Virus record (IMG/VR): IMGVR_UViG_3300000115_000013
Location: 3,125-60,424 of that record
Length of the DNA stretch: 57,300 nucleotides
Origin: a virus
Reading direction: 5' to 3' (one strand)
Part shown: positions 1-57,300 of the stretch, piece by piece
Layout of the letters: each line of letters opens with the position of its first letter
How positions within the stretch are numbered: the stretch's first letter is position 1
Made by a program: the position numbers and the translations under genes
The notes under the pieces: generated by a model
Told to the model about the DNA's origin: nothing
Database searches by the model: none
Seen by the model: only the letters and a program-made list of their open reading frames with translations

Positions 1-602
1 CCAACATAGTTACTCCACAGCATACCTTTTTCTCTAGCAATAATACTCAGCAGCTGATGCTTGTTAGTACCTTTGAAAGGACTGCCTTTTGGAATATTGT
101 GTGTATGAAATTGTGCCGCATTGGCTGCATTAGGTACAACCATAACATCTGCTTGATATAAGTTACCTTTTACGTTAAGTCCAACATGAACAATAACACC
201 AGTTTGTACTGTTTGAAATCCAGCTAAATCAAATAATTGTTTTAGCTTTTTTCTAATAACTCCATCAGTTTGGTCTTCCATCTTAAAGTGCTTTTTAAGA
301 TCATTAACATCAACAATTATGTCTATATCACCACTGGTCTCTCCGGGTATAGGAGTTGCGCCACTTCCAATGGGTATGCCTGTGCTATTAGTTTTTGCTA
401 GAACGCTGTTAATTATTTTTACCAAACTTGGCATAATTTCATGTGGTACTTCTAGTGAACCAGGTATTGCATTTTTTTCACTAAGACGTTTAATAGCATG
501 TTTACCACTTTTAGCCAGTAAACTATTTCCATTGATTCTTACTTGGCGCTTGTTACGTATTTTACGTGACTTTTCGCCAACAATTATATCAGCTACTTTC
601 AT
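1..602 (-). CDS. Nucleotidyltransferase-like protein, partial (3' end beyond window)
   Basis: An open frame starts at ATG 602 and runs off the left edge without a stop. About 200 residues are visible. The N-terminus is basic. Around residues 79-97 there is a Gly-Ser-Gly stretch followed by GDIDIIVD, which resembles the GS...DxD active-site pattern of polymerase-beta-type nucleotidyltransferases. A later QADVMVV could supply the third carboxylate. Start and stop overlap the upstream gene as ATGA, so the two are probably translationally coupled. Substrate is unknown. The fold assignment is inference from the short motif; a tRNA/antibiotic-type nucleotidyltransferase or a toxin-like MNT protein are both possible. 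Confidence 0.6.
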   Translation of the reverse strand, partial: MKVADIIVGEKSRKIRNKRQVRINGNSLLAKSGKHAIKRLSEKNAIPGSLEVPHEIMPSLVKIINSVLAKTNSTGIPIGSGATPIPGETSGDIDIIVDVNDLKKHFKMEDQTDGVIRKKLKQLFDLAGFQTVQTGVIVHVGLNVKGNLYQADVMVVPNAANAAQFHTHNIPKGSPFKGTNKHQLLSIIAREKGMLWSNYV

Positions 603-838
603 AATACTTTACCAATACCTCGTTGAAACTTACGTGGGTCTTTTGCTCTAATACTGTTAATTAAACGTTTGTTAAGGTCGTTAGCTGTTTCTTCGTCGAA
701 CGATTCATTTATTAAATCAATAAGATGTATTGCTGTACCAATTACTTGTTGTGCATTACTCTCAACAATTTGCTTCTTGTCACGCTTGGGTGACATAGAA
801 TTAATTTCTTCCAGTAAAGATCTAGTTTTTCTTTTCAT
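599..838 (-). CDS. Small charged phage protein, unknown function
   Basis: A 79-residue protein, very rich in Lys, Arg, Asp and Glu, with no membrane segment and no recognisable domain. It is the first gene of a pair with the nucleotidyltransferase-like gene, which it overlaps by 4 bases (ATGA). A late-type promoter sequence ACTAAATA lies 8 bases upstream of its ATG, and there is no Shine-Dalgarno sequence, so the mRNA leader would be at most a few bases. It is probably a real gene because of the coupling and promoter. Function cannot be assigned. Confidence 0.6.
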   Translation of the reverse strand: MKRKTRSLLEEINSMSPKRDKKQIVESNAQQVIGTAIHLIDLINESFDEETANDLNKRLINSIRAKDPRKFQRGIGKVL

Positions 839-846
839 TGTAACAC

Positions 847-854
847 TATTTAGT
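847..854 (-). promoter_or_regulatory. Late-type promoter (ACTAAATA)
   Basis: ACTAAATA on the minus strand, 8 bases before the ATG at 838. It matches the T4 late -10 octamer TATAAATA in the relaxed form seen at many genes of this window. Confidence 0.45.
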
Positions 855-1046
855 TAAAGTTAAGTTAAATAAGTTTAGTTGAGGCATTGGTGATTAGCAC
901 TTATGGCAATTGCAGAAACTGGTATTAGAACATAGGATCCGTTAACGATAAGATTAATTCACCAACGCTTAAATTGGCCTACTACAGGTTAATAGTTCAG
1001 GACCACATATATAAAAGATAAGGTACACTGCACCTTTGCTTCAACA
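855..1046. other. Intergenic region without a gene
   Basis: About 190 bases with no convincing reading frame on either strand. TTGGTGA near 880 recurs inverted as TCACCAA near 960, so a long-range stem is possible. It could be an RNA leader, but nothing specific supports a function. Confidence 0.3.
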
Positions 1047-1448
1047 CTAAACTGCGTATTCAAAGTTTTGGCAAGTATCACTTTTGCCAATTAACTTTGC
1101 ACCATTACTAATATGAAAATGTTCCGCCATATCTGTTAATGGGCTTAATGTAACCAATTTTTTTACATGTTTTTCCTTTACTATACCCAATAAATTATTA
1201 ACGATGGTTCTACCTGCACCTTTTTTACTACTCCATACGGTATATGCTACTGCAACCGTTCCAGTATCGTCACGATATTCTTCCAACTCTAACTCATTAG
1301 TTGGTATGTCCGTACAGTAGCATATACATATTACGGCTGTCAAGTCATCTAATACATATACTTGTTTACCTATGTCTATTTTATTAATATGAGGTCTTAC
1401 TGGATCATTGTTAAGTAAATCTAGTTCAGTGTTGCTGATCAATCTCAT
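1047..1448 (-). CDS. GNAT acetyltransferase-like protein
   Basis: A 133-residue protein. The C-terminal half resembles the GNAT-like family common in marine T4-like phages: a beta strand with AYTVWSS, a glycine/arginine segment KKGAGRTIVNNLL that could bind CoA pyrophosphate, then VTLSPLTDMAEHFHISNGA as the final strand-helix. The first 40 residues are less typical. It sits one base downstream of the helicase gene and is probably co-transcribed with it. The acceptor is unknown. Similarity is from motif memory, so a degenerate or non-enzymatic GNAT fold cannot be excluded. Confidence 0.6.
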   Translation of the reverse strand: MRLISNTELDLLNNDPVRPHINKIDIGKQVYVLDDLTAVICICYCTDIPTNELELEEYRDDTGTVAVAYTVWSSKKGAGRTIVNNLLGIVKEKHVKKLVTLSPLTDMAEHFHISNGAKLIGKSDTCQNFEYAV

Positions 1449-1449
1449 A

Positions 1450-2844
1450 TTACTCGCTCTTTCTTAATAAACTTTTAAGTCTGTCAGTTGGATTTATTTG
1501 TGGATCAGCTGTCATATTATTTTCTGTTACGCTTTCTCCTGCTTCAATAGTTGATTTTGTTTTTAATTTTTGATATATGCTTGTAGTGTCACTATTTGGA
1601 TCATCACGTTCACTTTCATCTAAATCCTGTATCCGTAAACTATCAATATTAAACGATAAATCTAGTTTACTACCAACTCCACTACTACTACGTGTTTTCA
1701 TAAATTGTATTTGTACTCTACCACGCTCTCGCATTGGCCTGCTACTAAAGATACCAATTAAGTTATCTGCTGTATTGATCTTACTAATACCTCCAGCAAT
1801 ATGGCTATGATCAAATTCAATCTCATCAACAGCACCACGGTTTAACTGTGATGCAGTTACAAATAATATGCCCAGCTCAGTTGCTAAATTGCGCAATTCT
1901 TCACTAACAAATTTATCTTTAATAAATTGATCGCTTGGATTAACTTTAACTGTAACTGGCATCATAAGATCCAAATAGTCAACCAGTAGTGCATCAACAT
2001 GCAAGTTGTGTTGTATCTGATATTCTCTCATGTATGCTTTGATGTCGTTAACAGTAGTACCATTCTTCATTTGTATTACTTGTAGTTTACCTGCTTTCTT
2101 ACTGGCCATCTTAACTTGTAACTCAACATCGCTACTATTCTTCATTACGTCTTTGGTGCTCATGCCTGTAAGCATAGCATCCAATCTCATAGCACACAGT
2201 TCTTCACTAAGTTCTAAACTGATGTACACAACGTTTTTACCTTGCAACGCCCAGTTTAGTGCTAAGTTCTGCATAAACAAACTCTTACCACTACCACTAC
2301 CACCTGCAAAGATGTTTAATTCGCCTGGATTAAATCCACCATACAATACTCTATCAAATGTCTCCCAGCCACTACTATTCTGTCCTCTGTTGTCTTTGAT
2401 GCTTTGAATGCGTCCTGCAGGATCATCCCAATAGTTTGTACCAAAGTTCTTAGCAAGTCCAATCTCTGTTGCCGCTTTGATGATGCCTTCTACTGTACCA
2501 TACTCTTTGTTCTCTAACATATCAGCACTTTTTAGAATTGCTGCTTCCAACGCTTTGTGTCTACAGAACTGTTCAAAGTTATCCATAAACCAATTTTTAT
2601 GTTCTGTGGTTAGTTTGTCTCGCACATCAGATATTTCAACACCAGCTACGCCTTTAACTTGCTCTAGCATGGGAACATCGTTGTATTCATCTGCATGTTT
2701 TTGTATAAAATCTACTGTGTCTCTGAATTGTCTGTCAAAGTAACTGCTTTCTAAGATAGCATTACACCGCACAAACAGATCCTTGTCAGCCAATAAGAAC
2801 TCCAAGTATAACTGTTGTAGGTCTGCGCTGTAATCTTCACTCAT
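1450..2844 (-). CDS. 41: T4 gp41-like replicative DNA helicase (DnaB family)
   Basis: Hexameric 5'-3' helicase that unwinds the replication fork and works with the gp61 primase. It has 464 residues, close to T4 gp41. The N-terminal part (1-130) is helical. The RecA-like motor follows: Walker A GGSGSGKS around 181-188, then an ELS segment typical of DnaB helicases, and a Walker B-like DALLVDYLDLM. A late Gln/Asn-containing segment TASQLNRGAVD fits helicase motif H3. GGAG six bases before the ATG supports the start. It lies downstream of the primase, with a small gene between them, as a replication operon. Confidence 0.93.
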   Translation of the reverse strand: MSEDYSADLQQLYLEFLLADKDLFVRCNAILESSYFDRQFRDTVDFIQKHADEYNDVPMLEQVKGVAGVEISDVRDKLTTEHKNWFMDNFEQFCRHKALEAAILKSADMLENKEYGTVEGIIKAATEIGLAKNFGTNYWDDPAGRIQSIKDNRGQNSSGWETFDRVLYGGFNPGELNIFAGGSGSGKSLFMQNLALNWALQGKNVVYISLELSEELCAMRLDAMLTGMSTKDVMKNSSDVELQVKMASKKAGKLQVIQMKNGTTVNDIKAYMREYQIQHNLHVDALLVDYLDLMMPVTVKVNPSDQFIKDKFVSEELRNLATELGILFVTASQLNRGAVDEIEFDHSHIAGGISKINTADNLIGIFSSRPMRERGRVQIQFMKTRSSSGVGSKLDLSFNIDSLRIQDLDESERDDPNSDTTSIYQKLKTKSTIEAGESVTENNMTADPQINPTDRLKSLLRKSE

Positions 2845-3142
2845 TCATATCTCCTTGCAACTTCTTTGTGATGTATTCTTCCCGAGTATAGATCATTCGC
2901 CAAGCGGTGCCTTTAATTGGCACTGCGCCATTCATATCCATAGTTATAGCGTATTCGTAGTAAGATGTCAACCAAATAAACTTGTCGTTACCATCGCTAC
3001 GCTTTGGTAACCAAGCAAAATATTTAGTCCAACAACTTTGTAAATCAGTGTACGCACTAACATGTTTCATATCTAAATACTCTATACTATTTGCATCTTG
3101 ACTTTGCCAAGATCTTAATCTTCGTGCTACTTGTCTCGACAC
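2837..3142 (-). CDS. Conserved small protein between primase and helicase genes
   Basis: An aromatic-rich protein of 101 residues if translation starts at the GTG at 3142. That start overlaps the primase 3' end by 56 bases. An alternative ATG at 3070 would give 77 residues and no overlap. Neither start has a good Shine-Dalgarno sequence, and I prefer the longer form only weakly. It ends inside the helicase start (ATGAATGA), so it is coupled to gp41. Motifs such as TKYFAWLPKR and a C-terminal Trp/Tyr-rich part are visible, but no known domain. A role linked to the primosome is suggested by position only. Confidence 0.65.
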   Translation of the reverse strand: MSRQVARRLRSWQSQDANSIEYLDMKHVSAYTDLQSCWTKYFAWLPKRSDGNDKFIWLTSYYEYAITMDMNGAVPIKGTAWRMIYTREEYITKKLQGDMNE

Positions 3143-4103
3143 TTTCTAATACACTCTTGACTGTGAATAATCTTCCATATTTGTTTACTGCATCACATGC
3201 ATCTTTAACATCTTCCCAGGGAGGAAAACTTACAGCCCAGCCGTGTTTAATTGCTATTTCAATTGTTTCTTTACCAGCAGCGTCAAAATCTGGCAACAAC
3301 ACAACTTGTTTACCTAATTGATTAATAATAGCGCATTGTGTGTCATTAGGTGTGTTTCCAGCTAGCGCAACTCCGCCAACTTGAAGTGCATCAAGTTGTC
3401 CTTCTGTTACAATAACATATTGATGTTTTTCTTGCTCATCCAAATTATATACAAAATTACTAGGCATTTGGTTATAGTATTTTGGCATTTTATCTGGTCG
3501 ATCGTTCCCACACCATCTTGCTGTATATCCTACTATCTTTCCTTTATAATAAAATGGTAAAATTACTCTACTTGCAAAATGCATATGTGGAGACCAATAC
3601 CAATGTTCATAATGATCCAAGCCACGTTCTACTAGATAAGTGCATGCTCGGGTTAATTTATCTAACTTATCATCATTTAACTCAGCGACATCAACCTCAC
3701 CAATACGAACCGCATCCATGGGCAAATCTTTTAACTGCCAATCTAGACAAACAACTTTTTCTTTTTGTGTATTTAAAAATTGTCCAGCTATATCTGATTC
3801 TTTTTCCTGTTTAAGTATTTCAAAGTTAACACGCTGAATCTGAGCCATGTCTGTACCAAATGTTTGTAGTAATTCAGCAAGTTTATCACCAATACGTGAC
3901 CCAACACTCCAGCCAGTTTTAAAGCCACAGTTAAAACAATTATAGCTAAACTTATCTTCACTGAATATAATACCGCCACGTTTGCGCTTATCTGGACTAT
4001 GCCCACGTTTATTACACATGGTACAGTTGCCACTTATCCACCCACTAGGAGTTTGTTTCCAGCCAGACGGTATCTGTTGCTTTAAAAAAGTTAATACTTC
4101 CAT
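3087..4103 (-). CDS. 61: T4 gp61-like DNA primase
   Basis: Primase that lays RNA primers for lagging-strand synthesis with gp41. The 338-residue length matches T4 gp61. An N-terminal zinc finger has Cys27/Cys30 (CTMC) and Cys56/Cys59 (CFNC). A TOPRIM core follows with VIVTEGQLDALQ (catalytic Glu) and LLPDFDAAGKE (DxD-like acidic motif). The order zinc-binding domain then TOPRIM is that of DnaG-type primases. It heads the gp61, small protein, gp41 gene group. The 5' end lies 9 bases from the stop of the upstream virion-protein gene. Confidence 0.92.
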   Translation of the reverse strand: MEVLTFLKQQIPSGWKQTPSGWISGNCTMCNKRGHSPDKRKRGGIIFSEDKFSYNCFNCGFKTGWSVGSRIGDKLAELLQTFGTDMAQIQRVNFEILKQEKESDIAGQFLNTQKEKVVCLDWQLKDLPMDAVRIGEVDVAELNDDKLDKLTRACTYLVERGLDHYEHWYWSPHMHFASRVILPFYYKGKIVGYTARWCGNDRPDKMPKYYNQMPSNFVYNLDEQEKHQYVIVTEGQLDALQVGGVALAGNTPNDTQCAIINQLGKQVVLLPDFDAAGKETIEIAIKHGWAVSFPPWEDVKDACDAVNKYGRLFTVKSVLESVETSSTKIKILAKSRCK

Positions 4104-4112
4104 AGTTGTATT

Positions 4113-4892
4113 CTAGTTTGAATAAGTTACTTTGTCAACTGTTCCTGTATTATTTTCTGAATCAGGAGTATGAACTAATCGAACCCATGCATATCTTCCC
4201 GTCCATTGAAATAATGTATCCCCAGTAAATGAAGTTAATGTATCATTGATATTTGGAACATCAAGCCAATCCGCTGGTTGTGGACTTGGAGCTAACGTAG
4301 CTTGTACTTTTAGTACGCCAGTATAAGAAGTTGAAGAAACTACCATATTCTGGTTACCAATGGTATTAAAAGATTGAGTTGTTGAAGCAAGATCACCTCC
4401 CCAATACTCATTACCACTAGTAGCAAAAAAAGTATTTTCCACAGTAGTTCTAGCACCAGCCGCTGGATTTAATTTACTTTCTAATACATAACCAATTCTG
4501 TTATTTTGATCGCTTTGCATACTAAATGTTCTATTTGCACTATCTGTGAATGTTAATACCATATCATATAATGCAGACCCAAGTATTGATGTTTCGGCTG
4601 CGGTTAATTTTAATAAAGCTCGTCCATCTTCATAAGAAGTAATTTGTAGTGCTTTTGTAAGTACTACGACACGGCTTGTACGATGAATAATTTTTACATT
4701 TAATGTTATATTGTTAACATCAACTGGCTTTCTGTCAGATCCAATTACAAAAAATTCTATATCAGAATCATAACCTGCGTAAACTATAAAATTTTTATGA
4801 TTACTAGGTATATTATATGTCGTACCTGTTCTATTAGGGACGAATACTTCGCCTCTTTGATTATATTTGTATGCTGTTGCTTGATAACTCAT
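4113..4892 (-). CDS. Putative virion structural protein (fibre or baseplate accessory)
   Basis: About 259 residues of beta-rich, Thr/Ser/Asn-rich sequence without Cys-binding or catalytic motifs. It has a repeat-like pattern of short strands typical of phage baseplate or fibre proteins. The N-terminal part (to about residue 130) resembles the immunoglobulin-like front domain of upper baseplate proteins, but only in general character. I chose the second ATG (4892) because GGAGA lies at proper spacing from it. The first ATG at 4898 directly abuts that sequence. A late promoter octamer sits just upstream, consistent with a virion protein expressed late although it lies in a replication region. 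Confidence 0.65.
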   Translation of the reverse strand: MSYQATAYKYNQRGEVFVPNRTGTTYNIPSNHKNFIVYAGYDSDIEFFVIGSDRKPVDVNNITLNVKIIHRTSRVVVLTKALQITSYEDGRALLKLTAAETSILGSALYDMVLTFTDSANRTFSMQSDQNNRIGYVLESKLNPAAGARTTVENTFFATSGNEYWGGDLASTTQSFNTIGNQNMVVSSTSYTGVLKVQATLAPSPQPADWLDVPNINDTLTSFTGDTLFQWTGRYAWVRLVHTPDSENNTGTVDKVTYSN

Positions 4893-4908
4893 TGACATTC
4901 TCCAGTAT

Positions 4909-4916
4909 TATTTATG
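4909..4916 (-). promoter_or_regulatory. Late promoter CATAAATA
   Basis: CATAAATA on the minus strand upstream of the putative virion protein, followed by a GGAGA ribosome-binding site. It matches the T4-type late octamer. Confidence 0.6.
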
Positions 4917-4917
4917 T

Positions 4918-4925
4918 GCTAAGTA
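4918..4925 (+). promoter_or_regulatory. Late-type promoter GCTAAGTA, leaderless spacing
   Basis: GCTAAGTA followed by exactly five bases and then the ATG at 4931. With T4 late geometry, transcription would start on the A of the ATG. It overlaps a divergent late promoter on the other strand. Confidence 0.4.
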
Positions 4926-4930
4926 TTAGT

Positions 4931-5311
4931 ATGAGCCAAATACCAATAAAGTATCAACACTTATTAGACGATTTTCCATTTTTAACACTAGTTAAATATG
5001 GTGGAAATGAATATATCGGAATTATTCAAAATATTGACAATAACTTAGCTAGTATGTATGATTATAATAAAATTAAAACTCTAGAACTTAAACAAAATTT
5101 TTTAGATCTAGGAGACGAATGGTGGTGGGGGACAAATAGAATGATCCCCATTAACATTATTTTTAAATCAGCATTTGAACATTATAGGAGTTCACTAGTT
5201 ACATTTAGCGGTAAAGATTTTGAAGTTATGCACGGACCAATAATAAGTTTAAGTAACATCATACAAAAACGTATTAAACGAAGAAATATTCAGCTAGTAC
5301 GCAAACTCTGA
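4931..5311 (+). CDS. Conserved phage protein, unknown function
   Basis: A 126-residue protein with aromatic and charged character, containing GDEWWWGTNRMIPINI and a basic C-terminal tail (KRIKRRN). It resembles a conserved hypothetical family of marine T4-like phages. A longer frame from 4871 exists, but it would run into the opposite gene, and the ATG at 4931 has a late-type octamer exactly five bases upstream. It is the only plus-strand gene in this part and is convergent with the dioxygenase gene, overlapping it by 22 bases. The basic tail could bind nucleic acid; function is not known. Confidence 0.7.
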   Translation: MSQIPIKYQHLLDDFPFLTLVKYGGNEYIGIIQNIDNNLASMYDYNKIKTLELKQNFLDLGDEWWWGTNRMIPINIIFKSAFEHYRSSLVTFSGKDFEVMHGPIISLSNIIQKRIKRRNIQLVRKL

Positions 5312-6051
5312 TTCTTTTGAGGATCAACTGTTTTAAGCCGTCTAGCAGTCTGTTTTTCAGCAGCGTGTAGAAGTAATCCACGTCTAATACCATCCGATTT
5401 ATTGGGCATACTACTGTGCAAAACTCGTGGATGCCAGCATACAAAACTTCCTTTAGGTGCAGTATGTTGTTTATAATTATCCTGAAAGAATATATCAAAA
5501 TGTGCATTTTTTACATATAGGTCTTGATAATAATCATAAATGTATTTGTGTGATCCAGGAACATAACCAGTTGCACCATTATCCGGTGTGAAATCACATA
5601 GCATTACCATAAACTGTAATCCTAATAATCCTTTTGCATATTTAAATTCTTTAAATCTATACGGTGTATCAATGTGTGGTCTAATAAAGTTCATGCCAGG
5701 ATGTAACACAATAAAGTCACACATATACCATTCCCAATTATTTTCTCCAAATGCAGCATCTGCACATTTACCTAACTCAGGCTTAATAATATTGTCAATA
5801 AAATTGTTGCCCTTGGGTTCAGCTGTCCAGAAGTAAGCCCAATCAATTTCGTTATGTGGATTTTTACCTTTTTCAATTTGTTCAGAAATCTGATTCCAGC
5901 CCCACCACTTTAGATCTTTTGTATGTCCACGCTCAGGTGCAAATGTACTTGCGTATTGATTGAGTTCAGAAATACAATCTTTATCAAACACATCTTGATG
6001 TACAGTGAACCCCACATCATTGATGTCATCTACAAATCTAGTTTGATTCAT
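5290..6051 (-). CDS. Phytanoyl-CoA dioxygenase (PhyH) family 2OG-Fe(II) oxygenase
   Basis: A 253-residue non-haem iron, 2-oxoglutarate-dependent oxygenase. The facial triad is visible as HIDTP (His-X-Asp, around residues 127-129) and a distal His in HPRVLHSSMPN. An Arg for 2-oxoglutarate follows in IRRGLLLH. GYVPGSHK between them is a typical PhyH segment. Such enzymes hydroxylate small molecules, lipids or modified bases; the phage substrate is unknown. It sits two bases downstream of the mini-DnaE gene, at the end of a minus-strand series. Family call is strong; the role is open. Confidence 0.85.
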   Translation of the reverse strand: MNQTRFVDDINDVGFTVHQDVFDKDCISELNQYASTFAPERGHTKDLKWWGWNQISEQIEKGKNPHNEIDWAYFWTAEPKGNNFIDNIIKPELGKCADAAFGENNWEWYMCDFIVLHPGMNFIRPHIDTPYRFKEFKYAKGLLGLQFMVMLCDFTPDNGATGYVPGSHKYIYDYYQDLYVKNAHFDIFFQDNYKQHTAPKGSFVCWHPRVLHSSMPNKSDGIRRGLLLHAAEKQTARRLKTVDPQKNQSLRTS

Positions 6052-6052
6052 A

Positions 6053-6607
6053 TTAATATCCTAACTGTTCGCATATAAGATTTATATGCACGATAACTGC
6101 CATTGCATAACTTACTGCATGGGCTTTTTTAAAATAATAGTCATTATTTTTTGGCTTTAGCCAAACGTGTTCCATTATATACGGCCAAGGCTTGTTTGCC
6201 AGGTGTCTTTTCGCTGGTCGTATAATCGCTAGTGCTGCCGCCAATTGTTCTACCGATTGCGGCTTCAATTGTTTTAAGAGCATATCGTGCCCTGACAGAT
6301 GAAATACTTTGTCGACGAAGTCCTTGTGCTCCAGTAGTTGCCATACTGTTTCCCTTTCTATTAAATGCGTCAAGTGGTCATCATCATTGACGTCTTTATA
6401 TATACTAACATTTAACATATCAAGTTTAAAAAATCCAGCTTCGTCTGCTTTTGTGTGTTCAACAGTACACAAGCCAGTAAATGGATCTGTTGGAACATTA
6501 TGAAAGTACACACCTGTATTATGTTTTTTGTTCTTAAGCCTAGCTGGTGTGTTCCTAAGAACATCTAACGCTAACTGTCTATCTGCAAAATCAATATCAA
6601 TATCCAT
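6053..6607 (-). CDS. Miniature DnaE-like protein (DNA polymerase III alpha palm fragment)
   Basis: A 184-residue protein that reads as a shortened DnaE palm. It starts MDIDIDFADR, matching the PDxDxDF motif that carries two catalytic Asp of Pol III alpha. FKLDMLNVSIY (Asp63) matches the third catalytic Asp motif (KFDFLGLxT). VFHLSGHDMLLKQLKP then AALAIIRP matches VFQLES...LIKRLxP...ALxRP. YYFKKAHAVSYAMA near the end matches YGFNKSHxxAYA. PHP, thumb and most finger and beta-binding regions are missing. It overlaps the zinc-finger gene by one base and shares the replication gene series. Whether it polymerises, or regulates or mimics a polymerase, is unknown. It may be a family trait of marine T4-like phages rather than a recent truncation. 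Confidence 0.75.
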   Translation of the reverse strand: MDIDIDFADRQLALDVLRNTPARLKNKKHNTGVYFHNVPTDPFTGLCTVEHTKADEAGFFKLDMLNVSIYKDVNDDDHLTHLIERETVWQLLEHKDFVDKVFHLSGHDMLLKQLKPQSVEQLAAALAIIRPAKRHLANKPWPYIMEHVWLKPKNNDYYFKKAHAVSYAMAVIVHINLICEQLGY

Positions 6608-7320
6608 TAAAATTTAATTCCATCTATCATTTCTTCTACAAAATATGCATCTTTAGGATTCATTGTTCTTTTATTCCCCCAATAATCTGCATCTATACAA
6701 TTAGCAATTCTCTCGAAACATTCACTTGGCATATTACCTAGTGCGGTTTGTGCTCGTTGACTACATATTATAATCCAAGGAGATATTTTTCCACCCTCGA
6801 TCCAATCTGCAATTAAGTAACCGCTTGCACGTTCCCAAAATTCTTCAAAGTACCCAGTGGCTATAGCATACTCAACAAAACGTTCTAATGCACGTTCTAC
6901 ACTTTCACGTTTAACAAAGTCTTTGATAAACATTAAATAAAAACGTTCACTTGCCCAATCACGTAATTTAACTTCTTTATTTATTAGCCATCTAGTATAT
7001 GCTTCAATATCAATAACATTACTATTATAGCACCAGTTTCCGTATTTAATAAACGCTGTATAGTATTGGCTATCTACAAAAGACTTGTAATCTTTTCCTT
7101 TGCTTCCCATACTAATACGATAAAATAAATCAAATGCTGAAAACCCTGCAAGTGTTTCCTTATCGTCTTTTTGTTGCCAACGCCTCTTTTTCTCACAACT
7201 ATGAGCTAACATAGTTCCTTCTCTTTTAAAACTTTTATTACAGTATTCGCACTTAAATGCACCAGGAGTATTTTTTATAGATCCTGCCAACGCAACTAAC
7301 TCCTCTGCACTAATATTCAT
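6607..7320 (-). CDS. C2H2 zinc-finger phage protein
   Basis: A 237-residue protein with an N-terminal zinc finger: CEYCNKSF then LAHSCEKKRRW (residues about 24-45, Cys-Cys-His-Cys/His type). A helical, aromatic-rich domain follows with FDLFYRISMGSKGK and FIKYGNW. I recognise the layout from conserved proteins of marine T4-like phages, located beside clamp-loader and replication genes. It overlaps the upstream gene by 4 bases (ATGA) and the mini-DnaE gene by one base, so the three are likely translated together. A DNA- or RNA-binding role in replication is inferred. Confidence 0.7.
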   Translation of the reverse strand: MNISAEELVALAGSIKNTPGAFKCEYCNKSFKREGTMLAHSCEKKRRWQQKDDKETLAGFSAFDLFYRISMGSKGKDYKSFVDSQYYTAFIKYGNWCYNSNVIDIEAYTRWLINKEVKLRDWASERFYLMFIKDFVKRESVERALERFVEYAIATGYFEEFWERASGYLIADWIEGGKISPWIIICSQRAQTALGNMPSECFERIANCIDADYWGNKRTMNPKDAYFVEEMIDGIKF

Positions 7321-7787
7321 TTTTTAAAGATCTCTTTAATTTGTTTTTTGGTTAATCCCAGTTGTTCTGCTATATTTTTAAAATCAGATATTTCATTTGT
7401 GCTCACTAGTAGCTCAAGTTCATCATCGTTATATGTTGGGTATAATTCACTTAACCAATTATATAACTTACCCATTGACTGTTTCTTTTGTTTTCCAGGA
7501 GGTATCCATTTATGGTATTGTGACACCCCAAGACCAACACACTGTAACAACTTAAACTGTAATTCAGGATGATGACGTACAATATTATAATGCTTGTTTA
7601 CTAGTTCATTTACTAATGCAATATAATGAAATTCGATATCTGAATTAGAAGATTGTACTGCACTGGTCCAACGCATTAAGACAAATGGACTAATTTTTTT
7701 AACTTCTTCTTCAGTAAGACTTTCCCACCAACCTTTAACACGACAATCAATTGCCCGCATCTCTTCTTTGATAGATAGTTTACTCAT
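7317..7787 (-). CDS. 62: Putative clamp-loader small subunit (gp62-like, Phage_clamp_A type)
   Basis: A 156-residue protein. It resembles clamp-loader A subunits of T4-like marine phages: an N-terminal helical part with WWESLTEEE and FVLMRWTSAVQ, a middle LVNELVNKHYN...HPEL, then a WIPPGKQKK basic loop and a C-terminal ELLVSTNEISDF helix region. T4 gp62 has a comparable FPEC...VPRGKR arrangement. gp62 would join gp44 to load the sliding clamp gp45, but gp44 and gp45 are not in this window. The surrounding zinc-finger and mini-DnaE genes fit a replication cluster. The assignment is by pattern and needs a profile search. Confidence 0.5.
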   Translation of the reverse strand: MSKLSIKEEMRAIDCRVKGWWESLTEEEVKKISPFVLMRWTSAVQSSNSDIEFHYIALVNELVNKHYNIVRHHPELQFKLLQCVGLGVSQYHKWIPPGKQKKQSMGKLYNWLSELYPTYNDDELELLVSTNEISDFKNIAEQLGLTKKQIKEIFKK

Positions 7788-7948
7788 CCAAACACCGTTA
7801 TTACAATTACAATAATCACAAACCAGCCAAAAATACCTATACCATTATTTCCTACTAGCCCTCTACTTCTAGCACAATCGTAGCAATAGCGATATTTCTT
7901 TGGTGTTTTATTACTACAAAAGAATGCATCACATGTCTTTTTTGTCAT
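7784..7948 (-). CDS. Small zinc-ribbon/membrane protein (54 aa)
   Basis: A gene of 55 codons fitted exactly between neighbours. Its ATG (7948) overlaps the TAA of the upstream gene as TAATG. Its TGA overlaps the ATG of the next gene as ATGA. The N-terminus has Cys pairs (TCDAFFCSNK and YCYDCARS), a small zinc-ribbon pattern. The C-terminus is a single hydrophobic helix (FGWFVIIVIVITVFG). It is likely a membrane-anchored zinc-ribbon peptide; function is not known. Confidence 0.6.
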   Translation of the reverse strand: MTKKTCDAFFCSNKTPKKYRYCYDCARSRGLVGNNGIGIFGWFVIIVIVITVFG

Positions 7949-8157
7949 TACCATAATCCAATTGTTTTACTGTTACCTACTATTATAAAGCCACATGTAA
8001 CAATATGCAAGACAATCCAGAACGTTCTAAAAGCAAGTGCTTTTAAAACGTCTGTCTGTGTAATAGGCAAAAACTCTGGCTTGTCATCATCATTGAGTCC
8101 AACAGGCATACCCACAGTTCTCGCCCACAATTTAAGCCATCGCCTTTGTCCACTCAT
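7948..8157 (-). CDS. Conserved small membrane protein
   Basis: A 69-residue protein with a basic, Trp/Arg-rich N-terminus (RRWLKLWARTVGMP) and a predicted membrane helix near the C-terminus (FWIVLHIVTCGFIIVG). The N-terminal motif resembles a small conserved protein of marine T4-like phages. It lies in a tight operon, coupled to the next gene by TAATG. An inner-membrane location is inferred. Confidence 0.6.
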   Translation of the reverse strand: MSGQRRWLKLWARTVGMPVGLNDDDKPEFLPITQTDVLKALAFRTFWIVLHIVTCGFIIVGNSKTIGLW

Positions 8158-8159
8158 TT

Positions 8160-8348
8160 TTAGTAAGGCTCGGCGCGAGCATTAACAGTTGCTTGGATTT
8201 CTGCTCGTCTTTCTTTAGCTAATTTTCCCATTTCACTTAGTGCTTTACGAGCACGAGCAGATGATGCCTTAACACCTTTTACTTCAAAGTTTTCAGATTC
8301 TGCTAGATATGTACGAAATGCTTCTTCAATTTTTTCATGATTTGTCAT
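8160..8348 (-). CDS. Small basic Ala/Lys/Arg-rich protein (histone-H1-like character)
   Basis: A 62-residue protein. Its middle, KGVKASSARARKALSEMGK, and following LAKERRAEIQ are helical, basic and alanine-rich. I recognise close relatives as conserved short proteins of T4-like marine phages. A GGAG-type ribosome-binding site lies upstream. A nucleic-acid-binding or nucleoid role is suggested by composition only. Confidence 0.65.
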   Translation of the reverse strand: MTNHEKIEEAFRTYLAESENFEVKGVKASSARARKALSEMGKLAKERRAEIQATVNARAEPY

Positions 8349-8375
8349 TTTTTTCTCCTTATAACATCATTTGTT

Positions 8376-8879
8376 TTACCAAAGGTCTTCTGTACTCAGT
8401 ACATCAGGTACCTTGTTGGTGTCTTTTACAAAGTAGGCACATTGTGGATTGTCGCCTTCTTCAAGTGGAATTGCAAGGATATGCCCAAACTTTAGTTTGG
8501 GGAAATACCACTTGACTTCCTGATACAAGTTAACAATTTCAACTTGATCAAAGCTCGGTAGGAACCCAGTAATTGGATTAAAAACAAATGCTTTAAATCC
8601 TCTATCATTTAAGCTAGTAACTGGTAATATTTCTGGATCACCTACCATTGGGTCACATACAATTAAACTCCAATCTAATGGTATTTTAACAGTACGTTGT
8701 CCAATCTTTAAAACTGCGGCTGGGCTATTAAAACTTTCTAAGAATACCAATGGCACAAAAATATAATCAGCATTTTTTGCATCACTATAATCTAATACAC
8801 AGTAACGTATGTCGTCGATTTCTTCTGGTACGAAATCTAAATCATACATTTGATTTTCCACAGTTAGTATTTTTGTCAT
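8376..8879 (-). CDS. Conserved protein encoded after UvsW
   Basis: A 167-residue protein. Segments such as NPITGFLPSF, VEIVNLYQEVKWYFPKLK and AYFVKDTNKVPD match what I recall of the conserved hypothetical protein placed directly after UvsW in marine T4-like phages. It is mostly beta-strand with no catalytic motif. It overlaps the uvsW stop by 4 bases (ATGA). The fixed synteny suggests a function tied to recombination-dependent replication or to late transcription, but this is unproven. Confidence 0.75.
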   Translation of the reverse strand: MTKILTVENQMYDLDFVPEEIDDIRYCVLDYSDAKNADYIFVPLVFLESFNSPAAVLKIGQRTVKIPLDWSLIVCDPMVGDPEILPVTSLNDRGFKAFVFNPITGFLPSFDQVEIVNLYQEVKWYFPKLKFGHILAIPLEEGDNPQCAYFVKDTNKVPDVLSTEDLW

Positions 8880-10330
8880 TTATAATTCACCTTTTCTATA
8901 TGAAAGGGATACTTGGCTTCTCGATAAAATTTCTTTCGCTCAGTCAAATGTCTCTTGCTAAATTTTGCACTACTCGTTATATCCCAGATTTGAACACTGT
9001 CTTTATCTTGTGCTTTTCGAATACCTCTACCGATACTTTGAATTACACGAACAAAAGATTTTCCAGGTTCAAAAAGGACTAAATTAAAAATCCTAGGGAT
9101 GTTAATACCAACAGCGGCAACCCCATAGGTTGCAACGATAATTTTACCAGTTGCATCAGCTACTTCATCATATTCGTCTTTTCTATCCTTACTTTTCATA
9201 CTACCACTAATAAACACAACATCATCTCCCAGTCGTTCAACTAGTCCTTCACCTGCTTTGATTCTGTCAACTAATACAAGTGTATTTCCTGACTCGGACA
9301 TTGTTTTAATAATACCTGACATATAGTCTAATCGTTCTTTATTAGTAGTTAAGTAAGTAAGCTCACTTTGATAATCGCCATACGCTACAGTATCCTGAAG
9401 TTGTAATACATTAACTTCACATTGTGCTAGCACACCCATGTCTTGTAATTCAGCTGCACTAAGTTTATTTACCACTTCCCCCAAACTTACCTCTAAGCTC
9501 AGTCGTTCAAGTTCTGCTTTGGGTATTGTACCAGTTAACCCCCAACGTATTGGAACATTACTAAATGCACCTGTTAGTAGTTTTTTAAGTACATCTGCTT
9601 TTGCTTGGTGTACTTCGTCTACCATAACACATACTACACCTTCTGCAAATGCATGCAACCCCCAGTCTTGTTCACCATCACGGAAACGCTTTTCCATAAT
9701 GTTTAAACTTTGCCAAGTACAAATGGTATGTGTTTTACCAAACTCTTTACGGTCACCAAAGTACACACCTACATCTAAACCTAAGTTAATGTAGTCAGCT
9801 TCTGTCTGTGTTACTAGATCCTTGTTGGGCACGATAACAATACTGCGTCCGTATGCTTCAATTTTGTAACTCAGAGCCGCTGTAATTAAGGTCTTGCCTG
9901 CACCTGTGGCAATCTCTTGTAAACATTGTGGTGTTTGTAAAAACTGATTAATTATCTCAACCTGATAGTCTCTGAGTGTAATAGGCTGACCAGCCGCTGG
10001 ATGTTTATCTGGCCATACTCTATCTGAAAACAATTCTTCTGTTACTAATTCAAAAGACAAATCATGAGCTTCACGTTCGTCTTGTATTTCAATTTCATAA
10101 CCCTCATTTTGAATAATTGGCAAACACTTGGGAAGGCAACTAATAAATGTATTTCCTCCCATAGTAAAATACCCAACACAACCATCCCAACGTCCTAGTT
10201 TGTAAGCAGGAACATGTCTGGCATGTGGCAACATAAATTTAAGTTCTTTTTCTAACTTCTTACGAGTGCTGAGCTCAAGACCTTCAAACTTACAATTTAC
10301 TTCGTCTTTGATAATCAGTTTAGTTTTCAT
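8876..10330 (-). CDS. uvsW: UvsW-like RNA/DNA helicase
   Basis: Superfamily 2 helicase that in T4 unwinds R-loops and recombination intermediates and shifts replication from origins to recombination. It has 484 residues. Motif I is ATGAGKTLIT (around 141-150), motif II VDEVHQ, motif III LTGT, and motif VI QSIGRGIR. The N-terminal about 100 residues form the small UvsW-specific domain. A TATAAT hexamer ends six bases before the ATG, so its mRNA is predicted to be leaderless. Confidence 0.93.
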   Translation of the reverse strand: MKTKLIIKDEVNCKFEGLELSTRKKLEKELKFMLPHARHVPAYKLGRWDGCVGYFTMGGNTFISCLPKCLPIIQNEGYEIEIQDEREAHDLSFELVTEELFSDRVWPDKHPAAGQPITLRDYQVEIINQFLQTPQCLQEIATGAGKTLITAALSYKIEAYGRSIVIVPNKDLVTQTEADYINLGLDVGVYFGDRKEFGKTHTICTWQSLNIMEKRFRDGEQDWGLHAFAEGVVCVMVDEVHQAKADVLKKLLTGAFSNVPIRWGLTGTIPKAELERLSLEVSLGEVVNKLSAAELQDMGVLAQCEVNVLQLQDTVAYGDYQSELTYLTTNKERLDYMSGIIKTMSESGNTLVLVDRIKAGEGLVERLGDDVVFISGSMKSKDRKDEYDEVADATGKIIVATYGVAAVGINIPRIFNLVLFEPGKSFVRVIQSIGRGIRKAQDKDSVQIWDITSSAKFSKRHLTERKKFYREAKYPFHIEKVNYK

Positions 10331-10336
10331 AATATT

Positions 10337-10365
10337 ATTATACGCTTTTTAAATAAATGTGTCAA
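10337..10365 (-). promoter_or_regulatory. Sigma70-type promoter for uvsW, leaderless spacing
   Basis: TTGACA (10360-10365), 17-base spacer, TATAAT (10337-10342) on the minus strand. The -10 box is six bases from the ATG, so +1 would be the A of the start codon. Confidence 0.75.
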
Positions 10366-10378
10366 TCGTTAATAAGAT

Positions 10379-10408
10379 GAGGGGACTAGTAAATACTAGC
10401 CCCCTCCT
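10379..10408 (-). terminator. Strong hairpin between AAA ATPase and uvsW genes
   Basis: GAGGGG and CTAGT pair with ACTAG and CCCCTC around a four-base loop, with one A/C mismatch, giving about 11 pairs. It lies downstream of the ATPase gene. It is not followed by a long T run, so it may end or stabilise the mRNA. Confidence 0.5.
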
Positions 10409-10410
10409 TA

Positions 10411-10462
10411 TACTAATTGACTTGAGTGAGAGTGCAGACAGAGGAGTCCTAGTCAATTAGTA
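10411..10462 (-). other. 12-bp inverted repeat with 28-base loop after the AAA gene
   Basis: TACTAATTGACT (10411-10422) is perfectly inverted as AGTCAATTAGTA (10451-10462). The loop contains the short palindrome AGGAGTCCT. It lies 8 bases beyond the ATPase stop and just before a second hairpin. It is a candidate 3' UTR element or small RNA. Confidence 0.45.
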
Positions 10463-10469
10463 TTTTCCG

Positions 10470-11486
10470 TTAACCTCGCTTCATGCAGGTCATTTCCACA
10501 TAACGTTTCCACTTTACACCGTTCATCTTCTTGAGATCGGCAATTTTAAGTACCATACGCAAGCTCATCTCACGTAGCTTAGTACGGTTATCATGTATGT
10601 GATTCAACATGTCCTGCTTTTCGTCTTGAGGGAAGTTGTATTCATCTAGCATGCCATCTGAAACAATCTGCTTACAACGCAACCACTTTTCGTGCATTGT
10701 GTCCAGTGTAAGGTCCAAATAGTGGCAACGTGACATAATAGCATCTAAGTGATCCTTAATCTTACCACGTGTTTTCTCAAACTTAAGGTTAGTAATAAAG
10801 ATAATACTTCCTTTAAATTCGAACTTATCTGGAATTCCTTCGTTATGCAGTACACGGCTTTCGCTACGCCAGCTTAGGAACCGCTTTGGGCTACTGTCTA
10901 ATGCTGCCTTTAACAAGTTAAGCGAAGTTTCATCATACAGTACACTATCGCAATCATCTAGTACAAGTACACTTCCTGCATTTGCATATTCAAATAGTAG
11001 CTTGTACAAACCAATGGCACTTGCTGCACCTTTTTCCATTCCAAACTTGCGTCCAGTTGATTCTGCACCTCCACTTAGTTTGTTCATAGTTTCAGCTTCA
11101 CGCATTACTTTTTCAACACCGTATGATTTGCCTACGCCTGGAGGGCCTGTAACAACCATTCCACGTACTACACCATCACATGATGCATAGCTCATATCTT
11201 CTAGTACTTGAAAACGCTCACGCAGACGTTCAATTATTTGATCATCTGTTTCAGTTATTTCTGGAACAGTTACTTGTGGCTCTCCAGTTTCTGACATTAA
11301 AGAAAAACAAGTTTTATCTGACACACCAATTCTTACATTACGATCTGGCATATTAATTTGGTCAGTTCCGTCTACTGTAATATACGCACCGCTTGCACCG
11401 TTACGAAAATCTTTTGTTAGATTAAAAACTCGTTCAGTTACTGGTTCGTTACGATATGTTCCGTTATGTACTAACACTTGCTGCAT
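10470..11486 (-). CDS. AAA+ ATPase
   Basis: About 338 residues. A Walker A motif GPPGVGKSYGVEK lies about residues 115-127. Walker B is SVLVLDDCDSVL, a sensor-1-like IIFITNLKFEK follows, and an Arg-containing stretch DAIMSRCHYLDL could be the arginine finger. It resembles AAA+ proteins conserved in marine T4-like phages, distinct from the clamp loader gp44. It may remodel a protein or DNA complex. The ATG at 11486 is preceded by GGAG at eight bases, so I chose it over the ATG at 11507, which sits before that site. It has its own sigma70-type promoter. Confidence 0.85.
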   Translation of the reverse strand: MQQVLVHNGTYRNEPVTERVFNLTKDFRNGASGAYITVDGTDQINMPDRNVRIGVSDKTCFSLMSETGEPQVTVPEITETDDQIIERLRERFQVLEDMSYASCDGVVRGMVVTGPPGVGKSYGVEKVMREAETMNKLSGGAESTGRKFGMEKGAASAIGLYKLLFEYANAGSVLVLDDCDSVLYDETSLNLLKAALDSSPKRFLSWRSESRVLHNEGIPDKFEFKGSIIFITNLKFEKTRGKIKDHLDAIMSRCHYLDLTLDTMHEKWLRCKQIVSDGMLDEYNFPQDEKQDMLNHIHDNRTKLREMSLRMVLKIADLKKMNGVKWKRYVEMTCMKRG

Positions 11487-11520
11487 GGTTCTCACTCCGT
11501 TTTGCATTAACTATATGTAT

Positions 11521-11548
11521 ATAATAGCATCACTGTATTATATGTCAA
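11521..11548 (-). promoter_or_regulatory. Sigma70-type promoter for the AAA ATPase gene
   Basis: TTGACA (11543-11548), 16-base spacer, TATTAT (11521-11526) on the minus strand, about 35 bases before the chosen start. Confidence 0.7.
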
Positions 11549-11563
11549 CTGTTTTTTTGTATT

Positions 11564-12118
11564 TTAATAAAAAACTGCATTAATTATTGCTCTAAATCCC
11601 ACCGCTTCATAATTAGGATGCACGGCTTTGTGTGGTATACGAGTATCAAATAATACCATTCTTCCAGGAACATATTCACTACAGTATTCTATATTTTTTA
11701 AATCCTTAGATTTAAAAATAGTTTGACCGTCCCAGTCTGGATCCCATTTTAAATTTGGATAAAACAGCATACTCATTGAATTTGGCTCAATATGGTCTAC
11801 ATGATATCGATATAATTCCCTGCCAGTATGTAAGTTTATCCAAGCACGTTGTTGTGTTCTACTATCAAGATGTGACCTTATATGTTTCCAGTTAGGATGA
11901 CGTTCTAATCCAAAGTTATCCCATTTTTCTTTATTCCACTGGACGCCCAATGTACTTGCACTTTTAAAGTCAGTAACTTGGCTATCCCAGGATGTGGCAA
12001 ACCTAAAATCAGATTGGTATATTATATTCATCATTAAGGTTCTATCATTGAAATTGAACAAATCATCAATGACAATTATTTTTAAACCATCTCTGGTATT
12101 AATAATTTCTTGTTTCAT
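11564..12118 (-). CDS. 2OG-Fe(II) oxygenase (prolyl-4-hydroxylase-like)
   Basis: A 184-residue single-domain oxygenase. The iron triad is visible as YHVDHI (His-X-Asp) and a distal His in PHKAVHPN, with FRAIINAVF supplying the Arg that binds 2-oxoglutarate. The spacing fits the P4H-like fold. It overlaps the OB-fold gene by four bases (ATGA). Similar small oxygenases are common in marine phages, with unknown protein or nucleic acid substrates. Confidence 0.85.
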   Translation of the reverse strand: MKQEIINTRDGLKIIVIDDLFNFNDRTLMMNIIYQSDFRFATSWDSQVTDFKSASTLGVQWNKEKWDNFGLERHPNWKHIRSHLDSRTQQRAWINLHTGRELYRYHVDHIEPNSMSMLFYPNLKWDPDWDGQTIFKSKDLKNIEYCSEYVPGRMVLFDTRIPHKAVHPNYEAVGFRAIINAVFY

Positions 12119-12807
12119 TGCTGTATCCTAACATAATTGAATACTGTTTCTTTACAGTCACTAAATTTACTAATATCATGTGTTTTAACTTTACCAGTAA
12201 GCATAGCATCTTTCCCTTCAATAATACCTGAAATATCAGGCTCTTTATTAAAGAAGAATTTAATAATATTTTTATTATTATCAACACAAGTTACCAAGTG
12301 TATTGAATACTTACTAATGAATTTAACATCTTTAATATGTACAGCGAGCTTAATACGATCCCCAATAACACCAACGAATTCACTAGTTTTACGATGTGCA
12401 TCAAACCATTCATCAAGTGTTTGTCGTTTAGACTGTACTCTAAAACTATTAGGCAAACTTGCTAGTACAGCAACACCAAATGCCTCAACAGTTTCATTAC
12501 TGATGCTTTGTAAAACATTTGTTTCAAAGTCATTAATGCGTCCTGACATTTTCTTGCCAATTAATTCTAATTTAAAACTTTCAATAATTTCTTCAACTTG
12601 TGTCATTATATCCTGATCAATTTCTGGCATTTCTGCTTCGCCATTGATATAATTCATAATAGTTGTTTTATTATCATATATCATAGTAGCATTTTCTTGA
12701 TCATAATAACCATAACCGCTCTTAACAAAACCTTGTGCTTTGTCAACATAGATGGCTAATTGAAGGATCTGCTGAGTGTTATATGTTGGTTTTTGTCGCT
12801 TTGTCAT
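12115..12807 (-). CDS. OB-fold protein, possibly single-stranded nucleic acid binding
   Basis: A 230-residue protein. The first about 120 residues are helical and Gln/Glu-rich. The C-terminal about 80 residues read as an OB-fold: SKYSIHLVTCVDNNKNIIKF as a strand-turn-strand unit, then LTGKVKTHDISKFSDCKE, similar to phage DNA-binding OB domains (GxVKxH...xKxT). A sigma70-type promoter and AAGGATAAGAAA ribosome-binding site precede it. A role in replication is inferred from fold and context. Confidence 0.65.
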   Translation of the reverse strand: MTKRQKPTYNTQQILQLAIYVDKAQGFVKSGYGYYDQENATMIYDNKTTIMNYINGEAEMPEIDQDIMTQVEEIIESFKLELIGKKMSGRINDFETNVLQSISNETVEAFGVAVLASLPNSFRVQSKRQTLDEWFDAHRKTSEFVGVIGDRIKLAVHIKDVKFISKYSIHLVTCVDNNKNIIKFFFNKEPDISGIIEGKDAMLTGKVKTHDISKFSDCKETVFNYVRIQQ

Positions 12808-12833
12808 TTTCTTATCCTTATTTTTTCTTATTT

Positions 12834-12977
12834 TTATAATAGCACTGGAAATATTAATGTCAATAATATAATAGTGTATATTACGACTTTTATAGTGCTT
12901 GGCTTTTTAAAGCTAGTGGTAAATGTGTGTTGGAGATCACGTTCTGCTTCTCCAACACTTAGGTACTCAGGTTCCAT
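12834..12977 (-). CDS. 47-residue C-tail-anchored membrane peptide
   Basis: The ATG (12977) overlaps the TAA of the preceding gene as TAATG, which is good evidence for a coupled small gene. The N-terminal half is soluble and charged (EPEYLSVGEAERDLQH). The C-terminal 20 residues are hydrophobic (KVVIYTIILLTLIFPVLL), a single membrane anchor. The promoter of the next gene lies inside its 3' end. Function is unknown. Confidence 0.55.
   Translation of the reverse strand: MEPEYLSVGEAERDLQHTFTTSFKKPSTIKVVIYTIILLTLIFPVLL
12836..12863 (-). promoter_or_regulatory. Sigma70-type promoter for the OB-fold gene
   Basis: TTGACA (12858-12863), 16-base spacer, TATTAT (12836-12841), minus strand. The sequence AGTGCTATTAT resembles that of the AAA-gene promoter. 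Confidence 0.7.
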
Positions 12978-13534
12978 TATGCATATTCATTATAAACATG
13001 TTGCCACATTTGACTAATGTTTAAAATTTCACTGTCTACTTTAAGTGCAAAATTTGAAATACGATTAGCAGTCCGGTCTACTTCACCTTTGTAAAAACAA
13101 TCTTGCAACATGTTAACTGCATGATTTTTAACTTGGGCATACCTTAAATTTTGAATCTTTGTGGCACGCCATTTACTTCCTGCATATTCTCCAGTTTGTG
13201 TCCGGAACCGAGGATGCCGACTAATACAAGTATAACCTTCATCTTCTAACAGTTTAGCGTAAATTTCTGCTTGTGCTTTTGATTCGTCTATACTTACGTC
13301 TCCTAGTTCAACGTAGTCTACGTCCCAATCTGTTTGGTTTGTACACATTGCTACACGAAACAAGCTACTACTTGCACTACCTTGTGAATTGTCTTTACCT
13401 GATAGTGCATCTTTAGCTTTACTATACAAGTTGGTTACATTAACATTTTTACGCCAGTTAACTTGAGAAGTAGTCCAAATATGGAAAATATTTTCTGCAT
13501 CGTTTTTAAAAACTGCTAGGGTATACATATTCAT
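12977..13534 (-). CDS. Unknown phage protein
   Basis: A 185-residue soluble protein with mixed alpha/beta composition. No known motif is seen. It carries DVDYVELGDVSIDESKAQA and an Arg-rich middle (HPRFRTQTGEYAGSKWRATK). It is preceded by AAAGGAAATGAAT and by a promoter with an inverted repeat (13561-13588) that closely resembles the one upstream of the next gene. It is probably an early host-takeover or accessory protein, judged from promoter type only. Confidence 0.6.
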   Translation of the reverse strand: MNMYTLAVFKNDAENIFHIWTTSQVNWRKNVNVTNLYSKAKDALSGKDNSQGSASSSLFRVAMCTNQTDWDVDYVELGDVSIDESKAQAEIYAKLLEDEGYTCISRHPRFRTQTGEYAGSKWRATKIQNLRYAQVKNHAVNMLQDCFYKGEVDRTANRISNFALKVDSEILNISQMWQHVYNEYA

Positions 13535-13560
13535 TTCCTTTTTGTTTAACTTACGTGCAA

Positions 13561-13588
13561 GTTAACACCGATATATCTCGGTGTCAAC
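13561..13588 (-). promoter_or_regulatory. TTGACA element with overlapping dyad ACACCGA-N6-TCGGTGT
   Basis: TTGACA at 13582-13587 overlaps a 7-bp perfect dyad that fills the spacer. A nearly identical arrangement precedes the next gene. The -10 box is weak. It may be an operator or a hairpin. Confidence 0.45.
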
Positions 13589-13599
13589 CTCTTATTTTA

Positions 13600-13989
13600 T
13601 TAGGCGTAATCGTATGCACAATGTGGACTAGTATAACCTCGGCGAGCTTCTTGCTTTGCTTTGAAAGCAAACATCACTTTGTAATACCAGTCCTCATTTT
13701 TGTTTTTAAGGATTTGTAATGGTGAGCTGTCAAGACCATCTTTTGCTCTCTCAGCTACATACTCTTCAACTGTGAAGTTTTTAATAAGTTGTGCAAGGAA
13801 TTTAGCTTTAGTAAATGGCGTTCCTGAATACTTGAAACGTGCAATAAACAAATCAATGCCACGTCCAACATTACTGGGGTGAACATTTTTACCTGCTTCA
13901 TAAACTGGACGACCTTCATAATCGCCTGTGTACATTAAGTATCCGCCATGGTAGCTAAAATCTGCTTTATTAAACTGTGTCATATTCAA
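13600..13989 (-). CDS. Unknown phage protein
   Basis: A 129-residue soluble protein, aromatic-rich, with YHGGYLMYTGDYEGRP near the N-terminus and FKAKQEARRGYTSPH near the C-terminus. Its leader (GTTGACACC..., TAAGTTAAACAAA, then TGAATATG) shares long blocks with the leader of the neighbouring unknown gene, so the two are co-regulated. No function can be assigned. Confidence 0.6.
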   Translation of the reverse strand: MNMTQFNKADFSYHGGYLMYTGDYEGRPVYEAGKNVHPSNVGRGIDLFIARFKYSGTPFTKAKFLAQLIKNFTVEEYVAERAKDGLDSSPLQILKNKNEDWYYKVMFAFKAKQEARRGYTSPHCAYDYA

Positions 13990-14020
13990 CTCCGTTTGTT
14001 TAACTTATGTATATGTTCTA

Positions 14021-14043
14021 ACACCAATACGTCTTGGTGTCAA
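14021..14043 (-). promoter_or_regulatory. TTGACA element with overlapping dyad ACACCAA-N6-TTGGTGT
   Basis: A 7-bp perfect dyad overlaps TTGACA (14038-14043). It lies between divergent genes, so it cannot be a terminator of either. It is paralogous to the element at 13561-13588. Confidence 0.5.
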
Positions 14044-14067
14044 CAATAAAAGTGAACTTTTTTAAAA

Positions 14068-14075
14068 AATAAATA
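14068..14075 (+). promoter_or_regulatory. Late promoter AATAAATA for the HNH gene
   Basis: AATAAATA on the plus strand, about 23 bases upstream of the TTG start, followed by AGAAGGAA as ribosome-binding site. Confidence 0.5.
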
Positions 14076-14098
14076 TAATTAATTAGAAGGAACATCAC

Positions 14099-14608
14099 TT
14101 GGCAGATACTCTGTTACTAAATGCAGACGCACAACCGATTTCATATTTTCCAATTAGCGCAATTCAATGGAAAGAAGCAATTACATACCTTTGGCTTGAT
14201 AAAGTACATGTACTAGAATGGTATGATGATTGGATGGTAAGATCAGAAAAGTGGGAGACTCGAGTCCCGGCTGTGATGATGCTTAAAGAAATGCAGCGAC
14301 GGCGAGCTCGTCCTAGATTTTCAAAAGCCAACTTATATATTAGAGACACTTACACTTGTCAATATTGTAATACTCCATATTCCAAAGCGAATTTAACCTT
14401 AGACCATGTTATACCGTTAAGTAAAGGCGGTAACACTTCATGGGAAAATATTGTAGCTGCATGTGGACCATGTAATCATAATAAAGGTGACAAGACGCAT
14501 ATGAAACCAATCAAAGTTCCGTATGCGCCTGATTATTACGATCTTGTTAATAAACGTAAACAACTAGATATGAATATTCAACATCATAGTTGGAGTTCTT
14601 ACCTCTAA
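14099..14608 (+). CDS. HNH endonuclease
   Basis: A 169-residue protein starting at TTG (14099) with AGAAGGAAC upstream. The C-terminal half is an HNH domain: CQYC (about residues 90-93), LTLDHVIPLSKGG with the catalytic His, NTSWENIVAACGPCNHNKG with the Asn and second Cys pair. The N-terminal half (PISYFPISAIQWKEAI) is typical of the HNH family found in marine T4-like phages and many bacteria. It may nick DNA in packaging, recombination or homing. It is a lone plus-strand gene, ending in a 4-base convergent overlap with the DUF454 gene. Confidence 0.88.
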   Translation: MADTLLLNADAQPISYFPISAIQWKEAITYLWLDKVHVLEWYDDWMVRSEKWETRVPAVMMLKEMQRRRARPRFSKANLYIRDTYTCQYCNTPYSKANLTLDHVIPLSKGGNTSWENIVAACGPCNHNKGDKTHMKPIKVPYAPDYYDLVNKRKQLDMNIQHHSWSSYL

Positions 14609-15018
14609 CGTATCCAAGCTATTTTTTCACCAGCGGCTGTTCTGCGTTCTTGTTCAGCAACTGTGCCTGGATATCTCCACGCCCAGATTGCGACCAGTGC
14701 CATAAACCCACCGCTCCATACAACTGCCATAATATTGCCAGTAGTAAACCAAAGAAATGCAAGTGATGATGACATCACAATTACCATTGCATATTTTCCC
14801 TTGGTTGGAAATACTCTTTTCTCTACCCAATTAGTTAAAAACGGGCCAAAGTATTTGTGATTGTATAACCAATCGTGCATACGTTTACTAGACTTAGCAA
14901 ATGCCCAAGCTGCAATAACCAAGAAGATACTAAATGGTATCCCTGGTACTACAACTCCAACGTAGGCCATACCTAGACATAAAAAGCCTAGAGCCATGTA
15001 CAAATATTTTTTAATCAT
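14605..15018 (-). CDS. DUF454 (YbaN-like) inner membrane protein
   Basis: A 137-residue protein with about four hydrophobic segments. The family signature is visible: LGMAYVGVVVPGIPFSIFLV followed by AAWAFAKSSKRMHDWLYNHK and FGPFLTNW. DUF454/YbaN proteins are small inner membrane proteins of unknown role, found in bacteria and occasionally in marine phage genomes. It begins with AAGGAAAGTAA before ATG and overlaps the upstream gene. It could alter the host envelope; that is inference. Confidence 0.85.
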   Translation of the reverse strand: MIKKYLYMALGFLCLGMAYVGVVVPGIPFSIFLVIAAWAFAKSSKRMHDWLYNHKYFGPFLTNWVEKRVFPTKGKYAMVIVMSSSLAFLWFTTGNIMAVVWSGGFMALVAIWAWRYPGTVAEQERRTAAGEKIAWIR

Positions 15019-15259
15019 TTACTTTCCTTATTTGATTGGCATATTCAACTGAATGTTTTCTTACTACTTCATTGGTTAAAATACCGTTAATATAATTGTT
15101 AGCTGCATCCTTTACATAATGAAAACTATTATCAGGATAATGTATAGTTCCAATATATTCATTATTTTCATAACAAACTAGCATTAATACTTCATCATCC
15201 ATTATGCTAATAGATGCAGTTTTATTATTTTCTTTATTTTTAAATTCATTATAAGACAT
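15011..15259 (-). CDS. Small unknown protein (82 aa)
   Basis: An 82-residue soluble protein, Asn/Lys/Glu-rich, with a beta-hairpin-like VLMLVCYENNEYIGTIHY. Its stop overlaps the DUF454 start by 8 bases, so it is part of the operon. No family was recognised. The phosphatase gene precedes it. Confidence 0.55.
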   Translation of the reverse strand: MSYNEFKNKENNKTASISIMDDEVLMLVCYENNEYIGTIHYPDNSFHYVKDAANNYINGILTNEVVRKHSVEYANQIRKVND

Positions 15260-15267
15260 CTTAATTC

Positions 15268-15873
15268 CTACGTAATAGCATCAGCTAATGCACTTAGTGA
15301 GTCAACCACTGATACTTTCTTTGCAATAGAACGATACGTAAATTTATGAAGTTCCTTTTCTGTAGCTTCTCCATAACCAGTTCTAACTAAAATTGGTCGA
15401 GCTCCTATCTTAACAGCGGCTTTCATGTCAGAAAGTTTATCTCCAACATATAATCCACTTTTAAATTTTATATGTGGATGTTCTTTTTGGCAACGCTGAA
15501 ACATGCCTAAATTTGGTTTAGCGTAAATATCGTCTTTTCGACTACTAGTACTATAATATAGTGCATCAATACTACTGCATCCAGCCTTCCCTAGAAGTTC
15601 AAACATATACTCATGAAGTTTATCTACATCAGCTGGAGTAAACAAACCTTTTTCAATACCACCTTGATTAGTAATGATTACAATTTTATGTCCTGCATTG
15701 CGTAACCTAGCTATTGCTTCTATACTACCAGGTATTGGCTGGAAGTCAGCAGATCTAAATGTGTAAGTTCCTCGGTCCACATTAATTACACCATCTCTGT
15801 CCAGACCAATAACACACTTATCATATAAAGAAATATTGTTACTAACTTGACCTAGTTCTGTAATATTAGCCAT
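15268..15873 (-). CDS. gmhB: D,D-heptose 1,7-bisphosphate phosphatase-like HAD hydrolase (GmhB)
   Basis: A 201-residue HAD-IIIA phosphatase. Motif I is GLDRDGVIN (Asp25 nucleophile, Asp27 acid). Motif II is IITNQGGIEKG, a KPNLGMF segment follows, and motif III/IV is VGDKLSDMKAA. GmhB removes the 1-phosphate of D-glycero-D-manno-heptose 1,7-bisphosphate in ADP-heptose synthesis. The zinc-binding Cys loop usual in GmhB is not seen (the segment reads YYSTSSRKDDIYAKP). HldE and HldD are encoded at 52-54 kb, which supports the pathway call. A related histidinol-phosphatase or nucleotide phosphatase cannot be excluded. Confidence 0.8.
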   Translation of the reverse strand: MANITELGQVSNNISLYDKCVIGLDRDGVINVDRGTYTFRSADFQPIPGSIEAIARLRNAGHKIVIITNQGGIEKGLFTPADVDKLHEYMFELLGKAGCSSIDALYYSTSSRKDDIYAKPNLGMFQRCQKEHPHIKFKSGLYVGDKLSDMKAAVKIGARPILVRTGYGEATEKELHKFTYRSIAKKVSVVDSLSALADAIT

Positions 15874-15907
15874 CTACAATTAATATCTTTTCTTTATTTT
15901 AGCTAAA

Positions 15908-16114
15908 TTAGCTAAAATGTACATTTAACATTTCAATACGATCAGTTGCCGCGGCCATTTTATCAAGTTCTTCTTGAATAGCCTCAACAATATCGCTATG
16001 TTCGCCTATGCCTACACTTTGATGCATATACACCATGATGTTGGTTTTTGCACGTTCTAGTTCACCTTCGGCGTGCATACGTGCTGCTTTTACTAATTGT
16101 GCGCTCATACTCAT
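15908..16114 (-). CDS. Conserved small helical phage protein
   Basis: A 68-residue protein, almost entirely helical and acidic/amphipathic (AEGELERAKTNIMVYMH and DIVEAIQEELDKMAAATDR). It resembles a small conserved family of T4-like marine phages. A good GGAGAAAACA site precedes the ATG. It may form a coiled coil. Function is unknown. Confidence 0.65.
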   Translation of the reverse strand: MSMSAQLVKAARMHAEGELERAKTNIMVYMHQSVGIGEHSDIVEAIQEELDKMAAATDRIEMLNVHFS

Positions 16115-16125
16115 TGTTTTCTCCT

Positions 16126-16557
16126 TTACTCGTGTTCGCCGCCTAAACCGCGGCTATTATATGCGCCAAACATATTTGGTTTACGTTTGGCTGTTTCAAA
16201 TGTTGCTACTGTAATTGCAATAGCACCTAGTAATAGTGCATGTAACACCATACTAAAAATTCCTGCCCACATACTACCTACGATGATAGCAAATACAATA
16301 CACCACATCCATGCTAATACCTGCATAATCATATGGCGTGTACTAAAATCAGGAATATTGCTTAGTGGATTTTTCTCATAATCCATTACTACATTCCAAC
16401 AATTATATACCCATTCTCTCATTGATATTACCTTTCTAAATATTACTTTTGTAGGATAATGAGCATCAACATCATCTCGATACTCTATTGCATCGTTCAC
16501 ATCATGAAACTCTTGTTCAACCTTACGTTCTTTGAAGTATGCTGTTACTCTATACAT
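16126..16557 (-). CDS. Small membrane protein
   Basis: A 143-residue protein. The first about 75 residues are soluble, with RVTAYFKERKVEQEF as a beta-rich start. Then two hydrophobic helices follow (MQVLAWMWCIVFAIIVGSMW and FSMVLHALLLGAIAITVATF) and a polar tail with GGEHE. It is likely an inner-membrane phage protein. It lies between the 68-residue protein and the tRNA array. No known family was recognised. Confidence 0.6.
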   Translation of the reverse strand: MYRVTAYFKERKVEQEFHDVNDAIEYRDDVDAHYPTKVIFRKVISMREWVYNCWNVVMDYEKNPLSNIPDFSTRHMIMQVLAWMWCIVFAIIVGSMWAGIFSMVLHALLLGAIAITVATFETAKRKPNMFGAYNSRGLGGEHE

Positions 16558-16580
16558 TATTTAATCCATTGTTGTTGTGG

Positions 16581-16653
16581 TGCCGCAACCAAGATTCGAA
16601 CTCGGGACCTACTGATTACAAATCAGTTGCTCTACCAACTGAGCTATTGCGGC
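16581..16653 (-). tRNA. tRNA-Thr (anticodon TGT)
   Basis: A 73-base cloverleaf on the minus strand. The acceptor arm GCCGCAA pairs with TTGCGGC and the discriminator is A. The anticodon loop TTTGTAA gives TGT. The T loop is GTTCGAATC. No CCA is encoded. It is the last gene of the tRNA array in transcription order. Confidence 0.93.
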
Positions 16654-16654
16654 G

Positions 16655-16729
16655 TTATCGTTTTACTCTGCAATTAGGACAAAAATCGTTATGACCTAAT
16701 TCTGTTTTACAATCTGGACAAGTTTTCAT
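16655..16729 (-). CDS. Tiny zinc-ribbon peptide (24 aa) inside the tRNA array
   Basis: ATG at 16729 and TAA at 16655 give MKTCPDCKTELGHNDFCPNC followed by RVKR, a perfect CxxC-N-CxxC zinc ribbon. The frame fills the gap between two tRNA genes. No clear ribosome-binding site is visible. Similar short zinc ribbons are common in T4-like phages. Expression is unproven. Confidence 0.5.
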   Translation of the reverse strand: MKTCPDCKTELGHNDFCPNCRVKR

Positions 16730-16757
16730 AAAAATACTTATCCGTGGGTTAATTTGG

Positions 16758-16838
16758 TACTCGCACCCGGACTCGAACCGGGACGCCTTACGGCCACAGA
16801 TTTTAAGTCTGTTATGTCTACCATTCCATCATGCGAGC
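16758..16838 (-). tRNA. tRNA-Leu (anticodon TAA)
   Basis: An 81-base type II tRNA with a variable arm (GGCCGTAAGGC). The acceptor GCTCGCA pairs with TGCGAGT (one G-T wobble). The anticodon loop CTTAAAA gives TAA. The T arm CCCGGTTCGAGTCCGGG is perfect. Confidence 0.92.
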
Positions 16839-16844
16839 ATCTGG

Positions 16845-16931
16845 CAGTGAGGGTGGGATTCGAACCCACGGAACGCTTGCACGTTCTCCGGATTAGTAAT
16901 CCGGCGCTTTCGGCCACTCAGCCACCTCACC
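16845..16931 (-). tRNA. tRNA-Ser (anticodon reads ACT)
   Basis: An 87-base type II tRNA with acceptor GGTGAGG/CCTCACT and a discriminator G. A long variable arm (GAGAACGTGCAAGCGTTC) is typical of tRNA-Ser. The anticodon loop is TTACTAA, which gives ACT, reading AGT. Bacterial tRNA-Ser for AGY normally has GCT, so the A34 is unusual. Confidence 0.88.
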
Positions 16932-16992
16932 TTAACACTTGTAGGATTCAGGAAGGTCACTAGGTAATTACTCCTATTAATTTCCAACGCCT

Positions 16993-17043
16993 GTCGAAGC
17001 TAGATATGACTATGCATAGATTTTAACTATCTAGTCTTCCGAC
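16993..17043 (-). other. Long imperfect hairpin within the tRNA array
   Basis: GTCGAAGCTAGATA (16993-17006) pairs with 17028-17043, about 14 bp with two single-base bulges, around a loop containing CTATGCATAG. It lies in the roughly 190-base gap (16932-17124) that has no gene. It may be a processing signal or a small RNA. Confidence 0.4.
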
Positions 17044-17124
17044 GATTTTCCTACTGTACAAAGAACGTTGCAGTTTACTCTTATCAGTTTATTCCTGCGG
17101 TGTTCTCTGCACCATAAACTTTGG

Positions 17125-17195
17125 CAAAGGTGAGGAGAATCGAACTCCTGCTTCTGGTTTTGGAGACCAGCGTGATACCATTTCACCACACCCTT
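17125..17195 (-). tRNA. tRNA-Trp (anticodon CCA)
   Basis: A 71-base cloverleaf. The acceptor AAGGGTG pairs with CACCTTT (one G-T). The anticodon stem CTGGT/ACCAG has loop CTCCAAA, giving CCA. The T arm is AGGAG TTCGATT CTCCT. The discriminator is G. Confidence 0.92.
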
Positions 17196-17203
17196 ATAAT
17201 TGG

Positions 17204-17277
17204 TACTCCCCACAGGACTCGAACCTGTAACCAAAACGTTATGAGCGTTCTGCTCTAACCAATTGAGCTAGAAGAGT
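17204..17277 (-). tRNA. tRNA-Met (anticodon CAT)
   Basis: A 74-base cloverleaf. The acceptor ACTCTTC pairs with GGGGAGT using two G-T pairs. The anticodon loop is CTCATAA, giving CAT. It lacks the three G-C pairs that mark initiators, so it is an elongator Met tRNA, or an Ile tRNA if C34 is made lysidine. Confidence 0.85.
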
Positions 17278-17288
17278 ACATATTCTGG

Positions 17289-17362
17289 CGGACCCTAGAG
17301 GATTCGAACCTCTGACCTAGTGCTTAGAAGGCACTTGCTCTATCCAGCTGAGCTAAGGGACC
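17289..17362 (-). tRNA. tRNA-Arg (anticodon TCT)
   Basis: A 74-base cloverleaf with anticodon loop CTTCTAA (TCT). The acceptor GGTCCCT faces AGGGTCC with a T-T mismatch at position 3:70. The discriminator G is followed by an encoded CCA (17286-17288). Its 5' end overlaps the last 10 bases of the SGNH gene. It serves AGA codons, common in AT-rich genes. Confidence 0.9.
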
Positions 17363-18216
17363 TGTTTCATTTTATAAACATCATATTTACTGTCGTAACT
17401 TGTTGCATTAACTATATTAGAAATAAACCCTGTTGTCAAGTCTAAAGTTTCATTTTCTGTTATGGTTTTAAATAATTTATCAGCTAGTATAGTATGGTTA
17501 TCCATTATTAGATGGTTAACCCTGCCGTCAGCTCCACCGCAAATATCCATAAATGCTGTCCAAAGACTTTGTTCATCTCTTTTTTCTGATTGCCATTCAT
17601 TAGCACTAACTGAATTTAAATTTCCAATTGAATTAAAATTATTATTCCATTTAGTTACTTCACTATTTTCATAAATTGGGATATTAATTATTTGATACCC
17701 CTCATGCTGTTGCATATTAAAATACGCTAATACAGATACTCCGTACAATTCCTCCATTACTGGATCAGCTATATTAATAACATATTGCCTAGCTGCTTCT
17801 GCTTGATAAAGAGACTTTTGTCTTGTTTCAGGATCATGACGTGCTGTCATTTTTTTAAGATATTCTACGTTTAGTGTGCTATCTGTTTTGATAAAATTAA
17901 TAAAGTTACTAAGCTCTGGAGATTTTTGTATAAACCATCTGCGAGCAGGCATTGTATGTCCAATTATAATAACGTCATTTTCTTTATCAATATCAGATCT
18001 TTCTTGAACATATCTCCATTGAATGTAATCCAATCCTATCCCTGGCATACCGTGATTACAAATTTCAGACAACCCAAGTTTTTGACATAATAAAGATTGC
18101 CAAGTCATTGAAAAGTCTTTTTTAGTTTCTTCTATAAACACCAAGTCATTTACTAACATTCTTTTTTCTAATGGTGCGTTTGTGAAACTATCACCAAAGA
18201 TCCATAGTTTACCCAT
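17353..18216 (-). CDS. SGNH/GDSL-type hydrolase-like protein
   Basis: A 287-residue protein. Block I is LWIFGDSFTN with the Ser nucleophile. A glycine-rich block II is HGMPGIGLDYIQW. A block III-like segment is IIIGHTMPARRWFI, and a DNHTILADKLF segment could supply the block V Asp-X-His. It is a paralogue of the gene at 54284, sharing the block I and RRWFI motifs. SGNH enzymes act on acyl or acetyl esters of sugars or lipids. It starts one base after the upstream stop and ends inside tRNA-Arg. Confidence 0.75.
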   Translation of the reverse strand: MGKLWIFGDSFTNAPLEKRMLVNDLVFIEETKKDFSMTWQSLLCQKLGLSEICNHGMPGIGLDYIQWRYVQERSDIDKENDVIIIGHTMPARRWFIQKSPELSNFINFIKTDSTLNVEYLKKMTARHDPETRQKSLYQAEAARQYVINIADPVMEELYGVSVLAYFNMQQHEGYQIINIPIYENSEVTKWNNNFNSIGNLNSVSANEWQSEKRDEQSLWTAFMDICGGADGRVNHLIMDNHTILADKLFKTITENETLDLTTGFISNIVNATSYDSKYDVYKMKQVP

Positions 18217-18450
18217 TTAAAATGCCATTTCAATTTGTGTATCAACAGCAACTTCTTCTTCATTTGCAATAATAGCTGACACAATTTCATCAAATGATTC
18301 ATAAAACTGTTCATCATCTTTCCAGAAAGAACGACATTCTGCGTATGCATCTGCATCCACGAAGCTCCAATTAATAGAACCATCTTCATTAAGGTTCTCT
18401 TCTTTTTCAATTGCGTCACGGATTTCGATTTCTAACATTGAGTGAATCAT
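18217..18450 (-). CDS. Conserved small acidic phage protein
   Basis: A 77-residue, strongly acidic protein. IRDAIEKEENLNEDGSINWS followed by FVDADAY is a motif I recognise from many marine T4-like phages. An AAAGGAATACTAA site precedes the ATG. A sigma70-type promoter lies just upstream. The TAA is followed directly by the ATG of the SGNH gene. Function is unknown; an early role is suggested by the promoter. Confidence 0.7.
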   Translation of the reverse strand: MIHSMLEIEIRDAIEKEENLNEDGSINWSFVDADAYAECRSFWKDDEQFYESFDEIVSAIIANEEEVAVDTQIEMAF

Positions 18451-18485
18451 TTAGTATTCCTTTGTTTCGCTGTTTCTATATATCA

Positions 18486-18514
18486 TATATAGCATCAAGA
18501 GTTCCTAGTGTCAA
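18486..18514 (-). promoter_or_regulatory. Sigma70-type promoter
   Basis: TTGACA (18509-18514), 17-base spacer, TATATA (18486-18491) on the minus strand, upstream of the 77-residue protein gene. Confidence 0.7.
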
Positions 18515-18887
18515 CACTGTTATTAAAACTTTCTAACATTTTTTCTTGTTCAGCATATGCTTCAATCTCCCAAGGACGATCAAAATAAGGAATGTCACTA
18601 GGCTCAAACATTGGAAACTCTTTACGTACTGCCTGCTTTACATGTACCATTTCGTGAAAGATAGCAGTAATTAAATCTTCGTAGCTAAGTCCTTTGCGAA
18701 CTCTTAGTTCATATTCTCTATCATCATCACCATCTATTAGATCTGCTTCAGCACTTAATCCAGGTGCAATTTCAACATCAACTGTCAGTTTACGATGCTT
18801 GGGAAGTAGATATGATTTAGCAAACCAAAGTGCTTCAGTTACCGCTGCACGTTCTTTTTTAGTTCCGCCAATTACTGAATAAAGCAT
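18495..18887 (-). CDS. HExxH zinc metalloprotease-like protein
   Basis: About 130 residues. HEMVHVKQAVR contains the HExxH zinc-protease motif around residues 85-95, and downstream PWEIEAYAEQ gives a Glu in a helix, as in minigluzincin/SprT-like proteases. I chose the ATG at 18887 because GGAG lies nine bases upstream; an ATG at 18896 directly abuts that site. Short HExxH proteins of this type occur in marine T4-like phages. A proteolytic role is likely but the target is unknown. Confidence 0.75.
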   Translation of the reverse strand: MLYSVIGGTKKERAAVTEALWFAKSYLLPKHRKLTVDVEIAPGLSAEADLIDGDDDREYELRVRKGLSYEDLITAIFHEMVHVKQAVRKEFPMFEPSDIPYFDRPWEIEAYAEQEKMLESFNNSVDTRNS

Positions 18888-18914
18888 ATGTACCATCTCC
18901 GCTATTACTCTTAT

Positions 18915-18943
18915 ACCATATAGTAAGACGTATTGGTAGTCAA
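18915..18943 (-). promoter_or_regulatory. Weak sigma70-type promoter for the metalloprotease gene
   Basis: TTGACT (18938-18943), 17-base spacer, TATGGT (18915-18920) on the minus strand. The spacer sequence resembles those of the dyad-bearing promoters near 13.6-14.0 kb. Confidence 0.45.
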
Positions 18944-18951
18944 CCTTTTTC

Positions 18952-19374
18952 TTAAAGTTTTTCTATTCTTTTTTCGTGTCTGCCACCTTCAAATTCTGTA
19001 GTGAGAAAGGTGTCAACTATGTTAATAATCCAAGCTGGATCAGTTACTCTAGCACCCAAACATAATACATTTGCATTGTTATGCTGTCTTGTAAGCATTG
19101 CAGTATGTGTATCTTTACAAAGCCCTGCACGAATCTTTGGATTACGATTAGCTGTCATACTCATACCAATACCTGTGCCGCACACTAGGATACCAAAGCC
19201 TGCGCCGCCATCCGCTACAAGTTCACATACACCTTTAGCAAAGTCTGGGTAGTCACAACTTTCCTCACTATCACAACCCCAATCTCGAACATTGTGTCCT
19301 TGGTCCATTAACCATTCACTAATTGCTTGTTTTGTTTTGTAACCTCCATGATCACTTGCTATTGTTATAATCAT
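18952..19374 (-). CDS. rpiB: Ribose-5-phosphate isomerase B (RpiB)
   Basis: A 140-residue RpiB/LacAB family isomerase interconverting ribose 5-phosphate and ribulose 5-phosphate. ASDHGGYKTK is the family start. GCDSEESCDYPDFA follows, then GILVCGTGIGMSMTANR with catalytic Cys65, and RQHNNANVLCLGAR with His98. The end FEGGRHEKRIEKL is also typical. It overlaps the next gene by 4 bases (ATGA). It probably supports nucleotide synthesis by supplying ribose 5-phosphate from pentose-phosphate intermediates. A role with other sugar phosphates is possible. Confidence 0.92.
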   Translation of the reverse strand: MIITIASDHGGYKTKQAISEWLMDQGHNVRDWGCDSEESCDYPDFAKGVCELVADGGAGFGILVCGTGIGMSMTANRNPKIRAGLCKDTHTAMLTRQHNNANVLCLGARVTDPAWIINIVDTFLTTEFEGGRHEKRIEKL

Positions 19375-19592
19375 TTTCTCTTTGCTTTCCTCGCTTTGGG
19401 TTTGGGTTTAGCCTTAGGCTTTATTTCTTCAACTTTCTTTAAGTTACTATATCGTAACAATGGACCAACAGCCGCTTCTACTTGGCTATCAGTCCATTTA
19501 AATTTTTTCTTTACATCACTATACAACAACTCTTTATCACTATAGATGGAAATCATACTATGAAGTATCTTATCAATTTCCATCCAATTCAT
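19371..19592 (-). CDS. Small protein with basic Lys/Pro tail
   Basis: A 73-residue protein. The first 50 residues form a helical domain. The C-terminus is highly basic and Pro-rich (KPKAKPKPKARKAKRK), similar to nucleic-acid-binding tails. It lies between uvsY and rpiB and overlaps both by four bases. A DNA-binding accessory of recombination is suggested by position and charge only. Confidence 0.6.
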   Translation of the reverse strand: MNWMEIDKILHSMISIYSDKELLYSDVKKKFKWTDSQVEAAVGPLLRYSNLKKVEEIKPKAKPKPKARKAKRK

Positions 19593-20047
19593 AAACTAAT
19601 ATCTTCCAGACCTGCTGCACGTAGTTTTACAATGTTATTAATTTGAAATTGTTTGGCATCAAGTGCTTTAACTAATCCCATAAACTTGTTCCTTACTAAT
19701 GAAAGCTCATTAATAATATGTTGTTGGTCAATTACTTCACTTTCGCCATCAGCAAATTTTTCTGCATCTCTACTTGAAAGTGCCTTGTTATATCCTTCCA
19801 AATATATGCGATAATGCTTATTGCGTATTTTACGCATTTCAATATTCAAATATTCAAGTATAGCTTCTAGTTCCTGTAACTGATTAAATCGATATTCTAC
19901 TATACCAGGCATATCTCTACTGTGTCTCTCAACGTTTCCTTTGAGACCACATTCAAGTTTTGCTTCTTGTAATTGTAGTTCGAAGTAATCAATTGCAGGA
20001 ATAATGTTAGCTAAGTCTTGGCGTATTTTACCAAACCATGCGCTCAT
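19589..20047 (-). CDS. uvsY: UvsY-like recombination mediator
   Basis: A 152-residue helical protein. In T4, UvsY loads UvsX recombinase on gp32-coated single-stranded DNA. The C-terminal LVKALDAKQFQINNIVKLR matches the C-terminal helix of T4 UvsY (LDAIKSRGFAIKHIQDMR). T4 UvsY has 137 residues, so length fits. Gene order UvsX, small acidic protein, UvsY supports the call. It overlaps the small acidic gene by one base. Confidence 0.85.
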   Translation of the reverse strand: MSAWFGKIRQDLANIIPAIDYFELQLQEAKLECGLKGNVERHSRDMPGIVEYRFNQLQELEAILEYLNIEMRKIRNKHYRIYLEGYNKALSSRDAEKFADGESEVIDQQHIINELSLVRNKFMGLVKALDAKQFQINNIVKLRAAGLEDISL

Positions 20048-20301
20048 TACCAGTCGTCATCCTCATCTTGTTCATAGTCACCACCAGTGGGCTCACTATA
20101 AAAGTTTTCTTTGAGTGATTTATCAAGTGTATTATCATAGCCAAACCATTCATCACCAACTTCACTTAAATCATGTAAATTTTCATTAATCAGTTCTAAA
20201 TATTTTTCGCATGCAGAATCTCTATCTTTAGAATTAATGTAAGGCTTTAACGAAATCCAAATATCAATAAACGTAGATAGTTCTGTTTCACTCATTTTCA
20301 T
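20047..20301 (-). CDS. Small acidic protein between uvsX and uvsY
   Basis: An 84-residue acidic protein. FIDIWISLKPYINSKDRDSA and a tail ending EQDEDDDW are recognisable from the protein that sits between UvsX and UvsY in marine T4-like phages. It overlaps the uvsX 3' end by 14 bases. A role in UvsX/UvsY-dependent recombination is inferred from synteny. Confidence 0.7.
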   Translation of the reverse strand: MKMSETELSTFIDIWISLKPYINSKDRDSACEKYLELINENLHDLSEVGDEWFGYDNTLDKSLKENFYSEPTGGDYEQDEDDDW

Positions 20302-21403
20302 ATGATTCGTTGTCCTCTAATACTTGGTCATCAGCTTGGTTATTTAGTTCATCGGCTGCTTTGTCAACAGCGATGTCATCCCATTCTGTCATAACTAGGT
20401 CAAGAGCACCATCTTTATTAGCATTCCAAGGTTTACGAAACATTTTAATTACTTCGCCAGTTACATGACTAGTATATTCTAAACTATTGCCACTTTTCTT
20501 AAGAACCTCTTTTGCTTCTAAAAACTCAACAAGTCCACTATATGGTGACATTCCTGTCTCATATGGAATCTCCACTTGTACACTTTCAAAAGGTTTAGCA
20601 TAACGTGTTTTCATTACTTTACACGCCGCTCTAATACCATGTACCTGTGATGTTTTGTTACCATCTGCATCAGTTTTTAGTTTAAGTTTACGCATGGCAA
20701 CTACAATACTACTTGCGTAGATAAAGCCTTGTCCGCCACTAATCTTGTCATCTGGATCAAACATATCTTGTGATGCATATGTATGGTTAGTTGCCATTAG
20801 TCCTACATTGTATTCTCCCAACATATTGACAGTATTACGAACCAATGACGTTAATGCCTTAGGCTTACGACCCAAGTCACCTTTCATATCACCTGCTTCA
20901 AACTGTTTAACATCAGTTGGCGTCAACATCATACCTAATGAGTCAATTACAAACAATACTTTAGGACGTTCATCCTTTTCTTTGTCTGCCCATTCTTTTT
21001 TGTAGTCTGTCATAAAATCACTCATAACTTTGGCTACATCGTCAATCATTGCTAAGTTAAGTTTTAGCAATTTGTCTGGACTTGTGTCTACATCCAGTGC
21101 ATGTAACCAAGTCTCATCTAGTGCGTTTTCAGTATCAATTAGCACAACAAAGATGTTTTGGTCTTGTGCTTGTTTAACAATATTACCAGCCGCAATATAT
21201 GACTTACCTGCGCCACTTTCTCCAGCCAATACTGATACTTTACCTAGTGGAATACCTTTATTAAAGTCTCCACTGATTAGTTTGTTTAGTGTATAATTAC
21301 CTGTTGAAATCCATGTATCTGGATCATTAAACCCAACACTTAGTCCGGGCACCGCTTTGGTAATACTTTTGCGGAATTTACTTACGTCAAAAGGTCTTGG
21401 CAT
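20288..21403 (-). CDS. uvsX: UvsX (RecA-like recombinase)
   Basis: A 371-residue strand-exchange protein. Walker A is GESGAGKSYIAA (about residues 58-69), Walker B VLFVIDSLGM. A LMATNHTYASQDMFDP stretch and a GGQGFIYASSIVVAM loop fit the RecA L1/L2 region. The C-terminus is acidic (EDNESYENE). It has AGGAGACATAAATG-type ribosome binding and lies downstream of gp32 across a hairpin. It drives recombination-dependent replication with UvsY and gp32. Confidence 0.95.
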   Translation of the reverse strand: MPRPFDVSKFRKSITKAVPGLSVGFNDPDTWISTGNYTLNKLISGDFNKGIPLGKVSVLAGESGAGKSYIAAGNIVKQAQDQNIFVVLIDTENALDETWLHALDVDTSPDKLLKLNLAMIDDVAKVMSDFMTDYKKEWADKEKDERPKVLFVIDSLGMMLTPTDVKQFEAGDMKGDLGRKPKALTSLVRNTVNMLGEYNVGLMATNHTYASQDMFDPDDKISGGQGFIYASSIVVAMRKLKLKTDADGNKTSQVHGIRAACKVMKTRYAKPFESVQVEIPYETGMSPYSGLVEFLEAKEVLKKSGNSLEYTSHVTGEVIKMFRKPWNANKDGALDLVMTEWDDIAVDKAADELNNQADDQVLEDNESYENE

Positions 21404-21427
21404 TTATGTCTCCTAATAAGAATAATA

Positions 21428-21450
21428 GAAGGCAGCATAGTACTGCCTTC
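21428..21450 (-). terminator. Hairpin terminator between gp32 and uvsX
   Basis: GAAGGCAG and CTGCCTTC form a perfect 8-bp stem with a 7-base loop, followed on the minus strand by TATTATTCTTATT. It lies 19 bases after the gp32 stop and should end or protect the gp32 transcript. Confidence 0.65.
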
Positions 21451-21468
21451 TTTAAGATGTAAGGTTAA

Positions 21469-22521
21469 TTATGATCCGCGGTTACGGATAGCAGCAAGTA
21501 TATCTTGTGCTGATGGTTTAGCTTCATCACCACCTGCTATCGCTGGCTCTGCTACTGGAGCAGGCTGCGGTGTTGGTGCTACTACTTCCTGTTGAACAGG
21601 GGGAGCAACTGGTACAGGCGCTGGTTGACCATCAGCAACTGGTGCTGGTGCTACTGGTGCTTGTGGAATGCTTGCCGCTGGTGCTTTACCAGCTGACGTA
21701 TTTGGCGCACTATTTGATGTATCGATTTGTACACCACTTGGACGATAAAAATTACCCCAACGCTCTGCATCATATAATTGCCCATCTACACTAGCTTCAA
21801 ACATTTCAGCAATTACTGCTAATTCAGATTCGCTAGGTTGTTTAGGAAGATAGTCATTTAAGTTATACAACCCATGAGTATCAATTGCTGAACGCTCATT
21901 ACTGTCTAAACTACGCTCACGGCGTGCCCAACTACTCGTACTATAATCACTATATTGACCTTTAGTAGTTTTAGTAAGACGGAAGTCAGTACCTTGTTCA
22001 ATATCTGTTGGAAGTTCAACAAAATCTGTATCCATTAATGCACCTTTGATAATATTAAAGATACTTGGATTAATAATAAATCTACGGATTGGATTATCTG
22101 GAGATTCCTCTTGTAAGCTATTTTCAGTTACAAAGCCTTGGAATACATATGAACGTTTTTTCCAATACTTACGACCCATTTCTTCTAAGTTAGGATCTTT
22201 AAACCAGGCACGTACTTCAGATAGTACTGGGCAACTGCCCACTGGCCCCCACATTTCATTACATGGAATATTAACAATCACTTTACGACTGTCTGGTTGG
22301 TTTTTTACACCCGCAAATTCCATGCGGATCATTTGACGCTCTCTCCAAAAATACGGATTTTCCGTATCTCCATCTGGTAAAAAGCGAATCACGCTAGTTG
22401 TATTTTCTGGGATGTTCCAAAATGGGAAGATAGCGTTATCTCCACCAGTTGCTCCGCCTTGGCGTTGATTGCCTTGCTCAGATGCTTGTAATTTTGCTCG
22501 AATTTCTGCTAATGATGCCAT
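21469..22521 (-). CDS. 32: gp32-like single-stranded DNA-binding protein
   Basis: A 350-residue protein. It has a short basic N-terminus, an OB-fold core with FPFWNIPENTTSVIRFLPDG and YFWRERQMIRMEF, and a partial zinc-site pattern (NIPCNEMWGPVGSCPVL). The C-terminal third is a long Pro/Ala/Val linker with repeated PAPV units, ending in a small amphipathic helix (SAQDILAAIRNRG). In T4 the tail binds UvsX, UvsY and helicase-loading proteins. A sigma70 promoter and a structured leader precede it. Confidence 0.93.
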   Translation of the reverse strand: MASLAEIRAKLQASEQGNQRQGGATGGDNAIFPFWNIPENTTSVIRFLPDGDTENPYFWRERQMIRMEFAGVKNQPDSRKVIVNIPCNEMWGPVGSCPVLSEVRAWFKDPNLEEMGRKYWKKRSYVFQGFVTENSLQEESPDNPIRRFIINPSIFNIIKGALMDTDFVELPTDIEQGTDFRLTKTTKGQYSDYSTSSWARRERSLDSNERSAIDTHGLYNLNDYLPKQPSESELAVIAEMFEASVDGQLYDAERWGNFYRPSGVQIDTSNSAPNTSAGKAPAASIPQAPVAPAPVADGQPAPVPVAPPVQQEVVAPTPQPAPVAEPAIAGGDEAKPSAQDILAAIRNRGS

Positions 22522-22529
22522 AGTTTTAA

Positions 22530-22568
22530 TCTCCTATTTGCCTATGTTTGTTTGCCTAAGTATGCCTT
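22530..22568 (-). promoter_or_regulatory. Triple AGGCA repeat before the gp32 ribosome-binding site
   Basis: On the minus strand, AGGCATAC, AGGCAAAC and AGGCAAAT occur in tandem between the leader hairpin and AGGAG. This unstructured repeat before the start site resembles the arrangement by which T4 gp32 represses its own translation. Confidence 0.5.
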
Positions 22569-22569
22569 T

Positions 22570-22604
22570 GTGACAACAGTGTATATAATAATACATGTTA
22601 CCAC
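22570..22604 (-). promoter_or_regulatory. Leader hairpin of gp32 mRNA
   Basis: Fourteen base pairs including two G-T pairs, with a single bulge and a six-base loop, from 22570 to 22604. The promoter -10 box overlaps its outer arm, so the transcript would contain the inner two-thirds. Confidence 0.45.
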
Positions 22605-22631
22605 TATATTACGTTTTGTCTAGATTGTCAA
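22603..22631 (-). promoter_or_regulatory. Sigma70-type promoter for gp32
   Basis: TTGACA (22626-22631), 17-base spacer, TATAGT (22603-22608), minus strand. Confidence 0.7.
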
Positions 22632-22635
22632 GATT

Positions 22636-23988
22636 TTATTTAAATAAATCATCAAACTCATAACTGTCGAGTGTGCTTTCAAATTGTGCTTCATAATCTA
22701 CAGTGTTACGTTCACTGCTTTCACTTGTTTTAGCAGAAAGTTTTGGCATCATATTTTTGACTGCCGCAATACCTGCTGCTATTGTTGATTGATCAGTAAC
22801 ATCAGTTACCATACTACCAAACTGTTCAAGTAATCCTGATAGTTTTTCGTTTTCACAAACTGCTTCTGAAAAGTATTTCATTGTCATTGCAAGTTGTGTA
22901 TTAGCTGACGCAGATGCTGAATGTTCATTAACTAATGGATTTTCTGGATCTGATTTTGGATCAGCACCAGTGAAGTTAATAGTTTCCATTTCTGCAATTG
23001 CTTCTGCTAGTTCTTTAACTGTATTAGACGCTGCAATATTTGCTTCCTTAACGCCATTTATCTCTTTCATAATTGAATTAACATATGGTAACGCATCTTC
23101 TAAATTTTCGTCAAAATGCCGTACTGTAAATTGGTTGCGTAGTGAAGTCTTATCTCTTTCGTTAATTTTTAACTCTCTTGATTCGAATGTATCACGCATA
23201 GCAGCATATCCTTTACTGCCTTTCATTTTACTAATTGTTTCTCTAACATGTTCTATTCTTGCTGTAACTGCTTCTAGAATATCGTTTGTCTCTTCATTTA
23301 CTAATCCATTACGTTGACTATACTTTTTAAACTCTTTTAGTTTACTAAGTTCTTTACACTGTTCAATGATATGTTCTCCAAGATCGTCATGCATTTGTCC
23401 ACCTTGTTGTATATGACGCAACATTGCTCGGCCACCTGCTAGATTTTTACTTGGAAATTTATGTCTTTCACCATCTGCGTTTTCAATATAGATAGCACTA
23501 ATATTTCTACTTCTGCTACCACGTGTTTCTTCATTGACTGGTTTAGTGTGTTTAATAACCAACTTTGCTGATTCTAATTTTTGATAACTACTTTTTGTGC
23601 TACCATATGCTGTGCTAATGCCTTCTTGTACATCTTGTTTCATATCTCTCGCCTTTTGTGCTTCAAAATCTTGATCTTTAGGAGTAATAGCTTTAGAAAA
23701 ACTCTTTAGTGTATATTCTACTATACTTTTATTGGCTAAATTTTTTAACTGAGCCAATGTATCTTTTAGTTGTTCTACACTAGTGGTTTGACTAACACTA
23801 ACTCTAATTTCTCTATTAGCATTACTAGTTTCAAAATTAACCATTGCTCCCATATCTTTAACATAGAATCTACGAGCATTATTTGGATCAATAGTATTTT
23901 CACCTTCTTCAGTAAATAATTCTATATTATAACCGTTGCCTTTTAAAATTTTAAAAATACCAGTTGTTATTTTGTCATCACTAATCAT
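22636..23988 (-). CDS. Probable virion structural protein (conserved in marine T4-like phages)
   Basis: A 450-residue protein, mostly helical, Glu/Lys/Ser-rich. KTKSSYQKLES-like and NISAIYIENADGERHKFP, then LAGGRAMLRHIQQGG and LGEHIIEQCKELSKL match a protein I recall next to the terminase of marine T4-like phages. Its late promoter (CATAAATA) supports a virion or packaging role. It lies just after gp17. No enzymatic motif is visible. Confidence 0.65.
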   Translation of the reverse strand: MISDDKITTGIFKILKGNGYNIELFTEEGENTIDPNNARRFYVKDMGAMVNFETSNANREIRVSVSQTTSVEQLKDTLAQLKNLANKSIVEYTLKSFSKAITPKDQDFEAQKARDMKQDVQEGISTAYGSTKSSYQKLESAKLVIKHTKPVNEETRGSRSRNISAIYIENADGERHKFPSKNLAGGRAMLRHIQQGGQMHDDLGEHIIEQCKELSKLKEFKKYSQRNGLVNEETNDILEAVTARIEHVRETISKMKGSKGYAAMRDTFESRELKINERDKTSLRNQFTVRHFDENLEDALPYVNSIMKEINGVKEANIAASNTVKELAEAIAEMETINFTGADPKSDPENPLVNEHSASASANTQLAMTMKYFSEAVCENEKLSGLLEQFGSMVTDVTDQSTIAAGIAAVKNMMPKLSAKTSESSERNTVDYEAQFESTLDSYEFDDLFK

Positions 23989-24004
23989 ATCACGTCCTTT
24001 GTAT

Positions 24005-24012
24005 TATTTATG
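24005..24012 (-). promoter_or_regulatory. Late promoter CATAAATA
   Basis: CATAAATA on the minus strand between gp17 and the 450-residue protein, followed by AAAGGACG as ribosome-binding site. Confidence 0.6.
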
Positions 24013-25560
24013 CTAAAAGATCATAATTGGCATTGGTGCATCAGTTCCTTCTTCATCAAAACTATCTTTAAGCTCTTCATAAGTTACTTCGTCATACTGT
24101 GCAACCTGTTGAGCTATACGGACAACTAGTACACTTGCCATAACTAAATCATCTGTTTCGCTAGATTTAGCAGCAAAACTTGATCCCCTAGCAATAAACG
24201 TTTTAAGCTCTTGTAATAACGCTTCGCTGTTAACCACCATTTTTCCAGTTTCAATCCAGTTCTTTAATCTACTACATGCCTCAAGTTTACTTTTATTAGT
24301 TGTTGTAAATCCTTTTCTGTGTCCTCTATTACTGCTTTTTGGCTGACTAATTAATGTACCAGGAATGTTTTCTTCACCCATTTCCGCTATGACCACAAGG
24401 GCAGCTTCACCCAGCGTGTTATTTTCCACACTCCAATATATTTCAGTATCGGTTACTTCTTGTTCTATTTCCTTCAGTATTTGTCTGAGTATTCTTATCT
24501 GTTCCGTGATTGGCGTCTTGTTGTGCATCCATTCAGCTACTTGATTCATTCCTGGTAGTTCAAAAACTTGTATTGCCGCATTATCACCACCAGTACCTAA
24601 ACTTGGATCAAGCCCTGCAATATAAGTTTTTCCCTTTTGTAAATTTTTATACCAGCGTACTTGACCTGTACGTTTGTATACTTCTTTAGACTCTAGTGTT
24701 GGCAATATTAGTCCACTAATAAGTGTTTCGTCAGCACTAATAAATTCACATCCGTGTTCTCGTCTAAATCTTTCTTCACCAATTTTGGCTGCTTCTTCGT
24801 CAGCCCAGTCTTGGTCTCTGTCCGGATGTTCTTTCCAATTAACTAGAATATGTTTAAATCCATTAACTCCTACTTTTGTTTCATTACCATATTGATCAAT
24901 AGTTTTATTTGCTGCTTTCCAAATTTGAGCAAATTGGTCATTGTCTTGGTTGGGTGTACTTGTGATCATACATTTACCACCTGTACTAAGTGTTGGTGAT
25001 AAACTTGTCCAAAACTCTTTAGCAATGCGTGGAGGTACAAATGCAAACTCGTCTAAGTATACTAACGATAGGGATAAACCACGTCCAGTATTTTCAGTTG
25101 TAGCTTGTGCAATAATACGGCTACCATTATCAAACTCTAAACTTCCTTTGTTATATGCAGTAACACCTGCACGTATATGATTAGGTAATGTTTCATATGC
25201 AAATCGTATACGTTGCATAATCTCCTGAGCACCACTGTACTTGTGTGCCGCAATAAGAATAGTTTGATCTGGATTAAACATTGCATACCATAATAAGTAT
25301 CCTGCCGCACAAGTTGATTTACCTGTTTGTCTGGGTAACATAGCAATACTATAACGATTTTGATGATATACTTCTACTAAACGTTTTTGATAGTCAAACA
25401 ATGCAAATTTCATACGTCCTTTTGTGGGATGCTGAATATAGCAATGTTCTAACATAAAGTATTCTGGATCAACTGCACAACGAGCAAGTTCTTGGAACTG
25501 TTCGTTTGTAAATTTTTCCTTTTGATATGGTTTTTTTATTAAATTTGTATCTACTGACAT
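24013..25560 (-). CDS. 17: Terminase large subunit gp17-like
   Basis: A 515-residue packaging motor. The Walker A motif in LPRQTGKST (about residues 75-83) is of terminase type, Walker B is VYLDEFAFVPP, and the coupling motif is TSTPNQD. A RNase H-like nuclease domain follows, with GLDPSLGTGGDNAAIQV and a final DDLVMASVL carboxylate. It works with gp16 to cut and package DNA. A CATAAGTA octamer five bases before the ATG predicts leaderless mRNA. Confidence 0.95.
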   Translation of the reverse strand: MSVDTNLIKKPYQKEKFTNEQFQELARCAVDPEYFMLEHCYIQHPTKGRMKFALFDYQKRLVEVYHQNRYSIAMLPRQTGKSTCAAGYLLWYAMFNPDQTILIAAHKYSGAQEIMQRIRFAYETLPNHIRAGVTAYNKGSLEFDNGSRIIAQATTENTGRGLSLSLVYLDEFAFVPPRIAKEFWTSLSPTLSTGGKCMITSTPNQDNDQFAQIWKAANKTIDQYGNETKVGVNGFKHILVNWKEHPDRDQDWADEEAAKIGEERFRREHGCEFISADETLISGLILPTLESKEVYKRTGQVRWYKNLQKGKTYIAGLDPSLGTGGDNAAIQVFELPGMNQVAEWMHNKTPITEQIRILRQILKEIEQEVTDTEIYWSVENNTLGEAALVVIAEMGEENIPGTLISQPKSSNRGHRKGFTTTNKSKLEACSRLKNWIETGKMVVNSEALLQELKTFIARGSSFAAKSSETDDLVMASVLVVRIAQQVAQYDEVTYEELKDSFDEEGTDAPMPIMIF

Positions 25561-25565
25561 ACAAC

Positions 25566-25573
25566 TACTTATG
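25566..25573 (-). promoter_or_regulatory. Late-type promoter CATAAGTA for gp17, leaderless spacing
   Basis: CATAAGTA followed by five bases and ATG at 25560. T4 late geometry puts +1 on the A of the ATG. Confidence 0.5.
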
Positions 25574-25580
25574 ATAGGAA

Positions 25581-25610
25581 AAAGAGGCTACAATATTATG
25601 CAGCCTCTTT
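25581..25610 (-). terminator. Terminator after the 92-residue protein gene
   Basis: AAAGAGGCT and AGCCTCTTT form a perfect 9-bp stem with a 12-base loop. On the minus strand it is followed by a T run (CTCTTTTTCC). It lies between the 92-residue gene and gp17. Confidence 0.75.
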
Positions 25611-25623
25611 AATGTAAACCTAC

Positions 25624-25902
25624 TTATAAGATGCCTGATAGCGTCTTAAGAGTATTAATTGATTCGTTTGTTTCTAATGATTCTTCTGTATTTCCGCCTA
25701 AGTGTGCTACACCGTCATGATGTCCACGTTCCAATGCATCATATAGCTCGTTACATGCTTCTTGGATTTCGGTGAAGTCTGAGTCACCGCCAATGTCAAC
25801 TACTGCTTTTGCTAGTAAACCTTCGTTACGAAATACTTTCTGTAATGCATCTACTTTACTCATTGCGCCCATAAAAGTTCTATCTATTTTTTGTTCTAAC
25901 AT
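25624..25902 (-). CDS. Small acidic protein, LAG-type tail
   Basis: A 92-residue acidic, helical protein ending NTLKTLSGIL. That tail resembles the LxKLAGI ends seen in the neighbouring gene product. It lies two bases downstream of the 481-residue Cys-rich protein and before a terminator. It could be a scaffold or capsid accessory; there is no known domain. Confidence 0.6.
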   Translation of the reverse strand: MLEQKIDRTFMGAMSKVDALQKVFRNEGLLAKAVVDIGGDSDFTEIQEACNELYDALERGHHDGVAHLGGNTEESLETNESINTLKTLSGIL

Positions 25903-25904
25903 TA

Positions 25905-27350
25905 TTAAACTCCTGCTAACTTTCTTAACATATTAATGTCGTCATCCATACGCATTGTATCACGCATTGCATGTGCAGCATCGTCCGCAGACATTGTTTG
26001 TCTATCTTCTTCTTCGTCTCTAATCTGATCAATGTATCGCATTTCTTCCTCTTGTGATAATGGAACATATTGATCATTTCTATTATATGCTTCTAGGTTC
26101 CATGTTTCACCATCATCGGTTGACCAACGAATCATTAGTTGTTCGTCATCATCGTACATTTCACCCTCAGCTTCTGTTACTTTGTAGGTTTTACCGTCTA
26201 CTTTAAACTCATCTTGGTTGGCGTCTTTTGCTTTTTTAAGTTCTAGTGAGAATTTGTTACCCTCTTCAACATCGGCTTCTTCCATTTGGTCCCAGTCGTA
26301 GTCTTCATCTTCAACTTCACCATCACCGTTACAAGTTTCACATGTTTCCATACGACTATCAATCTCACCAATATCTCTGCTAAAACTTTGTGGTCTGTAT
26401 GTTTCAACTTCAACCTCGCCATCGCCATCGCAATCCGGACACTTTGTCATTGGGGTAAAATCTTCTTCTACTGCTTCTTCTACTGCTAAGTGTGCATCGA
26501 TACCTGCTGTAGATTTTAGTCCCCAATGCTTTGCTGCTTTTTGAGCCGCACCATATGATGATGAAGCATGACATTCGTGCTTGCCTTTTTTAGCGTGTAC
26601 ACAAATGTATGGACGTTCTTCTGATTCTTTAACGTCTTCATCGTCTACTTCATACTGTGCAAACATTTCTTCTAAATCATCCATGTTATGTTTGATCCAC
26701 TCTTGTTCTTCAGGATGTGCCATAGAAAAAATATGATCAATTGAATCACTTGGCGTAAATCCATGACGTACAGCGTTTTCAGCATGCTGTCTCATTTCAT
26801 CAGTCGGCCAATCTGTATTATGAAGGTTTTTAGATTCAGTTGCAACCTCATTACTGCATCCACTGTGACAGTTGCAGTCTGGGCCGCAATTGCCGCCACA
26901 TGCACAACTATCATCGCATCCGCATGCATGTGCTTCATCTATTTCAGAGTTTTTTTTAAAGTCGGTATATGCTTCAGATACACTATCTATTGTATGATCT
27001 GGATATATTGTTTCGTCTATAGAAACATGGTCTCCCATTGCACCTAAATAACGTCTTAAACTTGTATCACCAGCAGTATCATTTGGCTTTACTTCTCTTG
27101 CCTTACCATCGTAGCCCATCTCTGCACCACTATTAGCATAGCCTTCACCTTGTCCGCCTGGATCGCTAACAACTTCTTCAACTTCTGTTGTGCCTTGTAA
27201 TTTATTTAAAAGTTCTGGAGAAACTAACGCAATCATTGCTTGCATTTGTTCTCTATCACCCATTGGTTGTTCAGATACTTCTGTTGGCTCTATTGCAGGT
27301 GTATCATTTTTTTGAATTCCTGCTAATTTGTATAAATCATTTAAATCCAT
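25905..27350 (-). CDS. Cys-rich acidic protein with DnaJ-type zinc repeats
   Basis: About 481 residues from the ATG at 27350, which has AAGGTG upstream (a start at 27380 would overlap the preceding gene). It is highly acidic. Residues about 142-167 are a dense Cys cluster (CGCDDSCACGGNCGPDCNC). Further on, CPDCDGDGEVE and CETCNGDGEVE are paired CxxCxGxG DnaJ-type zinc motifs. KHWGLKSTAGIDAHLA is a motif I recall from marine phages. Both ends carry LxKLAG motifs. It lies between gp17 and gp16 in the packaging block, so a prohead core or packaging role is likely. Function is unproven. Confidence 0.65.
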   Translation of the reverse strand: MDLNDLYKLAGIQKNDTPAIEPTEVSEQPMGDREQMQAMIALVSPELLNKLQGTTEVEEVVSDPGGQGEGYANSGAEMGYDGKAREVKPNDTAGDTSLRRYLGAMGDHVSIDETIYPDHTIDSVSEAYTDFKKNSEIDEAHACGCDDSCACGGNCGPDCNCHSGCSNEVATESKNLHNTDWPTDEMRQHAENAVRHGFTPSDSIDHIFSMAHPEEQEWIKHNMDDLEEMFAQYEVDDEDVKESEERPYICVHAKKGKHECHASSSYGAAQKAAKHWGLKSTAGIDAHLAVEEAVEEDFTPMTKCPDCDGDGEVEVETYRPQSFSRDIGEIDSRMETCETCNGDGEVEDEDYDWDQMEEADVEEGNKFSLELKKAKDANQDEFKVDGKTYKVTEAEGEMYDDDEQLMIRWSTDDGETWNLEAYNRNDQYVPLSQEEEMRYIDQIRDEEEDRQTMSADDAAHAMRDTMRMDDDINMLRKLAGV

Positions 27351-27351
27351 G

Positions 27352-27858
27352 TTACACCTTATATTCTTTGTATAGCTCACTAGATCCTACTGCATCTTTA
27401 ATCATTTTTTCATTATATGCATCACCATAATGCTCACTATGGTCAACCTTTTCTGAGTCTTTATATTCTGCATCGGCAAGAACACTTGTTACATCTTCAT
27501 CTACAGCTTCTTCATCTGTTTCCCAAAGCTCTTGTGATTCATGTTTACTATTGACTATTAATTCGCCTTCTGAAAGTCCACAACATACTCTAATTTCATC
27601 TTTTAGTTGTGCAGTTGTTACTGGCAACTTGGTGGCAATATCAGTGACAAATACTTCTCTAGGACCCAAGTCTGCGTTAAATCCTCTAGGAGTTTGTTGC
27701 ATAATTGTTTTCTTAGGAGAGCTCACACTCTCAACATTATATTTTTTCATATGCATTTCTAATTTATCAATTTGTTCGTTTGACATATCTACAACACTAC
27801 GTAATCTAAACTCGTATGTTCTTTCATTTTCTGCCAAATAATGTTTTAAACTTTTCAT
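27352..27858 (-). CDS. Putative prohead or packaging-associated protein
   Basis: A 168-residue acidic protein. It begins MKSLKHYLAENER, a short N-terminal helix with FxxFLxE character like that at the start of many T4-like phage prohead-associated proteins (a possible prohead-targeting or cleaved peptide). No enzymatic motif is seen. A late promoter GATAAATA lies upstream inside gp16, and AAGGATATTCGCG precedes ATG. Confidence 0.6.
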   Translation of the reverse strand: MKSLKHYLAENERTYEFRLRSVVDMSNEQIDKLEMHMKKYNVESVSSPKKTIMQQTPRGFNADLGPREVFVTDIATKLPVTTAQLKDEIRVCCGLSEGELIVNSKHESQELWETDEEAVDEDVTSVLADAEYKDSEKVDHSEHYGDAYNEKMIKDAVGSSELYKEYKV

Positions 27859-27878
27859 CGCGAATATCCTTGTTACTA

Positions 27879-28406
27879 TTATTTATCTTTATTAGACGAT
27901 TGAGTGCCCATTTTATCAAGTACTGCATTAATTAAACTGTTTCGATCTTCAAATTCTTCAGCTTCTCCTTGCATCATACCATCGTCTTTTGCTCCCTTGG
28001 TAGCTTGTACCTGTACTGTATGATCCAGTTTAGCTTTTTGTAACTGTAACTGTACCATTTTAAGTTTTTTATCCATTTTTGCTGTTTTGGCAGTGATAGC
28101 ATTTCCCATCATTGTACTTGCCACAGCAAAAATGTTAGCAGCGTGTCTGTCTTCAACATTTTGTCCAAGATCCATTAAGTCTGCAAATGCATGCATTGCT
28201 TTATCAGCGTACTTGTCCATATCAGCATCTAAATTATCTAAATCTCTAACCATTGGTAGTGCTGAATCAATCTTATCCGCATTATCTAAAATTGTACTCA
28301 TTGTACCAATATCAAAGTCTGACTGTGGCAAACTAATCGTCGACTCTTCTTGTTCAATATCGTCTGCACTAGGCAAATTAAGTATTTCTTCTATTTTCTT
28401 TGTCAT
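27879..28406 (-). CDS. 16: Terminase small subunit gp16-like
   Basis: A 175-residue helical protein. Residues RHAANIFAVASTMMGNAITA then KTAKMDKKLKMVQLQ match the central helices of T4 gp16 (RHMEVFATLMGQMTTTNKEI). The N-terminal acidic part and a C-terminal gp17-interacting tail also fit. gp16 recognises DNA and activates gp17. It sits near gp17, though three genes separate them, whereas T4 has them adjacent. It starts one base after the preceding gene. Confidence 0.75.
   Translation of the reverse strand: MTKKIEEILNLPSADDIEQEESTISLPQSDFDIGTMSTILDNADKIDSALPMVRDLDNLDADMDKYADKAMHAFADLMDLGQNVEDRHAANIFAVASTMMGNAITAKTAKMDKKLKMVQLQLQKAKLDHTVQVQATKGAKDDGMMQGEAEEFEDRNSLINAVLDKMGTQSSNKDK
27880..27887 (-). 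promoter_or_regulatory. Late promoter GATAAATA
   Basis: GATAAATA on the minus strand, inside the 3' end of gp16 and upstream of the 168-residue protein gene. Confidence 0.5.
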
Positions 28407-28661
28407 TTAAAATCCCAACTTAAATATTATTATTAATACAATTACTGTAATTACTTTTACTAGAAACATTTTTCCGATACCTTTTCCAGTATCTTTAACT
28501 GGGTGTTTCCAAGTTTCCCAACGTCCTAATTTAGCCCATTCTTCTTTAGACGTCCATAATCCACCCACATGTTTAAGCCACTGTTTAAAGGTTTTATCCT
28601 TATGACGTTTTCGTTCATTATACCATTCTTCTAGTATGTCTATAATGTCACCAGGCTTCAA
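28407..28661 (-). CDS. Small membrane-anchored protein
   Basis: An 84-residue protein with a Trp/Lys-rich soluble part (EEWYNERKRHKDKTFKQWLK) and a C-terminal hydrophobic helix (MFLVKVITVIVLIIIF). Its start overlaps the gp4 stop by four bases. It sits between the gp4 and gp16 genes. It may be an accessory of packaging at the membrane or a lysis/holin-like peptide, but no such family was recognised. Confidence 0.55.
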   Translation of the reverse strand: MKPGDIIDILEEWYNERKRHKDKTFKQWLKHVGGLWTSKEEWAKLGRWETWKHPVKDTGKGIGKMFLVKVITVIVLIIIFKLGF

Positions 28662-29101
28662 TTTCTCTTTTTAGGGTTATTGAATAATTCATTTTCAGTT
28701 AGTACTCTAAACCCTACTCCTTGACGTTTAGCAAAAGCAGTAGCCGCTTGCCATTTAGCTTCGTTTACTATAGCTGCAATTTTCTGTGCTTGACTTTTAG
28801 CAAATTTCATTGTTTGTCCTGCAGGCTTTATTTCTATAAACTCAGCTCTCTGTTGTTTGTTTTTATCTTCATAAACAATGAAAAAATCTGGTACATATGT
28901 TGTCGATTTACCAGTTGCTGGATGCCTATATGGTATTCTATGACTTTCACTAGCCCATGCTTTAACATAAGGATGCCCGTCTAACAATCTCATGAATTTT
29001 AATTCCCAACCACTTCTATACCTAGGCGCACCTTTGCCTATGTACTTATTAGGATTCTTTACTTGGTAGTTTCCTTGTTGAAAATGTGTTTTTCTAGGCA
29101 T
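28658..29101 (-). CDS. 4: T4 gp4-like head completion protein (TnsA/endonuclease-like fold)
   Basis: A 147-residue protein. NKYIGKGAPRYRSGWELKFM, then HPYVKAWASE, a PYRHPATGK and YVPDFFIVYED, and IEIKPAGQTM match the T4 gp4 head completion family. The Glu-Asp-X-Lys arrangement (YVPDFF and EIKP) is the nuclease-like core. gp4 completes the filled head before tail joining. A late promoter AATAAATA lies 8 bases before the ATG. Confidence 0.88.
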   Translation of the reverse strand: MPRKTHFQQGNYQVKNPNKYIGKGAPRYRSGWELKFMRLLDGHPYVKAWASESHRIPYRHPATGKSTTYVPDFFIVYEDKNKQQRAEFIEIKPAGQTMKFAKSQAQKIAAIVNEAKWQAATAFAKRQGVGFRVLTENELFNNPKKRN

Positions 29102-29109
29102 TATGTAAG

Positions 29110-29117
29110 TATTTATT
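29110..29117 (-). promoter_or_regulatory. Late promoter AATAAATA for gp4
   Basis: AATAAATA on the minus strand, 8 bases from the gp4 ATG, leaving almost no mRNA leader. Confidence 0.5.
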
Positions 29118-29122
29118 ATGTA

Positions 29123-29824
29123 CTAGTTTCTAACTAGGTTTTGTTGATTATGTTTTCTATCCATAAAGACTTTGGCAGTTTCTACTGCTACGGCTGCATC
29201 TCGACAGTAAGCATCAGCACCTATTGCTTTACCGAACTCTTCATTTAAAGGAGCTCCTCCAACTAATACTGTATAGTTGTCACGTATACCTTTCTCAGTC
29301 ATTGTATCAATAACAACTTTCATATAAGGCATAGTAGTTGTAAGCAATGCACTCATTCCTAATATGTCTGGCTCATGTTCGTCTATTGCATCGAGGTATG
29401 CATCAACTGAGTTGTTGATACCTAAGTCAACAACTTCAAAGCCGGCGCCTTCCATCATCATACCTACTAGGTTTTTACCAATGTCGTGTATGTCACCTTT
29501 GACTGTGCCAATAACCATTTTGCCAACTTGTGGTGCGCCTGTTTCAGCAAGCAACGGTTTAAGTATTGCCATACCACCCTTCATTGCGTTTGCTGCTAGT
29601 AGCACTTCGGGTACAAACAATATACCATCGCGAAAGTCTACACCTACAATAGTCATACCAGCAACTAACGACTTGGTTAGTACATCATAAGGTTCCCATC
29701 CACGCTGTAATAGAATGTTAGTGCCTTCTTCAACTTCTTCTCTGAGCCCATCGTATAGATCGTCGCCCATTTGAAATACAAGTTCTTCGTCGTTTAGTTC
29801 TGCTAATACAATATCTTCTTCCAT
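29123..29824 (-). CDS. Corrinoid (B12-binding) methyltransferase-type protein
   Basis: A 233-residue protein with both domains of corrinoid proteins. The N-terminal helical cap (about 1-100) has FVPEVLLAANAMKGGM. The B12 domain has GTVKGDIHDIGKN, whose DxHxxG motif (Asp111, His113, Gly116) places the cobalt-ligating His. GMSALLTTTMPYM and VLVGGAPLNEEF follow. It resembles MtaC/MtbC/MtgC-type proteins that pass methyl groups from methylated compounds such as glycine betaine or methylamines to tetrahydrofolate. No partner methyltransferase is present here. Base composition looks less AT-rich than its neighbours, suggesting transfer from a host. Confidence 0.88.
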   Translation of the reverse strand: MEEDIVLAELNDEELVFQMGDDLYDGLREEVEEGTNILLQRGWEPYDVLTKSLVAGMTIVGVDFRDGILFVPEVLLAANAMKGGMAILKPLLAETGAPQVGKMVIGTVKGDIHDIGKNLVGMMMEGAGFEVVDLGINNSVDAYLDAIDEHEPDILGMSALLTTTMPYMKVVIDTMTEKGIRDNYTVLVGGAPLNEEFGKAIGADAYCRDAAVAVETAKVFMDRKHNQQNLVRN

Positions 29825-29865
29825 TGCATAACTTTCTTTACTTTGTTGTGGCTATGAAAACCCCA

Positions 29866-29881
29866 TTCCAATCTTTTGGAA
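29866..29881 (-). other. Small perfect inverted repeat TTCCAA-N4-TTGGAA
   Basis: A six-base perfect inverted repeat with a four-base loop, in the 85-base gap between the corrinoid and glycosyltransferase-like genes. It may be a short hairpin. Confidence 0.3.
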
Positions 29882-29909
29882 GGTCCTGTGTTTGTGTTTT
29901 TCATGTGGA

Positions 29910-30929
29910 CTAGTGAATGAGCTCATTTATTAATCCTGTAATCGCAGCCTCATGTTGACTGTGTGCAGTATTATGCATGCCGTTTATTAAGTCAGCATTA
30001 CTTTCTAGGCGTGACCAAACATCATTGCGTATCTGCACAGTATTCAACAATGTTAAACGTTTTATTTCAATAAGAACCATTACCATGCGTTTCCAAGGAT
30101 CGACTTCAAGATCATAACTGTGATCGATTACATCATCAAAAACATCAAATCCTTGTTCTCTTATACGCTTAACTAGTCCTGGGACTGCATACCATACAGG
30201 AAGTTGCCGCCAGCAAAATGCTTTATATGATTTTTCAGTTATAAATTGACTGATCCAACTACCAGGATCTATCTCGTTGCTGCTTTCGACTACCAACTTA
30301 ACTGGTGCTGTGTAAAACTTTTCATGTTTTAAACGATGCTGTTGTTTATTGTCTACAATAGGATGATCAACCATGAGAGGCCAAGGATGCGGCTGAATAA
30401 GTTGCTTTATGTCTTCTCGAACGTGGTCGTTATTGGTGCCCAAACTGATGATTATTTCGCTAGGATCAAATATACCAAGTAATCTTTTAGCAAGATGAGC
30501 TCGAGATAAACTAGGACGGCGCATTGGACAAACTAATTTGTGTGTCATTGGCATATTTTGCCAATCGACTTGTTGCAGTTGTAAGTGCTGGTACCAGGCG
30601 GGTTGCAGCTTGATAAGCCTATTAGGCAAGCACACAGCAGGATAAGGCAATTGATCAGTATCGACATAACAGGAATATACTGCACCAAAGCGAGTGACAC
30701 CATGCCCAATTAAGTATTGCCTTAAGTGTTCAACATCGTCTGCGTCATGACCTTCAATATAAGTATCAACTATCCAGGTAAAGTCTTTTACTTTATCAAC
30801 TGGGATATTTGCTTTTGCAAGATCATCAAGGACGTATTTTGCTATGACGCCATTACGCAAGTCTTGAGTGGCTATCCCTTTCCAAATATCATAAAAAACA
30901 GTCGTATTGTTGATATAACGTATACGCAT
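29910..30929 (-). CDS. Putative glycosyltransferase (TEKxxK-type, GT10-like)
   Basis: A 339-residue protein. In the C-terminal third, SWISQFITEKSYKAFCWRQ followed by LPVWYAVPGLVKRIREQGF and DVFDDVIDHSYD matches the donor-binding TEKxxKP...GFxTF...DExYD segment of phage and bacterial glycosyltransferases related to fucosyltransferases. The N-terminal part shows no clear motif. It has its own late promoter. It may decorate the virion, the DNA or the host surface. Its base composition, like that of the corrinoid gene, is somewhat richer in G+C. Confidence 0.6.
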   Translation of the reverse strand: MRIRYINNTTVFYDIWKGIATQDLRNGVIAKYVLDDLAKANIPVDKVKDFTWIVDTYIEGHDADDVEHLRQYLIGHGVTRFGAVYSCYVDTDQLPYPAVCLPNRLIKLQPAWYQHLQLQQVDWQNMPMTHKLVCPMRRPSLSRAHLAKRLLGIFDPSEIIISLGTNNDHVREDIKQLIQPHPWPLMVDHPIVDNKQQHRLKHEKFYTAPVKLVVESSNEIDPGSWISQFITEKSYKAFCWRQLPVWYAVPGLVKRIREQGFDVFDDVIDHSYDLEVDPWKRMVMVLIEIKRLTLLNTVQIRNDVWSRLESNADLINGMHNTAHSQHEAAITGLINELIH

Positions 30930-30953
30930 TAGACTTGCACATCTTCCATGTTG

Positions 30954-30961
30954 TATTTATT
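30954..30961 (-). promoter_or_regulatory. Late promoter AATAAATA
   Basis: AATAAATA on the minus strand, upstream of the glycosyltransferase-like gene. Confidence 0.55.
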
Positions 30962-31995
30962 TACTGTGGTCCAGCTGCAAATGTTATTGTGCCATTATTT
31001 AATTTTTTTGCTGTTTCACTATTATTAGAGTCATTTGGTATAACCATACCTGGGTCAACATTTACTGACATACCATCACCAATGGTTGGCATATTAACTG
31101 GTTTACCAATATTTGTAATAGTAGGTACTTGTACAAGCCCACTTTGTTGTTCTTGTAGTGATCTAAGAGTATCACCAACAGTAGTTCCTCCAATTTGTGG
31201 AGGTGTATACGATTGTGCTATAGTTGTATCTGATTGAGTTTGTTTATTTGTTCCTGATCTATTACCAATTGTGCTAGCAGTTGTATTACCAGTTTCTGCT
31301 TGTTGTCTTGCTGCCTGTTGAACATTAACACTATTTTCAGGTGCTGAACCTCCTAATGGAGCAAAGTTAACATGCTCTGGTTGTATTGCTACCTGCCACA
31401 TCACTGGTTGACTGTCACTATAATCTAATCTATCGTATTGTACATTGTTTATCATACAATTGTACATTGTAGTTGTTTTTCCACCTTGTGCTGTATCTTT
31501 TTGATGCACTCTTATTTCTTCAAACATAAATCTAGTGTCATGCGTAATTGATTCAGCACCAAATGGTTGACCTGCACCAGTACTAAATTGTTCTTGTATT
31601 ATATTATTTCCACTAAAATTCCTAGGGTCAAGCTGATGACCATGAAAATAATGCCCAGCATACGCCATCATTAAATGTAAAAATTGATTATCTTTTGTAT
31701 CATAAAAGGTAATACCAGCTGGTCCTGTTTCTAACCTAGTAGGGACATATCTAGGTCTGTTATATTGATTAAGTCTCTGAACACTGTAGTCAAAGTCTGG
31801 TAGACTTATACCTAACACTCTGTGAAACGTAAAAGACCTACCATAACTATCGTCAATTAATGGGATATTTTCGTTTAGTATAAACTCTATACTAAAGTTA
31901 AACTTCTGCCTTGGATATCTTAAGGTAACAGGATCGTCTGAACCAAAATGATCTGCCGCAGCATTATAAAAGCCAGTATTAGAAGTTAATCCCAT
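30961..31995 (-). CDS. Tail-tube-related virion protein (gp19/gp54-like)
   Basis: A 344-residue protein. The N-terminal two-thirds is beta-rich, with YPRQKFNFSIEFILNE and FHRVLGISLPDFDYSVQ, characteristic of tail-tube and tube-initiator folds. The C-terminal third is Gln/Thr/Asn-rich and probably extended. It is located immediately downstream of gp19, which fits a baseplate or tube-end protein such as gp54. The identity with gp54 is inferred by position and length only. Confidence 0.6.
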   Translation of the reverse strand: MGLTSNTGFYNAAADHFGSDDPVTLRYPRQKFNFSIEFILNENIPLIDDSYGRSFTFHRVLGISLPDFDYSVQRLNQYNRPRYVPTRLETGPAGITFYDTKDNQFLHLMMAYAGHYFHGHQLDPRNFSGNNIIQEQFSTGAGQPFGAESITHDTRFMFEEIRVHQKDTAQGGKTTTMYNCMINNVQYDRLDYSDSQPVMWQVAIQPEHVNFAPLGGSAPENSVNVQQAARQQAETGNTTASTIGNRSGTNKQTQSDTTIAQSYTPPQIGGTTVGDTLRSLQEQQSGLVQVPTITNIGKPVNMPTIGDGMSVNVDPGMVIPNDSNNSETAKKLNNGTITFAAGPQ

Positions 31996-32003
31996 ATTCT
32001 ATA

Positions 32004-32609
32004 TTAACCCTGTGTACCAGCACCTGATGCATTACTTAATGTTTGATCAAGTGTTTCTCCAGTTAATGTTGCATTACCTGCTGCATCATAAATTTCTGCA
32101 TTGTCATAACGAATACTTACTGTTACTTGTACTTGTTCACTACTACCATAAGCCATATCGCCATAATTAATATTTTGGATATAGCAACCTGCTAATTCAA
32201 ATTTGTCTAACACTCCTGGTGTTGGGCTTGCACCATCTAATGATTCAAGTATAAATTGGAATTTATAAGCACTGCCTGAACGACTTGCACTTTGGTTTGC
32301 ATGATCGACTTGCATATTTAATTGTTTGTTCATTTCTTTAATTACTACACTATCAACATCATCACGGAAGGTTACAGTAACCATATCCCATGTGTGTTTT
32401 CCTGCTGCATAAATTCTACTATTGTAGGATTCAATAATTACATCTTCGTGTGTTAACGAAGGCCTTGTTGCGCTAATAACACTACGTGTAGGTGTACTGC
32501 TAAAAGCTGCCCCAATAAATGTCGCTCTAAAACGATATTGTAGTTTGGGCATTATTGTTGTGGTGCTGCCTGCGTTGTCTGGTACACCAAGTGTTGTGAT
32601 AACTGCCAT
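32004..32609 (-). CDS. 19: Tail tube protein gp19-like
   Basis: A 201-residue tail tube protein. KLQYRFRATFIGAAF is the typical first strand pair of T4 gp19. IYAAGKHTWDMVTVTFRDDV and the FKFQFILESLDG-like part (YKFQFILESLDG) are also typical. It polymerises into the inner tube, surrounded by gp18. T4 gp19 has 163 residues, so this is slightly longer with a Thr/Ala-rich tail. It has a perfect late promoter. Confidence 0.92.
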   Translation of the reverse strand: MAVITTLGVPDNAGSTTTIMPKLQYRFRATFIGAAFSSTPTRSVISATRPSLTHEDVIIESYNSRIYAAGKHTWDMVTVTFRDDVDSVVIKEMNKQLNMQVDHANQSASRSGSAYKFQFILESLDGASPTPGVLDKFELAGCYIQNINYGDMAYGSSEQVQVTVSIRYDNAEIYDAAGNATLTGETLDQTLSNASGAGTQG

Positions 32610-32637
32610 CGAATTTCTCCTTTATACCGGCTGTTAG

Positions 32638-32645
32638 TATTTATT
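32638..32645 (-). promoter_or_regulatory. Late promoter AATAAATA for gp19
   Basis: AATAAATA on the minus strand between the gp18 terminator and gp19, followed by AAAGGAGAAATTC as ribosome-binding site. Confidence 0.7.
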
Positions 32646-32656
32646 AAAACCTGCTC

Positions 32657-32685
32657 AAAAAAATAGGCCCAATAAAGGACCTATT
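32657..32685 (-). terminator. Rho-independent terminator after gp18
   Basis: AATAGGTCC and GGGCCTATT form a 9-bp stem (one G-T) with a six-base loop and a run of seven Ts on the minus strand, 20 bases beyond the gp18 stop. Confidence 0.85.
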
Positions 32686-32705
32686 AAGTATTATGTTAAT
32701 TTTAT

Positions 32706-35198
32706 TTAGTTAGTAGTGGCTAATGTACCAGTATTAACTAATCTAATTGGAATATAGATGAATTCTGCTGCTTTTGAAGGTTCAATTGCAACATCAACGT
32801 AAAATTCATTACGATCAATTCTTGCTGGTGTGTTATTACTTGTATCACAAACAACTGCAAAATCTGTAAGTCCACGTCTGCTTAAAATGTCTGCGAGGAA
32901 TCTTTCAAATGCAATCTTTGCTCTTGCTCTTGTTTGTTCATCATTAATCTCAAACAAGAACGGACGTCCTAGTTCATCAAATCTGTCACGCAAGTATGCA
33001 ACTAATCTAGCAACATTAACTCTATCTAATGCACTAGTTCCAGCATGTAAAGTTTTCTGTCCAAATACTATTGTGCCTTGTCCAGGGAAAGTTGTGATTG
33101 GATTTAGCTTTGCTGTATACATTGCATCACGCTGTCCTTGTGTAAGGCTAATTGCTTTAAATTCGCCTTCAGTTGTCAAGTATCCAACACTAGTAGCATT
33201 TTGTACCACACCACGTGTTAGTCCAGCTGGTGCAAACCATTGGAAACTAATATTATCGTTATATGCAAATGTATATAATGCCATATGACTTGGTGGTACC
33301 ATTACTGATGCACCAGTTGATGGCAATGTAGAACTGCCAGATGGGTAATAAACTGCACTATATGTATTATTAGTTACCAGACCATCTTCACCGTTTTCTG
33401 ATGCACTTCCTGTATTATTAGTCCAATTAATAACATCTGTTGGACTCTTACGCATTGGTGAGTCAACAATAATAAATGCAGTTTCGCCTCTATCACTATT
33501 AAGTGTAACCATTTCATCAACTAGTTCAGGATAGTTAGGTGCTGCAATTAAACTAAATGCATTACTTGGATCTCTAAGATCTGCACCTGCTGCCACTGCC
33601 TGCATTGCAGTTGCAATAACACCACGTTGGGCATATCTACCAAAACGTCCGCTACCATCTGCATGATTGCTTGCACCATTTCTCCAAGCAGTTCCATTCC
33701 ATGCTCGAACTGTGTTTTTACTCTGCCCCATATTAACAGCTACCATTCCATTTGGATACACTGCTGGGTTTGGACCGCCACTAATAACTGTAGCATTACC
33801 GCCATTGGTTGCATCTGCGGATGTGTCTGTAATATCTGCAAACAATACGCCTGTTGTAGTTGTTTGATCTGTATTATCATGTGAAATCCATGCACTTCCG
33901 TTATAAACTTTGATGTGTGGATAAGCACGTTCGTTAGTTTGGTTTTCTGCTGCTAGTGATGTATCAACCCAAATATCATTTAGAGAAGCACCTGTTGGAG
34001 CAGTTGAGCTATAAGTTGCCGCTTTTGGTAAAAATTCACCTGCTGTAACCACATACAAGTCTAAACTATTAATTGTATTATCAAACCAATATGTACCTGT
34101 AGCTAATGTGCCAGTTGGAGTTGCGGCTTGTGCTAATACTGTAGTTGCTGTTAAATCACCAACTGCACCACCTGTTGTTATTTCTCTAATAACAATAGTA
34201 GCTTTAGTATTTGCTTGTTGGTCTAACAAGTATTGACCTACTGTAGCTGTACTTGCGGATAATACAGTTGTACTTGAACCATCTTGTGCTACAAAATCAC
34301 CAATGGCTCCTGCACCATCAGCTTGTGTAGTACTAATACCTTGTACTGTAGCTGTTGTAAATGCCGTGCCATTGTGTGTGCTTAGTGCTAGTGCCAAACC
34401 GTTGCCTGGGCGTGTTGTTTTAATCCAAACATCGTTAGCTGCTGGGCTTGAAGGAGCTGTGTAGTGAGGTGCATATGATACGCCAATTGCGCCTGTCATG
34501 TCTGTATCACTGTCCATTACTTCCCATGCGCCAGCTACACCATAAAAGTATTCAATACTCATTTGACGAGCTACACTTGTGCTTGTTTCGTTGTCAACAT
34601 GAACAACAACTAGGAATGTTCCATCTGTTGCACCGCTTGCGGCTGTAGTTGGTGTATGTACATCACCGTCAACATCTGATCCATCGTCTACGTTAATTTC
34701 AACTGCTGGTATTTTGTTTTCCCATTTGCTAGTTGTGCTGTTCCACTGATGGATACCATACTTACTTGCATCTGTGTCTAACCAAAGTGTGTTAGCAGTA
34801 CTATACGCCACCGTTGGTGCAGTTGCACTATTTTCTAATTGTGCAAGATCAATATCTGCTCTTACAACAAATGCTTGGCTTCCTTGTCCAAGATAACTAT
34901 ATGCAGCTAACAGACCATATTCACTTGTTTCACTTCCTTGTGAAACTGTTGAGCCAACTGTGGTAAATGTTGGGTTTCCAAAAAATTGTGTTAATTCTCT
35001 TTGGCTAGTAACTTTCACTACTTCGCCAGCGGCTGTGGATTTAGTTTTTGCCGCAATATTATCTGCCGATCCGCCGGTTGGATCTGCTTTGTTTGATCTA
35101 GTAGCTAGAACTAATAGTGGTACAGTACCGGATCCTGGTGCACCATATGCACTCTCATCAACTACCGATACTTGTACGCCTGGTGACGTTAAGGCCAT
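32706..35198 (-). CDS. 18: Tail sheath protein gp18-like
   Basis: An 830-residue contractile sheath subunit. SPGVQVSVVDESAYGAPGSG is the family N-terminus. The C-terminal part holds the conserved sheath core with TLHAGTSALDRVNVARLVAY, RPFLFEINDEQTRA and VVCDTSNNTPARID. T4 gp18 has 659 residues; this one has a longer middle insertion (about residues 130-480) of Thr/Ala/Gly-rich beta sequence with repeated WxxxTxxxGNG-like units, probably a surface-exposed decoration. AGAGGAG precedes the ATG, and a TTAAATA late-like box lies at 35234-35240. Confidence 0.95.
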   Translation of the reverse strand: MALTSPGVQVSVVDESAYGAPGSGTVPLLVLATRSNKADPTGGSADNIAAKTKSTAAGEVVKVTSQRELTQFFGNPTFTTVGSTVSQGSETSEYGLLAAYSYLGQGSQAFVVRADIDLAQLENSATAPTVAYSTANTLWLDTDASKYGIHQWNSTTSKWENKIPAVEINVDDGSDVDGDVHTPTTAASGATDGTFLVVVHVDNETSTSVARQMSIEYFYGVAGAWEVMDSDTDMTGAIGVSYAPHYTAPSSPAANDVWIKTTRPGNGLALALSTHNGTAFTTATVQGISTTQADGAGAIGDFVAQDGSSTTVLSASTATVGQYLLDQQANTKATIVIREITTGGAVGDLTATTVLAQAATPTGTLATGTYWFDNTINSLDLYVVTAGEFLPKAATYSSTAPTGASLNDIWVDTSLAAENQTNERAYPHIKVYNGSAWISHDNTDQTTTTGVLFADITDTSADATNGGNATVISGGPNPAVYPNGMVAVNMGQSKNTVRAWNGTAWRNGASNHADGSGRFGRYAQRGVIATAMQAVAAGADLRDPSNAFSLIAAPNYPELVDEMVTLNSDRGETAFIIVDSPMRKSPTDVINWTNNTGSASENGEDGLVTNNTYSAVYYPSGSSTLPSTGASVMVPPSHMALYTFAYNDNISFQWFAPAGLTRGVVQNATSVGYLTTEGEFKAISLTQGQRDAMYTAKLNPITTFPGQGTIVFGQKTLHAGTSALDRVNVARLVAYLRDRFDELGRPFLFEINDEQTRARAKIAFERFLADILSRRGLTDFAVVCDTSNNTPARIDRNEFYVDVAIEPSKAAEFIYIPIRLVNTGTLATTN

Positions 35199-35233
35199 TT
35201 CATTACTCCTCTTTGTTTACATAATGTTATATG

Positions 35234-35240
35234 TATTTAA
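35234..35240 (-). promoter_or_regulatory. Late-type box TTAAATA upstream of gp18
   Basis: TTAAATA on the minus strand, about 36 bases before the gp18 start. It is a weak match to the late octamer. Confidence 0.35.
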
Positions 35241-35285
35241 CAAGATTGCCATTTATCCAGGGGGTTACGGTAGTTATCTTAGTAG

Positions 35286-35798
35286 TTAACTAACACTATA
35301 AGAATCAATATGTGTCAATAATTGTCGTACATTAAATGCAAGATCATCTAATGTTCCATTATTATCAATAGTATGATCTGCCATCCATTGTTGTAAACTC
35401 ATACTGTTTATACTTTCTGGTGGTAAATGATCACTACGGTCAACCCATATAACTTTATCAAATACGCCTGTATTCTGCATTGCAAAGAATTCACGTTTGT
35501 TACGTAATCCACAATAGATATCATGTTCTTTAAATATTTCTCTTCCTAGAGATGCACCATCTTTTACATTATAGTTGCATATTGCATTATACCATTCTGC
35601 TCTGTGATTATGTCTATCAGCATAGCATTCTTCTTCATTTAAATAGTTATATTTGTTTTTTAAGTCATTATATATGAATAGTTTACTACAAAACTTACTA
35701 CTACTTTCAAAAGTATAACCATACCGATCTCTCAGTATTTCACAAACTGTATCTTTGCCATGACGTCCATGGCCTATTACAAGTAATTTTAATTTCAT
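35286..35798 (-). CDS. dNMP kinase-like P-loop protein (gp1-like)
   Basis: A 170-residue protein. The Walker A motif is VIGHGRHGKDTVCEIL, typical of T4 gp1-type deoxynucleotide kinases and related marine phage kinases. ESSSKFCSKLF and VIWVDRSDHLPPES follow. A LID-like Arg-rich stretch is short. It probably phosphorylates dNMPs for phage DNA synthesis. The sequence is divergent from T4 gp1 (241 residues), so the substrate range is uncertain. A sigma70-type promoter precedes it. Confidence 0.75.
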   Translation of the reverse strand: MKLKLLVIGHGRHGKDTVCEILRDRYGYTFESSSKFCSKLFIYNDLKNKYNYLNEEECYADRHNHRAEWYNAICNYNVKDGASLGREIFKEHDIYCGLRNKREFFAMQNTGVFDKVIWVDRSDHLPPESINSMSLQQWMADHTIDNNGTLDDLAFNVRQLLTHIDSYSVS

Positions 35799-35803
35799 AA
35801 TTT

Positions 35804-35832
35804 ATGATAACAGATTTATATACAAATGTCAA
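35804..35832 (-). promoter_or_regulatory. Sigma70-type promoter for the dNMP kinase-like gene
   Basis: TTGACA (35827-35832), 17-base spacer, TATCAT (35804-35809) on the minus strand, six bases before the start codon. Confidence 0.6.
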
Positions 35833-35946
35833 CTAAGATTTTGTTTTGCAATCACAGTGTCCGCATACATCATTTACACAATCAGGACAATTTACTTTGT
35901 CACAATGACAAGCATGTCCACATTTTGTACAAGTTTTTGTATGCAC
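35833..35946 (-). CDS. Cysteine-rich 37-residue peptide (zinc-binding)
   Basis: GTG start at 35946, two bases after the TAA of the previous gene, with AAGGGAAATAACA upstream. Ten Cys and four His in 37 residues (TCTKCGHACHCDKVNCPDC then VNDVCGHCDCK), a dense metal-binding pattern like the small Cys-rich peptides of marine phages. It is likely a zinc or iron-sulfur binding peptide. Expression is inferred from the coupling. Confidence 0.55.
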   Translation of the reverse strand: MHTKTCTKCGHACHCDKVNCPDCVNDVCGHCDCKTKS

Positions 35947-35948
35947 TG

Positions 35949-36248
35949 TTATTTCCCTTTGGTATTGCTTACGTTTTTAGCTTTGCCTTTGCGATTCTTA
36001 TTAGGGTCTTGTCTACGTTTCTTACTAACTGCGGCACCAATTGCTTTTTTGCCGCCTTTGGCTCTTAGACTTGCGGCTTTACTTTTACTTAAACACTTAG
36101 GCTTTGCTTTGCTTTTTGTGTCTCCGCATTTACCTACACGTTCGCCTTTTGTATTGTATGCATCCCAGCCACCGCCACCAGCGCCGCCTTTTTTGCCTTT
36201 GCCGAACCAAGCACGTAGGTCTTCATTGATGATATCTTTGATAATCAT
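35949..36248 (-). CDS. DUF5872-like basic protein
   Basis: A 99-residue, highly basic protein. WDAYNTKGERVGKCGDTKSK then KPKCLSKSKAAS and KKRRQDPNKNRKGKAKN match a small conserved family of T4-like marine phages (DUF5872 as I recall). An N-terminal helix (IIKDIINEDLRAWFGKG) precedes a Gly-rich segment. It may bind DNA or be packaged. It overlaps the neighbouring related gene by four bases. Confidence 0.75.
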   Translation of the reverse strand: MIIKDIINEDLRAWFGKGKKGGAGGGGWDAYNTKGERVGKCGDTKSKAKPKCLSKSKAASLRAKGGKKAIGAAVSKKRRQDPNKNRKGKAKNVSNTKGK

Positions 36249-36430
36249 TTCTTAGAATTACCCCAGTTTTTAGCACCTACTTTACGACACTTAACTAATG
36301 CACCTGATGCATATGCACTGGGCCATACTTTATAACGTGATTTTACTTTACGGTAGCAAGCATCTTTTTTACCTGCTTTTTCATCAAACTGTTCTTCAGT
36401 TAATGGTTGAATTACTTCATTAATCTTCAT
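36245..36430 (-). CDS. DUF5872-like small protein
   Basis: A 61-residue protein with ACYRKVKSRYKVWPSAYASG followed by ALVKCRKVGAKNWG, a motif I recognise from marine T4-like phages. It is basic, with a Cys on either side, and is presumably related to the preceding gene product. It lies downstream of the adaptor-like gene. Function is unknown; a DNA- or virion-associated role is suggested. Confidence 0.75.
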   Translation of the reverse strand: MKINEVIQPLTEEQFDEKAGKKDACYRKVKSRYKVWPSAYASGALVKCRKVGAKNWGNSKK

Positions 36431-36434
36431 AATT

Positions 36435-37172
36435 TTAGCCTATAATAAATCCTAAACCTGCACTGCCTTCAGCATAGAATTTTAAGTCTTCCTCTAGTTT
36501 ATCAATGCTTGTAAACGCATCAGTTCTAAGTGCGTCTGCATTCATTGATGTACCTCCCTGTGGTCCAGCTACTGTGTTAAATTTTCCACGAGCTTCTGCT
36601 AACATTAGTTTGGCCTGTGCTAAAGCATATTCCTTAATCCAAGGCGATGCATAACTATCTTGTAATATCTCTTCGTCGCCACGTTGCTTATATACGTGTA
36701 AAAATATTTCATCCGAAGATTTAATTTTACGATGAAGTAGTAATTTTTTATTAACAGTATTCCAAGTAAACATAATTTCTTGACCAAACATACGTCCTAA
36801 TGCTTCTCGGTGTTGCGCTAAAGCATCATATGTTGACATACCGCCTGCTCTGCCACTATTGAGTAAAAAATTATTTAAGTATGCGCTCTCAAATGGCTCA
36901 ATACCACCACTGCTAGTTGAACTTGTGCCGGTAGCATATCTGTAAATATCTTTTACCTCAATAATGTCTGATGCTAAAGTATACTCAGCTACATCTTTAA
37001 TAACTTGCAGTGGAATAAATGTTTCTTCAATAGCATTTTCACTACGCTGTCTATACTTTTCAAAACTCTTATTCATAGCTAAATCGTAGTGTTCAGGATC
37101 TAATTCCACATCTACCATTTGCCCACCTAAACGTAGTTCTATCTCTTTAATTAAATCATCTCTATAAGCCAT
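36435..37172 (-). CDS. Virion neck/head-tail adaptor-like protein
   Basis: A 245-residue protein. RDDLIKEIELRLGGQMVDVE, YRQRSENAIEETFI, an AYLNNFLLNSGRAGGMSTYD loop and WIKEYALAQAKLMLAEARGK match a conserved structural protein of marine T4-like phages. It is probably a head-tail connector component such as gp13; the exact number is not certain. A CATAAATA box lies 5 bases before the ATG, predicting leaderless late mRNA. Confidence 0.7.
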   Translation of the reverse strand: MAYRDDLIKEIELRLGGQMVDVELDPEHYDLAMNKSFEKYRQRSENAIEETFIPLQVIKDVAEYTLASDIIEVKDIYRYATGTSSTSSGGIEPFESAYLNNFLLNSGRAGGMSTYDALAQHREALGRMFGQEIMFTWNTVNKKLLLHRKIKSSDEIFLHVYKQRGDEEILQDSYASPWIKEYALAQAKLMLAEARGKFNTVAGPQGGTSMNADALRTDAFTSIDKLEEDLKFYAEGSAGLGFIIG

Positions 37173-37177
37173 GTTAA

Positions 37178-37185
37178 TATTTATG
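37178..37185 (-). promoter_or_regulatory. Late promoter CATAAATA, leaderless spacing
   Basis: CATAAATA followed by TTAAC and ATG at 37172. It abuts the hairpin at 37185-37206. Confidence 0.65.
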
Positions 37186-37206
37186 CGGCGAAGTTATCCT
37201 CGCCGC
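37185..37206 (-). terminator. Hairpin GCGGCGA/TCGCCGC
   Basis: A perfect 7-bp GC stem with an eight-base loop between the two minus-strand genes. It is a candidate terminator or processing site for the upstream gene, and its last base is shared with the late promoter of the next one. Confidence 0.6.
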
Positions 37207-37218
37207 ATTTATATTTTA

Positions 37219-38385
37219 CTACTTAAATGCTTTTAGGATGATTGTGTCTGCATTAAACCTACCATTAAGTTTAGTCTCAGTAGTTTTTAAATATCCAAAC
37301 TGTGTTGGTACCTTATGCCGTGTAACTTTTTTCCACTGTGGCATAATTTCACTTGGCTTACGTACTGTGCGTTGTACACTTTTCTTTTCATCAAAGAACT
37401 GAAGTGTGGTTCCTTTGACTTTAAGTGTACAATTATCATCTGCATAATATACTCCAAGTTTACGGTTTTTTGTATTAAACACAACAACACATGTTGCATC
37501 AATAACATCAGCTGGATTAATACTAGCAATTCCAATTTTAGTATCACTAGGATTAAACTTGAGTTTCTTAACTTGGTCTGCTGCACTTTTAACCTTTGCT
37601 CTACGTGGTGTTTGTGACTGTTTTCTTTCTGCTTTAAAAATTTCAATAGCATCAAACAGTCGTTTATAAAAATCTGTTAGTTCTTTGATTTCTTTTTTAC
37701 TGTACGAGCTATATCCTTCTGCAAGCTGTTCTTGCATATCATCACGTTTCTTAGGAGCAGGTAAATTATTTAATTCCTGCATTTCTTCATGCGCACCTTT
37801 AAAGAACTCACTAACAAAACGCAAATGACCTAGATTCATTTCGTGCTTTTTAAAATACAGCAATGGATTTTGCTTAATTAATGGATTCTTTTTGCTGTCA
37901 CGCATCCAATCGTCCAACCAACTGTCCATGTCTTCTAATTTATCGATGGTAGCTTCTTGAAGACGTTCTTGAATAGTTGGGATATGAATATGTTTCTTAG
38001 ACGCCTTTGCTGATTTCTTAACTTCCGCAACTAGTTTTCCTTCTTCAACCAATGCATTAATTCGTTTAGGAAGTCCAGTAATGTAGTCGGGATGCACCAC
38101 ATCTGCAAAATCATTAACAAACAACCAGGCGGCTGTTGACCATCCACTATGCATAGAAGTTTTCCAGTCTGGCAGTCTATTCACAGCCTGTGCGTCTTCT
38201 TTGCTCCAATTTTGACTAATATATGCTTTTACAATTGAACCCCATTCACGGTTTTCAACTTCATTATGTACATAATATTGACATGCATGCCATCCATCAT
38301 TAACCGGCATGGCATTAATTCCAGTAGTACGGCGTTTAGCTCTTGGAGCTTTCTTTTTAACTTTTATACCAGCTATCTTAGCCAT
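37219..38385 (-). CDS. Conserved phage protein with basic N-terminus
   Basis: About 388 residues from the ATG at 38385, with GGAG seven bases upstream (a start at 38451 would give an unlikely basic/hydrophobic extension). The N-terminus is highly basic (KKKAPRAKRRTT). The middle is helical with PTIQERLQEATIDKLEDM. The C-terminal part is beta-rich, with DATCVVVFNTKNRKLGVYYA. It resembles a conserved protein of marine T4-like phages of unknown role. A sigma70 promoter directly upstream suggests early or constitutive expression; basic regions suggest nucleic acid binding. Confidence 0.65.
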   Translation of the reverse strand: MAKIAGIKVKKKAPRAKRRTTGINAMPVNDGWHACQYYVHNEVENREWGSIVKAYISQNWSKEDAQAVNRLPDWKTSMHSGWSTAAWLFVNDFADVVHPDYITGLPKRINALVEEGKLVAEVKKSAKASKKHIHIPTIQERLQEATIDKLEDMDSWLDDWMRDSKKNPLIKQNPLLYFKKHEMNLGHLRFVSEFFKGAHEEMQELNNLPAPKKRDDMQEQLAEGYSSYSKKEIKELTDFYKRLFDAIEIFKAERKQSQTPRRAKVKSAADQVKKLKFNPSDTKIGIASINPADVIDATCVVVFNTKNRKLGVYYADDNCTLKVKGTTLQFFDEKKSVQRTVRKPSEIMPQWKKVTRHKVPTQFGYLKTTETKLNGRFNADTIILKAFK

Positions 38386-38419
38386 GTCGTTTCTCCATTT
38401 AATTAATTTATACTTACAC

Positions 38420-38448
38420 CTTATAAAGCAAATAATACCAATAGTCAA
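38420..38448 (-). promoter_or_regulatory. Sigma70-type promoter
   Basis: TTGACT (38443-38448), 17-base spacer, TATAAG (38420-38425), minus strand. Confidence 0.6.
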
Positions 38449-38471
38449 CACTTTTTTCTAACTAATGTTCT

Positions 38472-38479
38472 GATAAATA
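38472..38479 (+). promoter_or_regulatory. Late promoter GATAAATA, leaderless spacing
   Basis: GATAAATA followed by AGTAC and ATG at 38485. It should drive the plus-strand structural block. Confidence 0.65.
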
Positions 38480-38484
38480 AGTAC

Positions 38485-39645
38485 ATGCCACGTTTGACCT
38501 TATATAAACCAACTAAAACTAACGATTTTTACTTTCAGGATCGATCAATCCGTGAACAGTTTAATATCGGGGGGACTGGGGTACATGTACACAAATATCT
38601 TGGACCAGCAGCACAACCCAACAAGGACGACCCAAGTCAACCAAATTATATTGGTGGCGGTGAAATTGATCCACTTAGTGGTGAATATATCAATGTTGAA
38701 GGCATAATTAATGAAACAAAAATACAAGATTTATTGTTTATGGAAAACAGAGATCGAAAATATGATCAAGATATTTTCGATATGCGTGGAGTGTATAATG
38801 TTCAAGATAATGATTATGATTTAACACAGTTTGGATTATTTCTCAGTAATGATCAATTATATATGACCTTTCATATAAATGATATGGTGGAGATAATGGG
38901 TAGGCGTTTGATGCCTGGTGATGTCTTGGAATTACCACATTTACGTGATGACTTACTTCTTAATGCTAGTAAAGCCGCAGTAAACAAATATTATGTTGTT
39001 AACGATGCGAACAGAGGTGCTGAAGGATTTAGTCAAACTTGGTATCCACATATTTGGCGAGTTAAATTAAGTCCACTAACAGACAGTCAAGAATACTACG
39101 ATATACTTGGCGATAGTAGTGATGAAAATAGTCTTAAAAATGATGTTAGTACATATAAAGCAGAATATAATATAAGTGATGCGATTATTGCAGCCGCTGA
39201 CGCTGCTGATCCAAATGGTACAAGTATGGTTGACCATTTATTTGGATATGACCATGCTACTAGTGGTGGTATTGTTAACAAGGACAATAGTTATAACCAC
39301 GGTGAGACAATTGCAACTGGTGATCAATTTCCAGTAGAACCTAATGAGGGCGATTACTTTATAAGAAACGACTTTGTTCCTAATAGAATGTTTGTTCGTC
39401 GTGGATCAAGATGGCATAGGCTATATGATAATATCACTGAACAAACATGGACAGATAAAACATATAATGCTAGTGATTATATTTTTAATGAAAAAAACAC
39501 TACAGTTGTAGATAACAGAGAAACGCAAGAGCTGCAACCAATTAGTACAGCGATAACTGCACAACCAGATAATCAAAAAAAAAGTAGTTTCTATATGACT
39601 GCTGGATATGTAGCTACTGGCTATGTAACACCTGATGGAGAATAA
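38485..39645 (+). CDS. Virion structural protein, neck-like (gp14 family?)
   Basis: A 386-residue protein. RRLMPGDVLELPHLRDDLL and the NKYYVVNDANRGAEGFSQTW then YPHIWRVKLSPLTDSQEY region match domains of neck or sheath-terminator-like proteins of marine T4-like phages. I would place it near gp14, with moderate certainty. The C-terminus (SSFYMTAGYVATGYVTPDG) looks like a fibre-attachment tail. It heads a plus-strand operon with the fibre genes. Confidence 0.7.
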   Translation: MPRLTLYKPTKTNDFYFQDRSIREQFNIGGTGVHVHKYLGPAAQPNKDDPSQPNYIGGGEIDPLSGEYINVEGIINETKIQDLLFMENRDRKYDQDIFDMRGVYNVQDNDYDLTQFGLFLSNDQLYMTFHINDMVEIMGRRLMPGDVLELPHLRDDLLLNASKAAVNKYYVVNDANRGAEGFSQTWYPHIWRVKLSPLTDSQEYYDILGDSSDENSLKNDVSTYKAEYNISDAIIAAADAADPNGTSMVDHLFGYDHATSGGIVNKDNSYNHGETIATGDQFPVEPNEGDYFIRNDFVPNRMFVRRGSRWHRLYDNITEQTWTDKTYNASDYIFNEKNTTVVDNRETQELQPISTAITAQPDNQKKSSFYMTAGYVATGYVTPDGE

Positions 39646-39648
39646 AAC

Positions 39649-42600
39649 ATGACTATAACAAAAAGATTAGTAAAAGGAAGTGAACTATCATATGCAGAAA
39701 TGGATTCAAATTTTACTGACTTAGATGAAAGAACAGTAGTACTTGAAACTGCAAATAGTACTAGTTCACAAGTAACTACTGCTAATATTGGTTCATTACT
39801 TAATGTGGATACAACTGGTGTTATTAATGGACAAGTATTGAAATATGATAGTAATGCTAACAAATGGAAACCATCATCAGATTTGTCTGGTGGCGGTAGT
39901 GGAGGAGGGATTGCACTAACAGACCTGAGCTTAATACAATCTGCAGATAGCGGCTTAGGTTCTGCAACATATAACAGCGTAACTGGACAATTTACTATTG
40001 CAATGCCAGATTTAACACCATATGCTAAAACAATTCAATTATTTACAACTTCAGATGTAGATTCACATTTAAACCAAAGTAACCCAACTAATGGTTATGT
40101 TCTTAGTTGGAATGGTAGTGATTATACGTGGGTAGACAATGGAGTTATTACTGAAACAGATCCAATATTTACCGCAAGTCCAGCAAGTACTATAACAAAT
40201 ACAAAAATTACCAATTGGGATACATCATATGGGTGGGGAGATCACTCAGTAGAAGGTTATTTAAAGTCAGAAACAGATCCAATCTTTACAGCACATGCGG
40301 CAAATAACGTAACAAATACAAAAATTACCAATTGGGATACATCATATGGGTGGGGAGATCACTCAGTAGAAGGTTATTTAAAGTCAGAAACAGATCCAAT
40401 ATTTACCGCAAGTCCAGCAAGTACTATAACAAATACAAAAATTACCAATTGGGATACATCATATGGGTGGGGTGATCATAGCACAGCAGGTTACTTAACA
40501 AGTTTTACAGAAACGAATACTAGTTTATCACTTGCTACTAATATACTAAAGTATACAGACGAAGCTGGCGCAGTAACAAACATAGATTTAAGTTTATATT
40601 TAGACGACACAAATTTAGCAAAATTAACATCTGGTACAATTAATGGAGCTACTGGTATAGCAACATTTCTCAGAGATGATGCTTCATCTTTTACAGTTGA
40701 TTTTAGTCAACTCTTTGACGATACAAACTTATCTAGAATTGACAGCGCAACCTTTGCTAGTGGAACTCTAACACTTACTAGAAGTGATACATCAACTGCA
40801 TCTACTGTCAATTTGGACGGTAGATATCTACAAAACTTAGCCACGCAAACTACTGATAATCTTTCTGAAGGGTCTACAAATCTTTATTATACTCAAGCAA
40901 GATTCAATTCTGCACTATCTACTAAATCTACAACAGACCTTTCTGAAGGAACCAACTTATACTATACAGACGCTAGAGTAGATGCAAGGATCACCAATGC
41001 TGGGTTGTTTGATGGAGATTATAATTCCCTAACAAACCTACCAACTCTATTTAATGGACAATTTGGTAGTCTTACTGGTAAACCAACTACAATATCAGGG
41101 TATGGAATTACAGATGCATTTGATGGTGACTATACAAATTTAACAAACAAACCAACATTATTTGATGGGCAGTTCAGTTCTTTAACTAACACGCCAACTA
41201 CAATAGCAGGTTATGGAATTACTGATGCATTGGCATTAGGTACAACTAGTACAACAGCACTAGCAGGTGATACAGCATTATTTGATGGTGACTACACGAA
41301 CTTAACAAATAAACCTACCATACCTGCTGTGCTTACAGATTTAAGTATTAGTGATGGCACAAATGGTCAAGTATTAACAACAGATGGTAGCGGAAACTTT
41401 ACCTTCCAAGCTATTTCAGCTGGTGGATCTACTACACTTTCTGGACTAACTGATACAACAATTGCAAGCGTACAGCAATTCCAATCATTACAATGGAGTG
41501 GGACAAAATGGGTAAACGCTTATCCTAGTATACAGCATTTATCAGACATTGATAGACTAAACAATCCATCAAACGGTGATACTCTGGTATGGAATGCACT
41601 TAACAATCAATATGAATATTCTCAGGCAGTTGTTTCTGACCAATCACTTGCTACTACAGACGATGTAATATTTAATAATATTACAGCAACAAATCTTGTT
41701 CAAGCAAATGCATTTGAAGGTAACATATATGACACTAACGGTAATGTTCTACTTGATAATACAAGTGGTGCGGCAAGTTTCGGTGGTAATATTTCATCAA
41801 GTGGTTCATCATCATTCTCAGGTACAGTAGATTTCAATGGTGCTACAATTAACAATTTAAATTTAGCATTAGGAGATTTATCAAATGTAGATCCGGTAGC
41901 CCCAACAACTGGCCATGTTTTAAAATGGGGTGGCAGCCAATGGGCTCCTGGACTTAGTGGCGATATGCCAACATCGGGCGGCACGTTTACTGGTGATGTA
42001 AATTTTGCTACAGGCAAAATAACAGGCGTTACTGATATTACCACAGGCCCAGCATCTGGAAGTCCTAGCATAAACCTTGGTGACGGTACTGGCAACTTCG
42101 GTAATCCTATTATCAATTTCAACGCCGCAACCGCTGGCGTATCAGGACACATTACACATATCGCAAATGGTGGATTTGAAATAAAATCTAATAGTGGAGG
42201 CGAGTACATACGATTGCAGACATATGACTCTAGTCATTTCACGCCTTTAGAAGTTGTTGGAAATGTCGTTACAATTAGCCAGGCATATACTCTTCCTTCA
42301 AGTGATGGCACAACCGGACAAGTACTACAAACCAATGGCGCAGGTGTTTTAAGTTTTACATCATTAAGCAGTGGAGGCATACTTAGTTTAGCAGATGACA
42401 CAACACCACAACTAGGTGGTGCTCTAGATTCTAACTCCCATGATGTAGTGCTTAAAGGTACTGGTCCTTATTATAATAATAATATAACCTTTGATGCTAG
42501 TCAAGACATACTTCATTTTGAAGATGGTATGACAATAAGAATGGGCACAGGCTCTGGTGCAGCTGACGGTGAAGATTTTTGGATATTCCATAATGGAACT

Positions 42601-45018
42601 GATAGTTATATTGAACATCGTCCAACGGCTCCTGGAAAACTTATGGTTAATTCAAACCATATGGAATTAAGAGCTTCTGGCGGATACAAATATATGTCAG
42701 GACGAGATTCGACTGGCTCTGGGGTAGACGAAGTTAAATTTTACTTTGGAGCTAATTCTGAAAAGCTCGCTTTATCTGCAACGGGTATTACAGTATCAGG
42801 TAACATAACTACAACAGGATATATTGCTGGACCTGCTACATTGACAATTGATCCAGCTGCGGTGGGCGACGATACTGGTACAGTTGTAATAGCAGGAGAC
42901 TTACAAGTTGATGGGACCACAACCACAGTAAACAGCGCCACACTTGACGTTGCAGATATCAATATTACTGTAGCAAAAGGAGCGGCAAACGCCGCCGCTG
43001 CTAATGGTGCAGGCCTTACTGTTGATGGGGCTAGTGCAACATTAACATATGCAAGTTCAGGAGATAATTGGGCGTTCAACAAACCATTAGACATGGGCGG
43101 TAATAATATTACCACAACAGGCCAAATGCTTTATAGTAATGTTTATAGTGCCGAAGTTGACCTGCCAAATGCTAGTACATATCATGGAATGTTTGCACAT
43201 GTTCATGGTACCGGAAAAGGATATTTTGCACATAGTGGTAACTGGATAGCATTACAAAACGAAAATGCATTGGAAGGAGATGTAGACACACATCTCAACA
43301 CAACAAGTGCTGGAACTGGACAAGTATTAGGTTGGACTGGCTCAGACTTTAACTGGGTAACGATGAGTAGTGGCTTAGGTAATATAGTAGAAGATATTAG
43401 TCCACAACTTGGCGGACCACTAGATGTAAATGGAAAAGTAATTACTAGTTCTGGTAACGGAAATATTGAAATTAAGCCTGCTGGAACAGGACGTACTGAA
43501 TTTGAAAACGAAATACAATTTTTAGGTACTAGCTATACTACTGAATGGTTATCTGTAGGACATTGGAGTTTTAGAGATGGAGTACAAGCACGTTTTGGTA
43601 ATACTGATGATTTAGTAATAAAACATGACGGATCTGATAGTTATATTGACGAGACTGGTACTGGAAATCTTATTATTAAATCGTCATTTTTAGATATTAA
43701 AGATGCAAGCAATGTGGAATTAATTTCTGCAGATGCATCTGAAGTTAGATTACGCCAAGGCGGTAATATTAAACTCAAAACAGCTTCCACTGGTGTAGAT
43801 GTTACAGGTGATGTTTCTCTAACAGGTTCCATTACATCAACTGCCGTAGGCACACCAACTATTACTAGTAGTACTGATATTGTTCTAGCGGCCAATAGTG
43901 GCAGCGGGATAGTTAATGTTAGTGGAAGTAAAATTACAAACCTAGGAACACCAACATCAACATCAGATGCTGCAACCAAAGCATATGTTGATGCAAACGC
44001 TGGCGGCGGAGCCGATCTATATGCAGTTGAAACAACAGGTTCAACAAATCCTACAGCATCTGGTACTTTGAGTATTGCCATTGGTAGTTTAGCAGAAGCA
44101 TCGGGTCTTAGATCCATTAGTATAGGCAGAGATGCAACAGCTTCGGCAACAAATAGTGTTGCTATTGGAACTGATAGTGTAGCAGGAATTTTAGGCTCTA
44201 TTGCTATACAAGGAAATATTAGCGGTAGTGGAACTACGGCTTCGATCTCAATGTTAGGAACAACAACTGCTCAAGGTGCGGTTCAAATAGGTCAAAATGG
44301 TTATGTACAAGGTCAGTATGCTACAGCGGTAGGATATAATGCTGATGTTTATAGCAGTGGTTCAAATGGTACAGCTTTGGGATATAATGCACAGGTTAAT
44401 GGTAGTGGTGCAACTGCTTTGACAAATAGCTATGCTACTGGTGCTGATAGTTTTGCGGCGGCGATAGCAAACAACAGTAATGCTTACGGTTCCATAGGTG
44501 CTAATAGTGTTGCCTTAGGATATTTGGCTAATGCTGCAGGAGACTTTTCAGTTGCCATTGGTAAAAATGCCTCTGCAACTGGTAACGATACAATTGCGTT
44601 GGGCGGTGCAACTACTCTAGTAAAAGTTGACGGAACACTTGAGGTTAGTGGATTTAAAGTTTCTGGAGATGTTGAGGAAAAGTTTACTACACTTACAGGT
44701 TCATCATCAGTCGTTACACACGACTGTTCTACAGCCGCTATATTTTATCACACAGGGGCGACAGGAGATTTTACTATAAACCTAACAAATATAAATTCTA
44801 CACAAGAATATGCAAAAGGAATAGCAGTAGTTGTAAGTCAAGGTGCTACAGCATACATGCCAACTGCATTACAAATTGGCGGGTCAGTACAGACAATTAA
44901 TTGGCAAGGTGGAAGTGCACCATCTGGTACAGATTCTGGAATAGATGTTATATCCTTTACAATACTTAATGATGGTGGAACTTATGTAGTGTTAGGTCAA
45001 TCAGTAGCATATAGTTAA
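39649..45018 (+). CDS. Large tail fibre protein with tandem repeats and YadA-like head
   Basis: A 1789-residue beta-rich fibre. It starts KRLVKGSELSYAEMDSNFTD, a fibre-attachment segment common in marine phages. Residues about 168-285 hold three 39-residue repeats (from 40153, 117-bp period). Then GDYTNLTNKPT units recur. The middle includes alternating Gly/Ser/Thr strands. Near the C-terminus, SIAIGSLAEASG and VAIGTDSVAGIL units, then ALGYNAQV, form a YadA-head-like left-handed parallel beta roll (residues about 1470-1650). It ends in a beta domain. It should bind the host surface. Perfect DNA repeats allow length change by recombination. Confidence 0.9.
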   Translation: MTITKRLVKGSELSYAEMDSNFTDLDERTVVLETANSTSSQVTTANIGSLLNVDTTGVINGQVLKYDSNANKWKPSSDLSGGGSGGGIALTDLSLIQSADSGLGSATYNSVTGQFTIAMPDLTPYAKTIQLFTTSDVDSHLNQSNPTNGYVLSWNGSDYTWVDNGVITETDPIFTASPASTITNTKITNWDTSYGWGDHSVEGYLKSETDPIFTAHAANNVTNTKITNWDTSYGWGDHSVEGYLKSETDPIFTASPASTITNTKITNWDTSYGWGDHSTAGYLTSFTETNTSLSLATNILKYTDEAGAVTNIDLSLYLDDTNLAKLTSGTINGATGIATFLRDDASSFTVDFSQLFDDTNLSRIDSATFASGTLTLTRSDTSTASTVNLDGRYLQNLATQTTDNLSEGSTNLYYTQARFNSALSTKSTTDLSEGTNLYYTDARVDARITNAGLFDGDYNSLTNLPTLFNGQFGSLTGKPTTISGYGITDAFDGDYTNLTNKPTLFDGQFSSLTNTPTTIAGYGITDALALGTTSTTALAGDTALFDGDYTNLTNKPTIPAVLTDLSISDGTNGQVLTTDGSGNFTFQAISAGGSTTLSGLTDTTIASVQQFQSLQWSGTKWVNAYPSIQHLSDIDRLNNPSNGDTLVWNALNNQYEYSQAVVSDQSLATTDDVIFNNITATNLVQANAFEGNIYDTNGNVLLDNTSGAASFGGNISSSGSSSFSGTVDFNGATINNLNLALGDLSNVDPVAPTTGHVLKWGGSQWAPGLSGDMPTSGGTFTGDVNFATGKITGVTDITTGPASGSPSINLGDGTGNFGNPIINFNAATAGVSGHITHIANGGFEIKSNSGGEYIRLQTYDSSHFTPLEVVGNVVTISQAYTLPSSDGTTGQVLQTNGAGVLSFTSLSSGGILSLADDTTPQLGGALDSNSHDVVLKGTGPYYNNNITFDASQDILHFEDGMTIRMGTGSGAADGEDFWIFHNGTDSYIEHRPTAPGKLMVNSNHMELRASGGYKYMSGRDSTGSGVDEVKFYFGANSEKLALSATGITVSGNITTTGYIAGPATLTIDPAAVGDDTGTVVIAGDLQVDGTTTTVNSATLDVADINITVAKGAANAAAANGAGLTVDGASATLTYASSGDNWAFNKPLDMGGNNITTTGQMLYSNVYSAEVDLPNASTYHGMFAHVHGTGKGYFAHSGNWIALQNENALEGDVDTHLNTTSAGTGQVLGWTGSDFNWVTMSSGLGNIVEDISPQLGGPLDVNGKVITSSGNGNIEIKPAGTGRTEFENEIQFLGTSYTTEWLSVGHWSFRDGVQARFGNTDDLVIKHDGSDSYIDETGTGNLIIKSSFLDIKDASNVELISADASEVRLRQGGNIKLKTASTGVDVTGDVSLTGSITSTAVGTPTITSSTDIVLAANSGSGIVNVSGSKITNLGTPTSTSDAATKAYVDANAGGGADLYAVETTGSTNPTASGTLSIAIGSLAEASGLRSISIGRDATASATNSVAIGTDSVAGILGSIAIQGNISGSGTTASISMLGTTTAQGAVQIGQNGYVQGQYATAVGYNADVYSSGSNGTALGYNAQVNGSGATALTNSYATGADSFAAAIANNSNAYGSIGANSVALGYLANAAGDFSVAIGKNASATGNDTIALGGATTLVKVDGTLEVSGFKVSGDVEEKFTTLTGSSSVVTHDCSTAAIFYHTGATGDFTINLTNINSTQEYAKGIAVVVSQGATAYMPTALQIGGSVQTINWQGGSAPSGTDSGIDVISFTILNDGGTYVVLGQSVAYS
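40153..40503 (+). repeat. Three tandem 117-bp repeats in the fibre gene
   Basis: Units begin at 40153, 40270 and 40387. Each encodes ETDPIFTA...NTKITNWDTSYGWGDHS. Long stretches are identical in DNA, including silent positions, so duplication is recent or maintained by recombination. Confidence 0.9.
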
Positions 45019-45027
45019 GGAATAAAA

Positions 45028-48000
45028 ATGCCAATTATTAATTTACCAAGTTCAAGTAGTTCAATGTTAAGAGGTAACACAGCAGGCGGAGGCGGTGCTT
45101 TCGACCCTTTAATTGGTGAACACACTTATACCACACCGGGTCAATATTATTTTACAGTACCTGCTGGTGTCACATCGCTTAGTGCAGTAGTTGTTGGCGG
45201 TGGTGGTTCAGGAGGTAAAGGCACAAATGCCGCAGGCGGCGGTGCGTTAGCATATGTAAATAATAAAACATATACTCCAGGCACGATTCTTACTATTGTT
45301 GTTGGCGCTGGCGGGACAGGACCATCAGGTGCTGGTACAAATAACGAACCTGGAGAAGCTGGCGGAAGCAGTTATGCGTTAGGTGCCCATGCTGGCGGTG
45401 GCGATGGCGGTCAGGCAGGTGGCCCTGCATATGGTATAGATGGACAATTTGGAGGCGGTGGCCTTGGTGGAGTACCAAGTGGTGTATATACAGTTGGACG
45501 TACAGGCGGTCGCGGCGGAGGACATTCAGGTGTAGGCGATAACTCAGGGGGCGGTAGTGCTGCGGGTTATAGTTCAAACGGTAAAAACGGTGGTAGCGCA
45601 TCCGGATCTAGTGCCGGGTTAGCAGGAGCTGGCGGCTCTGGTGGTTCTGGTGCTGGTACAAACTCACCCGCAAATGGTGGGTCCTATGTGATTGGTGGAT
45701 CGGGCGGCGGCGTTGGTACATACGGTGAAGGTTCAAATGGAGCCGCAGGACAGGCTAGTGCATCAACTCAAGCAGATGCACACGGTACTGCAGGATCAGG
45801 TGGATCGGGTGTAACTCATGGTGCTGGTACTGGTAGTGCTTACGGGGGTTCTTATACATTAGACGGCGGTGATGGCGCAGTTCGTATTATATACGGTGCA
45901 GGACGAGCGTTTCCTTCAACTAACACAAGTGCTGCTATTTCTGGTAGTAATATTACATTAAACGGTACGCAGATTGCATCATCAGCAACTGGCGAACATC
46001 AATTTCTTAACCCTGGTACATTTAGTTGGTTGTGCCCCACAGGAGTTACCAAAGTTAGCGTAGTTTGTATTGGCGGTGGCGGAGGCGGCGGTGGCGGTTA
46101 TGGACCTGGCGGTGGCGGAGGCGGTCTCGCATATAAAAATGATATTCCAGTGACACCAGGTCAAACTTACACAGTTGTAGTTGGCGATGCAGGTACTGGT
46201 GCGTCAGATGATGGTGATGGCAGCCTCTGGACACTGGCACAAGGTAGCGGTGGCGGTGCGTCTTACTTTATGAGTGCAAACACTGTTCGGGCTACTGGCG
46301 GGGCTGGAGCAACAACAACTAGTGCTTCTGGATCTGTTGGTGGCCAGTTTACTAATGGTGATAATGGCGGATCTGGCGGATTAGCCGCTGTTTCTGGAGC
46401 AGGATATCATTGGCCAGGCGGCGGCGCAGGTGGTTATACTGGAAGTGGAGGGAGAACAGGGTCAAGTGGTTCTGCATATGCTGGTCATTCAGGAACAGAT
46501 TATTATGGACATGATGGTGCCGGAGGCGGAGGCGGGGGCGGTGGATACATTGGAAGTCACACTGCTGGTGCTGGAGGCGGTGGAACTGGAATTTTTGGTC
46601 AAGGATCAAACGGAGCTGGTGGAACAAATGGACCAACTGGTGGTGGTGGAGGATCTGGTGGTGGTGCTGGTTCCGCTGGTGTTGGTAATACTGGTGGTAT
46701 TGGTGGTAGCCCTGGTGGTGGCGGTGGTTGCGGTTATTACACTGGCGGCGATGGCGCCGCAGGTGCAGTTCGTATTGTTTGGGGTGGCAGAGCATTTCCT
46801 AGTGCAAATGTTGATTTAGCATCGTCAAATTCAAATGTTACCTACGAACCAGCAGCTGGTCCTAATTGGACAACGTTATCGCAGACTCAACAAGTGGTTG
46901 CTGGTTCGCCAAGTTTGAATGCAGCATTTGGACGAAGTCTGGCTTTTTCAGAGGACGGAAATTACCTTCTGGTTGGTGCATCAGGTGATAGATCAGGCGG
47001 AACTTGGACTGGGAGAGTTTGGGCTTATTCAAGGAGTGGAAATACTTGGTCAAACAATCAAAATTTTGTTCCACCTAATATTACAGCCAATGACAATTTT
47101 GGTTGGGCTATTGATATTACAGGAAACTCCACAGCGGTAATAGGGGGTAGATCTGAAACTGTAGGTGGTGTATCAGATGCAGGAGCCGCATATATTTACA
47201 CACGCTCAGGAACTAACTGGTCAAGGGTTGCAGATTTAACTCAAAGTGACCCAACTTTTAACGTACTATATGGTGGTGGTGTTGGAATCAGTGGACAAAC
47301 TGCTGTTGTGGCTGCTCAACAGTTTGCTGGCGGCGGTAAAGTTTATATTTGGTACAACACTTCTGGAAATAATTGGTCACTGCAAACAACTCTAAGCGGT
47401 GCCGCAAGTGGGGATAGCTTTGGTAGCCAAGTGGCTATTGACGGTGACACATTGGCTGTTTCTGCCCCTTATGCAGAGGTTTCTGGTGTATCAAATAGAG
47501 GGCTTATATATATTTATACTAGGTCTGGAACTACTTGGTCGCTACAGCAAACTATTAATCACGGTACAATTAATTCCAGCGCCACCGTCCAAGGCGCTAA
47601 TGGCTTAGTGCTTAAAAATAATACTTTAATTTTTAGTTCCAACACGTATGTCCCAAGTGGAAGTAGTAATACTAATGTTGGTGGTATTTTTGTATACACT
47701 CGGTCAGGTACAACCTGGTCACACGAAGCAACAATAACTCCAGATCTAGCTAGTAACGGTTATATAAGTATGTTTGGTGGTGATGAGAATACAGTTGCAA
47801 TTGGACATCACGGATACAACAGCAATCAGGGGCGGGCTTGGGTTTATAGTAGATCAGGTACAAGTTGGTCACTTCAAAAATCGCTTACTGGTAGTGGCAC
47901 AGCTAGTGGTGATTACTTTGGTTATCCGTCGCATGCTGTTAGTTCCAGTGGTGAGCAAGTTGCGGTTGTGGCAGGTTTTGACACTATTAGCGGGCAAGGT

Positions 48001-48036
48001 TCCGCTGGATCTGTTTTTATATACACAACGAGTTAA
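45028..48036 (+). CDS. Glycine-rich adhesin with C-terminal propeller
   Basis: A 1002-residue protein. After a short head (NLPSSSSSMLRGN), two long glycine-rich domains follow. The first covers residues about 50-290 and the second about 350-590. Each starts with a beta motif YTTPGQYYFTVPAGVTSLSA or FLNPGTFSWLCPTGVTKVSV and then GGGGSGG-type runs. They suggest polyglycine-II-like or Gly-rich lectin folds. Residues about 620-1000 contain repeated WVYSRSG/IYTRSGTTWS segments, about six to seven blades of a beta-propeller (FG-GAP-like). It is probably a receptor-binding adhesin carried by the preceding fibre. Confidence 0.8.
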   Translation: MPIINLPSSSSSMLRGNTAGGGGAFDPLIGEHTYTTPGQYYFTVPAGVTSLSAVVVGGGGSGGKGTNAAGGGALAYVNNKTYTPGTILTIVVGAGGTGPSGAGTNNEPGEAGGSSYALGAHAGGGDGGQAGGPAYGIDGQFGGGGLGGVPSGVYTVGRTGGRGGGHSGVGDNSGGGSAAGYSSNGKNGGSASGSSAGLAGAGGSGGSGAGTNSPANGGSYVIGGSGGGVGTYGEGSNGAAGQASASTQADAHGTAGSGGSGVTHGAGTGSAYGGSYTLDGGDGAVRIIYGAGRAFPSTNTSAAISGSNITLNGTQIASSATGEHQFLNPGTFSWLCPTGVTKVSVVCIGGGGGGGGGYGPGGGGGGLAYKNDIPVTPGQTYTVVVGDAGTGASDDGDGSLWTLAQGSGGGASYFMSANTVRATGGAGATTTSASGSVGGQFTNGDNGGSGGLAAVSGAGYHWPGGGAGGYTGSGGRTGSSGSAYAGHSGTDYYGHDGAGGGGGGGGYIGSHTAGAGGGGTGIFGQGSNGAGGTNGPTGGGGGSGGGAGSAGVGNTGGIGGSPGGGGGCGYYTGGDGAAGAVRIVWGGRAFPSANVDLASSNSNVTYEPAAGPNWTTLSQTQQVVAGSPSLNAAFGRSLAFSEDGNYLLVGASGDRSGGTWTGRVWAYSRSGNTWSNNQNFVPPNITANDNFGWAIDITGNSTAVIGGRSETVGGVSDAGAAYIYTRSGTNWSRVADLTQSDPTFNVLYGGGVGISGQTAVVAAQQFAGGGKVYIWYNTSGNNWSLQTTLSGAASGDSFGSQVAIDGDTLAVSAPYAEVSGVSNRGLIYIYTRSGTTWSLQQTINHGTINSSATVQGANGLVLKNNTLIFSSNTYVPSGSSNTNVGGIFVYTRSGTTWSHEATITPDLASNGYISMFGGDENTVAIGHHGYNSNQGRAWVYSRSGTSWSLQKSLTGSGTASGDYFGYPSHAVSSSGEQVAVVAGFDTISGQGSAGSVFIYTTS

Positions 48037-48073
48037 AGCAGTGATGATGGTAACATACCAACTAATTAATACA

Positions 48074-48081
48074 GCTAAATA
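48074..48081 (+). promoter_or_regulatory. Late-type promoter GCTAAATA
   Basis: GCTAAATA on the plus strand, 17 bases before the gp15-like start, followed by GAAGGATTTCCA. Confidence 0.55.
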
Positions 48082-48098
48082 TAGTTGAAGGATTTCCA

Positions 48099-49499
48099 AT
48101 GGCGTATGAAAAATCAAAAATATCAACTGTACCATATTTTTATGATAAACAACTGCGAAGATATATTCAGCAATTTATTCGTATATTTGGTGGATTTCAA
48201 ATAGCAGTACACACTAATAGTGAAGGTAATCTTGTTTATCAAACAGTGCCTGTTAGATACGGTGATGTTAACCGTATGGCTGCACATATTGTAAAGGAAA
48301 ATAGTGAAAACACTATGAATAGTACTCCTTTTATAAGTTGTTATGTTACTGGATTAGAGACTGCACCACAAAGTAGAACTTATTCTCAATTTGAAGAAAC
48401 TGTTCCAGTTTATGAAAAAAAATATAATGAAGTTACTGGAAGTTATGAAAATGAAGTAGGAAACGTATATAGTATTAAAAGACACCAACCAGTTCCTTAT
48501 ACACTTACTATGCAAGTTGATTTATGGACTAGTAATACTGAGCAAAAGCTACAAATATTAGAACAAATACTTGTATTATTTAATCCAACACTTAATATAC
48601 ACACGTCTGATAATCCATTAGATTGGAGTAGTTTAAGTTACGTTGAATTAATCAGTAGTACGTGGAGCATGAGAACTATACCAAGTGGCATTGATGATAT
48701 TATTGATATTAGTACACTAACATTTCAACTACCTATTTTAATTAATCCTCCAGCTAAAGTTTTAAAAAATACAGTTATACATACCATTATTGATAATATT
48801 GAAGATGTTACTAGTAGTGATTTAGATTCTATTAGAGCAGGCGGGAGTTATTCACCATTGTTTACTAGTTATAAAATTATAACTCTAGACAATTATAAAA
48901 TGAAATTTTTAGTTGACAATGCAGGAAATGCCACAGCTCAGTTATTGAACAGAGACACTAGTGCAACAGACAATAATGCACAGATATTAAATTGGGTATC
49001 AATTTTTAAACCATATGGTGAATTCAGAGATAGTATAAGCCAAATTAGATTAAAACAAACTACTGACCCATCTAATACTGCTGATGATATAATTGGTAAT
49101 ATTGTTGTTAATACTGGAAATTCAAATCTACTTAACATTACATTAGACATCGATACACTACCAGCTAACACACAAGGTATTGTAGATGCCGTAATTAATC
49201 CACAAGCTAACTTTCCTGGTGATGGAACGTTAACCGCCGCAGCTGACAATGATAGATATTTGTTAACATCTGATGTAGCTGGAGGAAGTGGTTGGGGCGG
49301 CATTATAGCAACGAAACATGATATTATACAGTACAATGGAAGTAATTGGAGTGTTGTATTTGATGCTAGTCTAAATGGTACAACAGTACAACATATAACA
49401 AATACTACAACTGGCGATAAACTTAAATGGAATGGATCAGAATGGGTTAATGCGTTTGAAGGAACATACAATCCTGGCTTCTGGCGAATATATATGTAA
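48099..49499 (+). CDS. 15: Tail sheath stabilizer gp15-like with fibre-type C-terminal extension
   Basis: A 466-residue protein. PYFYDKQLRRYIQQFIRIFG, then VPVRYGDVNRMAAHIVKENS and STPFISCYVTGLETAPQSRT match T4-like gp15, which caps the tail tube and sheath. T4 gp15 has 272 residues. The extra C-terminal part includes AAADNDRYLLTSDVAGGSGW and YNGSNWSVVFDASLNG, a domain usually found in phage fibres and structural proteins. It overlaps the Nudix gene start (TAATG). Confidence 0.8.
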   Translation: MAYEKSKISTVPYFYDKQLRRYIQQFIRIFGGFQIAVHTNSEGNLVYQTVPVRYGDVNRMAAHIVKENSENTMNSTPFISCYVTGLETAPQSRTYSQFEETVPVYEKKYNEVTGSYENEVGNVYSIKRHQPVPYTLTMQVDLWTSNTEQKLQILEQILVLFNPTLNIHTSDNPLDWSSLSYVELISSTWSMRTIPSGIDDIIDISTLTFQLPILINPPAKVLKNTVIHTIIDNIEDVTSSDLDSIRAGGSYSPLFTSYKIITLDNYKMKFLVDNAGNATAQLLNRDTSATDNNAQILNWVSIFKPYGEFRDSISQIRLKQTTDPSNTADDIIGNIVVNTGNSNLLNITLDIDTLPANTQGIVDAVINPQANFPGDGTLTAAADNDRYLLTSDVAGGSGWGGIIATKHDIIQYNGSNWSVVFDASLNGTTVQHITNTTTGDKLKWNGSEWVNAFEGTYNPGFWRIYM

Positions 49500-49957
49500 T
49501 GATAAGTGCAAGTGGGTGTTGCTTCTTGGCCCTTGATACCGGAAGAATAATGCTACAACAAAGAAGTAAGACTAGCAGTCATCCGTTAACTTGGAGTTTC
49601 TGGGGAGGAAAGTCTGAAAAGAAAGAACGTCCTATTGAAACATTATTAAGGGAATGTAACGAAGAAATGGGAATACTTCCTGATATTGAAAAAGTATATC
49701 CATTACATACTTTTCTTAGTGATGATAAAAAATTTACATATAATACATTCTGCATTACAGTATTTGAAGAGTTTATTCCTGTATGCAATGGTGAAAGTAG
49801 TGGGTATGCATGGGTAGGTATACATGCTTGGCCTAAGCCATTACATCGTGGTGCTAGAGCTGTATTAGAACAACCTGATATGGTTGAGAAAATTACAACA
49901 ATATATAATCGCCAAAAGGATAAACTAGACTTACCAAATTGGTTAGACAGTTTTTAA
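49499..49957 (+). CDS. Nudix hydrolase
   Basis: A 152-residue Nudix fold hydrolase. The Nudix box is GKSEKKERPIETLLRECNEE followed by MGI, matching GX5EX7REUXEEXGU exactly. WSFWGGK precedes it. Nudix enzymes cleave nucleoside diphosphate derivatives, such as (d)NTPs, NADH, ADP-sugars or capped RNA. In T4, NudE cleaves ADP-ribose and dinucleoside polyphosphates. It overlaps gp15 by one base and converges with the bilin reductase gene, overlapping by 4 bases. Confidence 0.92.
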   Translation: MISASGCCFLALDTGRIMLQQRSKTSSHPLTWSFWGGKSEKKERPIETLLRECNEEMGILPDIEKVYPLHTFLSDDKKFTYNTFCITVFEEFIPVCNGESSGYAWVGIHAWPKPLHRGARAVLEQPDMVEKITTIYNRQKDKLDLPNWLDSF

Positions 49958-50625
49958 ACTTCTGGAAATAAACAATCTTCAATAAAATGTTTAACGTCAG
50001 ATGCATCAAGACCAAGTGATTCCATAACTTTAGGCGTATGTGGATTTTGTTTTTGATAATGACAATATCTATTTTGTCTACGTTTTATTTGATCTGCATC
50101 ATTTTTAATATTAGTGTATTTAGGTAGATGTGTAAAATACATGTCTAGATTATCTAATGCCATTGTGACAACTTGGTCCATTTCTTGTATAGTTTTAACA
50201 TTACTAACTGCTACCATATGTGGTGTAAATATAGCTTCTGCCCAAGGAGGCAGTGCTCTTTCCTTTTTCCATTCTAAATTTTTAGTAGATTCTGCAAATA
50301 AATCTATCATTGGATGTGACATTGGCCAGCTAGGGCTGTAGTCATGAAATGCTCCTGTTACTTTATTTTTACCACAAATTATATCAAATCCATATATCGG
50401 TGCCGTATTATTAAAATTAGGAAAAACACAGATATGAGTCATATACAACCCTTTTGTATCTCTTGCATCTACACTATCTATATGAGCTCTTCTAAAATGG
50501 TCGCCTTTAAAAACCCTGTTAAGCCAATCAAACTCAGGGTCATCAAATGTTTCCTCACCCAACGTTGCACATTTTTTTATTATTTGTTGCTCACACTCTA
50601 TCATTCTATCCCAAATTTCACTCAT
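49954..50625 (-). CDS. Ferredoxin-dependent bilin reductase (PcyX/PebS-like)
   Basis: A 223-residue FDBR-family reductase. [20 protein letters not shown] (residues 64-83), then [11 protein letters not shown] with Asp95, are the FDBR core. [18 protein letters not shown] and the C-terminus [33 protein letters not shown] are characteristic. Asp95 fits the catalytic Asp of PcyA/PebS; the second acidic residue lies near DADQ (176-179). These enzymes reduce biliverdin IXalpha to bilins. PcyX, described from uncultured marine phages, makes phycoerythrobilin. It overlaps the ALA synthase gene by 8 bases, so both are one operon. The exact bilin product cannot be read from sequence. Confidence 0.85.
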
Positions 50626-51808
50626 ATATTATACCTTTAAGTTTATCAGCTAAATCATTTATCATTGCATCTGTATGAAACGGAGTTGGTGCAAACCGCA
50701 ATCTTTCTGTGCCCATGTCCACTGTAGGATAATTAATTGCTTGCGCATATATATTATGATTTTCTATTAATTTATCACTTATTGACTTGCACTTTATTGG
50801 ATCATTAATCATAACTGGTACAATGTGTGTGTTATTTTCTAATACCTCGATTCCATTATTATGTAATGCTATTTTTAATTTTTTAACTATTTCTTGATGT
50901 TTGTTTCGTAATTCTATACCGTTTTCGCTACGCAAGTATTTTATGGCTGCTAATGCACCAGCACAGATTACAGGACTTATACTAGTGGTGAAAATAAATC
51001 CACTTGCTACACTACGTATCGCATCTATAGCAACACCGTCTCCTGCAATATAACCGCCTTGGCAACCAAATGCTTTTCCTAATGTTCCATTAACAAAATC
51101 AACTCTGTCTTGTAGTCCTAGTTTTTCTAGATATCCTGCACCTTGTGCTCCGTATAAACCTACAGCATGCACTTCGTCAATATATGTTATTGCATTGTAT
51201 TTGTCTGCTAAATCTAAAATAGCTTCAATTTCACTTACATACCCATCCATACTATACACACTTTCAAATACAATGCAAGGGGTACCTTTTATTGATTTTA
51301 AAATATCCTCTAATTCCTGTATATTATTATGTTGGAAAATATGTTTTGGGGAACCACTATGTCTTATACCAGCTATTAAACTAGCGTGATTTTTACTATC
51401 ACTTATAAACTCAATATTTTCTACAATTTTACTAAGTGCTATTAGGCTCCATTCATTTGCGACATATGCACTAGTATACAGTAATGCACTGTTCTTTTTA
51501 TGTAGACTAGCAATTTCATGTTCAAGTGCAACATGATAATGTGTGGTACCGCTTATATTACGTGTGCCGCCACTTCCAGCACCTGTTTGACTAAGAGCTG
51601 TATGCATCGCATCACTTACTACTTTATGTTGTCCCATACCTAAATAATCATTACTACACCAGTTTACAATATTTTTAATATTATATGGTCCATACCAAAT
51701 AGCATTAGGATAATCACCACTTTCTCTTAATATGTCATTAAAAATGCGATAATTTCCAGACTGCTTTAGTTGATCAATTTTATTTTGGAAGGTTTTTATG
51801 GGTATCAT
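50618..51808 (-). CDS. hemA: 5-aminolevulinate synthase (ALAS, HemA)
   Basis: A 396-residue PLP enzyme that condenses glycine and succinyl-CoA to 5-aminolevulinate, the first step of the C4 (Shemin) tetrapyrrole route used by Alphaproteobacteria. [37 protein letters not shown] (His141), [27 protein letters not shown] (Asp211, His214) and GTLGKAFG with Lys245 (Schiff base) are all present. The C-terminal [18 protein letters not shown] is typical of ALAS and not of KBL or BioF. No N-terminal extension exists. A late-type promoter lies upstream. It overlaps the bilin reductase gene, so ALA probably supplies haem and bilins during infection. Confidence 0.95.
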
Positions 51809-51829
51809 TTAGCACCGTTTCTTTTGTTA

Positions 51830-51837
51830 TATTTAGT
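51830..51837 (-). promoter_or_regulatory. Late-type promoter ACTAAATA for hemA
   Basis: ACTAAATA on the minus strand, 21 bases before the hemA ATG. It overlaps a divergent early-type promoter region. Confidence 0.5.
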
Positions 51838-51842
51838 TTTAA

Positions 51843-51870
51843 TTGACTTGGCCTGATTTTATGTTATAAT
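51843..51870 (+). promoter_or_regulatory. Sigma70-type promoter for the heptose operon
   Basis: TTGACT (51843-51848), 16-base spacer, TATAAT (51865-51870) on the plus strand, with AAAAGGAG before the ATG at 51891. Confidence 0.75.
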
Positions 51871-51890
51871 ATGGTAAAAGGAGTTCTAAT

Positions 51891-52787
51891 ATGCATATTG
51901 TTACAGGTGCCAGTGGATTTATTGGTAGTAATATGGTACAACATTTAAACCGTATGGGACATAATGATATTTTATGTGTTGATACATTAAACAGTGAAAA
52001 AGTAAAAAATCTCCAAGGGCTCCAGTTCATTGATTTTATAAGTCCTAGTGAATTATTAACACAACAATTGGATGATTGTACATTGTGGCATTTAGGTGCT
52101 AATAGTAAAACTAGCAGTGACGACTGGGAAAGCATTTACAATTCCAATGTGGTATATACTAGAAAGCTATTGAGTAAATTTAATGATGTAGTTTTTGCTA
52201 GTAGTGCTAGTGTGTATGGAGACAATACTGATACTTCAGAGCATCCTAATAATGAATCACCTAAAAATATGTATGCTGCTACTAAAATGATGTGTGATAA
52301 TATGATCCGTTCCTCACAAAAAGGAAAGCGTCAGAGTTGGAGATTCTTTAATGTTTATGGTGACAGAGAATCACATAAAATTAAAGTTCAACAAGCTAGT
52401 CCATACACTAACTTTACACATCAAGCAAAAACTACAGGAGTTATTAAACTATTTACTAATAGTAAAGATGTATTTCGCGACTTCATCTGTATTGACGATG
52501 TAGTGAGTATAATGTATGATGTGCATGAACGCACAGATAATAACTTTATTAGTAATTTAGGAACTGGGAAAGTGTTTAGTTTTCAGCAATGGGGAGAGTT
52601 ATTGGCTAATAAGTATAATGCAGAAATAGAATATATCGAAATGCCAGACAGCCTTAAAAATATATATCAAATGTATACATGTAGTGATAATGAAAAACTA
52701 GGACATTTGCTAGATTATATTTGGGAGGATTTACGAGTACCATATCAGTTTTTAACACCAGAAGAATATATCGAGGATAATTTATGA
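51891..52787 (+). CDS. hldD: ADP-L-glycero-D-manno-heptose 6-epimerase-like (HldD)
   Basis: A 298-residue NAD(P)-dependent epimerase. GASGFIGSN is the Rossmann loop. ASSASVYGDN and YAATK (Tyr-X-X-X-Lys) form the catalytic pair. RFFNVYGDRESHK matches the HldD-specific RYFNVYGPREGHK, and FRDFICIDDV plus YIEMPDSLKNIYQMYT match its substrate-binding end (YIPFPDKLKGRYQAFT). HldD epimerises ADP-D,D-heptose to ADP-L,D-heptose for LPS core. It overlaps hldE by 4 bases. The match is close enough to prefer HldD over other sugar epimerases. Confidence 0.9.
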   Translation: MHIVTGASGFIGSNMVQHLNRMGHNDILCVDTLNSEKVKNLQGLQFIDFISPSELLTQQLDDCTLWHLGANSKTSSDDWESIYNSNVVYTRKLLSKFNDVVFASSASVYGDNTDTSEHPNNESPKNMYAATKMMCDNMIRSSQKGKRQSWRFFNVYGDRESHKIKVQQASPYTNFTHQAKTTGVIKLFTNSKDVFRDFICIDDVVSIMYDVHERTDNNFISNLGTGKVFSFQQWGELLANKYNAEIEYIEMPDSLKNIYQMYTCSDNEKLGHLLDYIWEDLRVPYQFLTPEEYIEDNL

Positions 52788-53935
52788 AAGTATTAGTGTT
52801 TGGCGATGTAATCGTCGACAAATATATCTATGGTACTAGTACAAGAATTAGTCCAGAAGCACCTGTGCCTGTTGTGACTTTTCAAGAAGAAAAAGAATCA
52901 CTAGGCGGTGCAGGACTTGTGTATGAAAACCTAAAAAGTCTAGGCGTAGATGCAACACTACTTCAAACAGAACAGCCACGTAGTGTTAAGACTAGAATAA
53001 TATGTGACGGGCATTATATTACACGTATAGATGATGATAAAGATGCAGATTCAAATGCAGTATTAGCAAATGTATTGCGTAGTGACTTCTCTCAATGGGA
53101 TTATGTTATACTAAGTGATTACGACAAAGGTGTATTAGACAATGCAAAACAAATTATTGCACATATAAACAGCCAAGGTCCTAAAGTAATTGTAGATCCA
53201 AAACGATATGCACACGACTATGAAGGCGCTTGGTTAGTAAAGCCTAACAACAGCGAATATACTAAGTTTGAATTTGACGAATGGCAGGGTAATATTATCA
53301 CCACAGACGCAGGTCACAGCGTGAGTGCTACAATAGAAAATATCGAATATACTATTCCTGTAGAACAAGTCGAAGTATCAGATGTTACTGGCGCTGGAGA
53401 TTGTTTTCTAGCTGCGTTTGTGTATGCACTTACTAAAGGTTACAGTCATAAAAAATGTTTAGAGATAGCTGTTAGTGCAAGTACACAAAGTGTTAAGCAC
53501 ACTGGTACATATGTTTTAACTAAACAGGATGTAGAACGTACTAAAGTGTTTACCAATGGTTGCTTTGACATTGTACATCGAGGACATATTGAAATGCTCA
53601 AGGCTAGTAAACAATTGGGAGACTGGCTAGTAGTAGGGGTTAATACAGATCAAAGTGTTCGTCGTCTTAAAGGTGAATCTAGACCTGTTAATAATGAAAG
53701 TGACAGAAAAGTTCTGCTGGAAAGTTTAGACTTTGTTGATGAAGTAATACTGTTTGACGAGGATACGCCACTGGAATTAATACAACGTGTACAGCCAGAC
53801 ATAATTACCAAAGGCGGCGACTATACAGTAGACACAGTTGTAGGTAACCAACTTGCAAAAATTGTGATACTACCAACTGTGGATGATTATAGCACAACAA
53901 ATACAATACAAAGGATTAATAATGACACAACTTAA
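52784..53935 (+). CDS. hldE: Bifunctional heptose kinase/adenylyltransferase (HldE-like)
   Basis: A 383-residue fusion. The N-terminal PfkB-type kinase (about 1-245) has FGDVIVDKYIYG, RISPEAPVPVV, VDPKR and the DVTGAGDCFLAA active site. The C-terminal nucleotidyltransferase (about 250-380) has FTNGCFDIVHRGHIEML, GESRPVNNESDR and ITKGGDY. HldE phosphorylates D,D-heptose 7-phosphate at C1 and later transfers AMP. At 383 versus about 477 residues in E. coli, the kinase domain is shortened. It overlaps hldD, and the cupin gene overlaps its end. GmhB at 15.3 kb supplies the intermediate phosphatase step; GmhA is not seen here. Confidence 0.93.
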   Translation: MKVLVFGDVIVDKYIYGTSTRISPEAPVPVVTFQEEKESLGGAGLVYENLKSLGVDATLLQTEQPRSVKTRIICDGHYITRIDDDKDADSNAVLANVLRSDFSQWDYVILSDYDKGVLDNAKQIIAHINSQGPKVIVDPKRYAHDYEGAWLVKPNNSEYTKFEFDEWQGNIITTDAGHSVSATIENIEYTIPVEQVEVSDVTGAGDCFLAAFVYALTKGYSHKKCLEIAVSASTQSVKHTGTYVLTKQDVERTKVFTNGCFDIVHRGHIEMLKASKQLGDWLVVGVNTDQSVRRLKGESRPVNNESDRKVLLESLDFVDEVILFDEDTPLELIQRVQPDIITKGGDYTVDTVVGNQLAKIVILPTVDDYSTTNTIQRINNDTT

Positions 53936-54287
53936 AGGCCAGCAAGATAAAGGATGGGGTCGAGAATTAATTTTTGCCACTAATGACAAATACTGTGGCA
54001 AAATAATGTTCTTTGACAAAAAGGGTGCTAAGTTTAGTATGCATTTTCATAAAGAAAAAGACGAAAGTTGGTATGTACTTAATGGTAGTTTTACGCTACA
54101 TATTATAGATACTGATACTGCTGAAATGGAAACACATGTTTTAACAAAGGGAGAAACATGGCGTAACGAACCACTATTACCGCATCAGTTAATTGCAATG
54201 CAAGATAATAGTATTATTATTGAAGTTAGTACTCCAGATAGCGTAGAAGACAACTATCGAATTATCAAAGGTGATAGTCAAACATGA
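53922..54287 (+). CDS. Cupin protein (mannose-6-phosphate isomerase-like)
   Basis: A 121-residue single-domain cupin. KGWGRELIFATND is the usual start of sugar-isomerase-like cupins. FSMHFHKEKDESWYVLNG supplies His-X-His and Glu, and LLPHQLIAM the last His of the metal site. The start at 53922 has AAAGGAT upstream; a longer frame from 53883 lies in hldE. It overlaps hldE by 14 bases. Its position implies a role in sugar metabolism, but related cupins also bind or epimerise nucleotide sugars. Confidence 0.8.
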   Translation: MTQLKGQQDKGWGRELIFATNDKYCGKIMFFDKKGAKFSMHFHKEKDESWYVLNGSFTLHIIDTDTAEMETHVLTKGETWRNEPLLPHQLIAMQDNSIIIEVSTPDSVEDNYRIIKGDSQT

Positions 54288-55018
54288 GTAAGCTATGGAC
54301 GTTTGGGGATAGTTTTGTTTCTCCAGTGAATAGATGTTATGATACAGAGCATTATCCAGAGTGGCATTGGGTTTATCAGCTTGGAAAAAAACTTGGGGTG
54401 TCAGGATTGTCTGGTGCTGCATTACCAGGGGTAAGTAATGAATGGATTTCACATCAGATAATGCAAAACATTAATAATATTAATAAGGATGATTTTATTG
54501 TTATTGTTACAACTGGTATGCATAGACGCTGGTTTATTAAAGATAAACCAACGTTATCCAATTTATATATTGTTAACTTACATGAACATATGCCGCGAGA
54601 TTCTTATCGTGCAATTGATCTTTACAAGCAAGAATTTAATGAACAGCATGAGTTTTTAAGTAAAATTTATTACGAACAATTTTTAACATGGATACGCTCA
54701 GTATTAGAACCTTACCAATATTGTTTAATACCAGGATTTGATGCTACAACATTGCATCATACTTCAAATGACATACCATTGGTAAAAGCTGATGAAGGCG
54801 AGTTTATTGATGGTTATGATAGAAAATTATTTGCAACATGGGAAGGTTGGGATAGGAGACTAAGTCATTTAAGTGAATGCAATCACGATGTATTGTCAGA
54901 TAAAATTACTAGATTTTTCAATACTAATGAACTAATAGATCTTAGCACTGAATTTAAGAAAAATTTATTTACTTGTAAGCAAGATTGTTTGGACTACAAT
55001 TTAGATATCTCAATTTAA
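54284..55018 (+). CDS. SGNH/GDSL-type hydrolase-like protein (paralogue)
   Basis: A 244-residue protein. LWTFGDSFVSP is block I with the Ser. GAALPGVSNEW is block II-like. VTTGMHRRWFI parallels the GHTMPARRWFI of the gene at 17353. SHLSECNHDVLSDKI is the candidate block V with Asn/His; here the DxxH aspartate is not obvious. It starts at ATGA overlapping the cupin stop. It ends the plus-strand heptose operon, so it may modify the heptose or another glycan. Confidence 0.7.
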   Translation: MSKLWTFGDSFVSPVNRCYDTEHYPEWHWVYQLGKKLGVSGLSGAALPGVSNEWISHQIMQNINNINKDDFIVIVTTGMHRRWFIKDKPTLSNLYIVNLHEHMPRDSYRAIDLYKQEFNEQHEFLSKIYYEQFLTWIRSVLEPYQYCLIPGFDATTLHHTSNDIPLVKADEGEFIDGYDRKLFATWEGWDRRLSHLSECNHDVLSDKITRFFNTNELIDLSTEFKKNLFTCKQDCLDYNLDISI

Positions 55019-55870
55019 TTACACGATAGAATCATAAGGAAACTTTCCTTCATATTTGCTACATCTAGGTTGTGCAGTACATTCTCTACAATGCGGTAAT
55101 CTAATGTTTACACCATCTTTTGTAGTGTTGTTTCCGTCATATGCATATCCATTTGCATCCCATTGCATGTTATTTACTTTGTGCATATGACCAACAGTCT
55201 TTACACTGTCCACAACTTTTTGATCAACTTCAGGATGGCAATTTTTATGCCAGTAACTTATTACACTTGGTATCTTCTTGCTGTCGTATTTGCCTTCTGG
55301 AGTAGTGCCAAAGAAAATAAAATTTTCACATGCACCACCATCTATCCATGCTTTACCATTCTTTTCATTAAAGTGAATAGCACTAGCTGGGCAAGCATTT
55401 ATACAATCATAACAATCTGTACATTTCTTCCACATATTGTATTGAATTTTTTTACCCTTATCAGGTATATTTGTAATTTCTGTTTTGAACCCTACCATTG
55501 CAAAATGACAATCAAAACCAAATTTGTAACTGTATACTAATGTATTTCTTGCCCTTACTCCAAGTCCGCTTAGTATAGCCGCTTCTTTATAGTTTGTATA
55601 CATTGGGTACCAACTCATAATTTTGCTTTTTTTAATTGTGTTTATAATTTCGTCGTAAAAACTATAGTCCCAACTTTCTCCAAATTTGCACATAACAATG
55701 CCATGTGTAATATCAGGAAAATGAATACCGTTTGTGAAGTCTCTGCCAAATATATGGTACTTGCCTTTTACTGGTGAACTACTAGCTTGAAACGTATCTT
55801 CACGTGAAAGATATGCCATATCCCAAGTATCATCGAATAAACTTTTGAATTCTTCAAAGTCAACTGGCAT
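55019..55870 (-). CDS. 4Fe-4S protein related to QueG/epoxyqueuosine reductase
   Basis: About 283 residues from the ATG at 55870 (a TTG at 55885 is also in frame). YKEAAILSGLGVRARNTL matches the corrin/QueG-type segment (AxxAGLGxxGxNxL). KCTDCYDCINACPASAI is a CxxCxxCxxxCP ferredoxin cluster, and C-terminal CHPEVD and PHCRECTAQPRC supply further Cys for a second cluster. QueG-type proteins are corrinoid-dependent. It overlaps the methyltransferase gene. A redox role is clear; the substrate is not. It may act in queuosine-type modification or as an electron carrier. Confidence 0.65.
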   Translation of the reverse strand: MPVDFEEFKSLFDDTWDMAYLSREDTFQASSSPVKGKYHIFGRDFTNGIHFPDITHGIVMCKFGESWDYSFYDEIINTIKKSKIMSWYPMYTNYKEAAILSGLGVRARNTLVYSYKFGFDCHFAMVGFKTEITNIPDKGKKIQYNMWKKCTDCYDCINACPASAIHFNEKNGKAWIDGGACENFIFFGTTPEGKYDSKKIPSVISYWHKNCHPEVDQKVVDSVKTVGHMHKVNNMQWDANGYAYDGNNTTKDGVNIRLPHCRECTAQPRCSKYEGKFPYDSIV

Positions 55871-56504
55871 ATTTAGATATCTCAATATAGTATACAGTAT
55901 CTTTGTGTTCTATACTGTTACTAAAATTAGTTATATGTAGATTATTATTTGCTAACATATCACTAAATGTGTCTGGATTGCTTCCTGTTACATTTTCCAT
56001 AAGCATTATTTTACCATCATCTGTTAAATAATCATTGACGGTATCAAAAAAGTCTTGATGTATTTTCCAATCTAAATCCTGCATTTTTCTCGGTTCATGT
56101 TCAGCTACTGTCAAGTCATCTCGCCAGGGTGGCACAGTAAAATTAAAATGAGGAGGATTTGCTATTATAAGATCAAACTTTTGCTTAGGTATGCGTTTAA
56201 AATTATCAGACAGATAAAATTTGCAAGGTAAGTTATTTTGTTTAATTGTTTTTGTTATTACTTGTTGTGCATCTCTACTGATATCACTAAAACTAATGTG
56301 TGTTGTTAATCCAGTTTGTAATGCAGCTAATCCAAAGTAGCCTGGTCCACAGCACCATTCTAACGCATTATAAAATTGTCGTCCTTGCGAAAAATGATGA
56401 AAGCAACTATTTGCATCCTGTACTGTTAAGTATCCATATCCATCAGTATCATCGCTGCTGAATACAGTATAATTCCCTATATTAACTGAGGTTGTCGAGT
56501 TCAA
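55860..56504 (-). CDS. SAM-dependent methyltransferase (NPPH type)
   Basis: About 215 residues. Motif I is LEWCCGPGYFGLAAL, SFSDIS-like acidic loop follows (ISFSDISRDAQQV), and IIANPPHF is the NPPY-type catalytic loop seen in PrmC/RlmG/N6-type methyltransferases. The start is uncertain. The only ATGs lie deep in the upstream gene, so I used a TTG at 56504, just inside the upstream 3' end. The target could be DNA, RNA, a protein Gln or a small molecule. It precedes the Fe-S protein gene and overlaps it. Confidence 0.75.
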   Translation of the reverse strand: MNSTTSVNIGNYTVFSSDDTDGYGYLTVQDANSCFHHFSQGRQFYNALEWCCGPGYFGLAALQTGLTTHISFSDISRDAQQVITKTIKQNNLPCKFYLSDNFKRIPKQKFDLIIANPPHFNFTVPPWRDDLTVAEHEPRKMQDLDWKIHQDFFDTVNDYLTDDGKIMLMENVTGSNPDTFSDMLANNNLHITNFSNSIEHKDTVYYIEISKYAS

Positions 56505-57021
56505 AGTCAAACACAAATACCTTCTTATTTGTAGTGCATGGATACGCACCATGCCAAACATCACCGTCTAAGACAATTAGTGTTCCAGGCAATTGTTCAA
56601 TTGTTTTAACATTTATAGATCCGTCTGGTTCTGGCAGTATAAAATAAAATATTCCTGATCCGACTTCGCCCTCTACACACAGAACTACTGACACCGACTT
56701 GCCTGCCGGACCATGGTTATGTATTGCTTGCCAACCATTCTCCATATATTCAATATTCCAAGCTCGCAATCTTTCTCCTAATTTAAATGGAGCACTATGT
56801 GTAGATAAATGGGTGTTTACATAATCTCTAATATCATTAGTTAGTTCTATACCTTCATCATCTTCAAAATAGGTTTGCTGTGCAACATTACTAGCAACTA
56901 GGTCCGCTTCAACAGACCTAGTTGCTTGATTCCAATTTTCTAGTGTGGTTTGCCACTGTGGATATGTGGTTTCGATTGCCCATTTTGTATTATAAAAGGA
57001 TGACCAAAAATTATTGCTCAT
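56482..57021 (-). CDS. 2OG-Fe(II)-oxygenase-like/cupin-fold protein
   Basis: A 179-residue protein. IHNHGPAGKSVSVVLCVEGE and LPGTLIVLDGDVWHGAYPC followed by KKVFVFDFEL resemble the double-stranded beta-helix oxygenase family found in phages (His-X-His in place of His-X-Asp, then distal His). The first 90 residues are helical. The metal site is plausible but not certain. It is the second small gene in the series before the carbamoyltransferase. Substrate is unknown. Confidence 0.55.
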   Translation of the reverse strand: MSNNFWSSFYNTKWAIETTYPQWQTTLENWNQATRSVEADLVASNVAQQTYFEDDEGIELTNDIRDYVNTHLSTHSAPFKLGERLRAWNIEYMENGWQAIHNHGPAGKSVSVVLCVEGEVGSGIFYFILPEPDGSINVKTIEQLPGTLIVLDGDVWHGAYPCTTNKKVFVFDFELDNLS

Positions 57022-57120
57022 TTATAACCCCACAGTACTATTCATAAAATTGCCTACTATATCGTGTATAATATTGTTAGATAATTGTATTATCTTTAGT
57101 TGATCTAGTGTTATTGACAT
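57022..57120 (-). CDS. Tiny protein (32 aa)
   Basis: ATG at 57120 directly after the TAA of the carbamoyltransferase gene, and TAA directly before the next ATG (57021). MSITLDQLKIIQLSNNIIHD then IVGNFMNSTVGL. The perfect stop-start contact on both sides suggests a coupled small gene, but chance is possible. No ribosome-binding site is clear. Function is unknown. Confidence 0.45.
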   Translation of the reverse strand: MSITLDQLKIIQLSNNIIHDIVGNFMNSTVGL

Positions 57121-57300
57121 TTAGACTGGTGTCCAATTTCCTTTAAAGATTAATTTTCCAAACTCTGGCAAATACAAGTACTCAACATCACTATTAGATA
57201 CAGTTTTCAATGCATCTTCTAATGTTTCAACTAATGGTTCTCCACCTAGATTGAAACTAGTGTTAAAGATAATAGGACACCCTGTTTTTTCTTTAAACGC
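57121..57300 (-). CDS. Carbamoyltransferase, C-terminal 59 residues (partial)
   Basis: An open frame entering from the right edge to TAA at 57121. CPIIFNTSFNLGGEPLVETL followed by EDAL is the conserved C-terminal NTSFNxxGEPxV motif of NodU/CmcH/TobZ-type carbamoyltransferases, which transfer carbamoyl groups to sugar hydroxyls. These are common in marine phages. The rest of the gene lies outside the window. Confidence 0.9.
   Translation of the reverse strand, partial: AFKEKTGCPIIFNTSFNLGGEPLVETLEDALKTVSNSDVEYLYLPEFGKLIFKGNWTPV

Follow-up and report, generated by a model that had tools for sequence, protein, structure and literature searches.

The window analysed here (57,300 nucleotides of the virus record IMGVR_UViG_3300000115_000013, which has 74,075 bases) encodes a small protein, hereafter B, which a first-pass annotation had described as a miniature DnaE, a catalytic palm of DNA polymerase III alpha (Pol III alpha) in 184 residues. 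This raises the question of how so short a chain could hold the active site of a replicative polymerase and, if it holds only part of it, where the remainder is encoded.

A small relative of the Pol III alpha catalytic core

Neither Pfam (DNA_pol3_finger, 18.3 bits, under the 22-bit cut-off) nor a PDB search with the single B sequence (a sole match, unrelated, E 0.27) was informative, and profiles and folds were therefore needed. The PHROGs family phrog_11778, ‘DNA polymerase’, matches B at 4e-57. In PDB profile searches, 7 of 8 matches of B were to Pol III alpha, as were 9/9 for its partner A described below, at weak E-values in both cases (best 0.016 and 0.01, respectively). Structure prediction, proposed as a check in the first-pass annotation, gave an AlphaFold2 model of B (pLDDT 91.2) which aligns over its full length to Pol III alpha. 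Homologues, profile matches and fold matches thus bear out the description of B as a DnaE-related palm protein, and B is a homologue of the catalytic core of Pol III alpha (DnaE/PolC). By tblastn, relatives were found in 63 of 50,697 phage records, with a query coverage of at least 80% in 63/63; among the matches listed are jumbo phages (or short records of such) of Pseudomonas, Klebsiella, Erwinia, Salmonella, Escherichia, Xanthomonas, Agrobacterium and others. Relatives of B are also encoded by 145 viral-contig stretches, of which the best 80 were used.

The protein starts with MDIDIDF; its ATG (position 6607) overlaps the stop codon of the ORF upstream. In a MAFFT residue map, Asp2, Asp4 and Asp6 of B correspond to D401, D403 and D405 of E. 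coli DnaE, Lys61 and Asp63 to K553 and D555, Arg130-Pro131 to R639-P640, and His163 to H760. The motifs that had been named for this protein (Asp2/4/6, K61-L-D63, I129-R-P131 and F159KKAHAVSY167) are all present in DnaE order and, given these relatives and family matches, are not fortuitous. All acidic motifs of B turned out to be conserved when homologues were compared, as had been suggested. Conservation was counted over 99 distinct sequences, using the rows covering each site (Table 1); DxDxD is present in 98 of the 99 distinct B ORFs. For H760, a role as the steric gate of Pol III alpha has been proposed (PMC8485763), and the equivalent kept in B gives a hint of a deoxynucleotide substrate. 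B is under purifying selection, with a median dN/dS of 0.12 (150 non-independent pairs, dS up to 1.5). Together with the invariant catalytic residues, this ratio makes catalysis rather than decay probable for B, as judged from sequence.

Table 1. Features of B and of its surroundings in the window
Feature	Position	Strand	Remarks
B, C-terminal half of split minimal Pol III alpha	6053..6607	-	184 aa
DIDID: Asp2, Asp4, Asp6	6590..6604	-	98/98 covering distinct rows; directly after start codon
KLDML: Lys61, Asp63	6413..6427	-	99/99 distinct rows; Asp63 is the third catalytic Asp
IRP: Arg130-Pro131	6215..6223	-	Arg130 in 97/97 covering rows
FKKAHAVSY: His163	6107..6133	-	97/97 covering rows; proposed steric gate
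C2HC zinc-finger protein (phrog_11058)	6607..7320	-	stop overlaps the ATG of B
UvsW-type helicase	8876..10330	-	upstream of B (47/54 viral loci with room), as are small genes
Opposite-strand ORF (phrog_11637)	4871..5311	+	downstream of B in 86/86 viral loci with room
DNA primase (gp61-type)	3087..4103	-	downstream of B; 49/50 viral loci with room
DnaB-like replicative helicase (gp41-type)	1450..2844	-	downstream of B; 43/44 viral loci with room

The thumb (E. coli 433-508) and the mid-fingers (644-738) are essentially without counterpart in B in the same map, so that the grip on primer and template must come from elsewhere. B spans E. coli DnaE 401-781 minus these two segments, and consists of the rear palm and both ends of the fingers. 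PHP and thumb had correctly been reported as missing, whereas the fingers, said to be wholly absent, keep both ends and are deleted in the middle. Nor do the 184 residues hold a complete catalytic palm, since the GRGS segment (E. coli 359-364) is absent from B. This bears directly on the idea, raised earlier, that B could by itself be a complete, very small polymerase. The three catalytic aspartates are all in B and its single-chain model is confident, both as one would expect of such an enzyme, but the GRGS segment of the palm is found in a separate conserved protein in 16/16 cultured phages, and we consider a stand-alone polymerase very improbable.

The GRGS segment as a separate protein

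This second small protein, A, carries the palm segment with GRGS, which directly precedes the Asp motif in DnaE order. A near-identical ‘twin’ contig of 107,580 bases (99.4% identity along 11.9 kb at the start of the window, a stretch that contains B) encodes both proteins 54 kb apart, B at 98010-98555 and A at 43423-43929. Its A has 169 residues, aligns to positions 20-94 of PF07733 with a score of 40 bits and matches phrog_11127 ‘DNA polymerase’. No A was found in the window and both end stretches of its 74-kb record, the record being a fragment. In a whole-genome search with PF07733, A matched profile positions about 18-101 in 6 of 8 records, and an A profile found A in 12/12 further cultured phages. 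Both A and B are present in 16/16 cultured jumbo phages. Among 21 virus contigs >100 kb (10 selected via B and 11 via A), B was found in 19, A in 18 and both in 16; the five with only one half are fragments of 101-164 kb, while both halves are present in 13/13 contigs of 200 kb or more. A and B are separate proteins in 20/20 paired genomes. Among the options offered in the first-pass annotation, a domain supplied in trans is hence the best, the missing front half of the palm existing as a separate gene.

Co-occurrence of A and B largely reflects a single phage clade, because other genes of the module match similar numbers of records (59 for the gene at 8376-8879, 58 for the opposite-strand ORF and 61 for gp32, versus 63 for B). 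The A and B distances over 20 genomes are correlated (0.71, with 0/2000 permutations as high); this was rejected as evidence of contact, as any two vertically inherited genes are expected to show the same.

GxGRGS of A corresponds by MAFFT to E. coli 359-364 (G359/G361/R362/G363/S364). Of 93 distinct A ORFs, 92 carry it and the remaining one is truncated by a contig end, in a count leaving out 5 DnaE reference loci (the A profile is also found in PA5/DnaE loci). In DnaE terms, the cut between the two proteins falls between FERFLN and PDxDxDF, a joint conserved in 20/20 paired genomes. Of 92 complete distinct A ORFs, 90 extend just 1-3 residues past the EFL-type motif, and B begins at DIDID after a short variable N-terminal extension. 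No intein halves were found at the A/B joint, where the ends of A leave no room for an intein and the extensions of B are short. This is in contrast to the cyanobacterial DnaE joined by a split intein, in which intein halves are found at the joint.

Models of A (pLDDT 85.3) and B, built as single chains from alignments of viral-contig sequences only, tile C-family polymerases one after the other. On E. coli alpha (2hnh), residues 64-169 of A cover 272-393 and residues 1-184 of B cover 401-781. A then B similarly tile the M. tuberculosis (303-413, 420-808), Taq (295-455, 462-838) and PolC (817-964, 971-1301) structures. The first 11 rows of fold matches for A and the first 14 for B are all C-family, and the next row drops to Z 2.6 and 3.5, respectively; Foldseek E-values were weak (0.044 for A, 0.0013 for B). 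A Rossmann-type fold for residues 1-63 of A was not retained, Z values of 2-3.5 being too weak to name this N-terminal part.

The catalytic Asp triad, GRGS and fingers His of the C family are complete only with A and B combined; the PHP domain is absent from the chain, as is the C-family thumb. In the MAFFT map, R390 of the E. coli FERFL is replaced by Glu in A, and this replacement, like the missing thumb and mid-fingers, would speak against catalysis. Taken together, the assembly of one core from A and B is well supported and catalysis by this core is probable, again from its residues.

One could also imagine an active nucleotidyltransferase that is not template-directed, acting as a terminal transferase or tagging RNA, protein or a small molecule. 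The palm is a pol-beta nucleotidyltransferase fold, and the thumb and much of the fingers, which grip primer and template, are gone. Such an activity would nonetheless not account for a fingers O-helix with the sugar-sensing His760 equivalent in 97/97 rows, nor for the location of the A and B genes among replication genes, and we regard it as improbable.

Gene neighbourhoods and companion polymerases

The zinc-finger family is the next upstream neighbour of B in 97/97 viral loci with room (all neighbour tallies given here take in near-identical contigs). This neighbour, already recognized in the first-pass annotation, is real, its ligands Cys24, Cys27, His40 and Cys42 being present in 86/86 distinct homologues, and it is possibly a partner of B. 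The adjacency is not universal, since in XacN1, CM1 and RAS14 the gene lies about 10-12 kb from B and is nearer to A. The zinc-finger protein matches 61 of 50,697 phage records and is confined, like B, to one clade; a specific co-occurrence with B was rejected, the 59, 58 and 61 records of the other module genes indicating clade membership. The label ‘gp62-like’ given to another neighbour (taken as 7317-7787) is unsupported: the product matches only a family of unknown function, and a single-sequence search against the PDB returned no clamp-loader match.

In the window, B and the opposite-strand ORF are separated by a phytanoyl-CoA dioxygenase-like gene (5290-6051; PF05721, 7e-20). Of the 86 viral loci with room, 15 have a homologue of this gene after B, which makes it a variable insertion. 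In XacN1 and RAS14, genes other than the usual ones come after B. On the side of A, a clamp loader is found downstream in 52 of 54 viral loci with room, within about 3 kb in CBB, Atu_ph07, Paride and the twin contig. Both A and B lie within replisome gene clusters. A small ORF between A and the clamp loader (contig L120, 8129-8452) may by eye be a gp31-type co-chaperonin; the corresponding ORFs of CBB and Atu_ph07 carry the annotation ‘head morphogenesis’.

A family B polymerase is encoded in 20/20 relatives' genomes; neither the 74-kb record of the window nor the twin contig of 107 kb, both fragments, was found to carry one. Its presence throughout the relatives implies that bulk replication needs no A-B. 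These genomes were also searched for further Pol III domains: PHP was found in 0/20 and HHH_6 in 0/20, with controls positive in 14/14 and 11/14 genomes, respectively. An obligatory DnaQ-type proofreading partner was rejected, as the RNase_T family is present in only 14 of 20 genomes.

DnaE contacts host partners through its PHP domain (epsilon), a clamp-binding motif, and the OB and tau-binding C-terminus. These parts lie outside A+B, and the absence of PHP and HhH in 20/20 genomes further disfavours the suggestion, also made earlier, that B acts against host Pol III as a decoy or inhibitor. B is small, DnaE-like and from lytic phages, as a decoy might be. The parts of DnaE that touch epsilon, clamp and tau are nevertheless not in B, the hosts are diverse, and a decoy leaves unexplained two conserved halves with an intact active site; we give this explanation almost no weight.

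The same neighbourhoods could suggest an A-B heterodimer without catalytic activity that acts within the replisome as a structural adaptor, connecting, for instance, clamp loader, primase-helicase and family B polymerase. Thumb and mid-fingers are missing, both genes are in replisome clusters, and a full replicase is present in 20/20 genomes, all in line with such a role. However, an adaptor would not need GxGRGS (92/93 A), the catalytic aspartates (98/98 and 99/99) or the steric-gate His (97/97), and it appears unlikely to us, though worth keeping in mind.

A proposed two-protein core and its known relatives

We therefore favour, with moderate confidence, B as the C-terminal subunit of a two-protein, thumb-less and PHP-less C-family core which would carry out short-patch synthesis with A. 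The two proteins would fold together, rebuilding the palm as in continuous DnaE, most likely associated as a heterodimer without splicing. The GRGS helix of A would hold the triphosphate of the incoming nucleotide, while B would supply the three metal-binding aspartates (for two metals) and the equivalents of K553 and R639, and its last (fingers) helix with the steric gate would cover the sugar. Working alongside the family B replicase at the phage fork, the assembled site most likely extends a primer by short patches of deoxynucleotides. Its tasks, which we infer, would be primer hand-off, gap filling or bypass, with clamp and primase-helicase assisting. A thumb-less enzyme should be distributive, and the clamp, the zinc-finger protein or the primase-helicase would be needed to hold the DNA; the location of A beside the clamp loader and of B beside the primase-helicase fits this need for help.

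A bolder version seems doubtful to us: A-B would be an active heterodimeric polymerase of about 350 residues, the smallest known of the C family, taking over RNA primers (a Pol-alpha-like hand-off) or filling gaps beside the family B replicase, and the zinc-finger protein would join as a third subunit and stand in for the thumb. Should A-B prove active, a replicative active site could be cut in the middle of its catalytic domain and lose the thumb and half of the fingers, yet persist. Large phages of many kinds would then have held on to such a core while already owning a complete replicase. Its study would give access to the smallest polymerase of the C family, and to a phage fork at which two unrelated polymerase families work.

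The kind of protein to which B belongs is already known. A split minimal Pol III alpha was described computationally in 2021 for group 2.2 jumbo phages (Iyer et al., PMC7824862); its halves come from distant genes, it has no other Pol III domains and a family B polymerase accompanies it, with a suggested cooperation with the family B enzyme or a function in repair. Group 2.2 includes Atu_ph07 (PMC7824862), the B of which is homologous to that of the window. The window's B thus belongs to this split enzyme, sharing, as seen in the twin contig and other relatives, the separate and distant halves, lack of other Pol III domains and family B companion, and differs in coming from an uncultured phage. 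The present analysis narrows the cut down to a few residues, maps the deletions of thumb and mid-fingers as well as the H760 that is kept, counts the conservation of the active site and shows the position of A next to the clamp loader, some of which the figures of Iyer et al. may already hold. We found in the open-access literature no other description of the split enzyme and no experimental follow-up, most subscription journals being outside this search. The genome papers of CBB and Atu_ph07, in their accessible parts, mention only a Pol III alpha protein, which is A by position. In public annotation, many genes for B are labelled ‘hypothetical protein’ and those for A ‘DNA polymerase III alpha’; these can be corrected to two halves of one putative core.

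Compared with E. coli DnaE and PolC, A+B keep the palm fold, GRGS and the equivalents of D401/D403/D555, K553, R639 and H760. Unlike them, A+B are without PHP, thumb, mid-fingers and HhH, and form two chains of about 350 residues versus 1160. The DnaE of Cellulophaga phage phiST (gp044, gp045) is cut at the same joint, with PF07733 positions 4-98 followed by 100-260, but is full-size with PHP, fingers and HhH and encoded by adjacent genes, and need not be closely related to A/B. In phiST (L266, 3358-6958) the joint of the two adjacent DnaE ORFs reads FERFLN / PDIDTDF, and the first ORF has about 55 extra residues past it with no Pfam family match. In Pseudomonas phage PA5 (L268, 3718-6824), DnaE is annotated as two overlapping ORFs cut near the thumb; the end of the first looks out of frame and a frameshift is possible. 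A precedent for a working reduced viral polymerase, in this respect only, is the minimal PolX of African swine fever virus, a nucleotidyltransferase fold plus one subdomain that is active in repair (PMC11646218). It differs in being a single chain of the X family, from an unrelated virus and host.

Iyer et al. view the split enzyme as a model of ancestral Pol III (PMC7824862). In a tree of 20 concatenated A+B, 9 DnaE and 1 PolC sequences (the DnaE reference PA5 being left out), the A+B clade is monophyletic (support 100/100) on a branch of length 2.57. It adjoins another long branch, VPE25 (92/93), a possible artefact, and XacN1 and RAS14 form a long pair of their own. We did not use this tree as evidence on origin, as the branch of the A+B clade is too long to tell an ancient from a reduced enzyme.

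Elsewhere in the window, six tRNA genes (Thr, Leu, Ser, Trp, Met, Arg) are clustered at 16578-17362. At 50618-54287, inspection by eye suggests ORFs for an aminotransferase (ALAS-like), a sugar-nucleotide epimerase, a heptose kinase/adenylyltransferase and a cupin, and next to them a hydrolase-like ORF downstream in this order, which may form a sugar pathway.

Follow-up and report, generated by a model that had tools for sequence, protein, structure and literature searches.

Overlapping genes for 5-aminolevulinate synthase and a PcyX-type bilin reductase in a large PA5oct-like myophage, with haem oxygenase encoded at a distance in its siblings

We analysed a window of 57,300 nucleotides (positions 3,125 to 60,424 of the virus record IMGVR_UViG_3300000115_000013) in which two overlapping minus-strand genes encode a 5-aminolevulinate synthase (ALAS, gene alaS) and a ferredoxin-dependent bilin reductase (FDBR). 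The initial annotation had joined the two in one minus-strand operon, and both open reading frames, with their overlap, were recovered exactly as it had delimited them (Table 1). The NUDIX hydrolase gene that converges on the FDBR gene has a similar counterpart at the same place in one relative (L024). The heptose-type genes on the other side also adjoin the pair in relatives and are context outside the pathway.

Table 1. Features of the alaS-FDBR locus (window coordinates).
Feature	Position	Strand	Basis or remark
NUDIX hydrolase gene, convergent with FDBR gene	49499..49957	(+)	context only
FDBR gene, PcyX type, 223 aa	49954..50625	(-)	PF05996, 5owg, residues, structural model
8 bp shared by the end of alaS and the start of the FDBR gene	50618..50625	(-)	coordinates
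Viral alaS, 5-aminolevulinate synthase, 396 aa	50618..51808	(-)	TIGR01821, alignment with PDB ALAS, tree
T4-type late-promoter-like element AACTAAATATA(AC) (operon motif ACTAAATATA)	51826..51838	(-)	within the 82 bp between the divergent genes; about 28 nt upstream of the alaS start codon
NAD-dependent ADP-heptose-epimerase-like gene and HldE-like kinase/adenylyltransferase gene, divergent	51891..53935	(+)	profile matches

These heptose-type genes open a sugar-modification module (51891-55018, plus strand; 246-3099 in L002) with heptose epimerase-like, HldE-like, cupin, carbamoyltransferase, and possible glycosyltransferase genes, parts of which remain close to the pair in relatives. A minus-strand gene at 55019-55885 encodes a protein of 288 aa that has a weak 4Fe-4S motif, resembles the C-termini of QueG and reductive dehalogenases, and could conceivably be a redox protein.

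The identity of the first enzyme is supported by profile, structure-database and residue evidence. The equivalog-level model TIGR01821 scored 549 bits against a cut-off of 338.6, while the glycine C-acetyltransferase and BioF models scored under their own cut-offs. Matches to the ALAS structures 7x98 and 2bwn (E<=1e-119) run nearly end to end, covering residues 7-391 and 10-387, respectively, and K245 lies opposite the PLP lysine K248 of R. capsulatus ALAS, in support of the full-length synthase with PLP Lys245 that had been annotated. The haem-regulatory residues are a different matter. Counting along the alignment, His342 of the R. capsulatus enzyme is not conserved and corresponds to Lys339, and the chain is already over, at residue 396, where Cys400 would fall. 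The window ALAS is probably free of the usual haem feedback, and many viral ALAS proteins (vAlaS) are reported to lack one or both of these residues (Wegner et al., 2024; PMC11480375). In our tree the window protein falls in a clade of viral ALAS, separate from the bacterial enzymes, among which the alphaproteobacterial ones are nearest. The bacterial loci of our ALAS genome scan (L169-L231) contained neither hemO nor an FDBR gene inside the stretches examined, and no bacterial donor was therefore identified.

The second protein scored 64.6 bits with PF05996 (gathering score 31), and its top sequence match in the PDB was the phage enzyme PcyX_EBK42635 (5owg; E = 1e-59, 205 bits), with PcyA matching at E = 1e-13. 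An AlphaFold model (pLDDT 86, pTM 0.86) matched PcyA (TM 0.77) and PcyX (TM 0.71/0.86) with E about 1e-11, as well as the folds of PebA, PebB, and PebS, which places the protein inside the FDBR fold that its annotation presupposed. The residues H48, D50, H64 (H88 of PcyA), and D81 (D105 of PcyA) are present. D50 aligns with Asp55 of PcyX by our own mapping, in which the Asp55 of the published work was located by counting in the FDBR of Pelagibacter phage Mosig. This site holds Asp in the window protein and its close relatives and Glu in a more distant group (such as L044-L061) and in cyanophage PcyA. Since the FDBR tree has long and poorly supported deep branches, the subfamily was assigned from pairwise similarity and residues and topology was not used. 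On that basis the window FDBR belongs to the PcyX type. The protein had been annotated as of "PcyX/PebS type"; the first half of that label stands, given the 5owg match and D50, and the second does not. Cyanophage PebS proteins form a distant branch and have no equivalents of H64 or D50, the window protein has no PebS-like residues, and sequence similarity groups it with PcyX, so we rejected the PebS reading. Separately, three viral FDBRs (L067, L069, and L077) carry Ser, Ser, and Lys, respectively, at the product-determining Asp/Glu site and possibly make unusual products.

The most likely product of the window enzyme is phycoerythrobilin (PEB), as PcyX is active as a PEB synthase (PMC13197396; PMC11480375). 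The FDBR of phage CB_2, first classed as PcyA/X, turned out to be a PcyA, an activity tied to the absence of Asp55 (Wegner et al., 2024). By this precedent the window enzyme might instead yield phycocyanobilin, like that freshwater phage enzyme, and its best NCBIfam model is indeed PcyA, though at 88 bits it is far under the cut-off of 206. We regard phycocyanobilin as unlikely. The window clade retains the PcyX-diagnostic Asp that CB_2 is reported to lack, for which reason PEB is expected, and no other PDB sequence matches the window enzyme nearly as well as PcyX 5owg.

Evidence that the two genes belong together comes from their relatives. Scans of viral contigs found 31 in which alaS is directly followed by this FDBR gene. 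Of the 29 related loci measured, 26 share an overlap of 4 bp (ATGA), while the near-identical set that includes the window has one of 8 bp; the overlap is consistent with translational coupling. Among the close relatives compared, NG86 dN/dS was 0.04-0.07 for ALAS and 0.05-0.14 for the FDBR, values by which both genes are under strong purifying selection. Because the pair recurs in 31 contigs with a conserved overlap and dN/dS of 0.04-0.14, its coupling is conserved far beyond chance. The two genes could in principle be unrelated cargo brought together by mosaic gene exchange, and partner swapping is real: in L017, L030, and L033 a clade-mate of the FDBR gene adjoins hemO with no alaS within the stretch examined, and in many phages alaS is present with no FDBR gene within the stretch examined. 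We nevertheless consider unrelated cargo very unlikely, given that the 4-bp overlap is kept in 26 loci, that an upstream late promoter motif is kept in ten relatives, that four phages with the pair carry hemO on the same contig, and that both enzymes serve one pathway.

Two further small genes were seen upstream of alaS in relatives. A gene for a DUF454 (YbaN-like) membrane protein (L024 8407-8823, L028 129-545, and L084 2181-2597; assignment confirmed by Pfam in L024) shares 4 bp with the beginning of viral alaS, so that the operon of this sub-clade has three genes. Reading frames by eye, we also identified a conserved open reading frame of about 60 aa (MLKYI..WI.DYN...; L020 about 8690-8880, with equivalents in L010, L018, and L027) that follows the late-promoter motif and runs, in another frame, into the start of alaS. 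The window has too little room for it.

The motif upstream of the window operon supports the annotated late-type promoter beside the pair. Ten relatives carry an invariant CTATAAATATA 148-163 nt upstream of alaS. This longer motif was not found at the window operon, which has only the shorter CTAAATA form, and the promoter call is therefore weaker there than in the relatives. In a 197,947-bp sibling of the window's record (IMGVR_UViG_3300021957_004906, hereafter G004), NTAAATA words occur upstream of genes far more often than expected (ATAAATA, 27 against 1.1; CTAAATA, 11 against 1.0), a pattern that resembles that of T4-type late promoters. From these motifs we infer that the ALAS-FDBR operon is probably transcribed late.

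The initial annotation saw no haem oxygenase gene and left its location open, suggesting a search of flanking sequence. We likewise found none in the window's own 74,075-bp record. The sibling G004, whose ALAS and FDBR are 99% and 100% identical to the window's, is collinear with positions 19,250 to 74,071 of that record at 96-98% DNA identity, and it carries an intact hemO (54,033-54,557; PF01126, 78 bits) some 19 kb away from the pair. A repetitive tail-fibre gene is where the window's record breaks, at the equivalent of about 53,100 in G004 and less than 1 kb short of hemO. The open reading frame at this record end (L002 11424-13964) is tail-fibre-like and internally repeated (846 aa), with repeats that align to stretches of G004 51.6-53.1 kb which overlap one another; it is probably an assembly break or partial misassembly. 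Three other contigs with the pair (G017, G027, and G030) encode hemO genes 83-87% identical at 24-38 kb from it, so that valaS, hemO, and pcyA/X all occur in each of these four contigs. With hemO following within 1 kb of the break in the collinear sibling, the gap is very probably a contig-end artefact. The absence holds for the 74-kb record, but hemO is very probably present in the window's own phage, which would settle where the haem oxygenase lies.

Upstream of hemO, all four contigs have a TTGACA-N16-hexamer block (TATAGT or TACATT) that ends about 5-9 nt before the ATG. The block (54558-54650 in G004, and equivalents) is conserved despite otherwise differing flanks, and it resembles a sigma70 promoter that might give rise to a leaderless mRNA. 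This raises the idea of a pathway split in space and probably in time, with a sigma70-like, possibly leaderless hemO in the virion-gene region and an ALAS-PcyX operon under T4-type late control. We consider this reading rather unlikely. If true, the haem ring would be opened under host-type transcription, with haem refilled and biliverdin removed later, so that haem turnover in a non-cyanobacterial virocell would run as a programmed cycle.

Core genes identify the carrier. The terminase and sheath proteins are 57% and 48% identical, respectively, to those of PA5oct-like Pseudomonas phages, and the major capsid protein, taken from G004, is 71% identical; Sinorhizobium phage Phosso was a close second in these matches. 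By these comparisons the window phage is a PA5oct-like large aquatic myophage of the T4 superfamily, in agreement, in a broad sense, with the T4-like backbone noted initially. Membership in the pelagimyophages (Mosig/HTVC008M-like) was rejected, as the core genes are nearest to PA5oct-like phages and the terminase is only 34% identical to that of Mosig. The record is a metagenomic virus contig, for which one must ask whether host DNA or a chimaera was taken for phage. There is practically no chance of this: virion genes stand on the flanks (tail sheath stabiliser, terminase, sheath, and others), the same arrangement occurs in many independent contigs, and the ALAS groups with viral and apart from bacterial sequences. 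Host contamination was ruled out by the flanking virion genes and the viral ALAS clade.

One contig of the bacterial scan is of separate interest. The GTDB contig PBPT01000016.1 (L169; 335 kb, assigned to a Candidatus Neomarinimicrobiota bin) has a T4-type Gp23 capsid gene, a viral-type ALAS gene (6001-7194) overlapped by a DUF454-like gene, an alternative oxidase gene after these (8656-9249; PF01786, 256 bits), and PstS/PstC-like open reading frames read by eye. It probably belongs to a giant phage that was binned wrongly and that encodes a heme-free terminal oxidase close to ALAS. Such an oxidase is not a common partner, being absent from all virus records searched.

Taking together the gene identities, conserved coupling, selection, key residues, fold, and the hemO genes of the siblings, we think it likely that the pair forms an auxiliary metabolic operon serving a route in which haem is made and then turned into a bilin. 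The phage ALAS would condense glycine and succinyl-CoA to 5-aminolevulinate without the usual haem-feedback residues, and host enzymes would carry this on to haem. Phage HemO would open haem to biliverdin, and the PcyX-type FDBR, with host ferredoxin, would reduce biliverdin, most likely to PEB. With ALAS and FDBR translationally coupled and probably expressed late, the entry of carbon into the haem pathway and its exit would be driven together. The flux idea of the initial annotation, in which precursor supply is raised and haem-derived biliverdin diverted to a bilin, is a reasonable hypothesis. We infer that the benefit could lie in pigment or reductant chemistry, or in iron release with haem replenishment.

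The last of these could be the main purpose. In that case HemO would free iron, the FDBR would clear biliverdin, ALAS would refill haem so that respiration survives, and the bilin would be waste; the enzyme steps are the same as in the operon scheme above and the useful output differs. The window's record, the 198-kb sibling, and seven other virus records were searched for phycobilisome proteins (PF00502) and had none, and the absence of this family from the phage records searched favours iron. So do the surroundings of the hemO-FDBR genes of Mosig, which have four 2OG-Fe(II) oxygenase genes and a putative ferrochelatase gene as neighbours, and Wegner et al. (2024) also discuss iron supply. 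A reductase dedicated to a four-electron step and maintained by purifying selection is harder to explain as waste disposal, and the product-determining Asp/Glu differs between lineages, which suggests that the product matters. We give iron as the main purpose a credible but somewhat less than even chance. A 2Fe-2S ferredoxin (PF00111) was likewise absent from the window's record, the 198-kb sibling, and seven other virus records, with Mosig alone having one.

The reason for bilin synthesis by non-cyanobacterial phages is still an enigma in the literature. With our analysis the viral ALAS and bilin gene set, known from pelagimyophage-like contigs, reaches a lineage of large PA5oct-like myophages, and because ALAS is coupled here to the last step of the pathway, the flux hypothesis becomes directly testable.

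Several known systems share parts of this arrangement. The initial annotation noted that phage PcyX and phage ALAS had each been reported, which is correct, and implied that joining ALAS to haem and bilin genes was new, which it is not: Wegner et al. (2024) reported that aquatic phages carry alaS together with hemO and pcyA/X, in cassettes either intact or broken, and showed a vAlaS, a vHemO, and a vPcyA of the same gene set to be active. Among these, the vAlaS of phage CB_2, homologous to the window's, forms 5-ALA. Their cassettes have the same three genes as the window clade, occur in marine and freshwater phages, and include a PcyX-type FDBR in marine forms; the purpose of the catabolic genes is called enigmatic there too. 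The arrangements they name are the intact cassette, hemO and pcyA/X together with valaS nearby, and a lone valaS, whereas the window clade has an overlapping valaS-pcyX pair with hemO 19-38 kb off in the virion-gene region. A pair with distant hemO is not named in the main text of that paper, and its "truncated" loci may include such cases. Their contigs cluster with pelagimyophages by gp13, while the terminase, sheath, and capsid of the window phage are nearest to PA5oct-like giant phages.

Pelagibacter phage Mosig EXVC030M (MT647606) has an FDBR homologous to the window's (45%) and a haem oxygenase about 41% identical to that of G004. In Mosig, however, hemO and the FDBR gene are adjacent, no alaS lies in the 24.7-kb stretch read, the record gave no match in the ALAS search of our phage collection, and the phage has its own 2Fe-2S ferredoxin, which the records searched for the window clade lack. 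PcyX_EBK42635 (5owg) shares the catalytic Asp/His set with the window FDBR but belongs to another viral lineage, nearer Mosig by sequence, and the window product is predicted. Cyanophage P-SSM2, also T4-like, carries its haem oxygenase gene ho1 and PEB-forming reductase gene pebS far apart in the genome, a known precedent for a distant hemO; its PebS is of another FDBR branch, its host is cyanobacterial, and it gave no ALAS match in the phage collection. The hemO-pcyA-alaS island of Bradyrhizobium sp. ORS278, reported by Wegner et al. (2024), likewise unites alaS, FDBR, and hemO but is bacterial and has a phytochrome gene adjacent. Overall, and measured against that paper, the observation is confirmed and mostly known, the arrangement is possibly new, and the phage lineage is new.
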